In this document: positions 1-64,000 of the stretch, in pieces
Position numbering within the stretch: position 1 is the stretch's first letter
Layout: every line of letters begins with the position of its first letter
Assembly (NCBI GenBank): GCA_021773975.1
Contig: JAJFJN010000014.1
Span: forward strand, 1 to 64,000
DNA: 64,000 nucleotides
From: Gammaproteobacteria bacterium
Lineage (GTDB): Bacteria > Pseudomonadota > Gammaproteobacteria > Chromatiales > Chromatiaceae
Reading direction: 5' to 3'
The notes under the pieces: generated by a model
What the model saw: only the letters and a program-made list of their open reading frames with translations
The model's database searches: none
What the model was told of the DNA's origin: nothing
Program-made: the position numbers and the translations under genes

Positions 1-11
1 CCTACTGCGGA

Positions 12-103
12 AAAGCCATTTCGGCCAGATTTTCCGATCAAATTCGTTAAATATGCCCAATATTCGCCTCATTTGATCAAAAAATCTGACTCAAAATGGC
101 TTT
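12..103. repeat. Long imperfect palindrome
   Basis: Arms at 12-43 and 71-103 are inverted copies with few mismatches. Both read AAAGCCATTT, then a short variable part, then CAGATTTT, two variable bases and GATCAAAT. The 27-base spacer itself contains AATAT and ATATT as a smaller dyad. Transcribed, it would fold into a long hairpin. It looks like a dispersed palindromic repeat or a MITE-like remnant, but no second copy lies in this window. It sits about 380 bases upstream of the reductase operon. Confidence 0.6.
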
Positions 104-484
104 CCCTCGCTACGGTTTCTATTCTCGGACAGCCTCCTAGCGGCTCTGTAGAATCCTGTCTCCATCTATAAATATCCCATAAAGAACAGCAACCCTTACG
201 TTTCAGCGTCCTGCACGCACGTCCAACTGCCCTTCCTATCTTCACTATTGATCTGCTAGAGACTGCTCTGTAGTGTTGATAATACAGAGACTGCGACATT
301 TAACCGCATTCCCATGATGGAAGTATCCTTTTAGTATTCTGTCTGAGTTGGCAGGAGCCTTGCACTACGTGCTATTTGATGACAGCTTTAATTGCACTGG
401 TGAAAAACCTGGTGATGGTACAGATGTCTCTCTTCCCTTTAGCCTACATCTAATTTTTCTGATTTATCCAGCAAGCAGGTACAT
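104..484. other. Gene-free leader region
   Basis: About 380 bases between the palindrome and the first operon gene. I see no convincing coding sequence, RNA gene or strong dyad. The promoter of the reductase operon should lie here, but I cannot place its -35 and -10 boxes with confidence. Confidence 0.4.
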
Positions 485-1456
485 ATGATAGATATGCCCA
501 TTCATAGAGCAATGCTCAGCGTTCTATTTGGAGTGCTGTTGGTAAGTAATCTCTCCGCATCCCAGACATATTGGTTGTCGGATATAGCACCCACCAAGGA
601 AGAGGCGAGGAAAATGAGATCCTCGCATGGTGGCATGGTCATAAGAGGCAAGCGGGGTTACTCCAAAAAGCTCTGGCTGCGAAAGGGAGAGAGTATTGCT
701 GATTCAACCTATGTTGAACAAAGTGAGATGTCTCTTCTTTTGGTCGATCCAAAAGCATCACAAAGTAAAATGGCCTTTAGTAATAAAGGGTATGCCGATA
801 TCACCTATAAGATGAAAAATGAGGGATATTACAACCTGTTCATGACTGACAGGCAGATTGACGGAGGCGTGCTGCAGGAGAGCGTACTTAAAAATGAGTC
901 GCTTAATCATAGCTGCAGAAATGGCCATGACCATGTTAAAGATATGGTGCCACCGCTCTATTTTGATGGAACCTCTTTTGACATTATTAGAGAGCGGCTC
1001 CCCAGAGAATCATTTCACCTGCGCATGGGCTCAGGCGACATTATCAGTTACAAGGTGATGCTCAATGGTAAACCGGTGAGCGGTGCTGCCGTGACCATGT
1101 CCACCCAAAAGGGCTGGGCCAAGACCCTAAAAACAGATTCAGAAGGCAGAGCTGCCTTTGAGATGATTCGTGACTACTACCCGCCATGGCATGAGTTTAA
1201 AAAGCGCAATATGGAGAGCTTTCTGATCATCGCTGAATATGAGAGTGATGAAAACGGTATGTATCAAGGAGAGCACTATGATGGCATTCATTACAAGGCA
1301 ACCGCCGCAGGCAACTATTACCCTTCAACCCGAGACTATAAGTCATATGCTTATGGACTATTGATTGGATTGATTGGACTAATGGCATCAGTATTCTTCA
1401 TCTATTTCCACAGAAAAAGACGTGCCAATCAGTATCAGGAGAAGCGTCTTGCGTAA
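485..1456 (+). CDS. Periplasmic DUF4198-like protein with C-terminal membrane anchor
   Basis: First gene of the reductase operon (323 aa). The ATG at 485 follows an AGGT at normal spacing; ATG 494 is an alternative. Residues 1-27 form a signal peptide. A hydrophobic segment at about 290-307, followed by a basic tail (HRKRRAN), makes a C-terminal anchor. The body resembles the DUF4198 group, with a beta-sandwich-like stretch near residues 185-225 (VSGAAVTMSTQKGW). His142, Cys144, His148 and His150 lie close together (NHSCRNGHDH) and could bind a metal. DUF4198 relatives are often linked to metal uptake; here the neighbours are redox proteins, so a sensing, cofactor or substrate-delivery role on the periplasmic side is possible. 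The exact function is unknown. It overlaps the next gene by eight bases, suggesting translational coupling. Confidence 0.65.
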   Translation: MIDMPIHRAMLSVLFGVLLVSNLSASQTYWLSDIAPTKEEARKMRSSHGGMVIRGKRGYSKKLWLRKGESIADSTYVEQSEMSLLLVDPKASQSKMAFSNKGYADITYKMKNEGYYNLFMTDRQIDGGVLQESVLKNESLNHSCRNGHDHVKDMVPPLYFDGTSFDIIRERLPRESFHLRMGSGDIISYKVMLNGKPVSGAAVTMSTQKGWAKTLKTDSEGRAAFEMIRDYYPPWHEFKKRNMESFLIIAEYESDENGMYQGEHYDGIHYKATAAGNYYPSTRDYKSYAYGLLIGLIGLMASVFFIYFHRKRRANQYQEKRLA

Positions 1457-2423
1457 TAAGATTAGTAATTATTTGAACAATGGTGATCTAAGGCGCTTTA
1501 GGTTTTGGCTCCAACTATCCCTGTTTATCCTCTTCGTCTATGGGGGCTATGCGGCTATAAATATAGGTGACAACCTGCCTACCTTCTCCTGCACATATGT
1601 TGATGGTAAACCAGGCACCTGTTTTCTGGTGCCGTTGCAACATCGGATGGTGACAACGCCTGAGAAGCTTTTTAGTTATGCAGGCATGGCGATACTCACT
1701 GGGCTTTTCTATTTTACTCTCTGGTTCTTGGTCTTCAACAAAGCCTGGTGTGGTTATGCCTGCCCCTTAGGAACCGTTCAAGACTGGATCACAGCACTGA
1801 GAAAAAAATTGGGCATGCAGTATGTCACCTATAGCTGGGGTCAATTCAAGGTGCTTAAAAAGATCAAGTACATTTTTCTTTTATTACTGATCTTTATTCC
1901 AATGGGCATTGGTTCAGGGATGTTTTCCCATGATATGGGGGTTCCGTTTTGTATGATTTGTCCTGCACGGACAATCCTCCCCATGTTTTCTGGTGACTTC
2001 TCTCAACTAACCATTGATTTCTCCTCCAAGACAAAAATGATTATGACATCCCTGGGGATGTTGATAACCGGTATTTTCCTGGTGGGTGCCTTTGTCAAAA
2101 AACGATTCTTCTGCTTCTTTTGTCCCATGAGCGCATTCCATTATCTGCTCTCAAAACCAGCGCTGCTCAAATTGAAAAAGGACGGTTCAAAGTGCACCAA
2201 GTGTGGTGACTGTTACAGCGTCTGTGATATGCAGATAAAAGAGATCGCCGATAATATTGATGATCGAAACATCCTCCAGGATGACTGCATCATGTGTTTT
2301 AAGTGTGTGGCGGCCTGCCCAGAAGAGGGGGCTTTAGAAGTCGATTTTATGGGGCAGCCTGTTTTTGAAGCAACCGTGCAGGGGTACATCAAGCGTATGG
2401 AAAAGGCCAATAAAAATGGGTAA
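1449..2423 (+). CDS. NapH-like membrane polyferredoxin (4Fe-4S)
   Basis: Membrane iron-sulfur protein (324 aa) of the NapH/NosR/CcoG-like group, which passes electrons between the quinone pool and soluble or periplasmic partners. It has several membrane segments, the first at about residues 20-36. Cysteine motifs are CGYACP near 101-106, CMICPAR near 168, CFFCPMS near 222, and two C-terminal ferredoxin motifs, CTKCGDCYSVC (249-259) and CIMCFKCVAACP (280-291). I chose TTG 1449 because AGGAGAA at 1437-1443 sits five bases upstream; the in-frame GTG 1422 has no good site. It overlaps the genes on both sides, so it belongs to the same operon. It is the most likely electron source for the cytoplasmic reductase that follows, though that is inference from position. 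Confidence 0.85.
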   Translation: MRNKISNYLNNGDLRRFRFWLQLSLFILFVYGGYAAINIGDNLPTFSCTYVDGKPGTCFLVPLQHRMVTTPEKLFSYAGMAILTGLFYFTLWFLVFNKAWCGYACPLGTVQDWITALRKKLGMQYVTYSWGQFKVLKKIKYIFLLLLIFIPMGIGSGMFSHDMGVPFCMICPARTILPMFSGDFSQLTIDFSSKTKMIMTSLGMLITGIFLVGAFVKKRFFCFFCPMSAFHYLLSKPALLKLKKDGSKCTKCGDCYSVCDMQIKEIADNIDDRNILQDDCIMCFKCVAACPEEGALEVDFMGQPVFEATVQGYIKRMEKANKNG

Positions 2424-3699
2424 TGAAATAGAGATAGAAGAGAAGAAGGTGCCTTTTAACCGTACCCCTCAGGCGATTGAAGCCGAAAGAATGTTGCGTC
2501 GCATCAAGGATGATTTTCAAGATAACCCAGCTGCGATGGATTATTTCTATGACCTCTATGAGCAGGTCTACTGCAAAGGCCAGTCCCTACATGAAAAAGA
2601 GAAGATTGTTGGCACCATGTGTGTTCAGGTGCCGGAAGAGCTGATCTATGCGGCCGGTGGTGTGCCGGTGCGACTGTGCAATGGTTTCTATACCGATGAT
2701 CAGGTGGGCGCGGAATTTATGCCTGCTAAATCCTGTTCTCTGGTTAAGGCCACGCTTGGAATGTTGGATAAGCGATCCACACTGCCCTTTGTGGATAAGA
2801 TAGAGAATATTATTCTGCCAGCAACCTGCGATCAAAAGCGTAAGGCAGGCAGCATGATTGGTGAGATGGGCTATGAGGTCTATAACATGGAGGTGCCTCC
2901 CGTCAAAGAGAGTGAAGAGGCTCGCCTCTACTGGCGGCGCTCTGTTCATAACTTTGCGGTATCACTGAAAGGAATTACAGGCAAAAAGATTACCAAGGCC
3001 AGCCTTAAAGAGGCGTTGGCAAAAGTGGCCGCAGCACAAAAAGCCTATAGAACACTGCATAATTTAAGAAAAGAGTCTCCATCCATCTTCCTTGGCAAAG
3101 ATGCATTTATGGTAACCAATGCCTATTTCTTCGATAAGATCGAGAATTGGACGGCGGCGGTAAATAAATTAAATGCTGAGCTTGAGCAGCGCATAGAGGA
3201 GAAGATTACAGCGGCACAACGTCGTGCGCCGCGCATACTCTTCACCGGCTCACCGGCTATCTTTCCTAATCTAAAACTGCCGGTGCTGACTGAAGAGTCA
3301 GGCGGTGTGATTGTGGCAGATGAGACCTGCTCATCCAACCGCATGCTCTATGACATGGTGGCGGTGGATGAATATAACACCGAGAACATGGTTGCCAGCA
3401 TTGCAGATAACTATCTGAAGCCCTGCACCTGCCCAATCTTTACCAAGAATGATGATCGGATACGCAAGCTGATCAATATGGCCAAGGATTTTGCGGTTGA
3501 TGGCGTGGTCTATCAATCCTTCTCAGGTTGCCAGGTCTATCAGATGGAACACAGCAGCATTGCTAAGGCGCTCAAGGCTGAGGGTGTCCCCATGCTGTTT
3601 GTAGAATCAGATTACAGCCCAGATGATATGGGTCAGCTCTCTACCCGAATAGAGGCATTTATTGAGTCACTGAAGGCCAAGCGGAGAAGAAAGCGATGA
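2416..3699 (+). CDS. Double-cubane-cluster-type reductase (2-hydroxyacyl-CoA dehydratase family)
   Basis: 427 aa from ATG 2416, which overlaps the stop of the polyferredoxin gene. The fold family is that of HgdB/BcrBC, 2-hydroxyacyl-CoA dehydratase and benzoyl-CoA reductase subunits. A single such protein paired with an activase, with length near 420 aa, fits the double-cubane cluster protein (DCCP) branch. In Carboxydothermus hydrogenoformans this branch carries an [8Fe-9S] cluster and reduces small molecules such as acetylene, azide and hydrazine. Cysteines occur at 53, 69, 88, 107, 138, 305, 337, 339 and 372, in contexts such as MCVQVPEE, KSCSL, ATCDQ, DETCSS, KPCTCP and SGCQ. No second dehydratase subunit and no CoA pathway genes are nearby, which argues against a true dehydratase. 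The physiological substrate is unknown. Confidence 0.8.
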   Translation: MGNEIEIEEKKVPFNRTPQAIEAERMLRRIKDDFQDNPAAMDYFYDLYEQVYCKGQSLHEKEKIVGTMCVQVPEELIYAAGGVPVRLCNGFYTDDQVGAEFMPAKSCSLVKATLGMLDKRSTLPFVDKIENIILPATCDQKRKAGSMIGEMGYEVYNMEVPPVKESEEARLYWRRSVHNFAVSLKGITGKKITKASLKEALAKVAAAQKAYRTLHNLRKESPSIFLGKDAFMVTNAYFFDKIENWTAAVNKLNAELEQRIEEKITAAQRRAPRILFTGSPAIFPNLKLPVLTEESGGVIVADETCSSNRMLYDMVAVDEYNTENMVASIADNYLKPCTCPIFTKNDDRIRKLINMAKDFAVDGVVYQSFSGCQVYQMEHSSIAKALKAEGVPMLFVESDYSPDDMGQLSTRIEAFIESLKAKRRRKR

Positions 3700-4505
3700 G
3701 CTGTTTTGCAGGTATTGATATCGGATCAACAGCAATCAAGATTGCATTGATCGATGAAGATAAAAACATCATCGCTACCAAGGTGACCTCAACCGGTAGC
3801 CATTTTCGAAAAAATTCTATCGAAGCCTTGCATGGACTTCTCTCAGAGAATGGGCTGGCTATTGATGATCTGGCCTATATGGTTTCGACTGGTTACGGCA
3901 GAAAGTTGTTAAAAGAGGCAGATGAATCAGTCAGTGAAATCACTGCCAATGCTATTGGTGCACTGGAGGCTGGGCGCAAATACGGTGAGATCAGAACCAT
4001 CATCAATATCGGTGGGCAGGATACCAAAGCGATACAGATCGATGACTCGGGTACGGTCACAAATTTTGCAATGAATGACAAGTGTGCGGCAGGTACCGGA
4101 AAGTTTCTGGATGTGACGGCGAGGAATCTGGAGATTGAACTTGAGGAGCTGGGTGACTATCACTTCAATCTCAAAACTGCGCCACTACCGATCAATAGCA
4201 CCTGTGTCGTATTTGCAGAATCAGAGATCATCGGCCTGCTGGCAGATGGGCATGGCAAAGAGGAGATTGTTGCTGGTATCCATTACTCCATAGCCAAGCG
4301 GACAATCCGACTGGCTAAACGTATAGGTCTGGAAGGGTTGGTTTACTTTGATGGCGGACCCGCACTGAATAAAGGGTTGGTTGCCAGCATGGAAGATGAG
4401 CTGGGACAGAAGCTGGTGATACCGGAGTTTCCACAGCTAACGACGGCGCTGGGAGCCTCGGTACTGGCTTGTGAAGCCTACCTGGATGAGATGGAAACAG
4501 CTTGA
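3696..4505 (+). CDS. ATP-dependent activase (HgdC/BcrAD-type ASKHA ATPase)
   Basis: 269 aa; its ATG overlaps the TGA of the reductase gene by four bases. This family uses ATP to push a low-potential electron into the partner reductase. Visible features are the phosphate-binding loop GIDIGSTAIK (6-15), the NIGGQDTKAI motif (104-113), and Cys130 (NDKCAAGTG) and Cys170 (NSTCVVFAE). In HgdC the equivalent cysteines hold one [4Fe-4S] cluster between the two monomers. A C-terminal GGPALNKG motif completes the ASKHA fold. The length is typical for HgdC-like activators. Direct overlap with the reductase makes the pairing very secure. The upstream electron donor is not proven but is probably a ferredoxin-type protein such as the neighbouring membrane polyferredoxin. 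Confidence 0.9.
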   Translation: MSCFAGIDIGSTAIKIALIDEDKNIIATKVTSTGSHFRKNSIEALHGLLSENGLAIDDLAYMVSTGYGRKLLKEADESVSEITANAIGALEAGRKYGEIRTIINIGGQDTKAIQIDDSGTVTNFAMNDKCAAGTGKFLDVTARNLEIELEELGDYHFNLKTAPLPINSTCVVFAESEIIGLLADGHGKEEIVAGIHYSIAKRTIRLAKRIGLEGLVYFDGGPALNKGLVASMEDELGQKLVIPEFPQLTTALGASVLACEAYLDEMETA

Positions 4506-4538
4506 TCTATAGCGTCCAACTTAAGACCGGTCTGCACC

Positions 4539-5225
4539 ATGCTTGAAATCGACCCAACAACAATGACCTTCACCCTGGCGATGGGTATGGGGCTTGCCTT
4601 TGGTCTGGGGCCTTGCAATATCTCGTGCCTGCCGTATCTTGGCCCCGTATTTCTTGCACGCGAAGGAGGGCTTCGTCACTCCTGGCGCACTATTGTCCCG
4701 TTCTCTATGGGACGATTGAGTGGCTACACCCTGCTTGGCCTATTTGCTGGCCTCACGGGACAAATAATAGATAACAGGCTGGATACCCCCTGGGTGCCTA
4801 TGGTTCTGGGTGGCGCCACAGTGCTTGTTGGTCTATCGCTACTCTTCTCAAGCAAACCGATGAATGGTTGTTCCTCAGCACCAGTAAAAAACAGATGGGT
4901 TGCTAAACTTCACCCTGGATTAAATATTAAGCGGTTCCTGCCAGACGGGCTTTTTTTTATGGGCTTTGGCATGGCTCTGAATCCCTGCGCCCCCCTGAGC
5001 AAGGTCATACTGGCCGCATCTGCGACTACCAGTGCTGTAGCTGGATTCTCTTTGGGGCTTGGTTTTGGCCTGGGGGCTATCCTTGTCCCTGCTTTAGTCT
5101 TTGGTGTTGGAATGGCCTATGTTGGAAACCAGCTCAGAGCACAGATGGCAGAATGGCGCACCACCTTAGAAAGAACCAGTGCGGTTATGCTGATCGTTAT
5201 GGGGTCGGGTGTCTTTATATTTTGA
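4539..5225 (+). CDS. CcdA/DsbD- or TauE/SafE-like membrane protein with paired cysteines
   Basis: 228 aa, about six membrane helices, starting 33 bases after the activase. It matches the group usually labelled sulfite exporter TauE/SafE (DsbD_2-type). Two Pro-Cys elements stand out: GPCNISCLPY in the first helix (Cys26, Cys30) and NPCAPLSK in a later helix (Cys150). These resemble the CcdA/DsbD core, where cysteines in two helices carry electrons across the membrane. Cys111 lies in the central loop. Within this operon an electron or thiol relay to the periplasmic side is more plausible than sulfite export, but export or metal transport cannot be excluded. The start has only a weak ribosome binding site (AAGACCGG). 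Confidence 0.7.
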   Translation: MLEIDPTTMTFTLAMGMGLAFGLGPCNISCLPYLGPVFLAREGGLRHSWRTIVPFSMGRLSGYTLLGLFAGLTGQIIDNRLDTPWVPMVLGGATVLVGLSLLFSSKPMNGCSSAPVKNRWVAKLHPGLNIKRFLPDGLFFMGFGMALNPCAPLSKVILAASATTSAVAGFSLGLGFGLGAILVPALVFGVGMAYVGNQLRAQMAEWRTTLERTSAVMLIVMGSGVFIF

Positions 5226-5300
5226 TGGGTAGCTGTCTTCTCAGTATTCGACCTCACCCAATGGCTCTTTCACACACAGCGGTCATTTGTAATCAAGCTT

Positions 5301-5339
5301 GTAGGTTGGGGTGAACGTTTTTGTGACCCCCAACATGCC
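5301..5339. repeat. REP-like hairpin element
   Basis: GTTGGGG at 5305-5311 pairs with CCCCAAC at 5328-5334. The surrounding sequence (GTAGGTTGGGGTGA, then CCCCAACATGCC) resembles a palindromic element common between genes in many gammaproteobacteria and cyanobacteria. The loop (ACGTTTTTGTGA) is unlike the usual GC-rich loop, so this copy looks degenerate. It lies between the reductase operon and the IS66 remnant, and there is no RAYT transposase in the window. Confidence 0.55.
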
Positions 5340-5424
5340 AGAGCAACAACTCACCTCCGAAAGCATATTTAAATCATCACCTACACGTTCATTTCAATTA
5401 TCAAGCTCAATAAAATATTTACAT

Positions 5425-5811
5425 TCATCGTCTTGATCTTGTTGATCTTCGCACCTCAGCCCCTACGTGCTGGGCCGCATCATGCTCGTTTTTTGATCTC
5501 TGAGAGTATGCCCCACCTAATACCTCTGGGGTAGCACCGGCAGGCCACTCAACTTTGATGCTGTTAGGCAGATTGATGGTACAAATGGAATAATCAGAAG
5601 AGGCAAGTTGTACTTTCTGAAAAAGTGCAGGCAGTGGTGCAGCATCATCCAAGGTGCCCATCTTTATGAGCCGATGTTTCCAGTCATAAAGTGCTTTGAT
5701 CTTGAGTCCTTGTTGATCAGCATAGGTTTGCAGCGTCAGACCGGATTGCAACGCCGCAATAACATGCTTTTTCCAGCGCCGCTGGGTTTTGGTCAACTGC
5801 TTAGCATTCAT
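5425..5811 (-). pseudogene. tnpA: IS66 accessory protein TnpA, 3' end lost
   Basis: The first 97 or so residues read as an IS66 TnpA: a helix-turn-helix region (KKHVIAALQSGLTLQTYADQQGL, seen as residues 14-36) and the usual IKALYDWKHRL part. The C-terminal domain is cut at the conserved end (INLPNSIKVEWPAG followed by TPEVLGG). After this the reading frame continues into unrelated, Arg/Ser-rich sequence, which indicates a frameshift or deletion junction near 5515. In intact IS66 elements TnpA is required with TnpB and TnpC; neither is present, so this copy cannot move by itself. Confidence 0.65.
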
Positions 5812-5892
5812 TATGTAACCTCACTATTTATGGTGAGGTGATCATGAATGGTGCGAGGCTAAGGTTGTAGATGGCCACTATGGGGCGCTTAC
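5425..5892 (-). mobile_element. IS66-family remnant
   Basis: Only one end remains. Read on the minus strand, the element begins GTAAGCGCCCCATAG at 5892, matching the GTAA-type terminal repeat of IS66 elements. A tnpA-type accessory gene begins 80 bases inside. No tnpB or tnpC follows and I find no matching repeat at the other side, so the element was cut by deletion near 5425-5510. Confidence 0.6.
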
Positions 5893-6052
5893 CTTGTTCT
5901 TGGATAGTATTGGATATCAGTGCATTTCAATAATTTTTTGCGTACAAAATATTCTGACTGGGATTAGGGCGATTGATGTCATGAGTTTAAGCGTCTAATC
6001 TCTAATATAGATAACTGTCATTACTCAAAATCACTTAAGAGGAGTTTTAAAT

Positions 6053-6346
6053 ATGGCGCGCTTATTACGGGTTCTTGTTGCATTACTGTTTTTCTTATTT
6101 TCCACGGTAGCATTTAGTGATAACGATAGTAGCGGTGAACCAGTTAATATTAATACAGCAAGTGTTGAAGCTTTAGCGGATGCGCTTCTAGGTGTTGACC
6201 GAGCCAAGGCTCAGGCGATTGTTGATTATAGAGAGAAACATGGGGTGTTTAAGTCAATTAATGCACTATATGGTGTTAAAGGGATTGGTGAGGTGATTGT
6301 TGAGGAAAACAGAGACAATATGAGCATAGGTAACGAGGGCGAATAG
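6053..6346 (+). CDS. comEA: ComEA-like secreted helix-hairpin-helix protein
   Basis: 97 aa with a signal peptide (residues 1-22, ending VAFS) and a helix-hairpin-helix DNA-binding domain over about residues 30-90. The start of that domain, VNINTASVEALADALLG, and the later YGVKGIGEVIVEENR are typical ComEA features. ComEA binds incoming DNA in the periplasm during natural transformation. A good ribosome binding site (AGAGGAG at 6039-6045) precedes the ATG. The gene stands alone between insertion sequence remnants. Short ComEA proteins of this type are common in gammaproteobacteria, and many are competence factors, but some have no proven role. The type IV pilus genes at 44.8-52.6 kb would suit an uptake function. 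Confidence 0.8.
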   Translation: MARLLRVLVALLFFLFSTVAFSDNDSSGEPVNINTASVEALADALLGVDRAKAQAIVDYREKHGVFKSINALYGVKGIGEVIVEENRDNMSIGNEGE

Positions 6347-6762
6347 GGCCATAGGACGCAATAACTGAAAGGCATTATGCCTAATGAGGAAAGTATGAGG
6401 CCTTGCGTTTGGTTCCATTTTCCTTAGGAATGCTTCGCTGGACTATTGCTGCTTGGGAATTTGACATAACCAGGAAATCTAGAAACGGGGAGTCCGGCTC
6501 CAGTTTTGCGTAATCTAGGAATAGAGAAATGGCTGCTATCGCTGGACTAGAGCCAATTGCCGACGCTGCATTACTACCAATTAGGGGTTAGGATAGAACG
6601 GCTGCTTTTGGCCGGGCGCAGGCTGGTGCTGGTAGCTGTTCGGTAGATATTTGGTGGCACTTTCTGTCTATGCCTCAGATATGCCGAAAACCATTTTTCG
6701 CAGTTACTTGCTGCACTCATGATAGAGTAAATGCCCACTCATTTTTTAAGAGGAAGAGCACC
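6347..6762. other. Gene-free stretch between comEA-like and yebG-like genes
   Basis: About 415 bases without a supported gene. A short perfect palindrome, AGGCATTATGCCT (6370-6382), lies just after comEA and could be an operator or chance. The rest looks like decayed sequence, in keeping with the IS remnants on both sides. The reading frame that begins near 6670 only becomes gene-like at 6763. Confidence 0.4.
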
Positions 6763-7050
6763 ATGGCCGTTGTAGCTAAATGGATGTGTGATCGAGATAA
6801 CACTATGTTTGACACAAAAAAAGAGGCAGATATTTATGACCAGATGCTGGAACTGGCTGAGCAGTTTACAGCACTTTTGGAGAAACATATCCCCGGTATA
6901 GATGAAGCAAAAGCTGAAGACTTTGGCATTTTTTTAGCCCGTAATAAAGATACCGTTGTTCAGGCCTGTAAAGGTAAGCCTGAGTTATTGGCAGATATAG
7001 AAAATGCGCCTGAAGGGAATGTTACACCTTTAAAAACAAAGGCAAAGTAG
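6763..7050 (+). CDS. yebG: YebG-family protein
   Basis: 95 aa from ATG 6763, chosen because AAGAGGAAG lies directly upstream at 6748-6756 and because the family begins in this way (MAVVAKWMCDRDNTMF, then TKKEADIYDQMLELAE). The longer in-frame extension back to 6670 has no family resemblance. YebG in E. coli is a small DNA-damage-inducible protein of unknown mechanism and almost the same length (96 aa). It is under LexA control there. I see no clear CTGT-N8-ACAG LexA box upstream here, so the regulation in this organism is open. The C-terminus is low-complexity and basic (TPLKTKAK). Confidence 0.75.
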   Translation: MAVVAKWMCDRDNTMFDTKKEADIYDQMLELAEQFTALLEKHIPGIDEAKAEDFGIFLARNKDTVVQACKGKPELLADIENAPEGNVTPLKTKAK

Positions 7051-7184
7051 TTATTGCTTTGGGTCGCATATTTGCGTTAAGTGCCAGTGCAAAATATGGG
7101 TTGGGGGCATGTTGCTTGATTTGCACAGCTTTGCAGGGGTCAGTATTGGTTGATATTTCTATAGCCTAACAGCAGAAATCAACT

Positions 7185-7301
7185 TCAAATATAGTGATTA
7201 CGCTTGAGCTGTTTCTTTACAACCATCTTTCCACGCTCACCCACTGTATGGATCTGAAACACATTCTTTGCTAAGTCGATGCCAACAGTTGTAATCTTCA
7301 T
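7185..7301 (-). pseudogene. IS110/IS1111-family transposase, N-terminal fragment
   Basis: 38 codons on the minus strand from ATG 7299-7301 to a TGA at 7185-7187. The start MKITTVGIDLAKNVFQIH and the following VGERGKMVVKKQL are the classic N-terminus of an IS110/IS1111 DEDD transposase, including the first catalytic Asp of GIDLAK. Everything after the first 38 residues is gone. The upstream sequence (7302-7380, with GGAAGGGGCGACC on the minus strand) looks like the matching element leader. Confidence 0.75.
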
Positions 7302-7470
7302 CTGGGTCGCCTCTTCTGGTTAGTGGTAATTCGTATTTCCACTTTGGCACTCAGATGCCGTTTTAGGAAGGGGCGACCATTCCATTAGCCTGGCTGGACA
7401 GCTGCCATTTACAAGCAACTCTATCGGTTAATCAAGCCCAAATCACTTTGCATCATATTCTCTTTAACTG

Positions 7471-7495
7471 CTCCCTGCAGGATGACTGCAGGGAG
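7471..7495. terminator. Perfect hairpin downstream of the Spy/CpxP-like gene
   Basis: CTCCCTGCAG (7471-7480) and CTGCAGGGAG (7486-7495) form a perfect 10-bp stem with a 5-base loop. It follows the 3' end of the minus-strand gene ending at 7520, so it could end that transcript or protect its 3' end. No run of T residues follows on either strand, so classical intrinsic termination is doubtful. Confidence 0.45.
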
Positions 7496-7519
7496 CGACA
7501 GGGGGTAATATTATATTTG

Positions 7520-7882
7520 CTAGTGCATCCGGCTCTTGCTGCTTTTATGTTGCTTGGACATACGCATGCCCTCGGAAAAAGCTTCATAACGGCCAAGCTG
7601 GTTTTCATCCAGAACAGTGCTGAGTTTTTTTACAGTCTCATCTTGTAGCGCTTTACGCTGCTCTGCCATTTTTTTGTAGAGTGCTTTCTTTGCCTCTTTT
7701 TGTTCCTGCATGATCTCTTCAACCTTTGCAACCTGATCCTTACGAAGATTGAGTACCTGAGTCATTTTCTCTGTATGTTGTTTCTGATATTTGGCTCTCT
7801 TCTCATCACTACCACTAGGTGGCATTGCCAGAACAGGTAGTGCCGATAGCAGTAACATGCACATGGTAATTTTTCTGATCAT
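7520..7882 (-). CDS. Spy/CpxP-like periplasmic stress protein
   Basis: 120 aa with a signal peptide (residues 1-19, ending VLAM) and a mainly helical, charged body typical of the LTXXQ/Spy-CpxP superfamily, for example MTQVLNLRKDQVAKVEEIM and LSTVLDENQLGRYEAF. These proteins act in the periplasm as chaperones or metal/stress sensors. It is the last gene after the RND pump (gap 52 bases) on the same strand, so it is probably co-transcribed with the adaptor and the pump. Several Spy-like proteins are found beside metal-efflux systems, which fits but does not prove a metal role for this pump. The Lys/Ser/His-rich C-terminus (KQHKSSKSRMH) is notable. Confidence 0.75.
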   Translation of the reverse strand: MIRKITMCMLLLSALPVLAMPPSGSDEKRAKYQKQHTEKMTQVLNLRKDQVAKVEEIMQEQKEAKKALYKKMAEQRKALQDETVKKLSTVLDENQLGRYEAFSEGMRMSKQHKSSKSRMH

Positions 7883-7934
7883 AGTGTTTTCCTTTAGGTT
7901 TTGGCTGGGGATAGGCCCCCATGATTGTGTAAAT

Positions 7935-10900
7935 CTATGAATTTTCTGGGCTAGGTTGAAGGTTAGACCTCAAAGAGAGGATGTCTGCCAATATGCCATA
8001 GACTACAGGCACCAACAGTAGCACCAGCAGTGTGGCCACGGCCAATCCAAAAACGATGGTGATGGCCATAGGTAACAGGAATTGAGCCTGAATGGATGTC
8101 TCAAACATCAATGGGGTAAGCCCACCAATGGTAGTCAGTGAGGTGAGCAGCACGGCTCGCAGACGGTCACGTGCTGCGCCTGTTGCTGCCTCCCGCATGG
8201 ATTCACCAGCAGCCATCCGTTCATCTGCACGAGAGACCAGGATGATTGAATCATTAATGATAATTCCTGACAGCCCCAGCAGGCCTACCAAGCTAAGCAT
8301 AGTCAGGCTCTGCCCCATGATCAGGTGACCTACTACCATCCCGATTGCGCCAAAAGGGATGATAATCATGACGATCAGTGGGCGTGAATAGCCACTGAAT
8401 ACCCAGGCCAGAATGATATAGATCAGTGCCAATGCAATGAGCCAGCCGCGTTGGAGATCAGAAAAACCAGCCTGCTGCTCGGCCAGGCCACCGGCTACTT
8501 TTAGGGTTACGCCATGGCGTTGCACAATGGCTTCCAGCCCCATCTCTTCCAACTTGTCTTGCGCCTCCATCAGCGTCAGCACCTTGCTGTCCAGATCTGC
8601 ACCGACGGTAATATTGGTCTTACCATCCCGCCGCATAATCATTGAAAATGCGGACTTCTCATCCAGCTCGGCAATGTCGCGCAGGGGCACATAGGCTCCA
8701 TTGGGTGCGGCAATACGCATTTCACGCAAGGCCTGCATGCCAACTGTGCTGTTCTCGCGCCGAATGCGTATAACAACCTCTTCGGAGTTGCGTGCAAACC
8801 GGCGTACAATCTGCCCCTCCAGCGCTTGCTGTACCTGGCTGGTTACATCATCGATGGCAAAACCCAACATCCTTCCACGCTGGGTAAGGTGGATGGCTAC
8901 ATCACGCTTCCCCCAAGGGAGGTTGTCGTTGACAGACTGCACACCCGGTATGGTTGAGAGCAGGTCCTGAATCTCCAGGGCAGCGCTCTTCAAGCTGTAG
9001 GCTTCATCTCCTTGCAGATGAATCTCCAGATCCTGTGGTGCCCCACCGTGACGGCGTACACCGACAGAGAAGCGTTCCATCCCAGGGATAGATGGCAGCA
9101 TGCGTTTCCATTGCGCCATAATCTCACGGGTACGGACAGTCCGCTCCTCTGAAGATGTCAGTTGTACATCCAGCTGAGCCAGGTGGTCACCTGAAGAGAA
9201 GCCCAGCTTTCCCAACCAGGCAAAGGTGACATGAACCAGCGCATGCTCTTCACCCAACTTCTGTTCTGCTCGGTAGAGACTCGCTTCAATCAACTCTAAT
9301 GCCTTCAACGTCTCTTCACGTGAGGTGCCTGCCTGCATGGTAATGCCGGCAGAGATATACTCCGCCTCCGGTGAGGGAAAGAAATTGAAGCGCAGCTTTC
9401 CGCTCATTACCATGGAGGCGGCGAGCAGAAGCAGAGAGATAACCACCGCCAGCGTGGCGTAGCGCCAGCTAATGACAAATTCAACGATAGGGCCAAAGAT
9501 GTGGTCTCTGAAATGGTTGAACTTCTGATCAAAAAAACGGCGAAAACGGCTGGGACTCCCGTAGTGGGAAAGGGCGTGGCGCAGATGTGCCGGCAGGATA
9601 AAGAAACACTCAATAAGACTTGCAGCAAGCGCAGCAGTAACTACCAGTGGCAGAGCCTGCAGCATGTCACCCACACGGCCAGACATAAAGAAGGTGGGCA
9701 GAAAGGCGACAATGGTGGTCAGTGTGGCCGCCATCACAGGTCCCGACATGCGCAAGACTCCCTGTTCTGCCGCCTGTTCAATAGGTAGACCACCCTTGTG
9801 TAGCGTTGCAGTGTGTTCACCCACGACGATGGCATCGTCAACAATGATGCCAAGCGCCAGCATTAGCGCAAACAGGGAGAACATGTTGATGCTTTGACCT
9901 GTCATCCACATAACAGCAAAGGTTGCCATCAGCGCCACAGGTATGCCGAAGGCAACCCAGAAGGCAATGCGGGCACTGAGAAAGATAAACAGCACGACGA
10001 CGACAATGGCAAGCCCTTGCAGGCCATTCTTGAATAGTAGATTTATACGTTCCTGTAGATAGTTGGCACGCACATCAAATAGCTCAACCTTGAGATCGGG
10101 TGGCAGGCGCTTGCTGACATGCTCGATATAGCTATGCAGGATGCGGTTGGTCTTCAGGGTATCGGCTGCGGGTGTCCGCTGGATCTCCAGCCGGATAGCG
10201 GGCTCACCCCGATGAAGACCACGAACCTGGTCTGGATCAAAGATATCCTCCACCTCTGCTACGTGATGAAGCGCCAAATGCTCACCGCTCTTGCCGGTGC
10301 GCAGGACAATCTTACTGATCTCATCTGTGGTATCAGCACGCCCGGCTCCGTGGACAGATCGATCCAATCCGCCGCGCAGATTACCCGCTGGGCGATCCCG
10401 GGTTTCGCGTTTGATGGCTGAGGCAACATCATCCATGGTCAGGTGATGGCGAGCCAGCCTACGCTCTGGAACGGTTACACGGATCTCTTCATCACGTGTT
10501 CCGGTCATCAGCACCCGATCGATACCGGCATCCAACAGGCCATCACGGATGCGCACGGCATGGCCTTTTAGCTCACCCTCTGAATAGGGTCCAGTGATCA
10601 AGATCTTGGCTACGCGTTCAAACCCCCGCACTGCATGAACCTCTGGGCGTTCTGCACCCTCCGGCAGGGTAGTGACACTATCAACTGCCTTTTGTACCTC
10701 TATTGTCAGTTGATCCACATCCATGCCGCGCCGAAACTGAGCGGCCATGTAGGCGCTTCCTTCACGGGCTTGCCCCATGAGGTTGTCAACGCCATCCAGA
10801 TAGCGCAAAGCGGGCTCAAGATTGCGGATGACCGCCTTATCCATGTCAGAAGCACTTGCCCCAGGCCAGTCAACACGCACTGAAACACGCGGGTTTTCCC

Positions 10901-11057
10901 GTGTTGGCAACAGCTGGGTATTGAGCATATCCAGCGCGATATAGCCGCCAATCAACAAGATGACCATCAGCAGATTGGCTGCCGTGCGATGCTGAGTAAA
11001 AAAACGGATAGGTGCCGAAAGGGCTGGAAAACGAGGAGTCTCTCCTGTCTCACTCAT
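7935..11057 (-). CDS. RND efflux pump inner-membrane subunit (AcrB/MexF-like)
   Basis: 1040 aa, full length for the family. Two halves each carry a large periplasmic loop and a block of membrane helices. The fourth helix has the paired acidic residues of the proton relay (GIIVDDAIVVGEH), and the second half ends with a typical RND helix bundle (LGLSGIIINDSIILVSRADE). The pump takes substrates from the periplasm or inner membrane and exports them through an outer-membrane channel, driven by protons. Its ATG overlaps the adaptor stop by four bases (ATGA), so the two are translationally coupled. No outer-membrane factor gene is present; a TolC-like protein encoded elsewhere is expected. The substrate cannot be told from sequence. 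The relay motif fits drug/lipid-type (HAE) pumps at least as well as heavy-metal CusA-type pumps. Confidence 0.93.
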   Translation of the reverse strand: MSETGETPRFPALSAPIRFFTQHRTAANLLMVILLIGGYIALDMLNTQLLPTRENPRVSVRVDWPGASASDMDKAVIRNLEPALRYLDGVDNLMGQAREGSAYMAAQFRRGMDVDQLTIEVQKAVDSVTTLPEGAERPEVHAVRGFERVAKILITGPYSEGELKGHAVRIRDGLLDAGIDRVLMTGTRDEEIRVTVPERRLARHHLTMDDVASAIKRETRDRPAGNLRGGLDRSVHGAGRADTTDEISKIVLRTGKSGEHLALHHVAEVEDIFDPDQVRGLHRGEPAIRLEIQRTPAADTLKTNRILHSYIEHVSKRLPPDLKVELFDVRANYLQERINLLFKNGLQGLAIVVVVLFIFLSARIAFWVAFGIPVALMATFAVMWMTGQSINMFSLFALMLALGIIVDDAIVVGEHTATLHKGGLPIEQAAEQGVLRMSGPVMAATLTTIVAFLPTFFMSGRVGDMLQALPLVVTAALAASLIECFFILPAHLRHALSHYGSPSRFRRFFDQKFNHFRDHIFGPIVEFVISWRYATLAVVISLLLLAASMVMSGKLRFNFFPSPEAEYISAGITMQAGTSREETLKALELIEASLYRAEQKLGEEHALVHVTFAWLGKLGFSSGDHLAQLDVQLTSSEERTVRTREIMAQWKRMLPSIPGMERFSVGVRRHGGAPQDLEIHLQGDEAYSLKSAALEIQDLLSTIPGVQSVNDNLPWGKRDVAIHLTQRGRMLGFAIDDVTSQVQQALEGQIVRRFARNSEEVVIRIRRENSTVGMQALREMRIAAPNGAYVPLRDIAELDEKSAFSMIMRRDGKTNITVGADLDSKVLTLMEAQDKLEEMGLEAIVQRHGVTLKVAGGLAEQQAGFSDLQRGWLIALALIYIILAWVFSGYSRPLIVMIIIPFGAIGMVVGHLIMGQSLTMLSLVGLLGLSGIIINDSIILVSRADERMAAGESMREAATGAARDRLRAVLLTSLTTIGGLTPLMFETSIQAQFLLPMAITIVFGLAVATLLVLLLVPVVYGILADILSLRSNLQPSPENS

Positions 11058-12445
11058 TGTGCTATCACCTTCACTTTCATACCGGGCTTGGCATTCGGCA
11101 GGTGGTTGGCAAGTACCTGCTCTCCCTCGTTGAGGCCGCTGGAGATCAGCACCTCACCTTTTTCCCAGGTCAGTGGTTCTACCTGGCGAGGAACCAGCTT
11201 GTCATCCTTGATTAGAAAAACCTGATCCTGATCATAGAGAGCACTTTCTGGTACTCGCGCTATGTGATCAATGCTGTTGCCGGAAAGCATCACATCTACA
11301 AAGGAACCGATGGGCAGCTGATTCTTTAGCACTTCATCTTCTCCTAATCCGGCATAGAGGATGATGGAACCACTCTCTTTGGTAACCTCTGCAGCTACCC
11401 GTTTCACCTTGCCATTGAAAATCCGCTGTGTTCGACCGGAGCGCCAGGTGATATGTACAGGCAGGCCAGAAATGACTTCGCCGGAAGCTAACAGATCACC
11501 GTATTGATCTTCTGATAGGGTAAAACGCACCTCAAAATCTCCACCTGAGGCCAAGGTTGCCAGCTTGTTTGATGAGGTAATGTATTGGCCAGTTTCAGCG
11601 TTGACTGACAAGACATGGGCATCAAAGGGTGCAACAAAACGACTATCTGTTAATGCCCGGTTTGCCCTCTGTAGTACCCATTGCTGGCGTTTTTCTGCGG
11701 CGTTCTGTTGTTGTAGTCGAGCACGATTGATCTTGATATTACTTTGCCGTTGCTGCAATGCAAATTCTCGCTGGGAAACGAGTACAGTGGCCCCATCCAG
11801 TATTTTTTGCGATGCAGAGTTGCTCTTAAATAGCCTCTGCATACGTTTTAGCTCATTTTGTGCTGGCTTTAGCTGACGATGTGCCTGCTCCAGACCATGC
11901 TCTTCAAGCATTATCTGAGCACCTATCTCCTTCTGTTTGGCCTGTATCTCTGAAAGGGTGGCCTGTGCCTCCTCCAGCGCTGCACGGTAGGGAAATTCAT
12001 CAACCGCAGTCAACAGATCTCTTTTCTTAATTATCGACCCTTCACGTAACTCTGGGCTGACATGAACAAGCCGCCCTGGAACGGGAATATGCACTGCTAC
12101 CCTATGGCTGGTGACAATCTCTCCATAAAGGTTCCATTTTGGTTGGTATGCCGCCAGGTGGATGGTGTGTGCCTTTACCGCCGGCTGTTTATTGCGCCCT
12201 TTGGTCTTTGGTGGGCCAGCACGCCCGTAGCGTGGCCCCGCGGGTCCCTTGAGTCTTGAAGAGGCTGCTACTGATGTTGGCTTGCTGCCATGTGATTTCC
12301 CTGTGCTCCCTGCTGTGCTCATGATGCCCTGATATCCAGCTATGCCAAGGATGAGAAAGAGTATAGGCAGGATTGCCACGAGATATTTTTGTGTGCGTGG
12401 GCGCTTGTGCTTGTTATGAGTTTCTTTTGAAACAGGATCCTGCAT
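11054..12445 (-). CDS. RND periplasmic adaptor (membrane fusion protein)
   Basis: 463 aa. An N-terminal membrane anchor (about residues 21-43, KYLVAILPILFLILGIAGY) is preceded by a basic cytoplasmic tail. It is followed by a Lys/Gly-rich linker, a lipoyl half-motif, a coiled-coil hairpin (about 160-245) and the second lipoyl half and beta-barrel (FVAPFDAHVLSVNAETGQYI is the typical second half). The C-terminal membrane-proximal domain ends VLANHLPNAKPGMKVKV. This is the HlyD/AcrA-type adaptor of the pump encoded immediately downstream, with which it overlaps by four bases. The long basic linker before the lipoyl domain is unusual but not diagnostic. A terminator separates it from the receptor pseudogene upstream, so it must have its own promoter. 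Confidence 0.92.
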   Translation of the reverse strand: MQDPVSKETHNKHKRPRTQKYLVAILPILFLILGIAGYQGIMSTAGSTGKSHGSKPTSVAASSRLKGPAGPRYGRAGPPKTKGRNKQPAVKAHTIHLAAYQPKWNLYGEIVTSHRVAVHIPVPGRLVHVSPELREGSIIKKRDLLTAVDEFPYRAALEEAQATLSEIQAKQKEIGAQIMLEEHGLEQAHRQLKPAQNELKRMQRLFKSNSASQKILDGATVLVSQREFALQQRQSNIKINRARLQQQNAAEKRQQWVLQRANRALTDSRFVAPFDAHVLSVNAETGQYITSSNKLATLASGGDFEVRFTLSEDQYGDLLASGEVISGLPVHITWRSGRTQRIFNGKVKRVAAEVTKESGSIILYAGLGEDEVLKNQLPIGSFVDVMLSGNSIDHIARVPESALYDQDQVFLIKDDKLVPRQVEPLTWEKGEVLISSGLNEGEQVLANHLPNAKPGMKVKVIAQ

Positions 12446-12499
12446 GATTTTCAGTTACCGTTGCATGATGTGCTGGTTAGGGAATAACCAGCCGCAGGC

Positions 12500-12532
12500 A
12501 AAAAAGGGTGGGTACATCTTCTGCACCCACCC
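12500..12532 (-). terminator. Intrinsic terminator after the broken TonB receptor
   Basis: GGGTGGGT (12506-12513) and ACCCACCC (12525-12532) form a perfect 8-bp GC-rich stem with an 11-base loop. On the minus strand the stem is followed by a run of six T residues (12500-12505 on the plus strand reads AAAAAA). It lies 37 bases past the receptor's stop codon and before the adaptor gene. Confidence 0.85.
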
Positions 12533-12568
12533 ATTGCTGACTCAAGAGGCTGAGTCACCTGATTTTAA

Positions 12569-14507
12569 TTACAGGAAGCTGTACTTGATGCCAATATTGA
12601 CGGAACGAGGTTCACCGGGTGAGTAGCTTCTGCCACTGCGGCTGCTATAGGAGACACCTTCTCCATATTTCTCATCTGTCAGATTGCGCATCTGTCCCCA
12701 TACTGACCACACACCGGTGTCATAGTTGGCCTTAAGGTGGAACAGATCAGGACGGTGAATAGGTTACCCTTGCGTTGACGTGATGCAGCGGTGATGAACT
12801 AAGATCATTGCCGCTGTAGTTGGTGCCAGCATCAACAAAATCGGTGTATTCGTGATCCGCATAGGTGTAGGTGGCATCAAATCGCAGATTATCCAGTGGT
12901 GCAAAATGGAATGCGGCTTCCAGGCCCTTTCCTCGTACTTCGCCGGCATTGACATAGACTCGGTTAGCGCCGCCACGATCTACTCCGACCACCATATCTT
13001 CGATCTCGGTGTGATAGAGGGTCATGTCATAACCAAGCATTCCATCGGTAGTGGCACCACGTAAGCCGATGGAGTAGTTCTCTGCAGTTTCCGGGTCGAG
13101 GTCTGGATCGGCGTTATAGCTGTTCCATTTTCCTCTGGCAAAATAAGCCGTGCTGGCGAACAGTCTTGACCGGCTTGGTGCCATGAAACCCTCACCATAG
13201 CCAAACCACAAACTATTGTTTTCGTTGAGCGCTAAGCTAATCCCCGCCTTCTTGCTTACATTGGTATATTTTGACTCTAGCGTGCCTTTGGTTCCAAATT
13301 TGTCTTCGCCTTTATAATCAATATGATCGTAGCGTGCGCCCAGTGTTACCTCAGCCCAATCAACGGGTGAGAACTGAACCTGTGTGAAGGGAGATACGAC
13401 TTCAGCCAAAAGATCCCACTCTTTTTCTACTGCACCCGGAGTTGTACTGACATCCGATGTCCATGCCTTGCTTGTTTCGTTTACGTCACTGTGTTGTATG
13501 TCGGCACCGACTATCAACTTTGACATCATAGGATCAAACTTCCAATGTGACTCGAGTGCTAGGTTATGATCCATATATTCATCATCGACAAAACCACTCT
13601 TATAGGAGAGTGCGGTTGGCCCATCAGTTTCAGTTTTTCGCGCTGAATAGGAGATTTTGGTGCTTAGTTTATCGCTGAACTGATGCTCATAAATCCCTGA
13701 TAGCGTGGTGAACTGAGTATCTTCATAGGCATCGTAGACATCTGCTTGCCTCCAGCTTTCATCATACTCAGCTTCTGAAATTGATCCTGGTTGCTGAATA
13801 CGCTTGTCCTGGTATTCGCCTCGCAGTGTCAGTTTGGTTTTTTGGGAAAATGTCCATACACCCTTGGCACTAAAGGCCTTCTCTTCTCTTTTGGTACGAT
13901 CACGCCAGCCATCCACTGTTAGGAAATTAGCATCAGCCTTATAGCCAAAAATGCCCTGTGTATCCCCAATGGAAGCCCCTGTCCTGTAACGTTCCCAAGA
14001 CCCGGCTTCGGCCCAGACATTAATTTCTTTCTCTGGTGGTGCTTTAGTGATGATATTGATGACACCACCAATTGCTTAACTGCCAAAGAGTGCAGATGCT
14101 GGTCCCTTGGTGACCTCAACTCGCTCGATATCCCACGAATTGACCTCATTGATTGATCGGTTAAAGCCCTTACCAAAGGGACGCATCATCACTCCATCCC
14201 GCAGGTTGACTGTGTAGTTTCTACCGCCGAACGCCCATCTGAGGTTTCGCCCCATACTGTTGCCAGGTATCCGTGACAAAAGCTCCTTATTTGCATCGAT
14301 AAACTTTACTCTGTCAATTTCATCCTGACCGATTACGGAGATGGCATTGGGGGTGTTCAATAACCGTTCCTCTGAACGTGAACCTGACACGACAATTGTA
14401 TCGAGGGAGCTGGCACTCTCTTTGGCCAGAACGGGGGATGTTGCAGCCGCAATAGCAGATATTGCCAGGATGGATGTTCTGGATTTCCAGTTTTTTATCG
14501 GTTTCAC
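12569..14507 (-). pseudogene. TonB-dependent receptor, broken by a stop codon and a frameshift
   Basis: The intact gene would encode about 645 residues. From ATG 14507 there is a signal peptide (ending SPVLAKES), a TonB-box-like DTIVVSGSR and a plug domain to VEVTKGPASALFGS. An in-frame TAA then interrupts at 14076-14078, where the family has NAIGGVINI; the frame after it still reads AIGGVINIITK. The barrel then continues openly to about 12756, where one extra base near 12748-12756 shifts the frame. The true C-terminus (DLFHLKANYD to SVNIGIKYSFL) lies in another frame and ends at the TAA at 12569-12571. The sequence between the lesions is well preserved, so inactivation is recent. The substrate is unknown. 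A sequencing error could explain one lesion but hardly both. Confidence 0.88.
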
Positions 14508-14895
14508 TTTAAATACCTATATTTGCTTTTAATAAATGCAGTTGTATATATTTCTATACCAAGAACAGCTATAGCCTCTTCCATATCTTCTGAAGAAGTG
14601 CCTTCCAGGGTTGTAAACAGATAGAGATGAACAACTGCTGGCTTTTGGTGGAAACAGGGTATGGCAGGTGCCTGTATAAGATCAGTCTAAACTTAAGCTA
14701 ATATAGGTGGTGGCCGCCTTTCATAATCGCAGTGATAATACTTACAGTTATAAAGGTTGAAAATGTGGTTAATTGTCGCGTGGCATTTTGCCGCAGAATG
14801 TAGACTGTAATTATGTATAGTTATATATGAACTTTAGTTTGATGCAAGTGAAAGTTGTATTTAAAAAAAGCGATATAGCCGGTGTTAAATTATGT
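14508..14895. other. Intergenic region upstream of the receptor pseudogene
   Basis: About 390 bases between two minus-strand units. It holds the direct-repeat motif at 14773-14794, which is shared with the receptor at 23.9 kb. Its AT-rich stretch at 14810-14880 could contain the promoter. No coding sequence is supported. No obvious terminator for the TonB operon ending at 14896 is visible, apart from a T-rich stretch when read on the minus strand. Confidence 0.4.
14773..14794 (-). promoter_or_regulatory. 15-bp-spaced direct repeat upstream of the broken receptor
   Basis: TTGTCGC at 14773-14779 and TTGCCGC at 14788-14794 are repeated 15 bases apart, with GTGGCAT between. The same arrangement, with only two differences across 21 bases, is found at 24031-24052, upstream of the other TonB receptor. 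It is 266 bases upstream of the receptor start. It is probably the binding site of a regulator shared by both receptors, possibly AraC-type, but the protein is unknown. Confidence 0.55.
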
Positions 14896-16092
14896 TTAAT
14901 CAAGAAAAGCTAACCACTGTTTTGCACTGTTAGCTGTCTTGCTATATTTTTCGGCTTGTTTAAATGCGGTACGGGCTTTATCCAGTGAATGAGTCTCGTG
15001 CCGTACAATGCCCAGTAGCATCCAGGCCTGCCCGGTGTTGGCGCTATCCAGCTTTCCATCGCGGATAATCGTATTGAGTGTTTTACCAGCCTCTTCCCAG
15101 CGTTGTGATTCCATGTAGAGTTGTGCGAGGCGCAAACCCAGTTGTGGGTTCCGCAATAGGGCCTTGGCTTTTTCCAGGGCTGCCACGGCTTTATCGGTCT
15201 CCCGTGCCAGCAGCCAGGCATTGGCGGCATGTTCCCAATTCTTTTCTGTCTTATTGATATCTCCACGCTTCATCTCGTTCTCAATTATGGTTGCGGCTTT
15301 ATAGGGGGCATTGAGATGCAGATAGAGCTGGGCAAGGTTGAGTAGTTCCTGTTCTGTTTTAATATGACCACGCAGATAGGCTAGCTCCATAGTGGTAAGC
15401 GCATCACTGTATTTATCTTCAGTTAACTGAATGCCTGCGAGTTGCCGCCAGTAGTTTGGGCGGTCTGGAAAATGTTGCAACATGGTGTGCAGAAGGGTGG
15501 TGCATTGTTCGTAATGTTTTAGTTCGCTATAGGCTCCCAATAGGCTTTGATACCAGCTCTCCTTTGGCTCTTCAGTCATCGTGATGGCTTGGTTCAATGG
15601 TGCAATGGCTTGTTTAAAATGCCCCAACTGTAGATGGGCAGTTGCTAGCATGATGTAGGCTTCTGCTTGCGGACTATCTACTTGGGTAAACCAGGTGTTT
15701 AGTAAATTGATGGCTTCAGTGAAGCCTTCTGTTGCCATATAAAGCCGTATCAGATCGTAGTAAATCTGTTGCTGGGGTTCAGGTGGGAGTGCATTAAGTT
15801 CAACACTGCGTTTAAGGGGCGGTATGGCTGAACTGTAATCCTCTTGTGAAATATAGGCATGAGAAAGTGTTTGCAGCACGATGGCTTGCTCATAGGGTTT
15901 TTTCTCTAGTTTGGCTAGCAGTGTTTTTAGATTGTTGATTGCCTTGGTTACGCTGGCTGTGCCAAAGGACGCTTGTGCGGCCATCAGTACTTTATAGGTC
16001 TGCTGGGAGAGTGCTTTTTTTTCAGCAGCATCGACTATGGTGACAATGCCCCACAATAATGCCATTAATAATCCTACGGCAGGTTTGTTCAT
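14896..16092 (-). CDS. TPR-repeat periplasmic protein of the TonB2-type system
   Basis: 398 aa with a signal peptide (residues 1-22, ending IVDAAEK) followed by about eight to ten tetratricopeptide repeats, for example SHAYISQEDYSSAIPPLKRS and LGHFKQAIAPLNQAI. It is the last gene of the operon; its ATG overlaps the tonB stop by one base (16092). In Vibrio TonB2 systems a TPR protein is encoded in the same position after tonB2, so synteny supports the same role. It is probably a periplasmic partner of TonB or ExbD that helps energised transport, though the mechanism in this family is not well defined. Confidence 0.8.
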   Translation of the reverse strand: MNKPAVGLLMALLWGIVTIVDAAEKKALSQQTYKVLMAAQASFGTASVTKAINNLKTLLAKLEKKPYEQAIVLQTLSHAYISQEDYSSAIPPLKRSVELNALPPEPQQQIYYDLIRLYMATEGFTEAINLLNTWFTQVDSPQAEAYIMLATAHLQLGHFKQAIAPLNQAITMTEEPKESWYQSLLGAYSELKHYEQCTTLLHTMLQHFPDRPNYWRQLAGIQLTEDKYSDALTTMELAYLRGHIKTEQELLNLAQLYLHLNAPYKAATIIENEMKRGDINKTEKNWEHAANAWLLARETDKAVAALEKAKALLRNPQLGLRLAQLYMESQRWEEAGKTLNTIIRDGKLDSANTGQAWMLLGIVRHETHSLDKARTAFKQAEKYSKTANSAKQWLAFLD

Positions 16093-16742
16093 TAGCGTGA
16101 TTTATTGAGTGTAAAATTTATGATCTGATCTGCTCGCGTGGCTACGGGCTTGCCATCACTGATTCTAGGTTTAAAGCGCCATTTTAGGATGGCTTGCAGT
16201 GCGGCTCTGTCAAAGATGCCTTTGGGTTTGGCATCGACTACCACTGCATCCTGCACGGTTCCTTGTGCGGTGATGATGAATGAAACCTTCACCCAGCCTT
16301 CGATCTTTTTGCGTTCTGCCCGATAGGGGTAGCGTGGTGGTATGCGGGAGAGCACCATAAATTCACGATCGGGTGATCCTTGTCGTACTGAACCAATATA
16401 AGGCCCATCAAAATGCATGGCTGATTGGCTCAACTCTGGCATGGCCATAGCAATATCAGGCGCTCTTACAGTGGGCTTGTTTATGGCGAGTTCTAGTTCA
16501 GGTATCTGAGGCGGCGGTGACTCAGGGGGCGGAGGCTCTTCAGGCTTTTCGCGCTGCTTGAGGCGGGTTTCGGATGGCTGCTTTAGGCGTACGAACTCCA
16601 TCACAGGGCGCTGAGCTTTCATTACTATTCTACTATCATCCTGAACCACCATTAGCTGCATGAGCCATAGCAGTGCCAGGGCGATGATGATACCCCCTAT
16701 ACCTGAAAAGATAAGCCTAAAAAGGTAGGAAATGGAATGCAT
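16092..16742 (-). CDS. tonB: TonB energy-transducing protein
   Basis: 216 aa. An N-terminal membrane helix (about 9-30) anchors it to the inner membrane. A Pro-rich spacer (KPEEPPPPESPPPQIPELE, about 67-85) spans the periplasm. The C-terminal TonB domain (about 130-216) has the family signature RIPPRYPYRAERKKIEGWV and the closing WRFKPRISDGKPV. TonB links ExbB/ExbD proton flow to outer-membrane receptors. It overlaps exbD by one base at 16742. The size is that of short TonB2-type proteins. The most obvious client is the receptor at the head of the operon; the broken receptor would have been another. Confidence 0.93.
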   Translation of the reverse strand: MHSISYLFRLIFSGIGGIIIALALLWLMQLMVVQDDSRIVMKAQRPVMEFVRLKQPSETRLKQREKPEEPPPPESPPPQIPELELAINKPTVRAPDIAMAMPELSQSAMHFDGPYIGSVRQGSPDREFMVLSRIPPRYPYRAERKKIEGWVKVSFIITAQGTVQDAVVVDAKPKGIFDRAALQAILKWRFKPRISDGKPVATRADQIINFTLNKSR

Positions 16743-17149
16743 TACTGGGCTTCAGCTGCTATGGCAACGTTGGTGATGCCGGCGAGTCGCACTTGATCCA
16801 TCACCCGTACCAGCGGGCCGATTTGGGCATTTTTGTCCCCTTGTATGACTACCGCACTCTCGGGGAACTCTGCTCGAAGCCGCTCGATATTGGCGCGTAC
16901 GGCGCGTATATCTACGGCTCGGCTATCGATCCAGATCTCACCGTTGGGGCGTATGGCGATTAGGATATTGGCGGACTCCTGCTGCTGAGCTGTATTGGCG
17001 TTGGGGCGATTGATCTCTACTCCTGATTCTTTGACAAAGGAGGTCGTCACTACGAAGAAGATCAGCATAATGAAGACCACATCCAGCATCGGAGTCAGGT
17101 TGACCTCGGACTCGGCACTGCTGTTATTGTGTGTACGATGTCGGCGCAT
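16742..17149 (-). CDS. exbD: ExbD proton channel subunit
   Basis: 135 aa: short cytoplasmic tail, one membrane helix (VNLTPMLDVVFIMLIFFVV, about 16-34) carrying the essential proton-handling Asp in PMLD, and a periplasmic ExbD/TolR domain (about 45-130). It works with ExbB to convert proton motive force into TonB movement. The start lies 18 bases after the exbB stop. The order exbB-exbD-tonB matches the Vibrio TonB2 locus. ExbD and TolR are hard to tell apart from sequence; the tonB neighbour decides for ExbD. Confidence 0.94.
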   Translation of the reverse strand: MRRHRTHNNSSAESEVNLTPMLDVVFIMLIFFVVTTSFVKESGVEINRPNANTAQQQESANILIAIRPNGEIWIDSRAVDIRAVRANIERLRAEFPESAVVIQGDKNAQIGPLVRVMDQVRLAGITNVAIAAEAQ

Positions 17150-17167
17150 TACTGTTCCTTTATCCAG

Positions 17168-17683
17168 CTAAATAAGTACGAGGTGGTGTGTAAGTTTTTC
17201 CACCCGGCGTTCTAGCTTTCGTTGTAGGGTGGCGTTGAAATAGAGTCCAGGCAGTGCCACTATCATGCCGGCCATGGTGGGTATGATGGCTTGATGAATG
17301 CCAGATGCCATGGCGCGCGCATTGCCCGTACCCAGTATGGCCATCACATCAAATACCCCCATCATGCCCGTGACCGTGCCAAGCAGCCCTAGCATTGGGC
17401 AGAGGGCGATTAGTATTTTGATGAGTAACATACCTCGGTTTAGGCTGACCTTGGTTTCAGAGATCATTGCCTCGCGAATCTGTACAGCACACCATGAGCT
17501 TTGGTCAGAGCGATTTTTCCATTGACTGACCAAGCAGGCCATCTTGTGTGGAAAATCGAGTTGAAAATACCAGTAGCGCTCAATGATGATTGCACCAAGG
17601 ATGAAAGCGGTACCTCCGATCGGCCATAGTACCGGGCCACCGGTTTCAAGAAACCGCAGCATGCCATCCAGCTGCTCATACAT
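17168..17683 (-). CDS. exbB: ExbB proton channel subunit
   Basis: 171 aa from ATG 17683, which overlaps the end of the TtpC-like gene by eight bases; an upstream in-frame start at 17707 would overlap more and adds no family sequence. Three membrane helices are visible, at about residues 14-34, 80-105 (LIALCPMLGLLGTVTGMMGV) and 125-150 (MAGMIVALPGLYFN). The MotA/TolQ/ExbB signature lies in the second of these. It forms the proton channel with ExbD. This short form is the ExbB2 type that always accompanies TtpC in Vibrio-like TonB2 systems. The second, larger MotA/TolQ/ExbB-type protein upstream is TtpC. Confidence 0.93.
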   Translation of the reverse strand: MYEQLDGMLRFLETGGPVLWPIGGTAFILGAIIIERYWYFQLDFPHKMACLVSQWKNRSDQSSWCAVQIREAMISETKVSLNRGMLLIKILIALCPMLGLLGTVTGMMGVFDVMAILGTGNARAMASGIHQAIIPTMAGMIVALPGLYFNATLQRKLERRVEKLTHHLVLI

Positions 17684-19010
17684 TGGCGGTTTCCCGATTG
17701 GCAGCAACCAGCCCTAATGTTTGCTCATCCAGTATCTGTACCAGTGCCTGACTGCGGCTGGTGACCAGTGTATGCATAAACAGTAGGGGGATAGCGACAA
17801 TGAGGCCAAGAGCGGTGGTAACCAAGGCTTGTGAGATACCATCTGCCATCATCTTAGGGTCACCAGTGCCGAACAGGGTGATTGCCTGAAAGGTGGCGAT
17901 CATGCCGACTACTGTGCCGAGCAGTCCCAGTAGGGGTGCAACGGCAGCCAGTAGTTTTACCAGCCCTTCGCCTTGGGTTAGACGAGGTAGTTCTCGTAGA
18001 ATAGCCTCATCGATCTGTAGCTCTAGATTACCGGGATCTGTATCGCTGTTCTCGGCAGCAACCGTCAGGATTCGTCCCAGAGGATTTTGTGGTGATGGTG
18101 TTGCTGGGTTGCTTAGCTGATTGCGTATAGCTCGCCCCGTGAGTGCCAGATAAGACAGCCGTACAATGACAATGAGTAGGCCAAGAAGGCCTAAAGAGAG
18201 GATGACATAACCTACAATGCCGCCTTGGTTGATTCTCTCCAGCAGGTCAGGGGTTTCAACCAGCAGACCAAGTAGCACGCCTCGGGTAGGGTCTACAGCA
18301 AGCCTGCCTTCATTTTGGCCACCTATTCCTAGTGAGTTGCCAGACTGACTGGGCTGTCGTGCTAATACTACAAATCGGTTGGTTTCTGTCTGGTAGTTGA
18401 GATAGCGCCCCTGTGCCAGTGCGTTGAATAGGCCGACACGAATGACCTCCTGTGTAGTGGCTTCTCCATTGGTATCGATTACGGTGGTGGGAAAGCGTAC
18501 GACCCGGCCTGATTCTACGGTCTCTTGCTGTAGCAGATACCATAGCTGTTCCAGCTCAGTAATATCAGGGAGTTTTTTGCTCTCTCCAAGTGTGCGCAGC
18601 CATTCCGTACGGTCAGGGTACTGGGCTGATACCAGCGATTCATTGACCAGTGCTGCAATATCCTTGGCTGATTGACGTACCGTGCCAAAGACCTCACCGA
18701 GATCACCGGTCTGGCGTTTCAGCTCGGTCTCCAGCTCCGATAGCGCTTTTTCGTTGTTATCAAAATTGCTTCGCAGTTGTGTGCTGTGTTTGCGTGCAGT
18801 GGCTAGACGAGCCTTAACTTCTGCCAGTAGTTTTTTTTGATTGCTGTGAGCTGTTAAAAAGCGCTGTTCGCGTTCTTTTCGGGTGACCGACTCCTGCTGT
18901 TGGGTTTTTTGAATCTGCTCCAGTAGCTGGTCAAGATGGTTGGCTGGCTTGGCACAGAGCAGAGCAGGCCAGCTGATGGCAATTGCCAGTAGCAAGATGA
19001 AGCGGATCAT
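17676..19010 (-). CDS. TtpC-like MotA/TolQ/ExbB protein with periplasmic coiled coil
   Basis: 444 aa. A signal peptide (residues 1-20, ending LLCAKP) is followed by a long coiled coil (about 25-120, rich in Lys, Gln and Glu), a globular periplasmic part and three C-terminal membrane helices with the ExbB-like core LAAVAPLLGLLGTVVG. This is the build of TtpC, an essential extra component of the Vibrio TonB2 system that spans the periplasm. It overlaps the DUF3450 gene by four bases (ATGA) and exbB by eight, so translation is tightly coupled. Its partner here is most likely the DUF3450 protein. Confidence 0.88.
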   Translation of the reverse strand: MIRFILLLAIAISWPALLCAKPANHLDQLLEQIQKTQQQESVTRKEREQRFLTAHSNQKKLLAEVKARLATARKHSTQLRSNFDNNEKALSELETELKRQTGDLGEVFGTVRQSAKDIAALVNESLVSAQYPDRTEWLRTLGESKKLPDITELEQLWYLLQQETVESGRVVRFPTTVIDTNGEATTQEVIRVGLFNALAQGRYLNYQTETNRFVVLARQPSQSGNSLGIGGQNEGRLAVDPTRGVLLGLLVETPDLLERINQGGIVGYVILSLGLLGLLIVIVRLSYLALTGRAIRNQLSNPATPSPQNPLGRILTVAAENSDTDPGNLELQIDEAILRELPRLTQGEGLVKLLAAVAPLLGLLGTVVGMIATFQAITLFGTGDPKMMADGISQALVTTALGLIVAIPLLFMHTLVTSRSQALVQILDEQTLGLVAANRETANV

Positions 19011-19810
19011 GGTGCTACCCCCTGAGGTACTGGCACGGGTAGATAGAGCAGGTCAGGAGCTGATTGTTTGCGGGCGATGCGTAACCCTTTGCGGATGGGT
19101 AGATTGTAATCGTTGGATAGTTTTTGCCAGCCACCTTTGGTGGTATTCCACTCACCTACCTCTTGTCGATCCAGTGTTTGATAATAGAGACCGACTCGAC
19201 CAATGCGCAGAAAATCCACGGTTCGGCTGTTAGTGCCTGCTTTGAGTTCACCTCGGTAGGCCTCGATAGTGCGGCCATATTCCATCTCTATCTGATAGGC
19301 CTCCAGCACTCGACGGTATTTCTCGCCAATGCTCACATCAGCCCGATCCATCAGCCCTAGAAGTTGAGTCACTCGTAGTTGTCTCTCTTCGGGCAGAAAG
19401 GGGTGATCAATGGCTATAAATTCTTGCAATGAGGCTACCATGCGCAGCACCAGTGGAATGATCTCCCGCTGGGTTGCCTCCAGGCTGTCCATTTGTCTCT
19501 GAATAGAACGCTTTTCACTCTCTTGGTTGTTTACCAGTCGTTGTAGTTGGGCGTTGTAGGTCGTAAGCACCTCAAGCTCACGGCTCAGTTGCTGGTACGC
19601 TTCCAGCATTACATGAGTTTTATCGTTCAGCCCTTCAATGCGAGTCTGGGTTTTGGCTTCCTGCTGGTTACTGTGGATGCTGGTATTGATGGATGCCTTT
19701 AATGGATCTTCCACAGCATTTGCAGTAATGCTAAATGTCATTATCAGCATGGCGGCTGCTAGGCTTCGACATGGGTGGTAGTGACATACTGTTCCAAATG
19801 ATTTGTTCAA
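19007..19810 (-). CDS. DUF3450 periplasmic coiled-coil protein
   Basis: 267 aa from TTG 19810. I chose this start because an AGGAG (19819-19823 on the plus strand as CTCCT) sits eight bases upstream and gives a sensible signal peptide ending FSITANA. An upstream TTG at 19828 would place the Shine-Dalgarno inside the gene. The mature protein has a coiled coil (about 45-110) and an alpha-helical C-terminal domain typical of DUF3450, with LYYQTLDRQEVGEW near 215. DUF3450 genes lie directly before ttpC in TonB2-type operons. It probably pairs with the TtpC coiled coil in the periplasm. Confidence 0.85.
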   Translation of the reverse strand: MNKSFGTVCHYHPCRSLAAAMLIMTFSITANAVEDPLKASINTSIHSNQQEAKTQTRIEGLNDKTHVMLEAYQQLSRELEVLTTYNAQLQRLVNNQESEKRSIQRQMDSLEATQREIIPLVLRMVASLQEFIAIDHPFLPEERQLRVTQLLGLMDRADVSIGEKYRRVLEAYQIEMEYGRTIEAYRGELKAGTNSRTVDFLRIGRVGLYYQTLDRQEVGEWNTTKGGWQKLSNDYNLPIRKGLRIARKQSAPDLLYLPVPVPQGVAP

Positions 19811-19919
19811 TTTGATTACTCCTGGCAACCCAGCTGAGCTGTCTTGGGTTGATTTGATGCTGATGAGCGTATTAGTTTTAACAGGCTGAACTGCTGGATA
19901 GCTGCGTATTAAATAAACC

Positions 19920-20423
19920 CTATTGCGTTGTTCCTTTTTCCATCTGTTTTGCTGCGGCTATCCATTGATGAATCAAGGCCACATCTAATGCTCCGCTCTT
20001 GCCTACCCGATCATGATTGGCATCATAGAAATAGGCTCTGGGCAGCTCTCCATACCAATTGGGGTCAATTTGGTAGCGCAGGCGTTCAGGGAAATTGCCG
20101 GAAAAAAGCCAGTTTTCAGCATCATCCAACCCATATCTGATTAGCACTTGTTGTGCTTCATCGGCATATGCCATGTTGTCAGCTGAGATAAGCACTAAGC
20201 TGTTGGGTGAAAATTGAGCGCGTAATTGGCCGATCTGCTCCAGCTCTTTTAAGCAGGGTGGGCAATCAATAGACCAGAGCACCAGTAAGAATGGCTGGCC
20301 ATTACGAACTGCTGTGATTTCATCAAGGCTGTTATTAGAAAAAGAACGGAATTCAGCGGCTGCTAACCCAGGAAGGCATAGCAAAAGCAGCAGGCAGCTT
20401 TTTCTAAAATTATTAATGAGCAT
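19920..20423 (-). CDS. TlpA-like secreted thioredoxin-fold protein
   Basis: 167 aa with a signal peptide (residues 1-23, ending LPGLAAAEF) and a thioredoxin fold. The active site is CPPC in LWSIDCPPCLKEL (about residues 54-57); the Pro-Pro dipeptide differs from the usual Gly-Pro. Later secondary structure features (SLVLISADN, LPRAYFYD) follow the TlpA/AhpC-like pattern, with the cis-Pro at LPRAY. It overlaps the sialidase-like gene by 11 bases. A periplasmic thiol oxidoreductase next to a protein with a SCECCR cysteine cluster suggests that it keeps those cysteines reduced, perhaps to load or release a metal. That link is inference. Confidence 0.8.
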   Translation of the reverse strand: MLINNFRKSCLLLLLCLPGLAAAEFRSFSNNSLDEITAVRNGQPFLLVLWSIDCPPCLKELEQIGQLRAQFSPNSLVLISADNMAYADEAQQVLIRYGLDDAENWLFSGNFPERLRYQIDPNWYGELPRAYFYDANHDRVGKSGALDVALIHQWIAAAKQMEKGTTQ

Positions 20424-21675
20424 CTACAGATACCGGTATCAAGCGATAACCTTCGGTGCGTGTATGCCAGGAAGCGAAGAGATCATTCCCGCGGTTAATC
20501 AGAATGGGGAAGTCGGAACCATCAGCTGTCTTTGCCAGGGCGTGAGGCGCAGACCAGCTGGCACCCTCGTCATTGGAAGATTTTACTTGTAGTTCAGAAA
20601 CGGTGCCGTTAAATGATTTCCAGAGTGTATAGATCCGGCCTGAAGCGACAGCCACCTGTGGGCGTGAGGCACTGCTGGATGTATCAATAGCGTGCTGAAT
20701 CTCAAGGGTTTGATTGCTCATATCAAAGCGGCCATACACGATGCCCCTGTTTTTCTCACCCTGGGTGAACCAGGTCATGTGAATTTTATCTTTGCTGCCC
20801 AGCGCCAGATCAGGCCCGTGGTGAGGGCAGCCTTCAATCATCCAGCCATCATCGGTTGCGCGAATGGGTTGGTCTTTTACTGGTGGGGTGTCTATGCCTA
20901 ACCGGATGATGGCATGATCCCGAATATTGCCTGGATAGACATGCCGCCAGAGCGTGACCATCTGGTCATTGCTGTCCGGCATCATGGCGATACGGCAGCA
21001 CTCACAACTGTGGTCGGCCACCTTGCGGTTGAAGGCAAAGCTTTTGCCTTGGTTTTCTGACAGTGCATAGTAGATGGCTGCGCCAGCGTAGTCCTGGCCG
21101 GCCTTTTTGGCAGCTGCCAGATCACGCTTATCTACCCAGCTGATATAGATGCGCCCCTGACTATCAACAGCCATGGAGTCGAAACGGTGGCTGATGGGTG
21201 CAAGATCATCATTGACAGTCAGTGGATCATCAAAGTGTTTGGCGCCATCCAGCGAGCGGGCAAAACGTATATGCCCGGAGAAACGCCCTGGGGCCTTTTG
21301 GCTCCATGAAATATAGATCTCGTTCTGAGGGCCGAATGCCAGTTTAGGACGGTTCTCACCATCATGATAGATCGCCTCTGGCACCCGGTTTACTGCGATA
21401 GGTGGTGCAAAGGTACTGCCCAGATCATCAGAGTGGGTCACATAGAGGTGATTGTTCTGCACAAACACCAGCCACAGTTTCCCATCCTTATCGAAAGCCG
21501 GCGTGGGAGTTAGGCCACAGTTGGGCGATGGCAGGACAGATGCGCCCTGACATGCCTCCAGCAGGCTATGAGTCGGTGCTTTATGTTTATGCTTGGCAGC
21601 CTGAACGGCTGACAGGGTTAGCAGTAGTGCCAGCCCTGTCAGCCACTTGGTAGCGGTGCTTGATTTAGAAATCAA
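20413..21675 (-). CDS. Sialidase-like (Asp-box beta-propeller) secreted protein with Cys/His cluster
   Basis: 420 aa with a signal peptide (residues 1-26, ending SAVQAAK). Asp-boxes occur at HSDDLGSTF (81-89), SLDGAKHF (141), SENQGKSF (206) and SNDEGASW, marking a sialidase-type six-bladed propeller. The usual catalytic Arg triad and FRIP motif are not obvious, so it may not be a glycosidase. Distinctive features are His222-Ser-Cys224-Glu-Cys226-Cys227-Arg (HSCECCR), Cys283 with His285 and His286 (CPHHGPD), and a His/Lys-rich mature N-terminus (AKHKHKAPTH). Together they look like a metal-binding site. It overlaps the receptor and TlpA-like genes by 11 bases on each side. The likely role is metal or metallophore handling in the periplasm or on the cell surface. 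Confidence 0.65.
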   Translation of the reverse strand: MISKSSTATKWLTGLALLLTLSAVQAAKHKHKAPTHSLLEACQGASVLPSPNCGLTPTPAFDKDGKLWLVFVQNNHLYVTHSDDLGSTFAPPIAVNRVPEAIYHDGENRPKLAFGPQNEIYISWSQKAPGRFSGHIRFARSLDGAKHFDDPLTVNDDLAPISHRFDSMAVDSQGRIYISWVDKRDLAAAKKAGQDYAGAAIYYALSENQGKSFAFNRKVADHSCECCRIAMMPDSNDQMVTLWRHVYPGNIRDHAIIRLGIDTPPVKDQPIRATDDGWMIEGCPHHGPDLALGSKDKIHMTWFTQGEKNRGIVYGRFDMSNQTLEIQHAIDTSSSASRPQVAVASGRIYTLWKSFNGTVSELQVKSSNDEGASWSAPHALAKTADGSDFPILINRGNDLFASWHTRTEGYRLIPVSVDAH

Positions 21676-23929
21676 TGCTGCCTTCCAGGTAGACTGAACG
21701 TTGTGGCCAAGGGTGGGCTACAAAGGCCTCTTCATTGGTCACGTTATCAATACCAACGCCTATACGGCTATCCTGAGTAGGACGGAAGTTGGCCTTCAGA
21801 TCGACAAAGGTGTAGCTGTCCTGTGCGCCGTAGACGTTGTCTTTATCGTCAGTGTTATCCAGACGGCCATAGCTGTTGGCGGCATAGCGAACGCCGGTTG
21901 AAACATCCCACATGGAATTAACGTGGTAGGTCAGCAGCAGATTGCTACGCCAGTCTGGCATACGTGGAAAGTCGTTGCCTTCTGTGCTTGGGTTGCGAGA
22001 GTTTTTCTTAACTTCACTCTCGGTGTAAGTGACGTTAAAGCGTACATCCAGATTTGAATCAAATACACGGGTCTGCTGGAGAATGAACTCAGCACCGCTG
22101 GTTTCCACTTCATCAACTGATAGGAAGGTGGTATTGCCTGATGCAATATCTTCCTGGTTGAAGATGACATCATCCACCTCTTCATAATAGAGGTTAACGC
22201 GTACAAAGCCGTTGGGGATTTCGCGCTCAAGCATCAGGTTGTGATGCACTCCGATCTCAGGTTCCAGACTGGCATCGGCGATGGCAGTGCCGCCGGCAGC
22301 CTTCTCTTCATTTTTGTATAGCTCTTCAACAATCGGGAAGCGATGAGCCTTGGCCAGAGAGTAGCGATATTTCCATGGCCCTTCTGGGGTGAAGCCGAGA
22401 GAGAATTTGGGAGAGAAGCCACGCTCGGTACGGTCTTTGTAATCTTCCATATCACCGCCCCATTTGTAGTAGAAGCCATCTTCCATCTTCCAGCGTTCGT
22501 AGCGAGCGCCCAGAGAGACATCCCAGGCAGGGGCAAAGTCATAGCCCCATTGAGCAAAGATGGCGTGGGTATAGGTATCGCCACCAGTTGAGGTGCGTCG
22601 TGAGGTCTTCTCGCCAGCGTCATAATCATTGGAGTTGTAGTCATGAACCTCCAGGCTGTAGTGCTCGTAGTGGTAGCCTGCTACGAAGTTCATGTCGTTC
22701 CTGCCCAGAAATTTGTCGGTGCGGGATTTGAGATCGAGGGTCTCCCAGCCGGTGTCATCCTGCTCCTTTACACGGCCTGCGGGGGTGTGAGCAGGGTCGC
22801 TGGGATTTAGACTTGAGCTGCGGGTTTCATCCTCGAGCACTTCGAAGTAGCTGAAATTGGCGCTCATTGTCCAGTTGCTGGCACCGAGAGGCCCTTCAAC
22901 TCCACCACCGACCAGCAGCGTTTCGCGGTTTTGATCGCTGGCAGCGAAGGTTGAACCTTTGATAGTGAAACGATCGTTATTGAGATTTACAGTACCGTCC
23001 CACACTGGGATGCCAGTAGCCGGATCGACCAGCCAAGTATTAGGATCGGTCTCTTTTTCTCTATCCTCGTAGGCGATGGTGAGCTTAGCTAGCCAGTCAC
23101 CGAAGTTGTAGCCAAGTTTGAGCTTGGTCAGATCGGTGGTGACATTATCCTCGCCGCTGTCACCGTAATAGACGACATCGGTACTGGTGGAATTCAGACC
23201 CCTGTTGCCGCCTATAACATCAGGTGCTGCAGCGGCTGTTTTTATGCTCGCAGAGCGAAAGGTCATTGGCTGACTGTCATTTTCCAGATGATCATGAAAC
23301 AGGTAGAGGCTTAGGTCACCAAATTTATCACCATAAGAGAAAAACTCCCGGTGGCCGGTGGTGTTGTAGTCATGCCCCATGTGCTCATAGTCCTGACCAA
23401 AGACGCTGGCCTCGGCATGAAACTCCTGCTCTTGTGGGAGTTTGGTTTCGATGTTGATCACACCGCCCATGGCGTTGCCGCTGTATTCGGCAGAGAAGGG
23501 GCCATAGACCACTTCCACAGACTGGGTTTCGTCAGAGGAGACCAGCGACCAGCGGGGAGAGCCGTTCCACTGGCTTTCCAGCAGATAGTGCAGTGGCAGG
23601 CCGTCGGCATAGACCATGGTGCGGGCGGTCTGAAACATGTTGGAACCACGCATGCCGACGACGCCATTAGAGTCACCAACGTAGCGTTTGCGCACCACCA
23701 TGCTGGGTTCGTACTTAATGAAATCCTCTACCGTGGTGACGCTGATGCTTTCAGCTTCAATGTCAGTAATCCGAGTCGTCGGGCTGGTGTAGTGAGTGGT
23801 GGGTGCTTGGGTTGCTTCACCTTCTACTACGAGCGCTTCCAGTTGGGATGTGGTTTCAGCAGCTAGTGATAAGCAGGGAGAAAGAGCAAATGAGAGCGCA
23901 AGTGCTAAGGGTTTTTTCTTGTATTTCAT
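21665..23929 (-). CDS. TonB-dependent outer-membrane receptor
   Basis: 754 aa. It has a signal peptide (1-23, ending LSLAAE), a TonB-box-like stretch (EALVVEGEA, about 31-39), a plug domain (about 50-165, with RGSNMFQTARTMVYADGLPL and VEVVYGPFSAEYSGNAMGG), and a 22-strand barrel ending with the aromatic terminal strand SVYLEGSIDF. It imports a ligand through the outer membrane using energy from the TonB system encoded downstream in the same operon. The substrate cannot be read from sequence. The barrel is rich in Asp/Glu/His loops, and the next gene is a Cys/His-rich sialidase-like protein; iron, copper or a metallophore are plausible. A shared direct-repeat motif lies about 100 bases upstream of its start. 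A hairpin (TGGTGG/CCACCA, 23962-23979) lies in the leader. Confidence 0.93.
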   Translation of the reverse strand: MKYKKKPLALALSFALSPCLSLAAETTSQLEALVVEGEATQAPTTHYTSPTTRITDIEAESISVTTVEDFIKYEPSMVVRKRYVGDSNGVVGMRGSNMFQTARTMVYADGLPLHYLLESQWNGSPRWSLVSSDETQSVEVVYGPFSAEYSGNAMGGVINIETKLPQEQEFHAEASVFGQDYEHMGHDYNTTGHREFFSYGDKFGDLSLYLFHDHLENDSQPMTFRSASIKTAAAAPDVIGGNRGLNSTSTDVVYYGDSGEDNVTTDLTKLKLGYNFGDWLAKLTIAYEDREKETDPNTWLVDPATGIPVWDGTVNLNNDRFTIKGSTFAASDQNRETLLVGGGVEGPLGASNWTMSANFSYFEVLEDETRSSSLNPSDPAHTPAGRVKEQDDTGWETLDLKSRTDKFLGRNDMNFVAGYHYEHYSLEVHDYNSNDYDAGEKTSRRTSTGGDTYTHAIFAQWGYDFAPAWDVSLGARYERWKMEDGFYYKWGGDMEDYKDRTERGFSPKFSLGFTPEGPWKYRYSLAKAHRFPIVEELYKNEEKAAGGTAIADASLEPEIGVHHNLMLEREIPNGFVRVNLYYEEVDDVIFNQEDIASGNTTFLSVDEVETSGAEFILQQTRVFDSNLDVRFNVTYTESEVKKNSRNPSTEGNDFPRMPDWRSNLLLTYHVNSMWDVSTGVRYAANSYGRLDNTDDKDNVYGAQDSYTFVDLKANFRPTQDSRIGVGIDNVTNEEAFVAHPWPQRSVYLEGSIDF

Positions 23930-24030
23930 GGACTTCAGGCCTTGTGTGATTCCGATCGCATGTGGTGGTTATTGCCACCAAATAGGGGAGCGATGCTAGG
24001 CCAAAAAATAACCACATGGAATGTGACAAA

Positions 24031-24053
24031 ATGTCGCGTGGCGTTTTGTCGCG
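24031..24053 (-). promoter_or_regulatory. 15-bp-spaced direct repeat upstream of the intact receptor
   Basis: ATGTCGCG at 24031-24038 and TTGTCGCG at 24046-24053 are repeated with a 15-base period, with TGGCGTT between. This is nearly the same arrangement as at 14773-14794. It starts 102 bases upstream of the receptor ATG, which is a suitable distance for an activator. The GACAAAA at 24025-24031 makes an inverted repeat with TTTTGTC at 24044-24050. The binding protein is unknown; there is no regulator gene in the operon. Confidence 0.6.
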
Positions 24054-24133
24054 GATAGATGTGGTGTTACTGAGGGGCAGTTGAGATTACTGCTCGCTAC
24101 AATGAGTTAAAAATGAGTGGAAGCGATCTCGAC

Positions 24134-25756
24134 CTAATCAGATATGCGGGGTGAGTAGTTATCCGGTATCAAAATAGTGGGTTTCTTCTGTGTGACATCA
24201 TCTGTTTGGGGGAAGTCGATGGTGTAGTGCAGCCCCCGGCTCTCTTTACGACGCTGGGCGGAGCGGATGATGAGGTCTGCAACATCAACCAGATTGCGTA
24301 GTTCCAGTAGATCATTGGTTACCCGGAAGTTATCGTAATACCAGCGAATCTCATGGCGCAGTAGGTTTACACGACGCTTGGCTCGTTCCAGGCGTTTGTT
24401 GCTGCGGACGATACCAACATAGTCCCACATGAAATGCCGTAGCTCCTCCCAATTGTGGGAAACAACCACCTCTTCATCTGAGTCGGTGACCCGGCTTTCG
24501 TCCCATTTTTCTGCGGGTGGCGGAGCTGGGGTGTCTGCTAATACACGCTGAATGTCTTCGGCGGCTAGTTGCCCGAAGACCAGGCATTCCAGTAGTGAGT
24601 TGCTGGCCATACGGTTAGCACCATGCAGGCCGGTGTAGGCTGTCTCGCCAATGGCATAGAGACCTTCGATGTCAGTTTGTGCCCGGTGATCTGTGATTAC
24701 ACCGCCACAGGTGTAGTGGGCAGCCGGTACGACAGGGATAGGTTCGCGTGTGATGTCGATACCAAATTTAAGGCAGCTTGAGTAGACGGTAGGAAAGTGT
24801 TCCTGGATAAATTCGGCTGACTTATGGGTGATGTCGAGATAGACGCACTCAATACCCAGTCGTTTCATTTCATGGTCAATGGCATGCGCAACGATGTCAC
24901 GTGGAGCCAGCTCTGCGCGCTCGTCATAATCAGGCATGAAACGACTGCCATCAGGGCGCTTGAGGTAGGCTCCTTCGCCACGCAGGGCTTCTGTGATAAG
25001 AAATGTTTTTGCTTTTGGGTGATAGAGGCAGGTTGGATGGAACTGGATAAACTCCATATTTGCAATTCTGCAGCCAGCACGCCAGGCCATTGCAATGCCA
25101 TCACCCGTGGCGACATCTGGGTTGCTGGTATAGAGGTAAACCTTACTTGCTCCGCCAGTGGCAAGTACCACGATGCGGGCATTGAACGTTTCAACATGCT
25201 CTGTTTTAAGGTTTAGAATGTAGGCGCCTGTACAGCGGTTTGTCTGATTCTCATGTTTGTTGGTGATGAGATCAATGACGATATGGTGTTCGTAGAGCGT
25301 GATGTTCTCGCGGCTTCTAGCTTGCTGTTCCAGCGTGGTTTCAACGGAGTAGCCGGTGGCATCAGCGGCATGGATTACTCGGCGATGAGAGTGTCCGCCT
25401 TCGCGAGTCAGATGGAAACCTGAGCTGGAAGTGGAATCCTCTTCCTGAGTGAATTGAACGCCTTCTTTTAATAGCCAGCGGATATTTTCCGGGCCATTTT
25501 CTACCACCAGCTGCACGGTCTCTTTGTCGCAGAGTCCAGCTCCGGCAGTTAAAGTGTCGGCCACATGGGAGGCGATGGAGTCATGTTTATCCAATACAGC
25601 AGAAATGCCGCCCTGTGCGTATAGGGTATTGCCTTCTATTAGATTGCGTTTGGCAATGACAGCAATACGGATGTCTGAGGGTAGACGTAAAGCCAAGCTG
25701 AGTCCGGCAGCGCCACTGCCTATAATGAGTACATCGTGCAGATAATTATTTTTCAT
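24134..25756 (-). CDS. nadB: L-aspartate oxidase
   Basis: 540 aa, the same length as E. coli NadB. It catalyses oxidation of L-aspartate to iminoaspartate, the first step of NAD synthesis. The FAD-binding GxGxxG motif is present ([17 protein letters not shown], about 9-25). The catalytic region has [14 protein letters not shown] and the conserved MEFIQFHPT and AAHYTCGGV. The fumarate reductase/succinate dehydrogenase flavoprotein fold spans the N-terminal 430 residues. The gene is divergent from rpoE, as in Pseudomonas, and there is no partner nadA or nadC in the window. NadB usually uses oxygen or fumarate as electron acceptor. Confidence 0.95.
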
Positions 25757-25881
25757 AGGTGTTACGGGTGTTTACCGCAGGGGCAGAATAAAGTCATAAT
25801 CCGCTAATGAAAGAATATTGAGCCAATATGCTCATCCTATCTTAAATATAAGCTTTCGAGAATGAATGTTGTCACAGTTAC

Positions 25882-25908
25882 GAACTAAACCGGTTATTAA
25901 TGGTCCAT
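25882..25908 (+). promoter_or_regulatory. Possible sigma-E-type promoter of rpoE
   Basis: GAACTA at 25882-25887, a 16-base spacer and TCCATC at 25904-25909 resemble the sigma-E pattern (GAACTT, then TCTGA). It lies about 50 bases upstream of the ATG, and autoregulation of rpoE is known in other gammaproteobacteria. The match at the -10 element is weak, so this is tentative. Confidence 0.35.
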
Positions 25909-25957
25909 CTTTCTGTACTGAGAGAGTTGCTCGCTTTTATTCCCAGCGGTGTTGTGG

Positions 25958-26539
25958 ATGAGTGAGCGGCAGGCAGATCAGGAGCTGGTTCTTCGGGTGC
26001 AGCGTGGTGACAAGCGAGCCTTTGATTTGTTGGTTTTAAAATACCAGCAAAAGGTGATCAATCTCATTTCACGCTATGTTCGTGACAGTAGTGAGGCTCA
26101 GGATGTTGCGCAGGAGGCTTTTATTAAGGCCTATCGCGCACTGCCAAGGTTTCGTGGCGACAGTGCTTTTTATACCTGGCTGTATAGAATTGCTATCAAC
26201 ACTGCAAAAAACCATATTGTCTCTCAAAGTCGCCGCCCACCCAGTAATGGAGTGGAGGCAGAAGTGGCAGAGCAGTTGGATGCCGGGGTGCGATTGCAGG
26301 AACATGCAACCCCAGAAAACTTTCTGCTAGAAGAGGAGATTGCGCAGACGGTGCGTCAGGCAATTGATGATCTTCCTGATGATTTACGCACAGCAATAAC
26401 CTTGCGGGAGCTGGAAGGACTCAGCTATGAAGAGATTGCAAATACCATGTCGTGTCCAGTAGGTACAGTAAGATCCAGGATATTTAGGGCGCGTGAGGCC
26501 ATTGATGCCAAGCTAAAACCTTTGCTTGAGCCAAGCTAA
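25958..26539 (+). CDS. rpoE: RNA polymerase sigma factor RpoE (AlgU-type)
   Basis: 193 aa from ATG 25958 (MSERQADQELVLRVQRGD), matching the start of E. coli RpoE and Pseudomonas AlgU; two upstream in-frame codons (25949) are unlikely. Region 2 spans about 10-85 (EAQDVAQEAFIKAYRALPRF, with WLYRIAINTAKN) and region 4 about 130-185 (ELEGLSYEEIANTMSCPVGT). It is an ECF sigma factor that directs envelope stress genes and is held inactive by the anti-sigma factor RseA, encoded next. Followed directly by rseA, rseB, rseC and degP, the operon reproduces Pseudomonas algU-mucABCD. Confidence 0.97.
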   Translation: MSERQADQELVLRVQRGDKRAFDLLVLKYQQKVINLISRYVRDSSEAQDVAQEAFIKAYRALPRFRGDSAFYTWLYRIAINTAKNHIVSQSRRPPSNGVEAEVAEQLDAGVRLQEHATPENFLLEEEIAQTVRQAIDDLPDDLRTAITLRELEGLSYEEIANTMSCPVGTVRSRIFRAREAIDAKLKPLLEPS

Positions 26540-26554
26540 ATGTTGAGTAAGACG

Positions 26555-27214
26555 ATGACTGAAAATATTCGTGAAGAGATTTCCGCTCTGTTGGATGATG
26601 AGTTATCCCAACATGAGATGAGCCAAACCCTGAACCAGCTCAGTGAGCAGGAGCAGCTGCGAGGGACTTGGGATCGCTATAATCTAATCAGCAATGTGAT
26701 CCGTGGTGATGCTGAAGAGCGAGCGCCTCTTGGCTTTGCGGATAAGATACGCGCGCAGATAGCTGCTGAGCCAGCTATTTTGGCCGCCCCAAAGCCTGTC
26801 AATAGCATGCCAGCATGGGTGCGGCCACTTGCAGGCACTGCAGTTGCAGCTTCTGTTGCTGTTCTTGCGGTGATGGCAGCGCCCCAGCTGCTTACGCCTG
26901 AAGCAAAGATTACTCCTCAGGTGGCAACAGTAAAGGCAGTAAAACCAAGTTATGCTCAGTTTGCCTCTGTACCCTCTGCTCAAAATTATCAGCTGGTAAG
27001 TGGCACTCCGTATAGGGTGCGCCCTGTTATGGCTGCTCGGCCAGCGGTAAAATGGACCACCCAATACTCTGGAGCACGCTGGAAGAATCTAGCTAAACCA
27101 GCCACAGCCAATAAGTTAAATAAATATCTAGTGGATCATAGTGAATATGCTACGCAAGGCCCCGTAAGAGGCGCTGTTCCCTATGCCACTTTTGTGGGAT
27201 ATGACGCAAGGTAG
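26555..27214 (+). CDS. rseA: Anti-sigma-E factor RseA/MucA
   Basis: 219 aa from ATG 26555 (MTENIREEISALLDDELS); an ATG at 26540 right after the rpoE stop is possible. The N-terminal anti-sigma domain (1-75; EEISALLDDELSQHEM) binds RpoE. A membrane helix lies at about 90-115 (PLAGTAVAASVAVLAVM) and the C-terminal periplasmic part is Lys/Pro-rich. Regulated cleavage of RseA by DegS and RseP releases sigma-E; neither protease is in this window. The final residues overlap nothing. The periplasmic part is longer and more basic than in E. coli, as is common for MucA-like proteins outside enterics. Confidence 0.9.
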   Translation: MTENIREEISALLDDELSQHEMSQTLNQLSEQEQLRGTWDRYNLISNVIRGDAEERAPLGFADKIRAQIAAEPAILAAPKPVNSMPAWVRPLAGTAVAASVAVLAVMAAPQLLTPEAKITPQVATVKAVKPSYAQFASVPSAQNYQLVSGTPYRVRPVMAARPAVKWTTQYSGARWKNLAKPATANKLNKYLVDHSEYATQGPVRGAVPYATFVGYDAR

Positions 27215-27221
27215 TGGCGTA

Positions 27222-28208
27222 ATGCTTCAGAGTTGGCGCACTTGGATTGGTTGCTTCTTGCTGGGTTTTGCCCCCATTGGCCATGCTGGAGAGGTTGAAA
27301 AAAGCGTAGATGCCTGGCTAAAGCAGATGGCGCAGTCAGTGCGCACCTTGTCGTATAAGGGAACCTTTGTGTATCTCCATGGTGTGCAGTTAGAGACTAT
27401 GCAGATCACCCATACTGCGAATAATAACCAAGAGCAGGAGCGTGTTTTCTCTCTGAATGGTGTTGCACGAGAGGTGATCCGTAGTGAGGATTCTGTGATC
27501 TGTGTGTTGCCTGATATTAAATCAGTATCGGTGATGAAGCATAAGAAAAATGATCGTAGATTCCCTTCTGTTCTTCCGATAAACCTTAGCCGTTTGTCAG
27601 GTTACTATGAGTTCCGGCTGCTGGGTGATGCGCGGATTGCTGATAGAAAGGCCGTGGTTATTGGTGTTATCCCCCATGATCCCCACCGTTATGGCTATCG
27701 TCTGTTTCTTGATGCTGATCATGCGCTGCCGTTAAAAACAGATACCATCAATGAAGAGGGTGAGATGGTGTCGCAGATTATGTTTACCTCACTTCAGATT
27801 GACCCTTCGATTCAGAGTATATCCCCTACCATGCATGGTAAAAGTGGTTATACATGGGTTCATCCAAAAGCAGCCCACGAGGTTTCTCTATCAGCAAATG
27901 ACAACTGGAAATTCAAACGGCTTCCGCAAGGATTCCAATTGCAGGTTAGAACAAAGCAGCCTGCCTCTCCAACTGATAAAGAGATGGAGCATTATGTTTT
28001 TTCAGATGGTTTGGCCACATTGTCGGTCTATTTTGAAAAAGCGGATGATGAAAACGGCCTGCATAAGGCATCGAAGATGGGGGCGGTTAATGCATTTGGT
28101 ACTCAAATATCAGGATATCAGGTGACGGTTGTGGGTGAGGTGCCTGCGCAGACTGTTCGCATGGTTGCAAATTCCATTGAATACTCTGCGATCCCCGCTG
28201 CACAGTGA
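27222..28208 (+). CDS. rseB: Sigma-E regulator RseB/MucB
   Basis: 328 aa from ATG 27222, eight bases after rseA. The signal peptide (1-22, LQSWRTWIGCFLLGFAPIGHA) is clean, whereas the earlier in-frame start at 27183 would put extra residues inside rseA. A MucB/RseB N-terminal domain (about 25-215, with GTFVYLHGVQLETMQITHT) and a smaller C-terminal domain (about 230-320) follow. RseB binds the periplasmic part of RseA and protects it from DegS, releasing it upon lipopolysaccharide or lipoprotein stress. The next gene overlaps its stop by four bases. Confidence 0.93.
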   Translation: MLQSWRTWIGCFLLGFAPIGHAGEVEKSVDAWLKQMAQSVRTLSYKGTFVYLHGVQLETMQITHTANNNQEQERVFSLNGVAREVIRSEDSVICVLPDIKSVSVMKHKKNDRRFPSVLPINLSRLSGYYEFRLLGDARIADRKAVVIGVIPHDPHRYGYRLFLDADHALPLKTDTINEEGEMVSQIMFTSLQIDPSIQSISPTMHGKSGYTWVHPKAAHEVSLSANDNWKFKRLPQGFQLQVRTKQPASPTDKEMEHYVFSDGLATLSVYFEKADDENGLHKASKMGAVNAFGTQISGYQVTVVGEVPAQTVRMVANSIEYSAIPAAQ

Positions 28209-28696
28209 TTGAAGAGACAGCGGTTATCCTTGAATGTGCAGGTGAATATGCACAAGCTCAAACAGAAAGGTCCTCTGCTTGTGGTGACTGTTCATCCCGC
28301 TCAGCTTGTGAAACAGCCTCACTAAAGGAGGAAGCAAATAAGGAGCCTGATGCGATATTGCAAGTGCTTAACCCTATCAATGCACAACCGGGTGAACGGG
28401 TTGTTATTGGCTTTGAAGGTGACGCCTTAACCAAGGCCTCTATGGCTTTCTATGCTGTGCCTTTGGTGAGTTTTATTCTCTTTGCAATTGTAGGGCAGTG
28501 GCTGACTTCATCAGAGGGTGTGGCTGCGCTTGGTGGTATTTTTGGATTGGTAGTTGGGTTGTTATGGCTGCGTTATTTTTCGAGCAAAGCCAGTCAGGAT
28601 GCACATTATACGGCTGTTGTGCTGCGTCGGGTTGGTGAGGTCAGTGCTAATCTTGAGTGTTCTATAAATCCAGATGCTTCTGGGTTAAATCATTAG
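28205..28696 (+). CDS. rseC: RseC/MucC-like membrane protein
   Basis: 163 aa from GTG 28205, which overlaps the rseB stop (GTGA). It has two membrane helices (about 80-98 and 105-125) and the cysteine-rich N-terminal segment typical of RseC (CGDCSSRSACE, about 26-36). In E. coli RseC is an inner-membrane protein linked to redox and SoxR reduction, and in Pseudomonas MucC has a mild effect on the sigma-E response. The C-terminal part (AHYTAVVLRRVGEVS) is less conserved. The gene order is fully conserved. Confidence 0.88.
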   Translation: MIEETAVILECAGEYAQAQTERSSACGDCSSRSACETASLKEEANKEPDAILQVLNPINAQPGERVVIGFEGDALTKASMAFYAVPLVSFILFAIVGQWLTSSEGVAALGGIFGLVVGLLWLRYFSSKASQDAHYTAVVLRRVGEVSANLECSINPDASGLNH

Positions 28697-28706
28697 GAGT
28701 TGGTCT

Positions 28707-30170
28707 ATGCGTATATTCCAGTTGAAAGGCTATAAAGCCATGCTGGTCGTTACCTGTTTGTTGTTTGGTGTGATGGATCTACAAGCCAGATCATTGCCTG
28801 ATTTTACCCAGATGGTAGAGGAGTATAGCCCTGCTGTGGTTAATATCAGTACTAAACAGAAGCCAAAAAAATCATTGAAAGACCATATTCCACCGCATTA
28901 CAAGATCCCTGATTTACCTGAAGATAGCCCTTTAAATGAGCTGTTCAAGCACTTTTTTGGAGCGCCTCATGGGCCAGGTGGTCCGGGTGGTGGTTCACCG
29001 CATGGACCTGGGTTTGAAGGGCAATCACTGGGTTCAGGTTTTATTATTTCTAAAGATGGTTATTTGATGACTAATCATCATGTGGTTGATGGGGCTGATG
29101 AAATTATTGTTCGCCTCAGTGACCACAGAGAGTTTAAAGCAGAGCTGATTGGTTCGGATCAGCGTAGCGATATTGCACTCTTGAAGATTGAGGCTGAAGA
29201 TCTGCCGGTTGTTACCATCAATGAGACAAAAGAGCTAAAGGTTGGAGAATGGGTGTTGGCGATAGGGTCGCCATTTGGATTTGATCACTCGGTTACTGCG
29301 GGCATTGTCAGTGCCAAAGGACGGAGCCTGCCACGTGAAAACTATGTCCCTTTCATTCAGACCGATGTTGCCATCAATCCAGGCAACTCAGGTGGCCCAC
29401 TGTTTAACCTGGATGGTGAGGTTGTGGGGATTAATTCCCAAATCTATAGCCGTACGGGTGGGTTTATGGGGTTGTCGTTTGCCATACCCATTGATATGGC
29501 GATGAATGTTGTTGATCAAATCAAAAACAAAGGCTTTGTAACCCGTGGTTGGCTGGGTGTCTTGATCCAGGATGTTACTCGTGAGCTAGCTGAATCATTT
29601 GGCCTTTCTCGCCCCTATGGTGCATTGGTGGCTCAGGTTCAACCTGGAAGCCCATCAGAAAAAGCCGGCTTAATAACGGGTGATGTTATCTTGAGTTTTA
29701 ATGGTGATGAGGTGGCAAATTCAGCCGCGTTGCCGCCGATGGTGGGTGCCAGCCCTGTTGATCGTCCGGCAGAGGTGGAGATTTTGCGTCAAGGTAAACG
29801 TCAGACTGTTGAGGTGGTTATTGGCGCTTTGCCAGAGGATGCTGCGCTAAAGATGGGCGCTGCTGGATCACCTGCCCAAGGCAATAAAATTGGTGTGGCA
29901 GTGCAAGAACTGACCCCGGAAGAGAGGGAGCAGTTAGGGCTGAAGGCTGAAGGTGGTGTGTTGGTCAACGAGGTAACACCGGGGCCAGCGCAGGAGGCAG
30001 GCGTTCGTAAAGGAGATGTGATTCAGATGATAAACAATGTTTGGCTGAAAGGTGTTGCTGATTTCAAACAGCAGGTAAAAGATCTGCCAGAGGGGAAATC
30101 TGTAGCAGTCTTGGTTTACCGTCGCCAAGGGCCAATCTTCCTTGCGCTTCGGCTGCCAAAGGATGAGTGA
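28707..30170 (+). CDS. degP: Periplasmic serine protease DegP/MucD
   Basis: 487 aa with a signal peptide (1-28, ending LQARS). The trypsin-like catalytic triad is His125 (TNHHVVDG), Asp155 (SDIALLK) and Ser228 (GNSGGPL). Two PDZ domains follow (about 275-360 and 385-480). A Gly/Pro-rich insert (GPGGPGGGSPHGPG, about 89-102) sits before the protease core in the LA-loop region, longer than in E. coli. DegP degrades misfolded envelope proteins. The linkage with sigma-E genes is that of mucD in Pseudomonas. The next gene overlaps its stop by eight bases. Confidence 0.96.
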   Translation: MRIFQLKGYKAMLVVTCLLFGVMDLQARSLPDFTQMVEEYSPAVVNISTKQKPKKSLKDHIPPHYKIPDLPEDSPLNELFKHFFGAPHGPGGPGGGSPHGPGFEGQSLGSGFIISKDGYLMTNHHVVDGADEIIVRLSDHREFKAELIGSDQRSDIALLKIEAEDLPVVTINETKELKVGEWVLAIGSPFGFDHSVTAGIVSAKGRSLPRENYVPFIQTDVAINPGNSGGPLFNLDGEVVGINSQIYSRTGGFMGLSFAIPIDMAMNVVDQIKNKGFVTRGWLGVLIQDVTRELAESFGLSRPYGALVAQVQPGSPSEKAGLITGDVILSFNGDEVANSAALPPMVGASPVDRPAEVEILRQGKRQTVEVVIGALPEDAALKMGAAGSPAQGNKIGVAVQELTPEEREQLGLKAEGGVLVNEVTPGPAQEAGVRKGDVIQMINNVWLKGVADFKQQVKDLPEGKSVAVLVYRRQGPIFLALRLPKDE

Positions 30171-30414
30171 GGCAGAGCCTATTCTAAATCTCTATTATCG
30201 TCACAATTGCCATCTTTGTGAGGATATGTGGGAGCACTTGCAAGAGATACGTAAGGAATATAAATTTCAGGTTGCCACTATTGATATTACGGATAATTCT
30301 GAGTTGGAGGCGAAGCATGGTGCTCGCATACCAGTCCTTGAGGTTGAGGGGGGGAGAGAACTATGCAATTACTATCTGGATGAGCGAGGCTTGCTTGATT
30401 ACCTAAGCAGTTAA
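30163..30414 (+). CDS. Glutaredoxin-like (DUF836) thiol protein
   Basis: 83 aa from ATG 30163, overlapping the end of degP by eight bases. The thioredoxin-like fold has an N-terminal CHLC motif (YYRHNCHLCEDM, about residues 16-27) and the cis-Pro region (RIPVLEVEG). Members are small glutaredoxin-related proteins of unknown partner. In Pseudomonas and relatives a similar gene lies between mucD and lepA, so the position is conserved. An upstream frame start at 30142 lacks a ribosome binding site. Role: probably a cytoplasmic thiol-disulfide protein; nothing more can be said. Confidence 0.85.
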   Translation: MSEAEPILNLYYRHNCHLCEDMWEHLQEIRKEYKFQVATIDITDNSELEAKHGARIPVLEVEGGRELCNYYLDERGLLDYLSS

Positions 30415-30500
30415 AAGCATCTCTCGACGTTAGAGTTTCTAGCAACAAGCTATCTAAGGTATGATGTGCGATACAATTTTGTTGCCCTGATGCGTAGTAC

Positions 30501-30534
30501 AAACGGAGCTTTTCATACAGAAAAGCTCCGTTTT
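30501..30534. terminator. Strong intrinsic terminator before lepA
   Basis: AAACGGAGCTTTTC (30501-30514) and GAAAAGCTCCGTTT (30520-30533) form a perfect 14-bp stem with a 5-base loop, followed by TTTT. The AT-rich flanks make it work in both directions. It closes the sigma-E operon about 90 bases after the glutaredoxin-like gene and separates it from lepA, which must have its own promoter within the next 100 bases. Confidence 0.9.
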
Positions 30535-30634
30535 CAATATGTTAAGGGGCTTTTTGCAACACTGAGTCTCTACTGATATTGGCTGAATAGCCATCAAATC
30601 AACTGTAGATACCGACGGCGATATAAATATATAG

Positions 30635-32437
30635 ATGACGGATCTACAACACATACGTAATTTTTCCATTATTGCTCATATTGACCATGGCAAATCCACT
30701 ATTGCAGATCGCTTTATTCAAATCTGTGGTGGGCTTGAAGATCGAGAGATGGAGGCTCAGGTGCTGGATTCGATGGATCTGGAGCGTGAGCGTGGGATTA
30801 CCATTAAGGCGCAGAGCGTAAGCCTTGAGTACAAGGCGAATAATGGTGAAGTTTATCAGCTGAATTTTATTGATACGCCAGGCCATGTGGACTTCTCATA
30901 TGAGGTTTCCCGATCTCTGGCCGCCTGTGAAGGTGCGCTACTAGTAGTAGATGCTGCGCAGGGGGTAGAAGCACAAAGTGTGGGCAACTGCTATACCGCA
31001 ATTGAGCAAGGGCTTGAGGTGCTGCCGGTATTGAACAAGGTTGACCTGCCCGCAGCAGATCCAGAGCGTGTAGTAACTGAGATCGAAGAGATTATTGGAC
31101 TGGATGCGAGTGATGCGCTACATGTTAGCGCCAAGACAGGCCTCGGCATCCCAGAGTTGCTAGAGATGTTGATTGAGCGCATACCTGCCCCTGAAGGCGA
31201 TATCAATAAGCCATTGCGAGCATTGATTATTGATTCCTGGTTCGATAACTATGTGGGTGTAATCTCTCTGGTGCGAGTGATTGATGGCTGTATTCGTCCC
31301 AAAGACAAAATGTATGTCATGTCTACCGGCCGCACCCATCAGGTTGAAAAGGTGGGGCGCTTTACGCCAAAACGACAAGATCGTCCCATACTTGAGCCAG
31401 GTGAGGTGGGCTATATCATTGCGGGCATCAAAGAGATTGATGGCGTACCTGTTGGTGATACGATCACCCATACGGGTAATAAAGCGGAAGGCCCGCTACC
31501 TGGTTTTGAGCAGATTCAGCCCCGTGTCTTTTCCGGCCTTTATCCGGTCAGCTCAGATGACTATGAGGCGTTTCGTGAGGCGCTACAAAAGCTTCGTTTG
31601 AATGATGCGGCTCTGCACTTTGAGCCGGAAACGTCCCAAGCGTTAGGGTTTGGTTTTCGTTGCGGCTTTCTTGGCATGCTGCATATGGAGATAGTGCAGG
31701 AGCGGCTGGAACGTGAGTATGATCTTGATCTGATTACCACAGCACCCACTGTGATCTATGAGGTGCTAACGACCAGTGGCGATATTATTAAAATTGATAA
31801 TCCTGCTGATCTGCCAGACCCAGGTAAGATTGAAGAGGTGCGTGAGCCTATCATTGAGGCTAGTATTTTAGTGCCGCAAAGTCATTTAGGCTCGGTTATT
31901 ACGCTCTGTATAGAAAAACGTGGTGTTCAAAAGAATATGCAGTACCTTGGTGGACAGGTTCAGTTGACCTATGAATTGCCGATGAATGAAGTGGTGTTAG
32001 ATTTCTTTGACAGGCTTAAGTCAGTTAGTCGAGGCTATGCCTCATTTGAGTATGAATTCAAACGTTTTCAAGCCGCACCATTGATTAAACTGGATATCTT
32101 AATCAATGGAGACTGTGTGGATGCACTCTCTGCTATTGTTCATCGAGATCACATTCAAAGCCGGGGGCGAGAGCTAACGGTAAAGATGAAAGAGATTATC
32201 CCTCGTCAGATGTTTGAAGTTGCGATTCAGGCAGCGATTGGATCACAAATTATTGCGCGTACTACTGTTAAAGCACTGCGTAAGAATGTGATAGCAAAAT
32301 GCTATGGTGGTGATGTAAGCCGCAAACGTAAATTGCTTGAAAAGCAAAAAGCAGGAAAAAAACGCATGAAGCAGATTGGTAAAGTAGAGATTCCTCAGGA
32401 TGCCTTTCTTGCTGTACTGCGGGTTGGAAAAGACTAA
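30635..32437 (+). CDS. lepA: Elongation factor 4 (LepA)
   Basis: 600 aa (E. coli 599). The GTPase domain has P-loop AHIDHGKST (14-22), DTPGHVDF, and NKVDLP. It is followed by EF-G-like domains and the LepA-specific C-terminal domain ([20 protein letters not shown] and [20 protein letters not shown]). LepA back-translocates ribosomes and helps translation under ionic stress. No strong ribosome binding site precedes ATG 30635. It heads the conserved lepA-lepB-rnc-era block. Confidence 0.97.
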
Positions 32438-32469
32438 TAAACTTGAACCTCTATTTTTGAAGATAACTT

Positions 32470-33321
32470 ATGGATCTTAATTTTCCTGCAATACTTGTAG
32501 CCGCTGTATTTATTACCGGTGGAATCTGGCTAATCGACACCTTGATGTTTGCCCCCAGACGGCGTGCGATGGCTGCTAACGAGGCCAATAGTGGCATTTC
32601 CCCAGAAGATATTGCTCGACATACGCGTGAGCCAATATTGGTTGAATATGCACGTTCGTTCTTCCCCGTTATTCTTGTGGTGCTGATATTGCGCTCCTTC
32701 CTGGTGGAGCCATTCCGCATTCCATCCAGCTCAATGATGCCAACATTGTTGGTGGGTGACTTTATTTTGGTTAATAAATTCGCCTATGGTGTGCGTTTGC
32801 CCGTGCTTCATACCAAAATAATTGAGCTGGATAGCCCAAAGCGGGGTGATGTGGTTGTATTTCGTTACCCACGAAACACAGCAGTGGACTATATTAAACG
32901 TATTGTTGGCGTTCCTGGAGATGAGATCTCTTACCGCAATAAGGTGCTGTATGTAAATGGCCAACCTATGGCTCAGCTGCCTATTGGCCGCTATACCGGT
33001 GTTGGTGCAGGTGTGGCATCAACTGGATCTTTGCACAGTATAGAAACGATTAATGATGTAGAGCACTCAGTGCTGATCCGAGTTGGCACACCCGATTTTC
33101 CTCCAGGGTGTCAGGTCTTGTTGCGAGGGTCGATTAAGGTTCCTGAGGGTAAATATTTTGCCATGGGTGATAATCGAGACAACAGTAATGATAGCCGTTG
33201 CTGGGGTTTGGTATCTGAAGAGGATTTGGTTGGCCAGGCCTTTGCGATTTGGATGAGCTGGGATGCTCAACGGGCAGGCTTTCCTGTGGCATGGGATCGT
33301 TTAGCTGAAAGTATTAAATAG
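32470..33321 (+). CDS. lepB: Signal peptidase I
   Basis: 283 aa. The protein has two N-terminal membrane helices (about 5-25 and 62-78) and a periplasmic catalytic domain. Ser88 (IPSSSMMPTL) and Lys143 (DYIKRIVGVPGD) form the catalytic dyad. The later family boxes (GDNRDNSNDSR) are present. It removes signal peptides from secreted proteins, including those marked elsewhere in this window. The gene follows lepA by 32 bases. Confidence 0.97.
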   Translation: MDLNFPAILVAAVFITGGIWLIDTLMFAPRRRAMAANEANSGISPEDIARHTREPILVEYARSFFPVILVVLILRSFLVEPFRIPSSSMMPTLLVGDFILVNKFAYGVRLPVLHTKIIELDSPKRGDVVVFRYPRNTAVDYIKRIVGVPGDEISYRNKVLYVNGQPMAQLPIGRYTGVGAGVASTGSLHSIETINDVEHSVLIRVGTPDFPPGCQVLLRGSIKVPEGKYFAMGDNRDNSNDSRCWGLVSEEDLVGQAFAIWMSWDAQRAGFPVAWDRLAESIK

Positions 33322-33370
33322 AATTATTTTCCATCATGACTGCTCAGATTGAGCATGAGGAGCGCTGATT

Positions 33371-33748
33371 ATGTTTCGAGGTCCGAAAAAACAACGGGGA
33401 ATGACAGGGCTGGGTTGGTTGATGGTGATTTTTTTGATCTGTTTTTTCTCCTTTGTGGGTATTAAATTATTCCCTGTGTATATGGAGAACTATTCAATTA
33501 AAGGCATTGTAAAAGCGGTAAAGCAAGAACCTAACATCGCTAAAAAAAGCACGGGTGAGGTTCGTACAATGATACGTAAACGTCTTCTTATCAATAGTAT
33601 TCGTGACTTGAAAAAAGAGCACATCATAATCAAGAAGTTTGCGGGTAATCTTTCTGTGAAGATCGAATATGAAGTGCGCAAACCTTTGTTTGGAAATCTG
33701 GATGTTGTGATGTCATTTAAAGACGAATTTGAGATGGCAGCCCATTGA
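33371..33748 (+). CDS. DUF4845 membrane protein
   Basis: 125 aa with one N-terminal membrane helix (LGWLMVIFLICFFSFVGIK, about 14-32) preceded by a basic RGPKKQRG tail, and a small extracytoplasmic domain. In Pseudomonas a gene of this kind (PA0769) lies in exactly this position between lepB and rnc. The GMTGLGW start resembles a pilin-like leader but there is no other pilin feature. The function is unknown. A TTG start of rnc overlaps its stop. Confidence 0.8.
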   Translation: MFRGPKKQRGMTGLGWLMVIFLICFFSFVGIKLFPVYMENYSIKGIVKAVKQEPNIAKKSTGEVRTMIRKRLLINSIRDLKKEHIIIKKFAGNLSVKIEYEVRKPLFGNLDVVMSFKDEFEMAAH

Positions 33749-34431
33749 GACAGCCGATTGAGCTTTTATCAAAGGCCATTGGATATTCATTTAATGACCT
33801 GGGATTATTTGAAAATGCACTGACCCACCGTAGTGCTGGCAGTGTTAATAATGAACGTTTAGAGTTTCTGGGTGATGCCATACTGGGTTTTGTGGTGGCT
33901 GATGAGCTGTACCATCAATTTAGTAGTGCAAATGAAGGGCAGCTTAGTCGATTACGATCAGAAGTTGTTAAAGGTGAAGCACTGGCTTCATTAGCGCATG
34001 AATTAGATCTTGGAATCTATCTTGCCTTAGGTGTTGGCGAACTTCGCAGTGGTGGACAAAGTCGTAACTCTATTCTTGCGGATGCTTTGGAAGCAATATT
34101 AGCTGCGATCTATTTAGATGGTGGGTACGAAGCAGTTCGACAGGTTATTCTCAAACTTTTTAAAAGTCGATTGAAAAGACTCTCTCTTGACACACAAAAA
34201 AAAGATCCAAAAACCCGTCTGCAAGAGTTTTTGCAAGCGCGCAAACTGATGCTGCCTGATTATAGTGTTGTAAGTGTTGAGGGTGAGCAGCATGAGCAGC
34301 AATTTTGTGTGAAATGTACGGTTGAACACCTTCAGTTAGCGTGTGAAGGAAATGGCAGTAGTCGTCGTAGGGCGGAGCAAGAATCAGCTGATTGCATGTT
34401 GCTTCAAATATATAAAATAGATGAGTTATAG
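33745..34431 (+). CDS. rnc: Ribonuclease III
   Basis: 228 aa starting at TTG 33745, which overlaps the preceding stop (TTGA). The catalytic RNase III signature is NERLEFLGDAILG (about 36-48), with its two acidic metal ligands. A double-stranded RNA binding domain (about 155-225) includes NGSSRRRAEQESA. It processes rRNA precursors and double-stranded RNA. The start codon TTG is notable because no better start with a ribosome binding site is visible. Confidence 0.95.
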   Translation: MRQPIELLSKAIGYSFNDLGLFENALTHRSAGSVNNERLEFLGDAILGFVVADELYHQFSSANEGQLSRLRSEVVKGEALASLAHELDLGIYLALGVGELRSGGQSRNSILADALEAILAAIYLDGGYEAVRQVILKLFKSRLKRLSLDTQKKDPKTRLQEFLQARKLMLPDYSVVSVEGEQHEQQFCVKCTVEHLQLACEGNGSSRRRAEQESADCMLLQIYKIDEL

Positions 34432-34433
34432 AA

Positions 34434-35333
34434 ATGACAAATGATAGTAAAAATCGCTGTGGATATGTATCTATCATTGGCCGCCCAAACGTAGGTAAGT
34501 CGACGCTATTAAATTATTTGGTTGGTCAAAAACTGGCAATTACATCGCGTAAGCCTCAGACAACACGACATACCATTTTGGGTGTAAAAACGGATGTTGC
34601 TGGGCAGATTATTTATGTTGATACGCCAGGTATTCACCAGCGGGGTGATCTGGCGATGAATAAATATCTTAATCGTACTGCAAAAACAATGTTGAATGAT
34701 GTTGATCTCATATTGTTTGTTGTTGATGCAATGAAGTGGACCACAGAGGATACGGCTATTCTCGATCTGCTTGGCAATATTAAGGCGCCAGTGATTTTGG
34801 TTATTAATAAACTTGATCAGATTGATGACAAAGAGCCATTGCTTCCTTTTATTCAAGAGCTTTCTGCAAAGCACGCTTTTTGCGAGATTATTCCATTATC
34901 AGCAAAGACAGGAAAAAATGTATCCCGGCTGGAAAAAACAGTTATTGAGTTAATGCCAGAAGGTGAGAACACATTTCCTGATGATCAGTTAACCGACCGT
35001 TCAGAGCGTTTTTTCGCAGCAGAGTTGGTTCGAGAGCAGCTTACACGGCGTTACGCTAAAGAGATTCCCTATGCGTTAACTGTTGAAATCGAACAGTTTG
35101 AAGATGTGGGTAATATGTACCGCATTGGAGCGCTTGTGTGGGTGGAGCGAGAAGGCCAAAAAAACATCATTATTGGCAATAAGGGTGAAGCAATGAAAGT
35201 GGTGGCAACCCAGGCGCGAATAGAGATGGAAAAGCTATTTGGTAAAAAAGTACATCTTAGTGTTTGGGTTAAAGTTAAAAAGAGCTGGTCAAGTGACGCT
35301 GCTGCATTGGGCCGACTTGGTTATAGTGACTAA
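34434..35333 (+). CDS. era: GTPase Era
   Basis: 299 aa. The GTPase domain has the P-loop GRPNVGKSTL (16-25), DTPG and NKLDQ motifs. The C-terminal KH domain contains IIIGNKGEAMKVVATQARI (about 250-268). Era binds the 3' end of 16S rRNA during small-subunit maturation. It starts two bases after rnc, a coupling conserved across bacteria. Confidence 0.97.
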   Translation: MTNDSKNRCGYVSIIGRPNVGKSTLLNYLVGQKLAITSRKPQTTRHTILGVKTDVAGQIIYVDTPGIHQRGDLAMNKYLNRTAKTMLNDVDLILFVVDAMKWTTEDTAILDLLGNIKAPVILVINKLDQIDDKEPLLPFIQELSAKHAFCEIIPLSAKTGKNVSRLEKTVIELMPEGENTFPDDQLTDRSERFFAAELVREQLTRRYAKEIPYALTVEIEQFEDVGNMYRIGALVWVEREGQKNIIIGNKGEAMKVVATQARIEMEKLFGKKVHLSVWVKVKKSWSSDAAALGRLGYSD

Positions 35334-35404
35334 AATTGATAGATTAAAATCTGACAGTTGAAATTGTTAGCGCCATTCGACATCACTGCTCAATTAAATG
35401 GCAA

Positions 35405-36103
35405 ATGAAAAATAGCAGTCTTTATCCCGCCTTTATTTTACATCGTAGACCCTATTCTAATACCAGTCTGTTGTTGGAGTGCTTTACCGCATCTCATGGC
35501 CGTTTCCCTGTTATCGCAAAAGGCGTAAATAGTAAGCGATCAGGGTTAAGTGGTTTGTTACAGCCGTTTTCTCCACTTTTAATTAATTGGCGAGGAAAAG
35601 GTGAGGTTAAAACATTGGTAACCTGTGAATCAGCTGGTTCATTCATTAGGCTAACTAAAAAAGCGCTCTATTGTGGGTTTTATATTAATGAGCTGATGAT
35701 TCGCCTGCTTGGGCGCCTTGATTCTCATAATAAGTTATTTGAATACTATGAGGAGGCATTGAAAAAACTTGCTGATGGAATGGAGTTTGAACAGGTGTTA
35801 CGACGATATGAAATATGCCTGCTGGCAGAGCTGGGGTATGGGTTGAATTTTAATATCGAGGCAGAAACAGGTAAACCAATTGAGTCTGAAAAATGCTATC
35901 GTTATGTGGTTGAACATGGACCCGTATCGATGGCTTCTGGTTCTGGATTAACGATATCTGGAAGCACGCTTTTGGCGCTAGAGTATGATCGCCAGCTAGA
36001 TAAAAAAGAACGAAAAGAAGCAAGAATGCTGATGCGAAAAGTCCTTGCTAATTATCTGGGTGATAAGCCTATAAAGAGTCGTGAGCTGTTCCAGCTGTTG
36101 TAA
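35405..36103 (+). CDS. recO: DNA repair protein RecO
   Basis: 232 aa. An N-terminal OB-fold (AFILHRRPYSNTSLLLE, about 9-25) is followed by a helical C-terminal domain. RecO loads RecA at gaps and ends together with RecF and RecR. The usual zinc-binding cysteine pattern of Gram-positive RecO is absent, as in other gammaproteobacteria. It follows era by 71 bases. Confidence 0.93.
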   Translation: MKNSSLYPAFILHRRPYSNTSLLLECFTASHGRFPVIAKGVNSKRSGLSGLLQPFSPLLINWRGKGEVKTLVTCESAGSFIRLTKKALYCGFYINELMIRLLGRLDSHNKLFEYYEEALKKLADGMEFEQVLRRYEICLLAELGYGLNFNIEAETGKPIESEKCYRYVVEHGPVSMASGSGLTISGSTLLALEYDRQLDKKERKEARMLMRKVLANYLGDKPIKSRELFQLL

Positions 36104-36159
36104 ATTATTGATGGTTTAACTCTAGCCGTATCAATTACGGTGTACTGTAGGAATATATT

Positions 36160-36888
36160 ATGACAATGAGTAGAGATATTCTTCTTGGTGTAAATATTGA
36201 TCATGTGGCTACACTGCGCCAGGCACGAGGCACAACATACCCTGAGCCTGCACAGGCGGCGTTAATTGCTGAGCAGGCAGGGGCTGATGCAATTACCGTG
36301 CACCTTCGAGAGGATAGGCGCCATATTCAAGATAGAGACATTGAAATATTATCTGAGGTTTTGCAGACACGGATGAATTTTGAGATGGCGGCAACGCAAG
36401 AGATGCTGTCAATTGCAAGTCGAATTAAACCAGCAGATTGCTGCCTGGTTCCAGAGAGCAGAGAAGAGCTAACAACAGAGGGTGGATTAAATGTTGCTGG
36501 CAATATGCCTTACCTTAAAGACTATTGTTCAGCACTTAAAGAGGCAGGAATTAGAGTCTCTCTCTTTATTGATGCAGATCCACGGCAATTAGAATCTGCT
36601 GTAGAGGTTGGAGCGCCTGTTGTTGAGATTCATACGGGTCATTATGCTGATGCTGAAGGGGCAGCTGTTGCTGAACTTGAGAAGGTATGCAATGCCGTTT
36701 CCTATGGGCAGGAGCTGGGTCTACAGATGAATGCAGGACATGGTCTGCATTATCATAATGTGCAGGCTATAGCTAAAATAAAAGGAATTAGGGAGCTAAA
36801 CATTGGTCATGCAATAATTGCGCGCGCACTTTTTTCAGGGTTAGCGGGTGCGGTCTCTGAAATGAAAAGTCTCATGCAGGGGAGGTAG
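36160..36888 (+). CDS. pdxJ: Pyridoxine 5'-phosphate synthase
   Basis: 242 aa, with a TIM barrel of the PdxJ type ([20 protein letters not shown], about 9-28, and [11 protein letters not shown]). The His/Glu residues at the active site are preserved. It makes pyridoxine phosphate in vitamin B6 synthesis. ATG 36166 is a possible alternative start. The usual next gene, acpS, is not here; instead a convergent histidine kinase follows at 36905. Confidence 0.96.
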
Positions 36889-36904
36889 TTTTTGGCGTTA
36901 AATT

Positions 36905-39136
36905 TTAATGGATCTGCTCGCTGTGTAATATGCGGTTAATCTCGTTAGCAACCCCTTCTAAATGCTGCTGTTTTTCCTCATTTGTACCATTCTTAATTGT
37001 TTTTTCAAGCGTTGCCACTGCTTGATTAAGGGCGGGTACACCGCAAATGGATGTAGAGCCATGCACTCGATGGGCTATATTCCACAGCTCATCAAAATCA
37101 CCTTCAGTTATCAGTTTTTGCATTGAACTAAGTTGTTTTGGCAACTCTTCTTTTAGTGCAAAAAACATCTTATCAGCTAGGGCTTTGGAATTTCCCGCTA
37201 CGCATAAGGCATGTGCATGATCACGTATAGGTAAAGTGGTTTGAGAATGATTCTTTATTTTATTGTTGTGACTGAGCGTTGGGTTATTAGAAGTTGGATT
37301 GGCCGCTGTATGACTGGTTGTTCTTTGAGCGGGTGGTTGTTGGTTAAATAAGTGATCTATTGTTGACCAGAGCTGTTTTTCATTAAATGGTTTTGCAATG
37401 TATGCATCCATACCTGCGAGTGTAGCCTGCTGTTGAATTCTGGATTCAATATCCGCAGTGAGTGCAATGATGGGTATGTGTTGCCCTGGTTCCTCTCGGC
37501 TGCGAATTATTTCAGTGGCTTCTATGCCGCTCATGTCTGGCATATGTATGTCCATAAGTATTAGGCTGTAATGATATTTTGCTGCCAGTGCTATAGCTTC
37601 TTGCCCATTGTTTGCATGAGTAATATGTACGTTACTATCTTTAAATAATGCTGCCATTAGTTCATGATTGATTGGGTCATCATCGACCACTAGAAAGTGC
37701 TGCTCAATAATTTGCTGAGTGGCTATGTTGTTGTGCGTTGTGTTTGTAAAGATATCTAAAAGAATATTGGATAGTGCGGCATGTGTTATTGGTTTTGCAT
37801 GGCATTGGGCGGCACCAGCTTCTAGAATGCTTTGTAGTGATGAGTGCTCAGAAACACTAATAAGTGACAAAATAGGTGGAGCAAGTGAGTCGTGTATTTT
37901 TGTTATTATCTTTTCTGCCCGTCGAAATTTGAATTCATTTCCAGAGAGCCCAATTATTATTAGATCAATATTGTCGGTATTTAGTGCAAGTAGTTGCTCG
38001 ATATTATCGCAATGCTGAACGTTAATATTTAATCTATTAAGTTGACTGCCAATAGACGCGCGTGAACCCTTGTGGCTGTCGTATAGTGCAATATTTTTTT
38101 CGTATAATACTTTAGGTGGTGCATCTATTGGTTGGTCGAAAGCTTTATCAAGTTTTAGTGTAAATTTGAAAGATGATCCCTCTCCTGGAGTGCTGTCTAT
38201 ATCAATAGATCCATTTAATGTCTCTGCTAATCGGTGGCATATACTTAAGCCAAGCCCTGCGCCGCCGTACTGCCTTATCTTTGAGCTGTTTTCCTGATTG
38301 AATGGTGCGAACAGATTTTTTTGTATGGATTTTTTTATACCTATACCTGTGTCAGTTACATTAATCTGTAATGTACAATCTGTATCTGTTTCTTCTTCCA
38401 GCATGACTCTGACAATAACTTCGCCTTCATGTGTGTACTTAATTGCATTATCAATAAGGTTGGAGAGTATTTGAAAAATACGAGCTGTATCTCCTTTTAA
38501 ATCATTTGGCACATCATCATAGATAAGCAAAGCCAGTTCGATCTGTTTGTTATGCGCCATTTGCATGTATTGCACGATGCACTCTTCACAGCATTTACGG
38601 ATCTTAAAAGGCTGTAGTGCGATGCTGAAATTTTTCGTTTCAATTTTTGAAAAACTCAGAACGCTGTGGGTAAGGCTAAGTAGATTATTAGAAGACTGCT
38701 TGATTTTCTCAATGTACTTTCTTTGATCCGGTGTTGGGCCTGTTTTACTTAACAGGTCAGCAAAGCCAACAATACTGTTCATGGGGGTTCTAATTTCATG
38801 GCTCATATGAGCAAGGAAATCTGATTTTATGTTGCTGGCATCCAGAGCCTGCTTGCGTGCAATATCCAGCTCTATATTTTTAAGATTAAGTAGCTCTTTA
38901 TTTGTGCTGGGTGATGGCTCAAGCAGCGTAATAATACGGTGACTAACAATCCAGGCAAGAAGAGAACAGAGCAGTACCAGTGCTATAGCGGCCAAGGTGA
39001 ATGTACTATTTTGTAGTGTGTTTACAGATGGGGTTATGGTGAAATAGAGGATCAGTCCCAACACCATAGTGAAGATTGGGATAGACGTGAGCATGAAGAT
39101 GCTGGCTTTCAGTTGATATGGCTGCTCTGTGCTCAT
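36905..39136 (-). CDS. GacS/BarA-like hybrid histidine kinase
   Basis: 743 aa from the ATG at 39136. Two membrane helices (about 12-34 and 46-65) are separated by only about a dozen periplasmic residues. A short linker follows, with no clear HAMP domain. The phosphoacceptor His113 (FLAHMSHEIRTPMN) and the HATPase domain (about 215-330, with NLIDNAIKYTH and DTGIGIKK) come next. A degenerate receiver (about 340-455) is followed by a true receiver (about 480-600, with SLILMDIHMPDMSG) and an HPt domain (about 645-740, with IAHRVHGS). The layout and the position beside cysM match GacS/BarA, the kinase that feeds GacA/UvrY and controls CsrA-binding small RNAs; no gacA is in the window. The missing periplasmic sensor domain sets it apart from GacS of Pseudomonas. 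Confidence 0.85.
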   Translation of the reverse strand: MSTEQPYQLKASIFMLTSIPIFTMVLGLILYFTITPSVNTLQNSTFTLAAIALVLLCSLLAWIVSHRIITLLEPSPSTNKELLNLKNIELDIARKQALDASNIKSDFLAHMSHEIRTPMNSIVGFADLLSKTGPTPDQRKYIEKIKQSSNNLLSLTHSVLSFSKIETKNFSIALQPFKIRKCCEECIVQYMQMAHNKQIELALLIYDDVPNDLKGDTARIFQILSNLIDNAIKYTHEGEVIVRVMLEEETDTDCTLQINVTDTGIGIKKSIQKNLFAPFNQENSSKIRQYGGAGLGLSICHRLAETLNGSIDIDSTPGEGSSFKFTLKLDKAFDQPIDAPPKVLYEKNIALYDSHKGSRASIGSQLNRLNINVQHCDNIEQLLALNTDNIDLIIIGLSGNEFKFRRAEKIITKIHDSLAPPILSLISVSEHSSLQSILEAGAAQCHAKPITHAALSNILLDIFTNTTHNNIATQQIIEQHFLVVDDDPINHELMAALFKDSNVHITHANNGQEAIALAAKYHYSLILMDIHMPDMSGIEATEIIRSREEPGQHIPIIALTADIESRIQQQATLAGMDAYIAKPFNEKQLWSTIDHLFNQQPPAQRTTSHTAANPTSNNPTLSHNNKIKNHSQTTLPIRDHAHALCVAGNSKALADKMFFALKEELPKQLSSMQKLITEGDFDELWNIAHRVHGSTSICGVPALNQAVATLEKTIKNGTNEEKQQHLEGVANEINRILHSEQIH

Positions 39137-39235
39137 AATAGATGTTCCCATGCTGTCTGGGTATGTCTCCCTAATAATGCCATTAGATGCTAGAAAATCC
39201 CCATTTTAATTAGTTGTTAAAGTACACTTATAAAT

Positions 39236-40129
39236 ATGAATTATCCAACAATTGAAGATTATATTGGTAATACACCGCTGGTGCGATTACAGCGCCTGGT
39301 GGGTGAGAGCAGTAATACTATCCTACTTAAGCTAGAGGGTAACAACCCTGCGGGCTCGGTTAAAGATCGCCCTGCATTGAGCATGATTGTCCATGCTGAG
39401 CAGCGTGGTGCTATCAAGCCGGGTGATAGCCTGATTGAGGCAACCAGTGGTAATACAGGTATTGCACTGGCTATGGTCGCGGCTATCAAAGGCTACCGAA
39501 TGATATTGGTTATGCCTGAGCATATGAGCGTTGAGCGCCGTGACATTATGCGAGCCTATGGAGCGGAGATTATTTTGACTCCAAAGGAAGGCAGCATGGA
39601 AGCAGCCATTGATATGGCACGTAAATTAGAGTCTGAGGGGGAAGGCATTATTTTGGATCAATTTTCTAATTCAGATAATCCGCTTTCACATATCGAAGGG
39701 ACAGGACCGGAGATATGGCGTGACACCCAGGGTGCCATTACTCATCTTGTAAGCTCCATGGGAACCACGGGTACTATTATGGGACTCTCTACTTTTCTGA
39801 AAGAGAAAAACCCAGCGATCCAGATAGTGGGTGTTCAACCCCAAGAGGGAGCCAGCATTCCGGGTATTCGTCGCTGGCCACAGGCGTATCTGCCAAAAAT
39901 CTTTGATGCTGACCGAGTGGATCGGGTGATTGATGTTTCACAGGAGGAGGCAGAGAGCACTACTCGAGCGCTTGCAGCATGTGAAGGCATCTTCGCAGGC
40001 ATATCCTCTGGCGGTGCATTGGCAGCGGCGCTACGGCTCTCTGAAGAGGTGGAGGATGCCGTGATTGTATCCATTGTCTGTGATCGTGGTGACCGGTATC
40101 TATCAACGGGTGTTTTTCACGAAGCGTAA
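39236..40129 (+). CDS. cysM: Cysteine synthase B (O-acetylserine sulfhydrylase B)
   Basis: 297 aa. The PLP-binding Lys lies in NPAGSVKDRPAL (about 33-44). The substrate loop ATSGNTGIALA and the phosphate loop SMGTTGT are typical. CysM uses thiosulfate or sulfide to make cysteine or S-sulfocysteine. The close neighbours, a GacS-like kinase on the opposite strand and rlmD, repeat the Pseudomonas order. Confidence 0.94.
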   Translation: MNYPTIEDYIGNTPLVRLQRLVGESSNTILLKLEGNNPAGSVKDRPALSMIVHAEQRGAIKPGDSLIEATSGNTGIALAMVAAIKGYRMILVMPEHMSVERRDIMRAYGAEIILTPKEGSMEAAIDMARKLESEGEGIILDQFSNSDNPLSHIEGTGPEIWRDTQGAITHLVSSMGTTGTIMGLSTFLKEKNPAIQIVGVQPQEGASIPGIRRWPQAYLPKIFDADRVDRVIDVSQEEAESTTRALAACEGIFAGISSGGALAAALRLSEEVEDAVIVSIVCDRGDRYLSTGVFHEA

Positions 40130-42218
40130 TCTCCTTTTTGTAACATGGCTGATGTTGGCTTCGCCAGCTTTGGCTGTGGATGCCATCACGCTGCATATTG
40201 GCCGTGTCACTGGCTTGGAGTGGTCTGCTGAGTCATTGGATATTGAACTTGATTGGCAGCAAGAGGCAGCTGCCAGCTACAGAATGCGGGTAAAAGAGGT
40301 GACTCATCCCGCACTTTCATCTCCCCTTAAAAATCTGATGATTACCTGTCAGCAGGGATGGGTATCAGATCATAAGATAGCCTGCCAACAAGGTGTGTTA
40401 CAGCTTCAGCATCCGATATTGGATGACGCTCAAATCCCTATCCGTTTTGAATGGAATACACTGCGGCAGAAATTTGAGATTGAACTAAGGGAATTGCATT
40501 TTGGATCAGGACTGTTAACGGTAACACTTCAATCGAACCCTGAAGGATGGGCGCTCAATATTGCTGCTGATGCCTTGGATATGGCTGCAGTTTATAGCCA
40601 ATTGGCGGTTTATCTACCTACGATGCCAGATATTGAGCTATCGGGAAAAGCGGACTTGATTGCTTCCGCTTCAGGTATAGATCAATTACTCACTGGATTT
40701 CAGTGGCATGCGGATCTCCATGATGTTGCTTTTAGTGATGCGAGCGGAGCGTATCTTGGCGATAAGTTATCCGCTATTTGGCAAGGAAACTTTGTATCAG
40801 AGAGAAAAAGTTGGGTGGGTGAAACAGCGCTAACATTGCACCAGGGGGAGCTTCTGAGTCCTTATGTTTATGTTGGCATCGGGCAGCAGCCTCTTTTAAT
40901 AAACACCCAACTTAGTATTAATCCGCAACAGCTGCAAATTACTAAGTTCCATTATGACCATCCAGGTATTTTGATATTTACATCGTCTGCAACACTGTTG
41001 AGGCAGCAGGAGTTGATGCTGCAGCAGTTTCAGCTACAGACAGCGCTATTTTCCATTCAAAATATCTATGAGCATTACCTGTTGCCAACATTGGCAGAAT
41101 CCATCATTGCGAATCTAGAGTGGGAGGGGCAAGCTAAGTTGGCGTTATCAACCCAGAGTAATGGTGCGCAGCTTCTGGCATTAAAGCTGGATGATGTTTC
41201 GGTGGAGGAATCAGTAGAAAAAATTGCTGAGACAGCGGGAGAAGATGAGATAAATAAACCACGCCGTAGTTTTGCGCTTTATGGCGTTAACGGAGTATTG
41301 AATTGGAGTAGCGGACAAGAGCCTGCTGGCTCGACTCTCACATGGGAAGGTGGCCATTTTATGGAAGGCGTTACTTTAGGCCGCACAGAGCTTGACCTGT
41401 CACTGCATGAAAACAATATCACCCTGTTAAATCCTGCAATGATTCCGGTGCTGGATGGGGGCTTGGTGCTATCAACATTTGATCTTACTGTGGATGATGC
41501 GCCGCGTTTTATATTTGGTGGTGCACTGACTCCCATCTCAATGGAGGCCTTTAGCCAGGCAATGGATTGGTTGCCGCTATCCGGTACGCTCTCAGGTGGC
41601 ATCCCAAAAGCAACTTATCAAAATGGCACATTAGCGCTGGAAGGCGCCATGTTGGTTGATCTTTTCGAGGGACAGACCATTATCCAGAATCTAAGGGTGG
41701 AAGATCTACTGGGTGTCTGGCCTATTCTCAATGCCGATATTGAATTTATGAATCTGGATCTGGAGGCACTGACCCGCACCTTCTCCTTTGGTAAGATCAC
41801 CGGCAAACTGGAAGGGCAAATCGATGATCTTTATTTAGAGAATTGGCGGCCCGTCTCCTTTAATGCCCGTTTTGCTACACCAGAACAGGATGAGAGTCGC
41901 CACAGGATCAGCCAACGGGCGATTGATAATATCTCCAATCTAGGGGGGAGTGGCCTGTCAGGTGCGCTATCACGCGGCTTTTTGAGTTTCTTTGAAGAGT
42001 TCCGTTATGCGCGATTAGGGGTGAGTTGTCGCTTGGAAAATGGGGTCTGTGAGCTGGATGGTGTTGAGGCTGCAGAGCAGGGTAGTTATCTGGTTAAAGG
42101 GAGCGGTCTTCCTCGTGTCGATATTGTAGGGTTTAATCATCAAGTTGACTGGGAGCTGTTGATTAATAAGCTGGCAGAGATTGCGGGAACGGGTGTGGAT
42201 AATGCAGAAATTGAGTAA
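40110..42218 (+). CDS. ydbH: YdbH-like AsmA-family envelope protein
   Basis: 702 aa from GTG 40110, which overlaps the end of cysM by 20 bases and gives a good signal peptide (FFTKRNLLFVTWLMLASPALA). The protein is mostly beta-strand and lacks other membrane segments. The C-terminal part, with LEGQIDDLYLENWRPVSF and the region ending in EFRYARLGVSCRLENGVCEL, resembles the YdbH C-terminal domain. YdbH, TamB and YhdP form long hydrophobic grooves that move phospholipids between the inner and outer membranes. A YdbL-like lipoprotein follows, as in enteric bacteria, but the usual YnbE is missing. The length is below that of E. coli YdbH (about 880 aa). Confidence 0.8.
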   Translation: MFFTKRNLLFVTWLMLASPALAVDAITLHIGRVTGLEWSAESLDIELDWQQEAAASYRMRVKEVTHPALSSPLKNLMITCQQGWVSDHKIACQQGVLQLQHPILDDAQIPIRFEWNTLRQKFEIELRELHFGSGLLTVTLQSNPEGWALNIAADALDMAAVYSQLAVYLPTMPDIELSGKADLIASASGIDQLLTGFQWHADLHDVAFSDASGAYLGDKLSAIWQGNFVSERKSWVGETALTLHQGELLSPYVYVGIGQQPLLINTQLSINPQQLQITKFHYDHPGILIFTSSATLLRQQELMLQQFQLQTALFSIQNIYEHYLLPTLAESIIANLEWEGQAKLALSTQSNGAQLLALKLDDVSVEESVEKIAETAGEDEINKPRRSFALYGVNGVLNWSSGQEPAGSTLTWEGGHFMEGVTLGRTELDLSLHENNITLLNPAMIPVLDGGLVLSTFDLTVDDAPRFIFGGALTPISMEAFSQAMDWLPLSGTLSGGIPKATYQNGTLALEGAMLVDLFEGQTIIQNLRVEDLLGVWPILNADIEFMNLDLEALTRTFSFGKITGKLEGQIDDLYLENWRPVSFNARFATPEQDESRHRISQRAIDNISNLGGSGLSGALSRGFLSFFEEFRYARLGVSCRLENGVCELDGVEAAEQGSYLVKGSGLPRVDIVGFNHQVDWELLINKLAEIAGTGVDNAEIE

Positions 42219-42296
42219 TAGATCGGTACAGTTGAACTAATGTTTAAGTTGTTGCGTCTGTCTGATAAAGACGATGTTTATCGAGGAGAAAATTTT

Positions 42297-42899
42297 ATGA
42301 AATCACTCAGAGTAGGAAGCCTTTTAAGCACACTTTTTTTGCTGACAGCCTGTGTCACCATTAACATCTATTTCCCATCAGCTCAGGCTGAAGAGGCGGC
42401 GCGGGAGATGGTGCAGGATATCCTGGGCAAGGATGAAGCCAAGATAGATGGAGACAAAGAGTCAGCACTGCAACAGCAATTACCCCTGTATGTGCAAGTG
42501 GGTGAAAGGCTGCTTAATTTTTTAATCCCTCCTGCGCATGCTGCAGCACCTGATTTTAATGTCAATACGCCAAAGATCCGTAAGATTCAGGCGCAGATGA
42601 AAAAGCGTAATGCATCACTTAAACAATATTATGCGAAGGGTGCGATTGGGTTCGCACGTAATGCCCTGGTTGAGATTCGTGACAGTTCAGCAATTCCACT
42701 CAAGCAGCGCAGTAAAATCAAAAAAATGGTGGCGGCAGAGAATAGCGATCGTAATGCACTCTATCAAGCCATTGCAGATGCTAATGGGCATCCTGAGTGG
42801 CGTTCGGATGTACAAAAAACCTATGCAGGTATTTGGGCTGATGAGGCCGGCAAAGGCTGGTGGTATCAAAATAGCAAAGGTCAATGGAAGCAGCGGTAA
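42297..42899 (+). CDS. ydbL: DUF1318/YdbL-like lipoprotein
   Basis: 200 aa from ATG 42297, which has a strong GAGGAG site at 42283-42288; an earlier in-frame ATG at 42240 is less likely. It has a lipoprotein signal with lipobox LLTAC (about 18-22). The N-terminal mature part (CVTINIYFPSAQAEEAARE) is followed by a linker and a C-terminal DUF1318 domain (about 85-200, ending GKGWWYQNSKGQWK). In E. coli YdbL is a soluble periplasmic partner of YnbE; here it carries its own lipid anchor. The TINIYF strand resembles the PITINMNV part of YnbE, so this protein may combine both functions. It lies 78 bases after ydbH. Confidence 0.78.
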   Translation: MKSLRVGSLLSTLFLLTACVTINIYFPSAQAEEAAREMVQDILGKDEAKIDGDKESALQQQLPLYVQVGERLLNFLIPPAHAAAPDFNVNTPKIRKIQAQMKKRNASLKQYYAKGAIGFARNALVEIRDSSAIPLKQRSKIKKMVAAENSDRNALYQAIADANGHPEWRSDVQKTYAGIWADEAGKGWWYQNSKGQWKQR

Positions 42900-42980
42900 A
42901 ACCAGCTAACCTGGAAAATCACCTGTAACTGTTTAGATTGCCTCTGAATAGTGCATTAATTTTATCTTGGAGTCTGATAT

Positions 42981-44315
42981 ATGAGCCGATCCCGGCGCAG
43001 AAAAAAGTTACCGACTGAACCGGTGGCAGCAACGATAGAATCCCTTAATCATGATGGTCGAGGTGTTACCCATATAGAGGGTAAAGCCGTCTTTATTCAT
43101 GGAGCCTTGCCTGAAGAAGAGGTGATGTTTACCTATACCAAACAGAGTCGCAAGTTTGATGAAGGGCAGGTAGTGGAGGTGATCAAACCATCGCCAGAAC
43201 GTGTTGAGCCAGCATGTCCTCACTTTGGCCTCTGTGGTGGCTGTAGCTTACAACATCAAGATGCCACAGCTCAGATACAACATAAGCAACAAATCCTGAT
43301 TGGTGCCTTAACCCATATTGGCAAAGTGCAATCTGAAGAGATTCTTCCACCTTTGGTATTTGATGATCACTGGGGCTATCGACGCAAGGCACGAATAGGC
43401 GCTAAATATGTGGCTAAAAAAGGCAAGGTGCTGGTTGGATTTCGTGAGCGGGGCTCCGGCTTTATTGCAGACCTCTCCAGTTGCAAGGTGCTGCATCCAA
43501 AAGTCGGTGAGCTGATTACGCCGTTGTCGGCGTTGATCGAGGGTTTTTCAATCCGTGAAAAAATGCCTCAGATTGAGATGGCCATGGGCGATGAAACCTG
43601 TGTGCTTATCTTCCGTATATTAGAACCACTGAGTGAAGAGGATCAGACTAAGCTGAATGCTTTTGGCCAGCAGCATGATATTCATATCTACCTGCAAGAG
43701 GGTGGGGTGGATACTGTTCGTCCGCTATCAGGAGAGGTTGCTGATCTCACCTATGCCTTGCCAGATTTTGGTCTGGAATTGCATTTTCTGCCGACTGATT
43801 TTACGCAAGTGAACACGGGTATTAATAGGCTGATGGTAAACCGTGCAGTAGAGATGCTGGCATTAAAACCAGATGATAAAGTATTGGAGCTATTCTGTGG
43901 TCTGGGTAATTTCACACTGCCTCTGGCACAGAAAGCAGCAGAGGTGATTGCTGTTGAAGGTGATGCGGGGCTTGTAGCGCGGGCGCGAGAAAATGCAAAG
44001 TGTAACGGTATCGATAATGCTACTTTTTATACCGCTAATCTTTTTGAATCATTAGAGAATGAACCCTGGCTGAAGCACTCTTATAACAAGGCATTGCTTG
44101 ATCCGCCGCGTACGGGGGCTTTTGAAATATTGGAACAGCTGCCTAAGCTAGGTGTGCAGCAGATTTTATATATCTCCTGTAACCCGAGTACCTTGGCAAG
44201 AGATGCAGGTGAGCTGGTTAATAAGCATGGCTATAAATTAAAAGCGGCAGGTGTTATGGATATGTTTCCTCATACCGCCCATGTTGAGTCCATTGCTCTG
44301 TTTGAAAAGGTGTAA
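42981..44315 (+). CDS. rlmD: 23S rRNA (uracil-1939-C5)-methyltransferase
   Basis: 444 aa. A TRAM domain (about 15-75) is followed by the iron-sulfur cysteine cluster CPHFGLCGGC (about 74-83) and a SAM-binding Rossmann fold (ELFCGLGNFTLPLA, about 308-321). The catalytic Cys is in YISCNPSTLARD, and LDPPRTGAFE is also present. RlmD (RumA) methylates U1939 of 23S rRNA. Its position after cysM is the Pseudomonas order. Confidence 0.95.
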   Translation: MSRSRRRKKLPTEPVAATIESLNHDGRGVTHIEGKAVFIHGALPEEEVMFTYTKQSRKFDEGQVVEVIKPSPERVEPACPHFGLCGGCSLQHQDATAQIQHKQQILIGALTHIGKVQSEEILPPLVFDDHWGYRRKARIGAKYVAKKGKVLVGFRERGSGFIADLSSCKVLHPKVGELITPLSALIEGFSIREKMPQIEMAMGDETCVLIFRILEPLSEEDQTKLNAFGQQHDIHIYLQEGGVDTVRPLSGEVADLTYALPDFGLELHFLPTDFTQVNTGINRLMVNRAVEMLALKPDDKVLELFCGLGNFTLPLAQKAAEVIAVEGDAGLVARARENAKCNGIDNATFYTANLFESLENEPWLKHSYNKALLDPPRTGAFEILEQLPKLGVQQILYISCNPSTLARDAGELVNKHGYKLKAAGVMDMFPHTAHVESIALFEKV

Positions 44316-44318
44316 TCG

Positions 44319-44792
44319 ATGGGTGTTGAGATTGAGCGCAAATTTTTAGTAGCCAATGATACTTGGCGCAAAGATGTTATCTCTGAGGCGCGTCTGAAGC
44401 AGGGCTATCTGGCTAATCAGGAGCGAGCATCAGTACGTGTCCGCATAGGTGGCAATCAGGCTTTTCTTAATATAAAGAGCGCAACCCTGGGTATTCGGCG
44501 ATCTGAATTTGAATATGAGATACCGCTGAGAGATGCAGAAGATATGCTAGAGCAGGTAGCTATTCGTCCCTTTATTGATAAGACGCGCCATAAAGTAAAA
44601 TGTGGCGAGCATCTATGGGAGGTTGATCTGTTTCACGGTGATAATGATGGATTGATTGTTGCAGAGATAGAGCTTGGTGCCGAGGATGAAAGCTTTGAGT
44701 TACCTGAGTGGGCAGGAGAGGAGGTTTCAGGCGATGCTAAATATTTTAATGTCTGCTTGGTGAAACACCCATTTTGTAAATGGAATTATTGA
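44319..44792 (+). CDS. CYTH-domain protein
   Basis: 157 aa. The signature VEIERKFLV (3-11) begins the CYTH (class IV adenylate cyclase/thiamine triphosphatase) tunnel fold. The acidic and basic residues that line the tunnel (RVRIGGNQAFLNIKSA, and WEVDLFHGDNDGLIVAEIE) are present. The enzyme probably hydrolyses inorganic triphosphate or a related polyphosphate. It starts three bases after rlmD and is likely co-transcribed. A possible terminator follows. Confidence 0.88.
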   Translation: MGVEIERKFLVANDTWRKDVISEARLKQGYLANQERASVRVRIGGNQAFLNIKSATLGIRRSEFEYEIPLRDAEDMLEQVAIRPFIDKTRHKVKCGEHLWEVDLFHGDNDGLIVAEIELGAEDESFELPEWAGEEVSGDAKYFNVCLVKHPFCKWNY

Positions 44793-44798
44793 ATGCAA

Positions 44799-44833
44799 CA
44801 TCCACCACCAGCAGTGTGATTGCTGGCGGATGA
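44799..44833. terminator. Hairpin between convergent CYTH and pilE genes
   Basis: CATCC and CCAGCA (44799-44813) pair with TGCTGGCGGATG (44821-44832), with a small bulge and a 7-base loop. It lies between two genes that point at each other, as expected for a bidirectional terminator, but no long T run follows on either side. Confidence 0.5.
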
Positions 44834-44852
44834 TGCTGCAGTAAATGAGAAG

Positions 44853-45254
44853 TTACCAGCAATTAGCAGTTGTTGCTGTCTTTACCCCCAAATGAGTGAT
44901 ATTGATCACTGCGCAATCAGCATCACCGGCCTGGGCGTTGATTGAGGTAGCTGTAAGTGTGTATGTGGTGGCAGTGCGATTAGCAATTGAGATGGTATAG
45001 TATTTGTCTGCAGAGTCCCTCGGCGCATTAAAGGGCAGCACCAAACTACAGCCTGCTGCTTCGTATGAGAGGTTCTCTGTAGCGCAGCGCTCAAGTACCT
45101 GTGCTGTTTCGAGTAGGGCTTGTGTGCCCTGTGCCCGCCGGGATTGTTGTATTTGGCTTTGATAGGATGAGTAAGCGACACTGGCTAGTATTCCCATGAT
45201 TGCCACAACAATCATCACTTCAATCAGCGTAAATCCGCGTTGATTCATTTTCAT
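44853..45254 (-). CDS. pilE: Minor pilin PilE
   Basis: 133 aa. The type III leader and pilin helix read GFTLIEVMIVVAIMGILAS (about 7-25), with prepilin peptidase cleavage after Gly7 and Glu5 of the mature protein. The globular part has a Cys pair (CATENLSYEAAGC) and a C-terminal Cys. It belongs to the minor pilins that start type IV pilus assembly. It is the last gene of the pilus tip operon, 99 bases after pilY1. Confidence 0.9.
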   Translation of the reverse strand: MKMNQRGFTLIEVMIVVAIMGILASVAYSSYQSQIQQSRRAQGTQALLETAQVLERCATENLSYEAAGCSLVLPFNAPRDSADKYYTISIANRTATTYTLTATSINAQAGDADCAVINITHLGVKTATTANCW

Positions 45255-45353
45255 TCTGCTTCCTCATGTGCTGGCAATATGCCATGGCTTATATGTTAAA
45301 CATATGCAGCAATGCGCCCATATTAAGGTGCATTGCCGCTTATAGGTGAGCTA

Positions 45354-48300
45354 TTAATCAAGCGCCTCTTTCCAATATGTTCTGCTGCGTATTTCACTGC
45401 TGTTGGGGGTATATGCCTCAGGGCCAACCAGAATGATAGGGTTGGCATCGCCATCAGGCATCATAATCTGTGGTGATGGTGGGATGCCCATGCGCCCTAA
45501 CTGTTTTTTGCGATCATTTTTTGTTAGGTTATCGGGGCCGCCAATGCCATCAAGGTTCATAATAGGTGTGGCATCCCACATGTTTACCATATAGAGATAG
45601 CCTCCACCTAGTGCAGCGCTACAGGCTGAGGTTGGCGCCATTGGTGCGTAGGTTGTGAAGATTACAGAACCCTGGAATGTTATGGGATGACTCAGGACTT
45701 TCTCCCCATCACCTTCCAGTGCTATTCTCCAGCCATGATTCGCCTCTAAACTGGCGTTGGCGCTTGTCTGTGCTGCTTCGGTGCCTTCACCAATGATGTT
45801 GTTTGTAGCATCATAGAGATTCAACTCTGTATAGGTCACATAATCGGGGTGGCCATCCTCATCTGTATCAAGCGGCGCGCCGTAGACATCAGATAGGCGA
45901 ATATTATAAAACCAGTCATCAATGACCGTATCTAACGGATGAGCGCGCCAGCCCGATCCAATAGAGAGAGAAAGTGACTGGTGCCCGCTTTTCTGATGGA
46001 TAGCAATATCAGGTGCATAATAGAATTTTCGATTATCCTCAGCAGCTGCGCCCCCCAAATCAGCGATTACAGCACCGTCTACAAGGGAGGCTCCTGTTTC
46101 ACCGTTATTTATATCAAAACGCCATACCTGGGCGCCCATGTCACCCACATAGAGTTGGTCAGCTGTTCCATTATAATCAATATCAACGATGCTGATATCT
46201 GATGGAATGCTGTAAAGCATATCGCCAAAGCTTGTGGTAAAGCCAACGCCAGGCCCGCCAGACCAGATCAAAGCGCCCGTTTCAGCGTTGACGATGAATA
46301 TGGCCCGACCTTCAGAGTCTGGCGTGCGCACTGTGTTGGTGTCATTGTCCGTGTCATACCCACCACCAAAGATGAGCACATCGGTTACAGTGCCGCCAAC
46401 ATCGACCTGAGTGTGATAGGGTGCAGACCATGTTTGCGAGAGTTCTGCAAAGTCACCCACGCCGCCCTGGATTTGCCATACCAACTGAGGGTTTGAACGA
46501 TCTGTTACATCAAGTGCGTAGTAGTAGTTACCACCGCGCCGCATACCAAAGAAGATATAGACACGGTCGCCATCGGCTGAAGAGATGGTCAAATCATGAT
46601 TAACATCTTCTACCCAGGCAGTAACCTGCCCATCCAAACCATAGGTATGTGTTACAGCGGCAGAGTCGACATATAGACCGTTAAGATTAGCCAGTAACCC
46701 TTGCGGTATGAATGCAAACTCTTCAACACCTGTGGTTGTATTGATTGCATGTAGAAAGCCTTCATTGGTGCCCACAAATACGGTTGAATCGGGCGCGTCA
46801 TCTGTGCCACCGTAGGTAATGATGATAGGACGGGAGTGAAGTGGGTCACCCATTTGTTTGCGGTCTTCCGTAGTACTGCCATCATTATTTTCATCCTTTA
46901 CATCTATGCCGCGTGCCCATTGCATGAGTGTTGCTCTGTAAGCATCAGACTCGCCTTCAATACCCAGCATGGCTTTTGTAATATCTGTTGTAGACTCAAG
47001 GAATGTCAGCTTACTGAGGTCTGCTGCATTGGTGAAAATGGTGCGGCTGGCTGATGTTGGCATGACAGAAGCAGCGCCACCCTCTGTAATGGAATTGCCA
47101 TCAATCTCTGCTGACCACCAGCTTTGTGAGGTTGCCTTAAAGTGCCCGGTTGCCCCATCAACGGCATCGGCACCATTTGCATCAACAACCCGGGTTGCCT
47201 CTGTTGCACTGCCATACAGTCCGTAACGCTTCATATTACCCAGCCAGCGTGTTGAGTCTGAAGGTTTGAACAGTGAAAAGTAGACCTCGTTTCTATGCGC
47301 CAGGCGGTTGAAGTGATTAACCGTTGCGCCGGGTGCCACGAAGGTTGTATCTACAGAGAGAATTTCACGGATGATATTCTGGAAGACCGTTGTCAGTTCG
47401 GCAGCAGTAGAGGCCGAGTGATACTCGCCTTTACCGACCTGAGCAAGGTCTTGAAGAAAATTAACAGCTGTGTCTTGACCGCCTTCACTGAGATTAAATC
47501 CAATGGTGTAGGTTCTAATGTTCTGTGACCCAGCATAACCACCAGATTGATCAGCAGTAGCCATCCACTCAACAAGCTCTCGACCACATTTTTCGCCTGT
47601 ATTTGCGGCACTCCCGCAGCTGCCTCCTGTTACTCCTGGAATAATGCCATCAGAATGGTTGCTGTTGGCTTGTCCGTCTGTCAATAAAATGATGTGGCTG
47701 GACTGACATTGATCCACAATAGGCGCTGTATAAACAGCATTACCTGTTATCTCTTCATCACCACAAAAGATGGAATTCAGATCGGCATCGGTGCATCTTG
47801 CATCACGGCTGACGGCGCCACCTGTATAAGATGAAGGGTGGCTCACGCGACCATATTTTTTCTGGTTGCCGCGGGTTCGGCCATAGACGACATCCTCACC
47901 GCGATAGTATTGAGAGGCCTCGTAGAGCGTGTCAACAATAGGGGTGTATCCACCAGGCCTGAAGTCGTCAACCAGGTCATGTAACTTATCACGTACAGTA
48001 TATGTTGCTGCACTGGATACACCGCCGAACTGAACCTTTATCTTTAGCAGTGCAGCACCACCAGCGGATGAGTCATAAGTGAATGCGCGGCGGTCTCTTG
48101 AGCCAGATGCCTCTACAATCAAGGCTAAATCATTGCCTGCAACCCAGGAGCCACCATCAACAATCCCTTGGATCAGGCTGCTGATATCGGGTGACTCGTA
48201 GGTGCCATTTGCAGCCCAGTCAGTTGGCGTCCAGTTAACAGCCCCCGTTGTGGGGCGGTCGCTGATATTACTATTTGCTGATGAAAAGGCATCTGCATTG

Positions 48301-49988
48301 CCACTGCCTTGCCCCTTCAGTGTGATGGTCATGCTGCCAGTGTCATTGCTCTTTGCTGTGAACTGTAGCCTGGCCTCTATGATCTGTGCGCCTTGGTTTA
48401 TGCGAACATCTTCAAAATGTACACCATTGGTTTGGTCTGACTCTATGTTAAAGACAGAGCCAGTAAGTGACATGCCGCCACTGCTATACTCTTCTGCGTC
48501 ATTGTTTGACTCATCTACGCGATAGTAGAGCCACTCATTGATACAGCCACCAGCAGCAGGGATGGTATCTGGGTCATAGGTGACCCGTAAAACAGGTGCC
48601 TTGGTTGGGTCACCATCGAAGCTGTGTGCCACCCGCTTTGTGAGATCTGCACCTGAAATCTCAAATGCCATGGCATTGTTTCCACACCAGCCGGCCCGGC
48701 CAACAACGTTTTGTACAATAGTGGATAGATCAGCGGTCTGATATGTTTCGTCACTGGTCCAGGCGTTGGGCACCCAGGCAACATTGCCTGTCTTAGGACG
48801 ACTGTTTATATCAACTCCAGCTCCGGAAGCAAAGGTTACTGCATCATCGTTGGCTATGCCTTTTATGGTCAGATTGACGGGGTCGGCTGAGGATTGTGCG
48901 GCGGTAAATTCAATGACTGCGCTCAGGATGGTAGCACCCTGCGGGATGGCCACGTTAGTGAAGCGCAATCCGCTATTTTGTGCTCCTGGGGCACCGGTTG
49001 AGTAGGTTACTTCCAGTTCTGCTGACCTGCTTGAGCTTCCTCTATAACGGAATGACCTTCTTTGGCTACCTGATACATAGGTCTCGATAAATGCCATGTG
49101 ATCGCCTGCCCAATCACCCCGGTTGACGATCTCTTGCACAATGGAGGAGAGGTCAGGGGTGTCATGCTTCTCATATCGTGACCATGCAGCTGGTTCCCAA
49201 GTTACAGAGGCTGAGGTTTTTGTACGGTCAGATACTTTATTGCCTAAAGTGAACTGGGTGGCGTTACCGTGATCCTCGCCAAAGAAGCGAAATGCGGCAT
49301 CACTTGAATCGCTTCTTCTTGCAGTAAGTTTTATTTTTGCACTGTTGATAGTGGCAGCGGCTGGAATGGTGACATTACTGAAACGGAGGCCATTGGTCTG
49401 ATTGTTATTCATGTCCCACTGACTGCCTGAAGTATCAAACCATCCGGAAAGATACTCCTCTGGGTCGTCGTTATTATTGTCAATTTTGCTGGTAATGATG
49501 GTCTGTCCACCGCCAGATGCACCAAGGGCCATTTCCAGGTGCGTGCTATCCAGCGTTATGGTTTGGAGACCACCGTCAAGCTGCTCTGCATCATCACTGC
49601 TTTCGCTGATGGTTGAGGTTATTGATCCTCCAGCTTCTGATGGTGCGGCAGTTGCTATATCTTCATCCACATAGCTTACGGGGAACAGGATGGGGCCACC
49701 TGGGTTATTAAAACGCATAAGGCCAATATTGACGTTGGTTACGCTATTGAGCAGGCCATGCACAGCCAGCTTCATATTCTCCATGCGGTTTAGTGAGCTT
49801 CCCGGAACATTGGAACTCATTGAACCTGAACTATCGAGAATAAACAGTACATTGGGATGAACCGTTTCTGCAGCAGGCGGCGCACCAAAGAAGACCTCTG
49901 TGTCATCAGCATAGAGCGGTGAACCAACAATAAGTGAATAGAGTAGTCCGCCAAGTAAAGCGCGTGTTTTAAGTGTATTTTTAGACAT
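45354..49988 (-). CDS. pilY1: Type IV pilus tip adhesin PilY1
   Basis: 1544 aa from ATG 49988 (MSKNTLKTRALLGG). Signal peptide to about residue 27. A von Willebrand A domain begins at NVLFILDSSGSMSS (MIDAS DxSxS, residues 52-56) and ends near HIILLTDGQANSN (765-777). Between its parts lies a block of three tandem repeats (about 199-330, 339-472 and 521-654), which is unusual. The C-terminal half is the PilY1 beta-propeller, with the calcium loop DVNHDLTISSADGD and GGNYYYALDVTD. PilY1 promotes pilus extension and adhesion and is encoded between pilX and pilE as in Pseudomonas. Confidence 0.94.
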   Translation of the reverse strand: MSKNTLKTRALLGGLLYSLIVGSPLYADDTEVFFGAPPAAETVHPNVLFILDSSGSMSSNVPGSSLNRMENMKLAVHGLLNSVTNVNIGLMRFNNPGGPILFPVSYVDEDIATAAPSEAGGSITSTISESSDDAEQLDGGLQTITLDSTHLEMALGASGGGQTIITSKIDNNNDDPEEYLSGWFDTSGSQWDMNNNQTNGLRFSNVTIPAAATINSAKIKLTARRSDSSDAAFRFFGEDHGNATQFTLGNKVSDRTKTSASVTWEPAAWSRYEKHDTPDLSSIVQEIVNRGDWAGDHMAFIETYVSGSQRRSFRYRGSSSRSAELEVTYSTGAPGAQNSGLRFTNVAIPQGATILSAVIEFTAAQSSADPVNLTIKGIANDDAVTFASGAGVDINSRPKTGNVAWVPNAWTSDETYQTADLSTIVQNVVGRAGWCGNNAMAFEISGADLTKRVAHSFDGDPTKAPVLRVTYDPDTIPAAGGCINEWLYYRVDESNNDAEEYSSGGMSLTGSVFNIESDQTNGVHFEDVRINQGAQIIEARLQFTAKSNDTGSMTITLKGQGSGNADAFSSANSNISDRPTTGAVNWTPTDWAANGTYESPDISSLIQGIVDGGSWVAGNDLALIVEASGSRDRRAFTYDSSAGGAALLKIKVQFGGVSSAATYTVRDKLHDLVDDFRPGGYTPIVDTLYEASQYYRGEDVVYGRTRGNQKKYGRVSHPSSYTGGAVSRDARCTDADLNSIFCGDEEITGNAVYTAPIVDQCQSSHIILLTDGQANSNHSDGIIPGVTGGSCGSAANTGEKCGRELVEWMATADQSGGYAGSQNIRTYTIGFNLSEGGQDTAVNFLQDLAQVGKGEYHSASTAAELTTVFQNIIREILSVDTTFVAPGATVNHFNRLAHRNEVYFSLFKPSDSTRWLGNMKRYGLYGSATEATRVVDANGADAVDGATGHFKATSQSWWSAEIDGNSITEGGAASVMPTSASRTIFTNAADLSKLTFLESTTDITKAMLGIEGESDAYRATLMQWARGIDVKDENNDGSTTEDRKQMGDPLHSRPIIITYGGTDDAPDSTVFVGTNEGFLHAINTTTGVEEFAFIPQGLLANLNGLYVDSAAVTHTYGLDGQVTAWVEDVNHDLTISSADGDRVYIFFGMRRGGNYYYALDVTDRSNPQLVWQIQGGVGDFAELSQTWSAPYHTQVDVGGTVTDVLIFGGGYDTDNDTNTVRTPDSEGRAIFIVNAETGALIWSGGPGVGFTTSFGDMLYSIPSDISIVDIDYNGTADQLYVGDMGAQVWRFDINNGETGASLVDGAVIADLGGAAAEDNRKFYYAPDIAIHQKSGHQSLSLSIGSGWRAHPLDTVIDDWFYNIRLSDVYGAPLDTDEDGHPDYVTYTELNLYDATNNIIGEGTEAAQTSANASLEANHGWRIALEGDGEKVLSHPITFQGSVIFTTYAPMAPTSACSAALGGGYLYMVNMWDATPIMNLDGIGGPDNLTKNDRKKQLGRMGIPPSPQIMMPDGDANPIILVGPEAYTPNSSEIRSRTYWKEALD

Positions 49989-50011
49989 AATACAGCTTCC
50001 TAATAGGTGGT

Positions 50012-50470
50012 TTAATTCGGAGCAGTCCATTGAACGCCCTGGATGACATCTGCTTCTGATACAGCGGTGGTTCCGCGTTGCATCTGGCCGTGGCCGGTAA
50101 CTTCAAATACATATGAGACAAATCCGCTTCCCTGCACAATTGAAGAGCCTTTGGCAACTGTCTTGCCCTTTTGTGTGATGCTGGCGTTTGCGCCAACTTT
50201 GGAGTCGGTAGTAAATGTAGGTGTAAGATCTTGTGTTGTACCCTCAGGTAGAACAGTTATGGCTGTAAAATTAGCGGTGTTGTTCAATACATCCTCAACG
50301 GCACTTTCGGCTGTTTGAAAGGCAATGGAGCGCTGGCCTGATGCGGCTGCCATCTTTTCCTGCATGGTTGAGGATTGAAATGAGCTGGTTGCAAGCGCTG
50401 TAAGCAACATAAGAATGATGAGCGTTACGATGAGAATGGCACCATCTTGATTTGAAATGGGATTTTTCAT
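50012..50470 (-). CDS. pilX: Minor pilin PilX
   Basis: 152 aa. The N-terminal region SNQDGAILIVTLIILMLLTA has a Gly-Ala cleavage site and a hydrophobic helix, without the usual Glu5, as typical of PilX/GspK-like minor pilins. SFQSSTMQEKMAAASGQRSIAF follows (about 29-50). It acts with PilW, PilV and FimT to form the tip complex. The start is two bases after pilW, and pilY1 begins 23 bases downstream. Confidence 0.88.
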   Translation of the reverse strand: MKNPISNQDGAILIVTLIILMLLTALATSSFQSSTMQEKMAAASGQRSIAFQTAESAVEDVLNNTANFTAITVLPEGTTQDLTPTFTTDSKVGANASITQKGKTVAKGSSIVQGSGFVSYVFEVTGHGQMQRGTTAVSEADVIQGVQWTAPN

Positions 50471-50472
50471 AA

Positions 50473-51564
50473 TTAAAACTCCGCGCGACGATTTCTAATG
50501 CTGATAGATGTATTAAATCTGCGGCGCATACGCCTATCATTGCCATGTGCTGTTCCACCTGATGAGGCAATGGTTATGCCGGCAAGGGTATAGCTTTTTT
50601 CATCATCGCTTGTTCTTGTATATTCTGTTGATGCAGCAAGCAGACCGACTTTAACTGAAGCAATTTGGTCAAAATCTGTGGGTGCAATATCTGCTGCATT
50701 ATTAAATTGCATGCTGTTACTGGTGCCAGTGCCATACGTTAATTGTAGATTTTCAACGCCGGCAAGTAGCTCGGTAGCAATGAGTGTTCCTGCTGCATCG
50801 AGCTCACCATTGCTTACAAAAAGAGCAGCAATGGGGGTGCCATCAGGCATCGTGCGCGCAGGGTTAAAGGTATCCCCTACAAAATAGATGTTGTTGTTAA
50901 ATTTTTGAATTTCTGAATTCGCATCAAAACCACCGGAAAGTGTGCCGTCAAATGTTAAGGCACCTCCAGTAGTTGGGGCATTGGTTCTGGTGACTATATT
51001 GGCTTTTGTGCAATCAGTAATAATAAACTGATCACCTAAAAGTATTTGTGAGGCGACACTGTCATCGAGCAGCGTTAATGTCCCATCAGCTGCACTGGTA
51101 GCAGCAGTGGGCAATGACTCCTGAAAGTCAGCAAATTTTATTGCAATAACATCAGTTCCAGCTTTGACCTTAGTTGCAACATTTTGAATGTCTACATCAG
51201 CAGCAGCATCAGCTACCCAGGTGGCAGATGTTGTATCGTAGCCTCTGACTGCAAGGGCTCGAAAATCCATATCATCCGTACTTGCAGCAGTCACTACCGA
51301 TACCTGGCTGGCACTGTCTGGGTCATTTGGGTCTGGCAGGTGCCGAGTGCACCCCTGATACCCTGCCATGCGAATATCCTGCGACAAAATATCCAGTGCG
51401 ATGCGCCCAGTCTCTTGAAGATCACTGACGGCATTGTTAGAACGGAAGGTTTGGTTCTGACTGGAAAAAAGTGCAATTACGGCGAGTGCCGCCAGCATGC
51501 TGAGCGCCAGGCTGATCATCAGCTCTATAAGCGTAAAGCCCTGTTGATTGGATGAGCGTTTCAT
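50473..51564 (-). CDS. pilW: Minor pilin PilW
   Basis: 363 aa from ATG 51564 (MKRSSNQQGFTLIELMIS); an upstream in-frame start at 51621 would overlap pilV. The leader GFTLIELMISLALSMLAALAV (about 9-29) and the typical ISQDIRMAGYQGC-like stretch (ILSQDIRMAGYQGC, about 57-70) mark PilW. The globular domain is large and beta-rich. PilW is part of the minor pilin tip complex that primes the pilus. It starts one base after the end of pilV. Confidence 0.9.
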   Translation of the reverse strand: MKRSSNQQGFTLIELMISLALSMLAALAVIALFSSQNQTFRSNNAVSDLQETGRIALDILSQDIRMAGYQGCTRHLPDPNDPDSASQVSVVTAASTDDMDFRALAVRGYDTTSATWVADAAADVDIQNVATKVKAGTDVIAIKFADFQESLPTAATSAADGTLTLLDDSVASQILLGDQFIITDCTKANIVTRTNAPTTGGALTFDGTLSGGFDANSEIQKFNNNIYFVGDTFNPARTMPDGTPIAALFVSNGELDAAGTLIATELLAGVENLQLTYGTGTSNSMQFNNAADIAPTDFDQIASVKVGLLAASTEYTRTSDDEKSYTLAGITIASSGGTAHGNDRRMRRRFNTSISIRNRRAEF

Positions 51565-51565
51565 A

Positions 51566-52075
51566 TCAAAGCACCGTAGTAATAGTGAGTGTCTTTGTTG
51601 GAGAGCTGTCGGCATCTGCATGCATGGCCTCCATTTCAGACCAGGTGACAGTTACTGAATAGGTGTTTGCATTATTTATTACTGTTCCAAATGCGCCAGT
51701 CGGTAAAGTGGGTGTGTAGGCAGCGCCTAGTCCATAGACATCCTGGAAGTGATCTGTCCATTCCCGGATATCCTGGCTGGCAATTTGTGCTGATGTGCAA
51801 GGGGCTGTGGCGCACCCTTGATCGTCTGGGGCATCATCTCTGGAGTCGAGTGCATCGTAATTGCCAGTGGTAACGCCATCCTGATTTGTGCGCATCCTAT
51901 CAATAATATCGTTTGCCACTACGGTGGCTTGGCTTCTCAGATAAGCACCCTGGTTATAGCGCATGGAGGCTGTCTGCATGCCCGCTAGCCCCAGTAGTCC
52001 GAGTGACAATATAACGGTAGCAACAAGTACCTCGACGAGTGTAAATCCTGTTTGTGATGTAAGGTTCTTTTTCAT
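51566..52075 (-). CDS. pilV: Minor pilin PilV
   Basis: 169 aa. The leader GFTLVEVLVATVILSLGLLGL (about 10-30) is a typical type IV minor pilin helix with Glu5. The sequence continues AGMQTASMRYNQGAYLRSQA, a PilV/GspI signature. A cysteine pair lies in DDQGCATAPCTSAQ. The gene lies 15 bases after fimT. Confidence 0.9.
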   Translation of the reverse strand: MKKNLTSQTGFTLVEVLVATVILSLGLLGLAGMQTASMRYNQGAYLRSQATVVANDIIDRMRTNQDGVTTGNYDALDSRDDAPDDQGCATAPCTSAQIASQDIREWTDHFQDVYGLGAAYTPTLPTGAFGTVINNANTYSVTVTWSEMEAMHADADSSPTKTLTITTVL

Positions 52076-52090
52076 CGTAATACCTTCCTG

Positions 52091-52585
52091 TTATGGGCAG
52101 GCTAACTCACGGGTAATGAGTATGGTTTTGCCCGTAGCAGTAATTATGAATTGACGGCCATTATCGCTGGAGTTGGTTTCGCATACGTCGAAATTCCCAG
52201 TTACAGCAGGGCTGACAAAACCACGTGAAACAAAGCTGATAGTTGTGACATTGGCATCACTATCCACAGTGATGTTGCCGTTAAATGGATCCAGTACCGC
52301 AATGACCCCATTTGTAGGGACATCTATCATTTGAGCGCCACCTCCCCATTCATTACTGGCATCCCCAGACTGGCTGACAACCTGAACAGTATTTTTTCTT
52401 TTAACTGCCTCACTGCGTGCCAGCATAAGGAATGAGGCAAATACGTTTACTTGGGTTGTCATTCTTGTACTGTGGGTGCTGCTGCGGAATGATGGTACAG
52501 CTACAGCAATAAGTATGATTACAATAGCTAGCGTTACCATTAACTCAACCAGTGTAAATCCACTGCTTTTTGTTGGTTGTTTCAT
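52091..52585 (-). CDS. fimT: Minor pilin FimT/GspH
   Basis: 164 aa. GFTLVELMVTLAIVIILIAVA (about 9-29) is the prepilin helix, followed by VPSFRSSTHSTRMTTQVNVFASFLMLARSEAVKR, typical of GspH/FimT pilins (residues 30-63). It has a C-terminal Cys. It is the first gene of the operon fimT-pilV-pilW-pilX-pilY1-pilE. The FimT family can bind DNA in natural transformation, which would fit with the ComEA-like protein at 6.1 kb. Confidence 0.9.
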   Translation of the reverse strand: MKQPTKSSGFTLVELMVTLAIVIILIAVAVPSFRSSTHSTRMTTQVNVFASFLMLARSEAVKRKNTVQVVSQSGDASNEWGGGAQMIDVPTNGVIAVLDPFNGNITVDSDANVTTISFVSRGFVSPAVTGNFDVCETNSSDNGRQFIITATGKTILITRELACP

Positions 52586-52889
52586 GGAAGATCATTCCTC
52601 AGGTTAATTGGCAAAACATATAAAGCTTTCTAAAAACAGAGACGTTGTGCATGGGTCTTGTTAACTAGAGTATTCGGATCAAAGGGGTAAAACTTGAACG
52701 GAGTTCACACTTTTGCAGTGGTATAAACGGGTGCCACAGTCAGAGGGCTATGATTTTTACTGAAAAATGGCTATTAGCAGGAACCAAATTCTTAATTTGT
52801 GTGCAAATAGAGGGTATTTGTAGGGGTTGTAAGCCATTGTGCCGTTTATCTGGAAAAATGCCCGCTGAGTGGTAATAGGAAGCTAGTTC
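52586..52889. other. Divergent intergenic region (pilus operon / glycerate kinase)
   Basis: About 300 bases without a gene. It must hold the promoters for fimT (minus) and the glycerate kinase (plus). I looked for a sigma-54 (TGGCAC-N5-TTGC) element on the minus strand and did not find one. No hairpin or repeat stands out. Confidence 0.4.
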
Positions 52890-54158
52890 ATGCAGATTGC
52901 AGATAGAGCGGGTTTTAGATTGAGTAAAAATATAAGAGATAATTTATTAGAGATTTTCCTTGCAGCGTTGGATCAGGTGAATGGTCGGCATGTTGTTAGT
53001 CAGTATTTAAATAGCTCCCAGTATGAGCATGCTGCACCTGCTGTTGTGGCTATTGGCAAAGCGGCACAGGCAATGATGTTGGGGGCTTATGATGCTTTTG
53101 GGCAAAAGCCCATTAATCAGGGATTGGTGATTACAAAACCAGGGCATTTGGATTATCCAACACTTGAGTGCATAGGCTGTAAGGGGTTAGAGGGTGGCCA
53201 CCCTATACCCAATGAGCAGAGTTTGGCTGCTGGATATGCGTTGATTGAATTTATCTCTCAATTGCCAGTGGATCGACCGATTCTTTTTCTTATTTCTGGT
53301 GGAGCATCAAGCCTGGTTGAGGTATTGCCTGATGGCATATCTCTGGATGAACTGAGTCGAGTAAATGATTGGCTGCTGGCCAGTGGGCTGCCTATTAAGA
53401 GTGTAAATAGCGTACGCAGGAAGCTGTCAAAAATCAAAGGTGGCGGGTTGCTACAGTTTGTAGCTTGCCGTTCAGTTGACGCGCTTCTTATATCAGATGT
53501 GCAAAGTGATGACCCGGCTGTAATTGGTTCAGGGCTATTGGTCGCACCAGGTTTAATAGCCAATGAGCTTGAAGGATTGGTGTTACCTGATTGGATTCAG
53601 GGATTAATCACACGATGTGATATCTCACCGCCTGTTAGCCAGATAAATGCCTCACTACAGGTTATTGCTAATCTCGATATGGCCTGTAAGGCTGCGGTGA
53701 ATAAAGCTGAAGAGCTGGGGTATTCGGTTGTTAGGCATGATGGGTTTCTGTGTGGCGATGCTGAGGTTGCAGGCAAGTATGTAGCCAGAGAGCTAATAGA
53801 AGGAGCATCAGGCATTCATATATGGGGTGGGGAGACAACGGTGCAACTACCCGCGAATCCTGGGCATGGTGGTCGTAATCAGCATCTTGCATTATCAGCT
53901 GCACAGGAGATTGCCGGATATAAGGGACTCTATCTTCTGGTTGTGGGAACAGATGGTACTGATGGGGTAACTGATGATGCCGGGGCATTGGTTGATGGAA
54001 AAACAGTAGAGCGAGCTTTTTTAGAAGGGCATGACAGTACTGATTGTTTGTGTCGTGCAGATGCCGGGCGTTTGTTGGCGGCCAGTGGTGACCTAATTAA
54101 TACCGGCCCCACAGATACTAATGTGATGGATTTGGTTATTGGGCTTAAATTTGAATGA
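52890..54158 (+). CDS. Glycerate kinase (MOFRL/TtuD type)
   Basis: 422 aa; ATG 52890 follows AGGAAG. The N-terminal DUF4147 part (about 15-245; AIGKAAQAMMLGA, GGHPIPNEQS, LFLISGGASSLVE) and the C-terminal MOFRL domain (about 310-415; GGRNQHLALSAAQEI, VGTDGTDGVTDDAGA, TGPTDTNVMDL) are clear. It phosphorylates glycerate to 2-phosphoglycerate. The gene stands alone between the pilus and glycogen genes. The link to glycolate or serine metabolism is general knowledge; no pathway partner lies nearby. Confidence 0.93.
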   Translation: MQIADRAGFRLSKNIRDNLLEIFLAALDQVNGRHVVSQYLNSSQYEHAAPAVVAIGKAAQAMMLGAYDAFGQKPINQGLVITKPGHLDYPTLECIGCKGLEGGHPIPNEQSLAAGYALIEFISQLPVDRPILFLISGGASSLVEVLPDGISLDELSRVNDWLLASGLPIKSVNSVRRKLSKIKGGGLLQFVACRSVDALLISDVQSDDPAVIGSGLLVAPGLIANELEGLVLPDWIQGLITRCDISPPVSQINASLQVIANLDMACKAAVNKAEELGYSVVRHDGFLCGDAEVAGKYVARELIEGASGIHIWGGETTVQLPANPGHGGRNQHLALSAAQEIAGYKGLYLLVVGTDGTDGVTDDAGALVDGKTVERAFLEGHDSTDCLCRADAGRLLAASGDLINTGPTDTNVMDLVIGLKFE

Positions 54159-54342
54159 GGAATATAATTCTTTAATTATTAGTGGTTTATATATTTTCTC
54201 TCCCGTTTTTTGTAGAATGATCCCGTAGATTATTTAGGGTTAATTGGTGGCTTCTCTTTTATCTATGAAGTTGTTGAGTAGCCAGTACAGGCAGGCGTAC
54301 TAAGTCTACTAGGAATACCTACATTAATGAGAGTATTTAAAA

Positions 54343-54465
54343 ATGAGAAGGTTTTTTTTATCGACTACTATTTGTCTCGCCGTTTTTTTGTTATCAGCGC
54401 CTCTATCGCAGGCAGCATCTGTTGATGGCTTCAACATCTATGATTTAGGTAGCATTGACTGGTAG
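54343..54465 (+). CDS. Putative secreted micro-peptide (40 aa)
   Basis: A 40-codon frame with ATG 54343 and TAG 54463-54465. Residues 1-24 form a convincing signal peptide: basic RR, a hydrophobic core (STTICLAVFLLSAPL) and an SQAA cleavage site. The mature part would be about 15 residues (SVDGFNIYDLGSIDW), acidic and aromatic, without Cys. A GAG purine stretch about ten bases upstream is only a weak ribosome binding site. It lies alone between glycerate kinase and glgB. I do not recognise it. It could be a secreted or membrane-acting peptide, or a chance frame; the strong signal peptide favours a real gene. Confidence 0.5.
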   Translation: MRRFFLSTTICLAVFLLSAPLSQAASVDGFNIYDLGSIDW

Positions 54466-54526
54466 TAAAAGTGAGTTTTAGAGTGCTATTTGTGTGGTTA
54501 TAAATAGGCTCTTCTATTAAATACAG

Positions 54527-56722
54527 TTAAGCTGCTTCATGCGCCAATACAACAGCACCTAAAGGTGGTAGCGTCAATTCGGCAGATTGAGAGCAGTTCA
54601 TCCAAGCTACAGATTCAGTATTAATCCCTCCAATATTCCCGATATTGCTGCCGCCATAAAGCTCAGAGTCGGAATTCATTACTTCACGATAGAAGCCTGG
54701 GTGAGGTAAGCCAATGCGATAATTGGTTCTGGACACAGGGGTAAAGTTTAATATTACAACAACATTGTTGCCATTTTTATCTTTGCGTAGATAGCTCAGA
54801 ACAGATTGGCTGGCATCGTGGCAGTCAATCCATTCAAAACCATTGTGCTCAAATTCAACTTCATGCAGTGCACTTCGATCTTTATATAGCTGATTTAAAT
54901 CGCTCACTAGAGATTGAACACCTTGATGCTGAGGGCGCTCCAGAAGATGCCAGTCTAATGCTGTTGCATCATCCCATTCACGACCTTGCGCAAATTCACT
55001 TCCCATAAAAAGTAGTTTCTTGCCTGGATAGGTGAACAGGTAGGTGTAAAGCAGGCGCAGAGTAGCGAATTTTTGCCAGCCATCACCTGGCATTTTATCC
55101 AGCATAGAGCCTTTGCCGTGGACTACTTCATCGTGAGAGAAAGGGAGGACAAAGTTTTCAGTAAAGGCATAGAGCAACCCAAAGGTTAGTTTGTCATGAT
55201 GGTAGTGACGATGAATGGGGTCTTGGCTGAGGTAGGATAGTGTGTCGTGCATCCATCCCATATTCCACTTCATACTGAAGCCCAGTCCACCAAGCCAGGT
55301 AGGACGGGATACCTGAGGCCAGGCTGTGGACTCCTCTGCAATGATCATGGCACCAGGAAACTGCTCATGGGTGATGATATTGAGGTGCTTGAGAAATTCG
55401 ACGGCTTCCAGGTTTTCCCGGCCACCGTGTTCATTGGGAACCCAGTCATCAGCCTCCCTGGAGTAGTCCAGATAAAGCATAGAGGCGACAGCATCAACCC
55501 GCAGGCCATCCAGATGAAACTCTTCCATCCAATAGACGGCACTGGCTAGTAGGAAGTTTTCTGCCTCTTTGCGGCCATAGTTGAATATCAGTGTGCCCCA
55601 GTCGCGGTGTTCTCCTCGGCGAGGGTCTGCATGTTCATAGAGTGCTGTGCCATCAAATTGCCCTAGGGCATGCTTATCCTTGGGAAAGTGTGCAGGGACC
55701 CAATCCAGAATAATGCCAATGCCGCGTTGATGGAGGTGATCAACAAAGTAGCGAAAATCATCCGGCGTACCAAAGCGGCTGGTGGGGGCAAAATAGCCGG
55801 TAGTTTGGTAACCCCATGAGGCATCATAGGGGTGCTCGGTGATAGGCAGCAGCTCAATGTGGGTAAAACCCAGTGCGCAGACATGGTCGGCAAGGCGATG
55901 TGCTAATTCACGGTAATTTAAAAAGTGGCAGTTTTCATCTTTTTGCCAGGAACCAAGATGCACCTCATAGATGGATAGTGGGGCTTTCTGCCAATCATGT
56001 TGATTTCGGTGTTGCATCCACTGTTGGTCGTTCCAGTTGTGTTTTGTCTTGGCAGTGATGATGCCTGCGGTCTCAGGCCGGAGTTGAAACTGGTTACCAT
56101 AAGGGTCTGCTTTAACCAGCACCTCTCCCGAGCGACTGAGAATTTCAAACTTGTAGAAGGCCCCCGGCTCCAGGTTGGGGACAAATAGCTCCCAGATACC
56201 TGATTCACCGCGGCAACGCATGGGGTGAACACGACCATCCCAGTGGTTAAAATCACCAATAACACTGATCCGTTCTGCATTGGGCGCCCAGAGGGCAAAC
56301 AGAATGCCATCGATACCGTCTGCTTGATGCGTGTGAGCACCAAATACACGGTAGGCGTGCCAATGTTTTCCCTCTCCAAACAGGTGCAGATCAAAATCTT
56401 CCAGCTGGGGTGGAAAACAGTAGGGGTCATATTGGGTGTGCTGCTGCCCCTGGCTGTCCTGCCATGTGACCTGATAACGGTCAGCGGTTTTTGTCGTCTC
56501 TCCCCGCCATTCGAAGAGGTCAGTATTAGGAATGCGGGTTAGTGGCTCAGCAATCCCTTCGATATTGACCTGTTCAGCCAGTGGCAGAAAAAGCCGGATG
56601 ACAGCTCTGCTGCCTCTTCGGTGGCATCCCAAAACAGCAAAAGGGTTATGATGACGGGCTTCAATAATGCGTCGCAGTGAATCACTGAGTGTTGGTTTTG
56701 AAGTCGTTGTCTTTGAAGCCAT
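54527..56722 (-). CDS. glgB: 1,4-alpha-glucan branching enzyme
   Basis: 731 aa, full length. It has two N-terminal carbohydrate-binding modules (about 20-110 and 125-225), a GH13 TIM barrel and a C-terminal beta domain. Nucleophile Asp410 ([10 protein letters not shown]), acid/base Glu463 (IIAEESTAW) and the later His-Asp of [12 protein letters not shown] are present. It makes alpha-1,6 branches in glycogen. It is divergent from glgC; a dyad (56796-56836) lies between them. The gene has the same order as other glycogen clusters but glgA and glgP are not in the window. Confidence 0.96.
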
Positions 56723-56795
56723 AATCTGGGTGTCTTCTGATGAGAAGTGGGTGTTTTATGGTGAATGAAATTAACGAATATTAATTATCATCTGA

Positions 56796-56836
56796 ATACC
56801 ATATCGGGACAATTATCTTATGATTGTAAATGGTAT
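56796..56836. promoter_or_regulatory. Operator-like dyad between glgB and glgC
   Basis: ATACCAT (56796-56802) and ATGGTAT (56830-56836) are perfect inverted copies whose centres are 34 bases apart, close to three helical turns. The dyad lies in the region between the divergent glgB and glgC genes, 58-98 bases before glgC. It could bind a regulator of both genes. No known consensus is assigned. Confidence 0.35.
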
Positions 56837-56893
56837 CATACTGCTGACGTTTTGGTTGGACGGTCATTGATTAACCTGGGGAGATTAAAGATT

Positions 56894-58162
56894 ATGAATC
56901 AAGCAAGTAATCCACGTTTTGTAAGCCGACTAACAAGAAATACCTTGGCGCTTATCCTTGCGGGCGGCCGTGGCTCACGTCTGAAACAGCTTACACAGTG
57001 GCGCTCAAAGCCTGCAGTACCCTTCGGTGGTAAGTTTCGGATTATTGATTTCCCACTCTCCAACTGTATTAATTCTGGCATCCGACGTATTGGTATTTTG
57101 ACTCAATACAAGGCTCACTCTCTTATTCTGCATATTCAGCGCGGATGGGGGTTTATGCGCGGTGAGTTTGGTGAATTTGTGGAGCTTCTGCCTGCACAGC
57201 AGCGGGTTGAGGAAAATTGGTATCAGGGCACAGCTGATGCGATCTATCAAAATATCGATATTCTAAGGAGTCATGATCCTGATTATGTGCTGATTCTGGC
57301 GGGTGACCACATCTATAAAATGGATTATGGCACTATGATTGCCCGCCATGTGGAGTCAGGTGCAGATATGACGGTTGGGTGTCTGGAGGTTGATTTGGAA
57401 ACAGCCAAGGCCTTTGGTGTGATGAGTGTTGATTCAGAAGGGCGGGTATTGGAATTTGCTGAAAAACCAGAGAACCCTAAGCCTATACCGGGATCAACAG
57501 ACACTGCTTTGGCTTCTATGGGGATCTATGTCTTTAATAAAGATTTCCTATTTGAGCAGCTGATTAAAGATGCAGATACGGATGATTCAACACATGATTT
57601 TGGGAAAGATATTATCCCTAATGTCATTAGTAACTACCGAGTTATAACGCACCTTTTTAGAGAAAATGATACCGGTGAGCAGGCTTACTGGCGTGATGTT
57701 GGTACGGTAGATGCCTTTTGGAAGACCAATCAAGAGCTGATTGGTGTAACCCCTGAGCTGAATCTTTATGACTCCAGTTGGCCAATCTGGACTTATCAGG
57801 AGCAGCTTCCACCCGCAAAGTTTATCTTTGATGATGATGATCGCCGGGGCATGGCGGTAGATTCTATGATATCCGGTGGATGTATTATTTCAGGTGCAGT
57901 TATCAGACATACCCTGCTTTTTTCCAATGTACGGGTTAATTCATATAGTGAGATTGAGGATACAGTGGTATTGCCAAATGTAGTAATTGAGCGTAACTGC
58001 CGCATTAAAAAAGCAGTGATCGATGATGGTTGTATTGTCCCTGAAGGCACTGTGATTGGTGAAGATCCAGTAGCAGATGCGGAGCGATTTCATGTAACTG
58101 AAAATGGCGTCGTGCTTGTATCGCCAGATATGCTGGGGCAGGAGATACACCGTGTCCGCTAA
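56894..58162 (+). CDS. glgC: ADP-glucose pyrophosphorylase
   Basis: 422 aa from ATG 56894, which follows GGGGAGA at a good distance; an in-frame start at 56765 would add unrelated residues. The nucleotide-binding motif is [15 protein letters not shown] (about 18-32), with [15 protein letters not shown]. The C-terminal part is a left-handed beta-helix ([37 protein letters not shown]). It makes ADP-glucose, the glucose donor of glycogen synthase. The next gene overlaps by 11 bases. Confidence 0.96.
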
Positions 58163-59855
58163 ACAAAAACTGAAGGTTGTTCTATGCTGGCATATGCACC
58201 AGCCAGACTACCGTGGACCGGATAATAGTGATTATCAACTGCCTTGGGTCTATCTACATGCCATCAAAGACTATGCTGATATGGCTTACCATCTTGAGAC
58301 AAACCCAAATGCTCGGGCAGTGGTTAACTTTGCCCCAATACTGCTGGAACAGCTGGCTGATTATGCTGAGCAGATTCAGGATTGGCTCACTTCAGGCAAA
58401 CGTATTCGTGATCCATTGCTCTCCGCGTTGGCTGGCCCTGGCCTGCCGATTGACCGCAAGGCGCGACGGAACCTGATTGAGGCCTGTCAAAAAGCCAATG
58501 AGAAACAGCTGATCAAACGCTTTAGTGCCTTTGATCGTTTGATTGAGTTGGCCTCTTGGCTGGAGGGCCATCCTGAATCTATTCGTTATTTCAATGATCA
58601 ATATCTAGCAGATTTGCTCGTGTGGTATCACCTGGCATGGATGGGGGATAGCGTGCGCCAGAATGATCTACGGGTACAGTCACTACAGAAGAAGCGCCGA
58701 GGCTATGATTCAGATGATCGACGCCGTTTGGTTGAGCTGATTGGTGAACTGCTCTCAGGTGTTATTGAGCGTTACCGTATCTTGGCAGAATTTGGTCGCG
58801 TGGAGCTTTCAGTTACACCGTATGCTCACCCCATTATCCCGTTGATGTTGGATATTCAAACGACCAAAGAGGCGATGCCGAATGCACAGTTGCCTGAGCA
58901 ACAGAACTATCCTGGAGGAGAGCCGCGCGTCCGCTGGCATATTCGTAAAGGACTGGAGCGATTCGAACATTTTTTTGGATTTCGCCCTGAAGGGTGCTGG
59001 CCATCTGAGGGCGCAGTCAGCACAGAGACACTGCGCTTGTTAGAGGAGGAGGGGTTTCGCTGGGCAGCCAGTGGACAGCAGGTGCTGCACAATAGCCTGA
59101 CTGCCGCGGGTGAAAGCTCAGTTTTGGACAAGAATTGGTTGCACCTGCCGTACCGATTTAATGAGGGGCGACTTAACTGCTTTTTTCGTGATGATGGCCT
59201 CTCAGATCTGATTGGCTTCAAATATGCCGATTGGCATGCGGATGATGCGGTAGGCAATCTGGTGCATCATCTCGAGAATATTGCGGATACCTGTAAATCT
59301 GAACCAGATAGCGTTGTGTCGATTATTATGGATGGGGAAAACGCTTGGGAGTACTACCCACATAATGGTAGCTATTTTCTATCGGGACTCTATGAAGCGC
59401 TTGCTGAGCATCCGCGGCTTGAATTGACAACTTTTTCAGATTGTATCCGCCAGCAGAAGAATCATCGCCCTCCCTTGCCTCAATTGGTCGCAGGAAGCTG
59501 GGTCTACGGCACCTTTTCAACCTGGATTGGTGATCCTGATAAAAACCGAGCCTGGGACATGCTGAGTGAAGCTAAATCTGTCTTTGATGAAGTTGTGGCT
59601 TCGGGTCGCCTAAGCAAGCAGGCGCTGGCAGAAGTGGAGTTGCAATTGGCAACCTGTGAAGGCTCAGACTGGTTTTGGTGGTTTGGAGATTATAATCCTG
59701 GCAGTACAGTGAGTGACTTTGAACGTCTGTTTCGTCGTCAACTGACACATCTTTATGAAATGTTGGGTGAGCAACCTCCAGCACATCTCTATCAGGTTTT
59801 TGCCTATGGCAGTGGTGCGCCGTCGCGCGGTGGTGTTATGAAACAGAATGCATAG
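58152..59855 (+). CDS. GH57-family alpha-glucan-acting enzyme
   Basis: 567 aa from GTG 58152; AGGAG at 58140-58144 supports this start, inside the end of glgC. The GH57 signature HMHQP (14-18) opens the barrel. The likely nucleophile is Glu286 ([10 protein letters not shown]) and the acid/base Asp394 ([12 protein letters not shown]). GH57 includes alpha-amylase, 4-alpha-glucanotransferase, branching and amylopullulanase activities; which one applies cannot be read here. The signal-free start implies a cytoplasmic enzyme. The position between glgC and malQ suggests breakdown or remodelling of glycogen. The adjacent GH13 branching enzyme makes redundant branching activity less likely. Confidence 0.88.
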
Positions 59856-61338
59856 CATGAAACCACACCTAAACCAGCGGCGCGCTGGTGTCTTATTGCA
59901 TATCACCTCTTTGCCAGGAGCGGGTGAAACAGGTGATCTTGGCTCTTCTGCCAGGCATTTTGTTGATTTTCTGCAAGACTCGGGGCTTACGCTCTGGCAA
60001 ACCTTGCCCATAGGGCCGACTCAGAGTGATGGATCACCCTATCAATCTGCTTCTGTATATGCCGGCAATCCAAGCTTGATTAGCCTGGAACCACTGGTTG
60101 CAAAGGAGTGGTTAAGTGAGGGCGTGCTAAAGCGGACATCATTTTCAGGTGCTGAGAAATGTGATGCTATCGCTGCTGCCTGGCAAAGATTTAGCCAAAA
60201 TGCAGATCAATCTGATAGATCTGCATTGAACGCTTTTAAAGAAGAGCACAAAACCTGGCTGGATGATTATCTTCTTTTTCAGGCGCTGCATGATGAGTAT
60301 CACTGCGGCTGGTGGGAGTGGCCGCAAGATCTACGCCATCGTGAGCCTGAGGCCCTTGCCAAGGCATCTAAAAGATTGGCAAATAGGATTGACTATCTCT
60401 GTTTTGAGCAGTTTCTCTTTTTCAGCCAGTGGATTGAGCTAAAGCAATATGCCAACGAAAGGGGTGTGCAGCTGTTTGGCGATATGCCGATTTTCGTTGC
60501 ACATGATAGTGCAGAAGTCTGGTCTCACCAGTCCCTGTTCTTTTTGGATGATGAAGGCCACCCAACAGTGGTAGCGGGCGTGCCGCCGGACTGCTTCTCA
60601 GAACTTGGTCAGCGTTGGGGCAACCCACTCTATCGTTGGGATCTAATGCAGAAAAACGGGTTTGCCTTCTGGGTGGCGCGTTTGAAAACCCAGTTGCAGC
60701 TGTTTGATCTGATCCGAATAGATCATTTTCGTGGTTTTGAAGCCTATTGGGAGATTCCCGCAGAAGAGGAAAATGCGGTAAAAGGCCGTTGGGTAAAAGC
60801 CCCTGGGGATGCGCTATTTGATCGGCTGCATGAGGCCTATGACCCGTTGCCACTAGTGGCTGAGGATCTTGGCATAATTACGGCTGAAGTGAATGCGTTG
60901 CGTAAGAAATATCAGCTTCCTGGTATGAAGATACTGCAATTTGCTTTTTCAGGTGAGGCAGATAACCCTTATCTTCCTTTTAACCACATAGAAAACTCAG
61001 TGGTTTACACGGGAACACATGATAATGACACCAGTCTGGGGTGGTATCTTAGTCTGGACTGCGAAACAAGGAGCTATGTTGATGAATATCTTGGGCGATC
61101 GCAGGAGATCATGCCCTGGCCTTTGATTCGTAGCGCTTTAGCCTCGTCTGCCCGACTGGCGATCTTGCCGATGCAGGATCTATTAGCACTGGATGGCGTG
61201 CATCGCATGAACCTGCCAGGCACAGTTGAAGGTAACTGGGGGTGGCGTTTTAGTTGGGATCAGATTGAACCTGATCTTGCAGCGCGTATGCGGTGCAGAG
61301 TAAAAATGTATGATCGGTTGGTACTACAAAAAAAATGA
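59848..61338 (+). CDS. malQ: 4-alpha-glucanotransferase (amylomaltase)
   Basis: 496 aa. The GH77 features are GVLLHITSLPGAGETGDLG (14-32), GDMPIFVAHDSAEVW, the nucleophile Asp in LIRIDHFRGFEAYW and the acid/base Glu in VAEDLG. The closing part includes GTHDNDTSLGW. It transfers glucan chains in maltodextrin metabolism. The start overlaps the GH57 stop by eight bases; ATG 59857 is an alternative two codons later. Confidence 0.95.
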   Translation: MHSMKPHLNQRRAGVLLHITSLPGAGETGDLGSSARHFVDFLQDSGLTLWQTLPIGPTQSDGSPYQSASVYAGNPSLISLEPLVAKEWLSEGVLKRTSFSGAEKCDAIAAAWQRFSQNADQSDRSALNAFKEEHKTWLDDYLLFQALHDEYHCGWWEWPQDLRHREPEALAKASKRLANRIDYLCFEQFLFFSQWIELKQYANERGVQLFGDMPIFVAHDSAEVWSHQSLFFLDDEGHPTVVAGVPPDCFSELGQRWGNPLYRWDLMQKNGFAFWVARLKTQLQLFDLIRIDHFRGFEAYWEIPAEEENAVKGRWVKAPGDALFDRLHEAYDPLPLVAEDLGIITAEVNALRKKYQLPGMKILQFAFSGEADNPYLPFNHIENSVVYTGTHDNDTSLGWYLSLDCETRSYVDEYLGRSQEIMPWPLIRSALASSARLAILPMQDLLALDGVHRMNLPGTVEGNWGWRFSWDQIEPDLAARMRCRVKMYDRLVLQKK

Positions 61339-61366
61339 TAAATCAAATAAAACATGGGAGTAAGAG

Positions 61367-62239
61367 ATGTCAAAGAGGGTAAGAAAGGTTGTTTTTCCTG
61401 TAGCAGGGTTGGGCACCCGGTTTCTTCCGGCCACCAAGGCTAGCCCTAAAGAGATGTTGCCGGTGGTGGATAAACCGCTGATTCAGTATGCCGTTGAGGA
61501 GGCAATAGCAGCCGGTGCAGAGGTGATGATTTTTGTCACGGGCCGTAATAAATATGCCATTTCCAACCATTTTGATACAGCCTACGAGCTTGAAAATGAG
61601 CTTGAGGAGCGAGGTAAGGACAAACTGCTGAAGATGGTGCGTGATGTTGTTCCTTCGCATGTCTCTTGTGTCTTTATTCGGCAATCCATGCCTTTAGGCT
61701 TGGGGCATGCGGTGCTCTGTGCAGAACCGGTGGTGGGCGATGAGCCTTTTGCGGTCATTCTTGCCGACGATCTGATTGATGATGGTGGTAGTGGTTGCCT
61801 CTCCCAAATGGTCAAGGCTTTTGCTGATACGGGTAGTTCGATTTTAGGGGTTGAGCGAGTTGCGCAGGAAGAGACTGATAAGTACGGAATAGTAGATACG
61901 CAAGGTGAAAAACAGCTGCTTGAGGTAAAAGGCATTGTAGAGAAGCCCAAGCCAGAGAATGCACCATCTAATCTGGCTGTGGTGGGGCGTTACATCCTGA
62001 CTTCAGAGATATTTGGTCAGTTGGCGCAGACAGGTCGAGGCGCGGGTGGTGAGATTCAGCTGACCGATGGCATTGCACGACTGATGGAAAAACAAAAGGT
62101 CTTTGCCTATCAGTTTAAAGGTAAGCGTTATGACTGCGGTAGCAAGTTGGGTTACTTGATGGCGACTGTGGACTATGCGTTGCAACATCCCGAGCTAAAA
62201 GATGATTTTCAGGTCTGGTTGCAGTCGCGTTTTTGCTGA
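61367..62239 (+). CDS. galU: UTP-glucose-1-phosphate uridylyltransferase
   Basis: 290 aa. The N-terminal nucleotide-binding motif is [20 protein letters not shown] (14-33), followed by [15 protein letters not shown]. The catalytic [20 protein letters not shown] and the closing [13 protein letters not shown] are conserved. It makes UDP-glucose for exopolysaccharide, LPS and related pathways. It follows malQ by 28 bases, with a hairpin terminator after it. Confidence 0.96.
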
Positions 62240-62247
62240 AGTCAGAT

Positions 62248-62279
62248 GGCTATCAGGCTGTAGACATGGCCTGATAGCC
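62248..62279. terminator. Bidirectional hairpin between galU and a TPR gene
   Basis: GGCTATCAGGC (62248-62258) and GCCTGATAGCC (62269-62279) make a perfect 11-bp stem with a 10-base loop. It lies between convergent genes (galU on plus, TPR lipoprotein on minus), as expected for a bidirectional terminator. T runs are short (GTTTG on plus). Confidence 0.65.
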
Positions 62280-62291
62280 GTTTGAAAATGG

Positions 62292-62870
62292 CTACTTTGC
62301 AGCCTTCATCTCTTCAACCTGCATAAGCATTCTGCCAGCCTCTTCACCAATTCCTCCATTAGGATCCAGCTCCTGTGCTTTCCTCAATGGTGCTTCAGCC
62401 TCTTCGTAGCGCCCTAGTGACAAAAGAACATAACCCTTGCTGAGTCGTGCAAATTTATAGTCAGGCTTGGCTGCTGCTGATCTGTCCAGTGCATTTAGTG
62501 CAGCTTCAGTATTGCCGGTGTAGTGGTATGCAAGTCCCAAGTCATTCAGCGCGTCGTAATTCTTAGGATCAAACAGTACAGCCCGTTCATAGATGGGTAT
62601 GGCTTCATCAAAGCGGCGCTGTTCAAAGTAGGTATCCCCTAGTTTTGCTAATAGATCTACATTCTCTGGATCATCAAATAATCTAATTTTGAGCATCTCG
62701 ATAGCCGTGTCCTGGTTTGGCATCGTTGCTTGCATGCTGGGTTGTGCCTGTTGCGCAGGGGCTGATGTGCCATTGTTTCCACCTTCACAGCCCAGCAGAA
62801 AAAAGGAGGCAGCCAGTAATCCTAAAGCGGGATGGCATATATTAAATCTTTTTATAACGGGGTATTTCAT
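62292..62870 (-). CDS. TPR-containing lipoprotein
   Basis: 192 aa from ATG 62870, which gives a basic start (MKYPVIKRFN), a hydrophobic core and the lipobox LLGC (near residue 28). The mature part has a Gly/Ala/Gln-rich linker and about three to four tetratricopeptide repeats (KLGDTYFEQRRFDEAIPIY, NDLGLAYHYTGNTEAALNAL). An in-frame start at 62948 is not supported. It is probably an outer-membrane lipoprotein involved in protein contacts; its partner is unknown. Confidence 0.8.
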   Translation of the reverse strand: MKYPVIKRFNICHPALGLLAASFFLLGCEGGNNGTSAPAQQAQPSMQATMPNQDTAIEMLKIRLFDDPENVDLLAKLGDTYFEQRRFDEAIPIYERAVLFDPKNYDALNDLGLAYHYTGNTEAALNALDRSAAAKPDYKFARLSKGYVLLSLGRYEEAEAPLRKAQELDPNGGIGEEAGRMLMQVEEMKAAK

Positions 62871-62982
62871 GCGCAAAAAAACTCCTGTGTTAACTGGCTT
62901 GTTGATCTCTTTAGGTTGAAGGTGGAATGATCCAGTGTGTATGCCCATTCGTCAAGGCAGATTAAATGAATATGACATTTGG

Positions 62983-63399
62983 TTAAATGGTCAACCAGAG
63001 AAGTACATAATAGCGTAAAGCCTTACCGATAATAATAAAGAGCAGTGCGTTTAGCCAGTGTGTTTTAAGCCAACCAGCAGCCAAGCAGAGTGGGTCACCA
63101 ATAATGGGTAGCCAAGAGAAAAGCAAAATAGGACTCCCCCAATATTGCAGCCTGTTAATAGCAACATGATGTTTCTGTTCCAACTGCCGTGCAGGAAAGC
63201 GCCATATCCACCAGCGTCCCATGCCCCAACTAAGCATGCCACCTAAACTGTTACCCGCAGTAGCGATAAGTAAAAGCATGGCGGGTGAACTGATCTGGTT
63301 GACTGCCTGGTAGACAACCAGTGCCTCAGAACCACCAGGCAGCAGTGTGGATGAGATAAGGGCACTAAAGAAAAGCTCCCAAAGTGGATGGTTAGTCAT
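62983..63399 (-). CDS. YqaA-family (DedA-like) membrane protein
   Basis: 138 aa. Membrane helices lie at about 8-28, 38-58, 95-110 and 115-135. The order of motifs is that of the YqaA/SNARE-associated family: LPGGSEALVVYQAV (20-33), AGNSLGGMLSWGMGRW (about 47-62) and LPIIGDPLCLAAGWLK (about 96-111). Members are small relatives of DedA, which is linked to lipid flipping and membrane potential. The substrate here is unknown. Confidence 0.85.
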   Translation of the reverse strand: MTNHPLWELFFSALISSTLLPGGSEALVVYQAVNQISSPAMLLLIATAGNSLGGMLSWGMGRWWIWRFPARQLEQKHHVAINRLQYWGSPILLFSWLPIIGDPLCLAAGWLKTHWLNALLFIIIGKALRYYVLLWLTI

Positions 63400-63869
63400 C
63401 TATTTTTAAGATCTTAGATTTAAATGGTAATTGCGGTAAAAAGTGAGGATAGATAAACAATGAGATGAGATAATAGTTTGTCTCACTCCAATCAAAGAAA
63501 GAAAATGACATCTGTTATTGCCCACTCGCATTAGTATAAAGATATACAATCTCTGTGTTCAGAGTGCAAGGCCATTTAACAATGGGAATTGTAGGAATCA
63601 TTAAATGGAATGGAAGCGCTACCGATTGTATTTTGATGCTAATGGATAGAGGTTGTGCTCTTAAAGTAAAATCACAAAAAAACAGTTAAGTGGGTTAATG
63701 TTTGTGCACACGGTTTTTATTATTGTCCTGTCTTTCGTGGGAAAAATGGGTAAATGAAAATACAAATGATTTGGTTAGGCAATATTTATCCAAGAGAATA
63801 AGCATGACTTCACGGACCTGAAAAGAATGTAATAGTATAGTCAATTTAATAATGAACTGAGGAAGCGAT
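63400..63869. other. Gene-poor AT-rich stretch
   Basis: About 470 bases. A 73-codon minus-strand frame (63695-63916) has no recognisable features and is not called. No repeat, RNA gene or clear terminator was seen. Confidence 0.4.
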
Positions 63870-63941
63870 ATGGCTTTAGCACCCTTTAGAAGCTTACTTA
63901 AACAGATGCGTTGCATTTCAAAATTGAATTTAAATACATAA
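63870..63941 (+). CDS. Possible micro-ORF (23 aa)
   Basis: ATG 63870, TAA 63939-63941; MALAPFRSLLKQMRCISK then LNLNT. The only support is a good ribosome binding site, GAGGAAG at 63859-63864, at suitable spacing. There is no family match. It could be a leader peptide of the gene that starts at 63961, a degraded gene start, or chance. Confidence 0.3.
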   Translation: MALAPFRSLLKQMRCISKLNLNT

Positions 63942-63960
63942 TAAAAACTGGAATGGTTTT

Positions 63961-64000
63961 ATGATTAAAAAAACACCTCACTATATTTTAAGTGCAATAT
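63961..64000 (+). CDS. Partial gene at the window edge
   Basis: The last 40 bases begin an open frame MIKKTPHYILSAI that runs off the window. The start has a weak GGAA site about nine bases upstream. A Lys-rich start followed by hydrophobic residues could open a signal peptide or membrane helix. Nothing more can be said. Confidence 0.3.
   Translation, partial: MIKKTPHYILSAI

Follow-up and report, generated by a model that had tools for sequence, protein, structure and literature searches.

The closest described relatives of the reductase reported here are the Carboxydothermus protein DCCP, the proteins covered by model NF040772 and E. coli YjiM/YjiL, which resemble it in having a single HGD-D subunit, six cysteines and an adjacent activase. 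According to the available part of PMC11971306, DCCPs reduce small molecules in vitro, the double-cubane enzyme BzdNO requires less than −600 mV for the second and third electrons, and ATP coupling could theoretically reach −1 V. Among metal-uptake systems, hiuABC/FoxB-type loci encode a TonB receptor together with a protein of the inner membrane to which periplasmic reduction of the incoming metal complex is ascribed (excerpt of PMC13001220), and DUF4198 proteins, PepSY reductases and TonB genes have been linked to siderophore-iron reduction (excerpt of PMC8238504). A limited literature search found no work joining double-cubane proteins with TonB-dependent uptake, none joining NosL, a TonB-dependent receptor, NapH and CcdA, none on a Sulfurimonas 2-hydroxyglutaryl-CoA dehydratase and none on a ferric enterobactin redox potential of 750 mV.

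The operon consists of five plus-strand ORFs, confirmed by ORF calls at 485–5225 of the window (the whole 64,000-nucleotide stretch analysed; Table 1). The window begins at contig base 1, and 484 bases are visible upstream of the operon. Family searches bore out the gene content given in a preliminary description, namely an anchored periplasmic protein (PERI), a NapH-like polyferredoxin (NAPH), a reductase (DCC), an activase (ACT) and a CcdA/DsbD-like protein (DSBD). The genes had been called overlapping, which holds for four of the five (overlaps of 35, 8 and 4 nt), whereas the fifth follows a 33-nt gap. ACT matches PF01869 with 178.8 bits, TIGR00241 with 235.3 bits (cut-off 125.4) and PDB activators with a best E of 1e-60. 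DSBD matches PF13386 (DsbD_2) with 78.3 bits against a cut-off of 24.9, and its residues Cys26, Cys30, Cys111 and Cys150 are invariant in 35/35 aligned sequences. An Rfam scan of the window at gathering scores gave no match. ORFs that we take to be mobile-element-like lie beside the operon copy of the window and beside that of locus L008.

Table 1. Features of the window discussed in the text
Feature	Position	Strand	Remarks
PERI, membrane-anchored periplasmic protein	485..1456	+	323 aa; DUF4198/Zcp-like fold (modelled)
NAPH, NapH-like membrane polyferredoxin	1422..2423	+	333 aa, GTG start; Fer4_5 + Fer4_10
DCC, double-cubane-type reductase, single subunit	2416..3699	+	427 aa, ATG 2416; NF040772, PF06050
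ACT, ATP-dependent activase (BadF/BadG/BcrA/BcrD family)	3696..4505	+	269 aa; PF01869, TIGR00241
DSBD, DsbD_2/CcdA-like membrane protein	4539..5225	+	228 aa; PF13386
RND permease, neighbour, possibly in system	7935..11057	-	RND genes beside some Campylobacterota operons too
RND membrane-fusion-like partner (HlyD_3), neighbour	11054..12445	-	L009 arranged alike
TonB-dependent receptor, broken	12572..14507	-	in-frame stop + frameshift; intact relative adjoins operon in L008

In profile searches, DCC scores 358.9 bits against NF040772, a narrow margin over the cut-off of 350 (three same-genus relatives score 359–361 bits), and 324.7 bits against PF06050 (HGD-D). PDB entries 7yyl and 6eno, which we take to be the DCCP and activase of Carboxydothermus, match it at E ~1e-68, and its cysteines align with those of the PDB DCCP. 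Nine cysteines are present in DCC, as previously counted. In an alignment that took in 62 of 64 rows, Cys69, Cys107, Cys138, Cys305, Cys339 and Cys372, presumably the cluster cysteines, occur in 45/45 clade rows and 11/11 DCCP/YjiM rows; among HAD/BCR-like rows, Cys69 and Cys339 are absent in 6/6 and Cys305 in 5/6. Two extra cysteines, Cys53 and Cys337, are invariant in 45/45 clade rows versus 0/11 DCCP/YjiM rows. A tree of 39 of the 64 collected rows (thinned by hand, leaving out the G419 and G542 reductases and dropping L091_156 and L098_2618 as other subunits) recovers the NapH-linked DCC clade as monophyletic (99/99), separate from NapH-less DCCPs and apart from HAD/BCR-like rows, with the caveat that the long branches of YjiM and L098 may meet. 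Judged from these sequence comparisons, DCC belongs to the double-cubane branch, in accordance with its original assignment as a single-subunit reductase of that branch, and is predicted to carry an [Fe8S9] cluster and to perform ATP-dependent small-molecule reduction; it is probably a very strongly reducing, ATP-driven iron-sulfur enzyme. Unlike DCCP and YjiM, the DCC of the window falls in a clade of its own, contains Cys53 and Cys337 and is encoded beside a membrane polyferredoxin.

Two other classes were rejected for DCC. HAD/BCR-like proteins share the superfamily and the activase, but no second subunit for DCC was found in its genome, and DCC does not reach their curated models. Specifically, a 2-hydroxyacyl-CoA dehydratase (HadBC/HgdAB) requires two HGD-D subunits, while DCC is the sole HGD-D match in its genome (96.5% complete), so the second subunit that would have spoken for a dehydratase was not found there. 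For class I benzoyl-CoA reductase, the best curated model, bzdN, gives 122.5 against 453.8 bits.

NAPH has four hydrophobic regions, whose sides were assigned from hydropathy and charge. Cys57, Cys67 and His74 as well as Cys177 and Cys180 are placed on the periplasmic side, while two further CxnCP motifs and eight ferredoxin cysteines are placed on the cytoplasmic side. The Fer4_5 motifs and the C-terminal 2[4Fe-4S] domain are common to NAPH and NapH/NosR, but NAPH stays far under the cut-off of the NapH model TIGR02163 (83.6 versus 213.05 bits) and is NapH-like only. CcoG is presumably another membrane polyferredoxin of this kind. The AlphaFold2 model of NAPH (pLDDT 59) was too poor and was set aside.

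The hydropathy of PERI indicates an N-terminal signal and a C-terminal transmembrane helix with beta domains between them, consistent with the anchored periplasmic partner described earlier; what had been missed is its resemblance to metal binders. All Pfam matches of PERI are sub-threshold, the best being DUF4198 (PF10670) with 25 versus 34 bits. The AlphaFold2 model of residues 24–323 (pLDDT 86.4) aligns in structure comparison with Zcp (Z 18.1, rmsd 2.8, 203 residues) and with IsDUF4198 (PDB 9gcb; Z 14.8, 188 residues), the next unrelated row scoring 8.5. On this model, PERI shares the metal-binding Zcp/DUF4198 fold, yet with only 15% and 13% identity to Zcp and IsDUF4198, respectively, and in contrast to them it has a C-terminal membrane anchor, and an N-terminal His brace is not apparent by eye. 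Zcp structures (PDB 9mhi–9mhn) were solved with Zn, Cu and Co, and the Ideonella DUF4198 protein binds Ni with a Kd of 18 nM (excerpt of PMC12537917). A metal is the probable substrate of the system. In addition, the long PERI of locus L015 contains a NosL domain (PF05573, E 2e-16; PDB NosL, E 3e-5), and a NosL segment, judged by length and sequence, is found in 6/21 long PERIs and absent in 15/21. Met/His-rich stretches, together with the NosL domain in one sublineage, hint at copper.

The operon genes are closely linked across genomes. Leaving out, count by count, the loci with too short a flank, NAPH lies directly upstream of DCC in 45/45 loci, ACT directly downstream in 41/44, in keeping with its proposed role as the activase of the reductase, and PERI within 3.5 kb of DCC in 39/40. 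NAPH was found within 1.5 kb of distant Campylobacterota DCCPs in 0/13 loci examined. Cut-offs were placed at the break in each list of matches, and the genomes are non-independent. On this basis, PERI and the DCC clade are found together in 17 of 298 Campylobacterota genomes (Fisher p 5e-28) and in 5 of 369 Gammaproteobacteria genomes (p 2e-11), neither occurring without the other. These cut-offs leave out a further 9 Campylobacterota genomes with weak PERI matches (best E 5e-8 to 5e-4) and a further 10 of the Gammaproteobacteria (4e-12 to 5e-4), as well as 45 and 10 further genomes, respectively, with distant HGD-D proteins. The families thus co-occur in a survey of 667 genomes from two phyla, where rare co-occurrence had been named as a counter-indication. 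Since two phyla show the same gene order, the five-gene set is not a product of chance. The case that the genes belong to one system, which is common to some bacteria of sulfur habitats, is strong. Furthermore, 26 DCC-linked NAPHs separate in a tree from the NAPHs of seven DCC-less loci (100/100), the split expected if DCC-linked NAPHs are adapted to DCC/ACT. Five loci (L020, L023, L028, L039 and L048) carry two PERI–NAPH modules with one DCC and one ACT, and the extra NAPHs of all these but L023 group on the DCC-linked side; DCC therefore looks like a shared electron source.

The larger frame of the operon, which the preliminary description had missed, is a TonB locus. Beyond the operon, such loci encode an outer-membrane receptor, TonB/ExbBD and sometimes RND proteins. 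The receptor TBDR1, related most closely among solved structures to YncD and to PqqU, a PQQ transporter, is present in 21/22 DCC genomes, the exception being the genome of the window itself. It is also present in 7/281 DCC-less Campylobacterota, and all seven loci carry a membrane polyferredoxin. These sister loci combine the receptor either with a polyferredoxin and a CcdA/DsbD-like protein or with a longer polyferredoxin, and Cys57, Cys67, Cys177, Cys180 and His74 are retained in two aligned DCC-less NAPHs (L151 and L152). Because they keep the polyferredoxin without the reductase, the polyferredoxin seems to have a periplasm-directed, reductase-independent job; DCC and ACT look as if they had been added to a receptor/polyferredoxin locus, the alternative being loss of DCC from the DCC-less loci. 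Three of 28 full-flank loci (L011, L022 and L033) have no TonB receptor. RND genes are present at only 7/28, and the RND pump of the window is 22–25% identical to those of Campylobacterota, so RND proteins stay a candidate part only. Among the operon proteins and the partly scanned neighbours, we recognised no inner-membrane metal importer unless it is DSBD.

Related uptake loci differ in their reductase. In genome G229, of the same phylum as the Campylobacterota carriers, an iron locus (L153) places two distant PERI relatives with a TonB receptor, FeoB and a PepSY_TM protein, and so joins DUF4198 proteins to a type of inner-membrane reductase and a receptor; it has PepSY instead of a polyferredoxin, however, and DCC only as a 34% copy elsewhere in the genome. 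Likewise, hiuABC/FoxB-type loci have in common with the proposed locus a TonB receptor and an inner-membrane reduction partner (excerpt of PMC13001220), whereas a domain search of the five operon proteins of the window gave no PepSY match, and the part of the reductase would be played by a polyferredoxin that an ATP-driven enzyme supplies with electrons.

Upstream regions gave few regulatory signals. A scan of 33 loci with what we take to be the E. coli-type Fur box, from which that of Campylobacterota may differ, gave one notable match (15/19, L038), and three Fur patterns matched 0/29 loci. A NikR-like excess is weak (8/29 loci where 2.7 are expected; at most 6 in any of 40 shuffle sets; 19 patterns tried), other known metal-regulator motifs show no excess in the 29 loci, and the commonest new palindrome occurs in 5/29 loci, where shuffles reach 3 to 5. 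In Sulfurovum indicum, TonB receptors are induced on elemental sulfur, and the terms ferredoxin, 4Fe-4S, NapH and dehydratase do not occur in the available text of that report (PMC10045233). Sulfur activation as a DCC reaction was rejected, the receptor induction in this text not tying to the operon locus.

The gene set suggests that the cell spends ATP on reducing something it has imported. We tentatively favour, at somewhat less than an even chance, a model in which ATP boosts the electron supply for reducing a metal chelate in the periplasm after its TonB-driven import. A receptor driven by TonB–ExbBD would bring into the periplasm a tightly held metal complex such as a ferric or cupric chelate; there PERI, anchored in the inner membrane, would bind the metal or its complex. 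ACT would use ATP to load DCC with an electron, and from the double-cubane cluster of DCC electrons of very low potential would pass to NAPH at its cytoplasmic ferredoxin domain; NAPH would carry them across the membrane to the PERI-bound metal, and DSBD might supply thiol electrons or move metal. A more pointed version, held a shade more cautiously, is that DCC/ACT acts through NAPH as an ATP-fed super-reductant pump for complexes too stable for electrons at the NADH or quinol level. Several observations count against the chelate model: the DCC substrate could be cytoplasmic; copper is hinted at, yet needs no very low potentials; the receptor in the window is broken, and the genome of the window has no TBDR1; DUF4198 is under the Pfam cut-off in PERI; no metal importer of the inner membrane was recognised in the operon, unless DSBD is meant for this; few matches to the Fur and metal-regulator motifs tried stand out in the upstream regions scanned; and 3/28 full-flank loci show no TonB receptor.

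The electrons could instead flow inward, as the preliminary description had proposed, from quinol via NAPH and ACT to DCC as a terminal cytoplasmic small-molecule reductase. NAPH does have a ferredoxin domain and is strictly linked to DCC, and ACT-type activases usually take electrons from ferredoxin-like donors. However, the potential of menaquinol is much too high for it to supply a double-cubane enzyme without energy input, and NAPH-type polyferredoxins persist in DCC-less sister TonB loci with the periplasmic-side residues of L151 and L152 intact, from which we infer that the proposed direction is unsupported; we consider it rather unlikely. Hardly more probable, though still a contender, is reduction by DCC of an imported ligand or cofactor in the cytoplasm (a corrinoid, tetrapyrrole, quinone or isonitrile chelator), with NAPH and DSBD serving import or donor supply. 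It would fit the kinship of TBDR1 with YncD and PqqU, the latter taking up an organic cofactor, and the in vitro small-molecule reduction by DCCPs (available part of PMC11971306), but the recurrent neighbour families, inspected by eye, include no recognisable importer of a ligand across the inner membrane, and in five loci one DCC stands with two receptor/PERI modules.

Maturation or repair of a periplasmic copper enzyme, e.g. nitrous oxide reductase, is very improbable. The NosR-like polyferredoxin, the CcdA-like protein and NosL in the L015 PERI and 6/21 long PERIs speak for it, against which stand the 15/21 without the segment and a search of eight DCC genomes with the clade II nosZ model, where two have no match and four pass the cut-off; this search speaks against a locus that serves only to mature nitrous oxide reductase. 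We also know of no nos cluster that includes a TonB receptor. That the operon genes are neighbours by history, without a common pathway, is scarcely credible: gene order does vary around the core, and mobile-like ORFs flank the window copy and L008, but among 667 genomes from two phyla none has PERI without DCC, or DCC without PERI, at the cut-offs used, the genes overlap, and the NAPH tree splits by DCC presence.

For the favoured reading, ATP-boosted reduction of an imported metal chelate, the defined DCC clade in a conserved uptake locus offers a testable context of metal limitation, receptor and membrane partner. If the super-reductant pump is true, it would be an ATP-coupled step of metal acquisition on the periplasmic side and, to our knowledge, the first physiological role of any DCCP. 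If electrons do flow outward, the locus would provide a new route to very low periplasmic potentials and would widen the metal sources of bacteria of sulfidic habitats.

The operon comprises, in order, an anchored periplasmic protein (PERI), a NapH-like membrane polyferredoxin (NAPH), a double-cubane-type reductase (DCC), its ATP-dependent activase (ACT) and a DsbD_2/CcdA-like membrane protein (DSBD). The first four genes overlap by 35, 8 and 4 nt, and a 33-nt gap precedes the fifth. By the NCBIfam equivalog model NF040772, DCC is a double-cubane protein (358.9 bits; cut-off 350), ACT passes the activase model (235.3 bits; cut-off 125.4), and the closest solved structures to DCC are DCCP structures. 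Assignment of DCC as a benzoyl-CoA reductase or dehydratase was rejected, those models scoring far under their cut-offs. In a 39-row tree, subject to a long-branch warning, 22 NapH-linked reductases form one side of a branch (99/99), separate from 10 NapH-less Campylobacterota DCCPs and E. coli YjiM, and six HAD/BCR-like rows lie far from them. Model and tree thus uphold the DCCP-branch placement of the preliminary description. Its single-subunit assignment also holds, since the genome (96.5% complete) contains one match to HGD-D, Pfam family PF06050 of reductase/dehydratase subunits, and so no second subunit is seen.

Six cysteines that we take to be cluster ligands (Cys69, Cys107, Cys138, Cys305, Cys339 and Cys372, window protein numbering) are kept in 45/45 clade rows and 11/11 DCCP/YjiM rows; among HAD/BCR-like rows, Cys69 and Cys339 are missing in 6/6 and Cys305 in 5/6. 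In addition, Cys53 and Cys337 are invariant in the NapH-linked clade (45/45) and found in 0/11 DCCP/YjiM rows; they lie close to presumed ligand cysteines, at distances of 16 and 2 residues, respectively.

Features of the window and of related loci (L-numbers), with positions in each stretch
Feature	Position	Strand	Remarks
PERI, NAPH, DCC, ACT, DSBD operon	485-5225	+	five ORFs
DCC	2416-3699		
Putative IS66-type accessory ORF	5425-5811		directly after operon; Pfam: weak DUF6581 match only
Small Spy/CpxP-like protein	7520-7882		LTXXQ under cut-off; adjoins RND pump
RND permease and HlyD-like partner	7935-12445	-	between operon and receptor; same arrangement in L009
TonB-dependent receptor, broken	12572-14507	-	in-frame stop and frameshift
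Apparent TonB system: TPR-like, TonB, ExbD, two ExbB-like, one further protein	14896-19828	-	by eye
Thioredoxin-like, BNR-repeat-like (CxCC motif), intact TonB receptor	after the preceding genes, to 23929		
Iron locus of G229: DUF4198, PepSY_TM, FeoB, second DUF4198, TonB receptor	L153 3059-10848		
Carbonic anhydrase	L160 9074-9820		PF00194, 160 bits
Carbonic anhydrase	L163 6620-7366		similar by eye
Second, different polyferredoxin and thioredoxin-like protein (G278)	L154 9551-10923		latter by eye

The five genes almost certainly form a shared system. One scan of genome contigs gave 46 related loci, 40 with Campylobacterota titles (Sulfurimonas, Sulfurovum, Sulfuricurvum, Arcobacteraceae and others), 4 gammaproteobacterial ones near the window (one titled Polarisedimenticolaceae), 1 titled Petrimonas and 1 titled 'bacterium'. 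Where the flanks are long enough, NAPH immediately precedes DCC in 45/45 loci, ACT immediately follows it in 41/44 and PERI is at most 3.5 kb away in 39/40 (further upstream in L028); with at least 6 kb on both sides, DSBD is found in 26/28, some TonB receptor in 25/28, ExbB and TonB in 13/28 each and RND in 7/28. The genome survey, at the cut-offs used, bears out for PERI and the reductase the link previously proposed from gene overlap and order. Specifically, a reductase with at least 59% identity to the L020 protein occurs in 17/298 Campylobacterota genomes (other longer matches reach at most 35%), and the PERI profile at E <1e-60 finds the same 17, with 9 more genomes at 5e-8 to 5e-4. Across 369 Gammaproteobacteria, a reductase at 58% or more and PERI at E <1e-70 fall in the same 5 genomes, the window's among them, and each search gives weak matches in 10 further genomes. 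As a control, distant DCCPs have ACT in 12/13 returned loci (~1.5 kb flanks) and NAPH in 0/13; close reductases in the same comparison have NAPH in 17/17 and ACT in 14/17. The three ACT-less loci (L058, L059, L063) are second copies in two-reductase genomes, and in two of these genomes the other copy was seen with its own ACT (L015; L157). Separately, L083, from the Campylobacterota genome G309, carries two tandem distant-type DCCP genes with no NapH beside them.

The reductase occurs in 4/6 genomes of the window's genus, its own included, and in 0/28 from other genera of the family. This patchiness fits horizontal gain, and gene loss or incomplete genomes may also account for it. A 396-kb Sulfurovum mangrovi sequence, deposited as a plasmid, carries the system too. 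L035, the Petrimonas-titled contig, holds a Campylobacterota-like DCC copy, 51% identical to that of the window and with no ACT directly downstream, which may reflect mis-binning or transfer. We take the ORF following the window's operon to resemble an IS66-type accessory protein; in the sister genome L008, a transposase-like ORF (by eye) precedes the operon.

The wider locus suggests that the system probably serves TonB-dependent uptake of a metal complex. A frequent full order in Campylobacterota is receptor, (ExbB, ExbD), DSBD, PERI, NAPH, DCC, ACT, (RND), TonB, with DSBD placed last in other loci. The recurrent receptor type of these loci, TBDR1, is present at 38% identity or more in 21/22 DCC genomes, in G419 on a different contig from DCC, and in the gammaproteobacteria G460 and G670 the five genes adjoin a receptor ~50% identical to Sulfurimonas TBDR1. 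The sole genome with DCC but no TBDR1 is that of the window, where the receptor near the operon belongs to a different type (28% identity to L015 TBDR1 over 218 residues) and is 75 and 84% identical to receptors beside the operon in L008 and L009. Its counterpart in L008 is intact, and the broken window copy may be a pseudogene or an assembly error. The genes from 14896 onward are possibly a second uptake locus; their thioredoxin-like and BNR-repeat-like proteins are under Pfam cut-offs.

PERI is diverse: in a 46-row alignment, 13 positions are conserved at 85% or more. Its AlphaFold2 model (pLDDT 86) matches Zcp (Z 18.1, rmsd 2.8, 203 residues), of which zinc, copper and cobalt structures exist; the other strong match is a DUF4198 protein with bound nickel (Z 14.8), and the next row falls to 8.5. 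PERI scores under the Pfam DUF4198 cut-off, so we name it DUF4198-like by predicted fold only; distant relatives in G229 include one DUF4198 match over the cut-off and one just under. Passages of PMC12537917 describe an Ideonella DUF4198 protein binding Ni with a Kd of 18 nM, and TonB receptors and NikR-type regulators neighbouring DUF4198 genes. Extracts of PMC8238504 report that DUF4198 often neighbours PepSY-like proteins, in some cases together with TonB genes, and propose a role in reductive extraction of siderophore iron; in the portion of PMC7190382 consulted, Alteromonas DUF4198/DUF2271 pairs adjoin iron-responsive receptors only. Long PERIs (21/47 proteins, the window's among the 47) carry an additional N-terminal polyferredoxin, and 6/21 have a NosL-like segment (Pfam-confirmed in L015 only) and many have Met/His-rich linkers (by eye). 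These features hint that part of the family may handle a soft metal such as copper; the low potential would instead speak for a ferric chelate.

TBDR1 (E <1e-60) is found in 24/298 Campylobacterota genomes, namely 17/17 with DCC and 7/281 without. Three of the latter (G106, G295, G278) combine the receptor with PERI-like, NAPH-like and DSBD-like genes; the other four pair it with a polyferredoxin of 475-489 residues matching the N-terminal part of long PERIs, together with ExbBD, RND and TonB in G205 and G342 and with TonB in G354. Gammaproteobacterial receptor/PERI/NAPH/DSBD loci without DCC also exist (L151, L152 and L165, the last from G419, whose DCC locus is on another contig), and DCC-less L150 shows PERI, NAPH, DSBD and TonB. 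Among DCC-less TBDR1 loci, L160 and L163 have a carbonic anhydrase gene just before the receptor, and in L154 the second polyferredoxin and the thioredoxin-like protein adjoin it on the upstream side. Because sister loci keep NAPH in the absence of DCC, the periplasm-directed electron wire apparently does not depend on this enzyme. In the NAPH tree, 7 proteins from DCC-less loci (L150-L152, L154, L159, L162, L165) split from 26 DCC-linked ones (100/100). The two DCC-less NAPHs aligned keep the iron-sulfur cysteines and periplasmic-side Cys57, Cys67, His74, Cys177 and Cys180, and both differ at 34 positions near-invariant in 49 DCC-linked rows, 23 of which, by our count, are on the cytoplasmic side of a topology predicted from hydropathy and charge. 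DCC and ACT thus appear to have been added, together with a change in the cytoplasmic face of NAPH. The DCC-less loci might instead represent loss of DCC, as the trees do not fix polarity.

Five loci (L020, L023, L028, L039, L048) contain two PERI-NAPH modules with one DCC and one ACT within the stretch available; the genome of L020 (G059) has one reductase in the whole-genome survey, the other four counts covering the locus stretch. The NAPH tree places the additional copies from L020, L028, L039 and L048 among the DCC-linked proteins (the one from L023 is not in the tree). Such loci speak for DCC as a source of electrons that both modules share, rather than as a substrate-specific enzyme. 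Two DCCs occur in G057, G314 and G348, so this argument is not absolute.

Tentatively, electrons would run from ACT/DCC outward through NAPH into the periplasm. Ferric catecholates lie near -750 mV, a value for which a literature search gave no match. The energy argument draws on the double-cubane enzyme BzdNO, for which sections of PMC11971306 state that the second and third electrons need <-600 mV and that spending one ATP on each electron could theoretically take an electron from ferredoxin down to around -1 V. Reductive metal release beside a TonB receptor is already known from PepSY loci such as hiuABC (PMC13001220, in part). Unlike those loci, the present system has a polyferredoxin in place of PepSY, plus an ATP-driven double-cubane enzyme, and a mostly title-level literature search found neither feature in such a locus. 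The system would be categorically new if an outward electron pump were shown.
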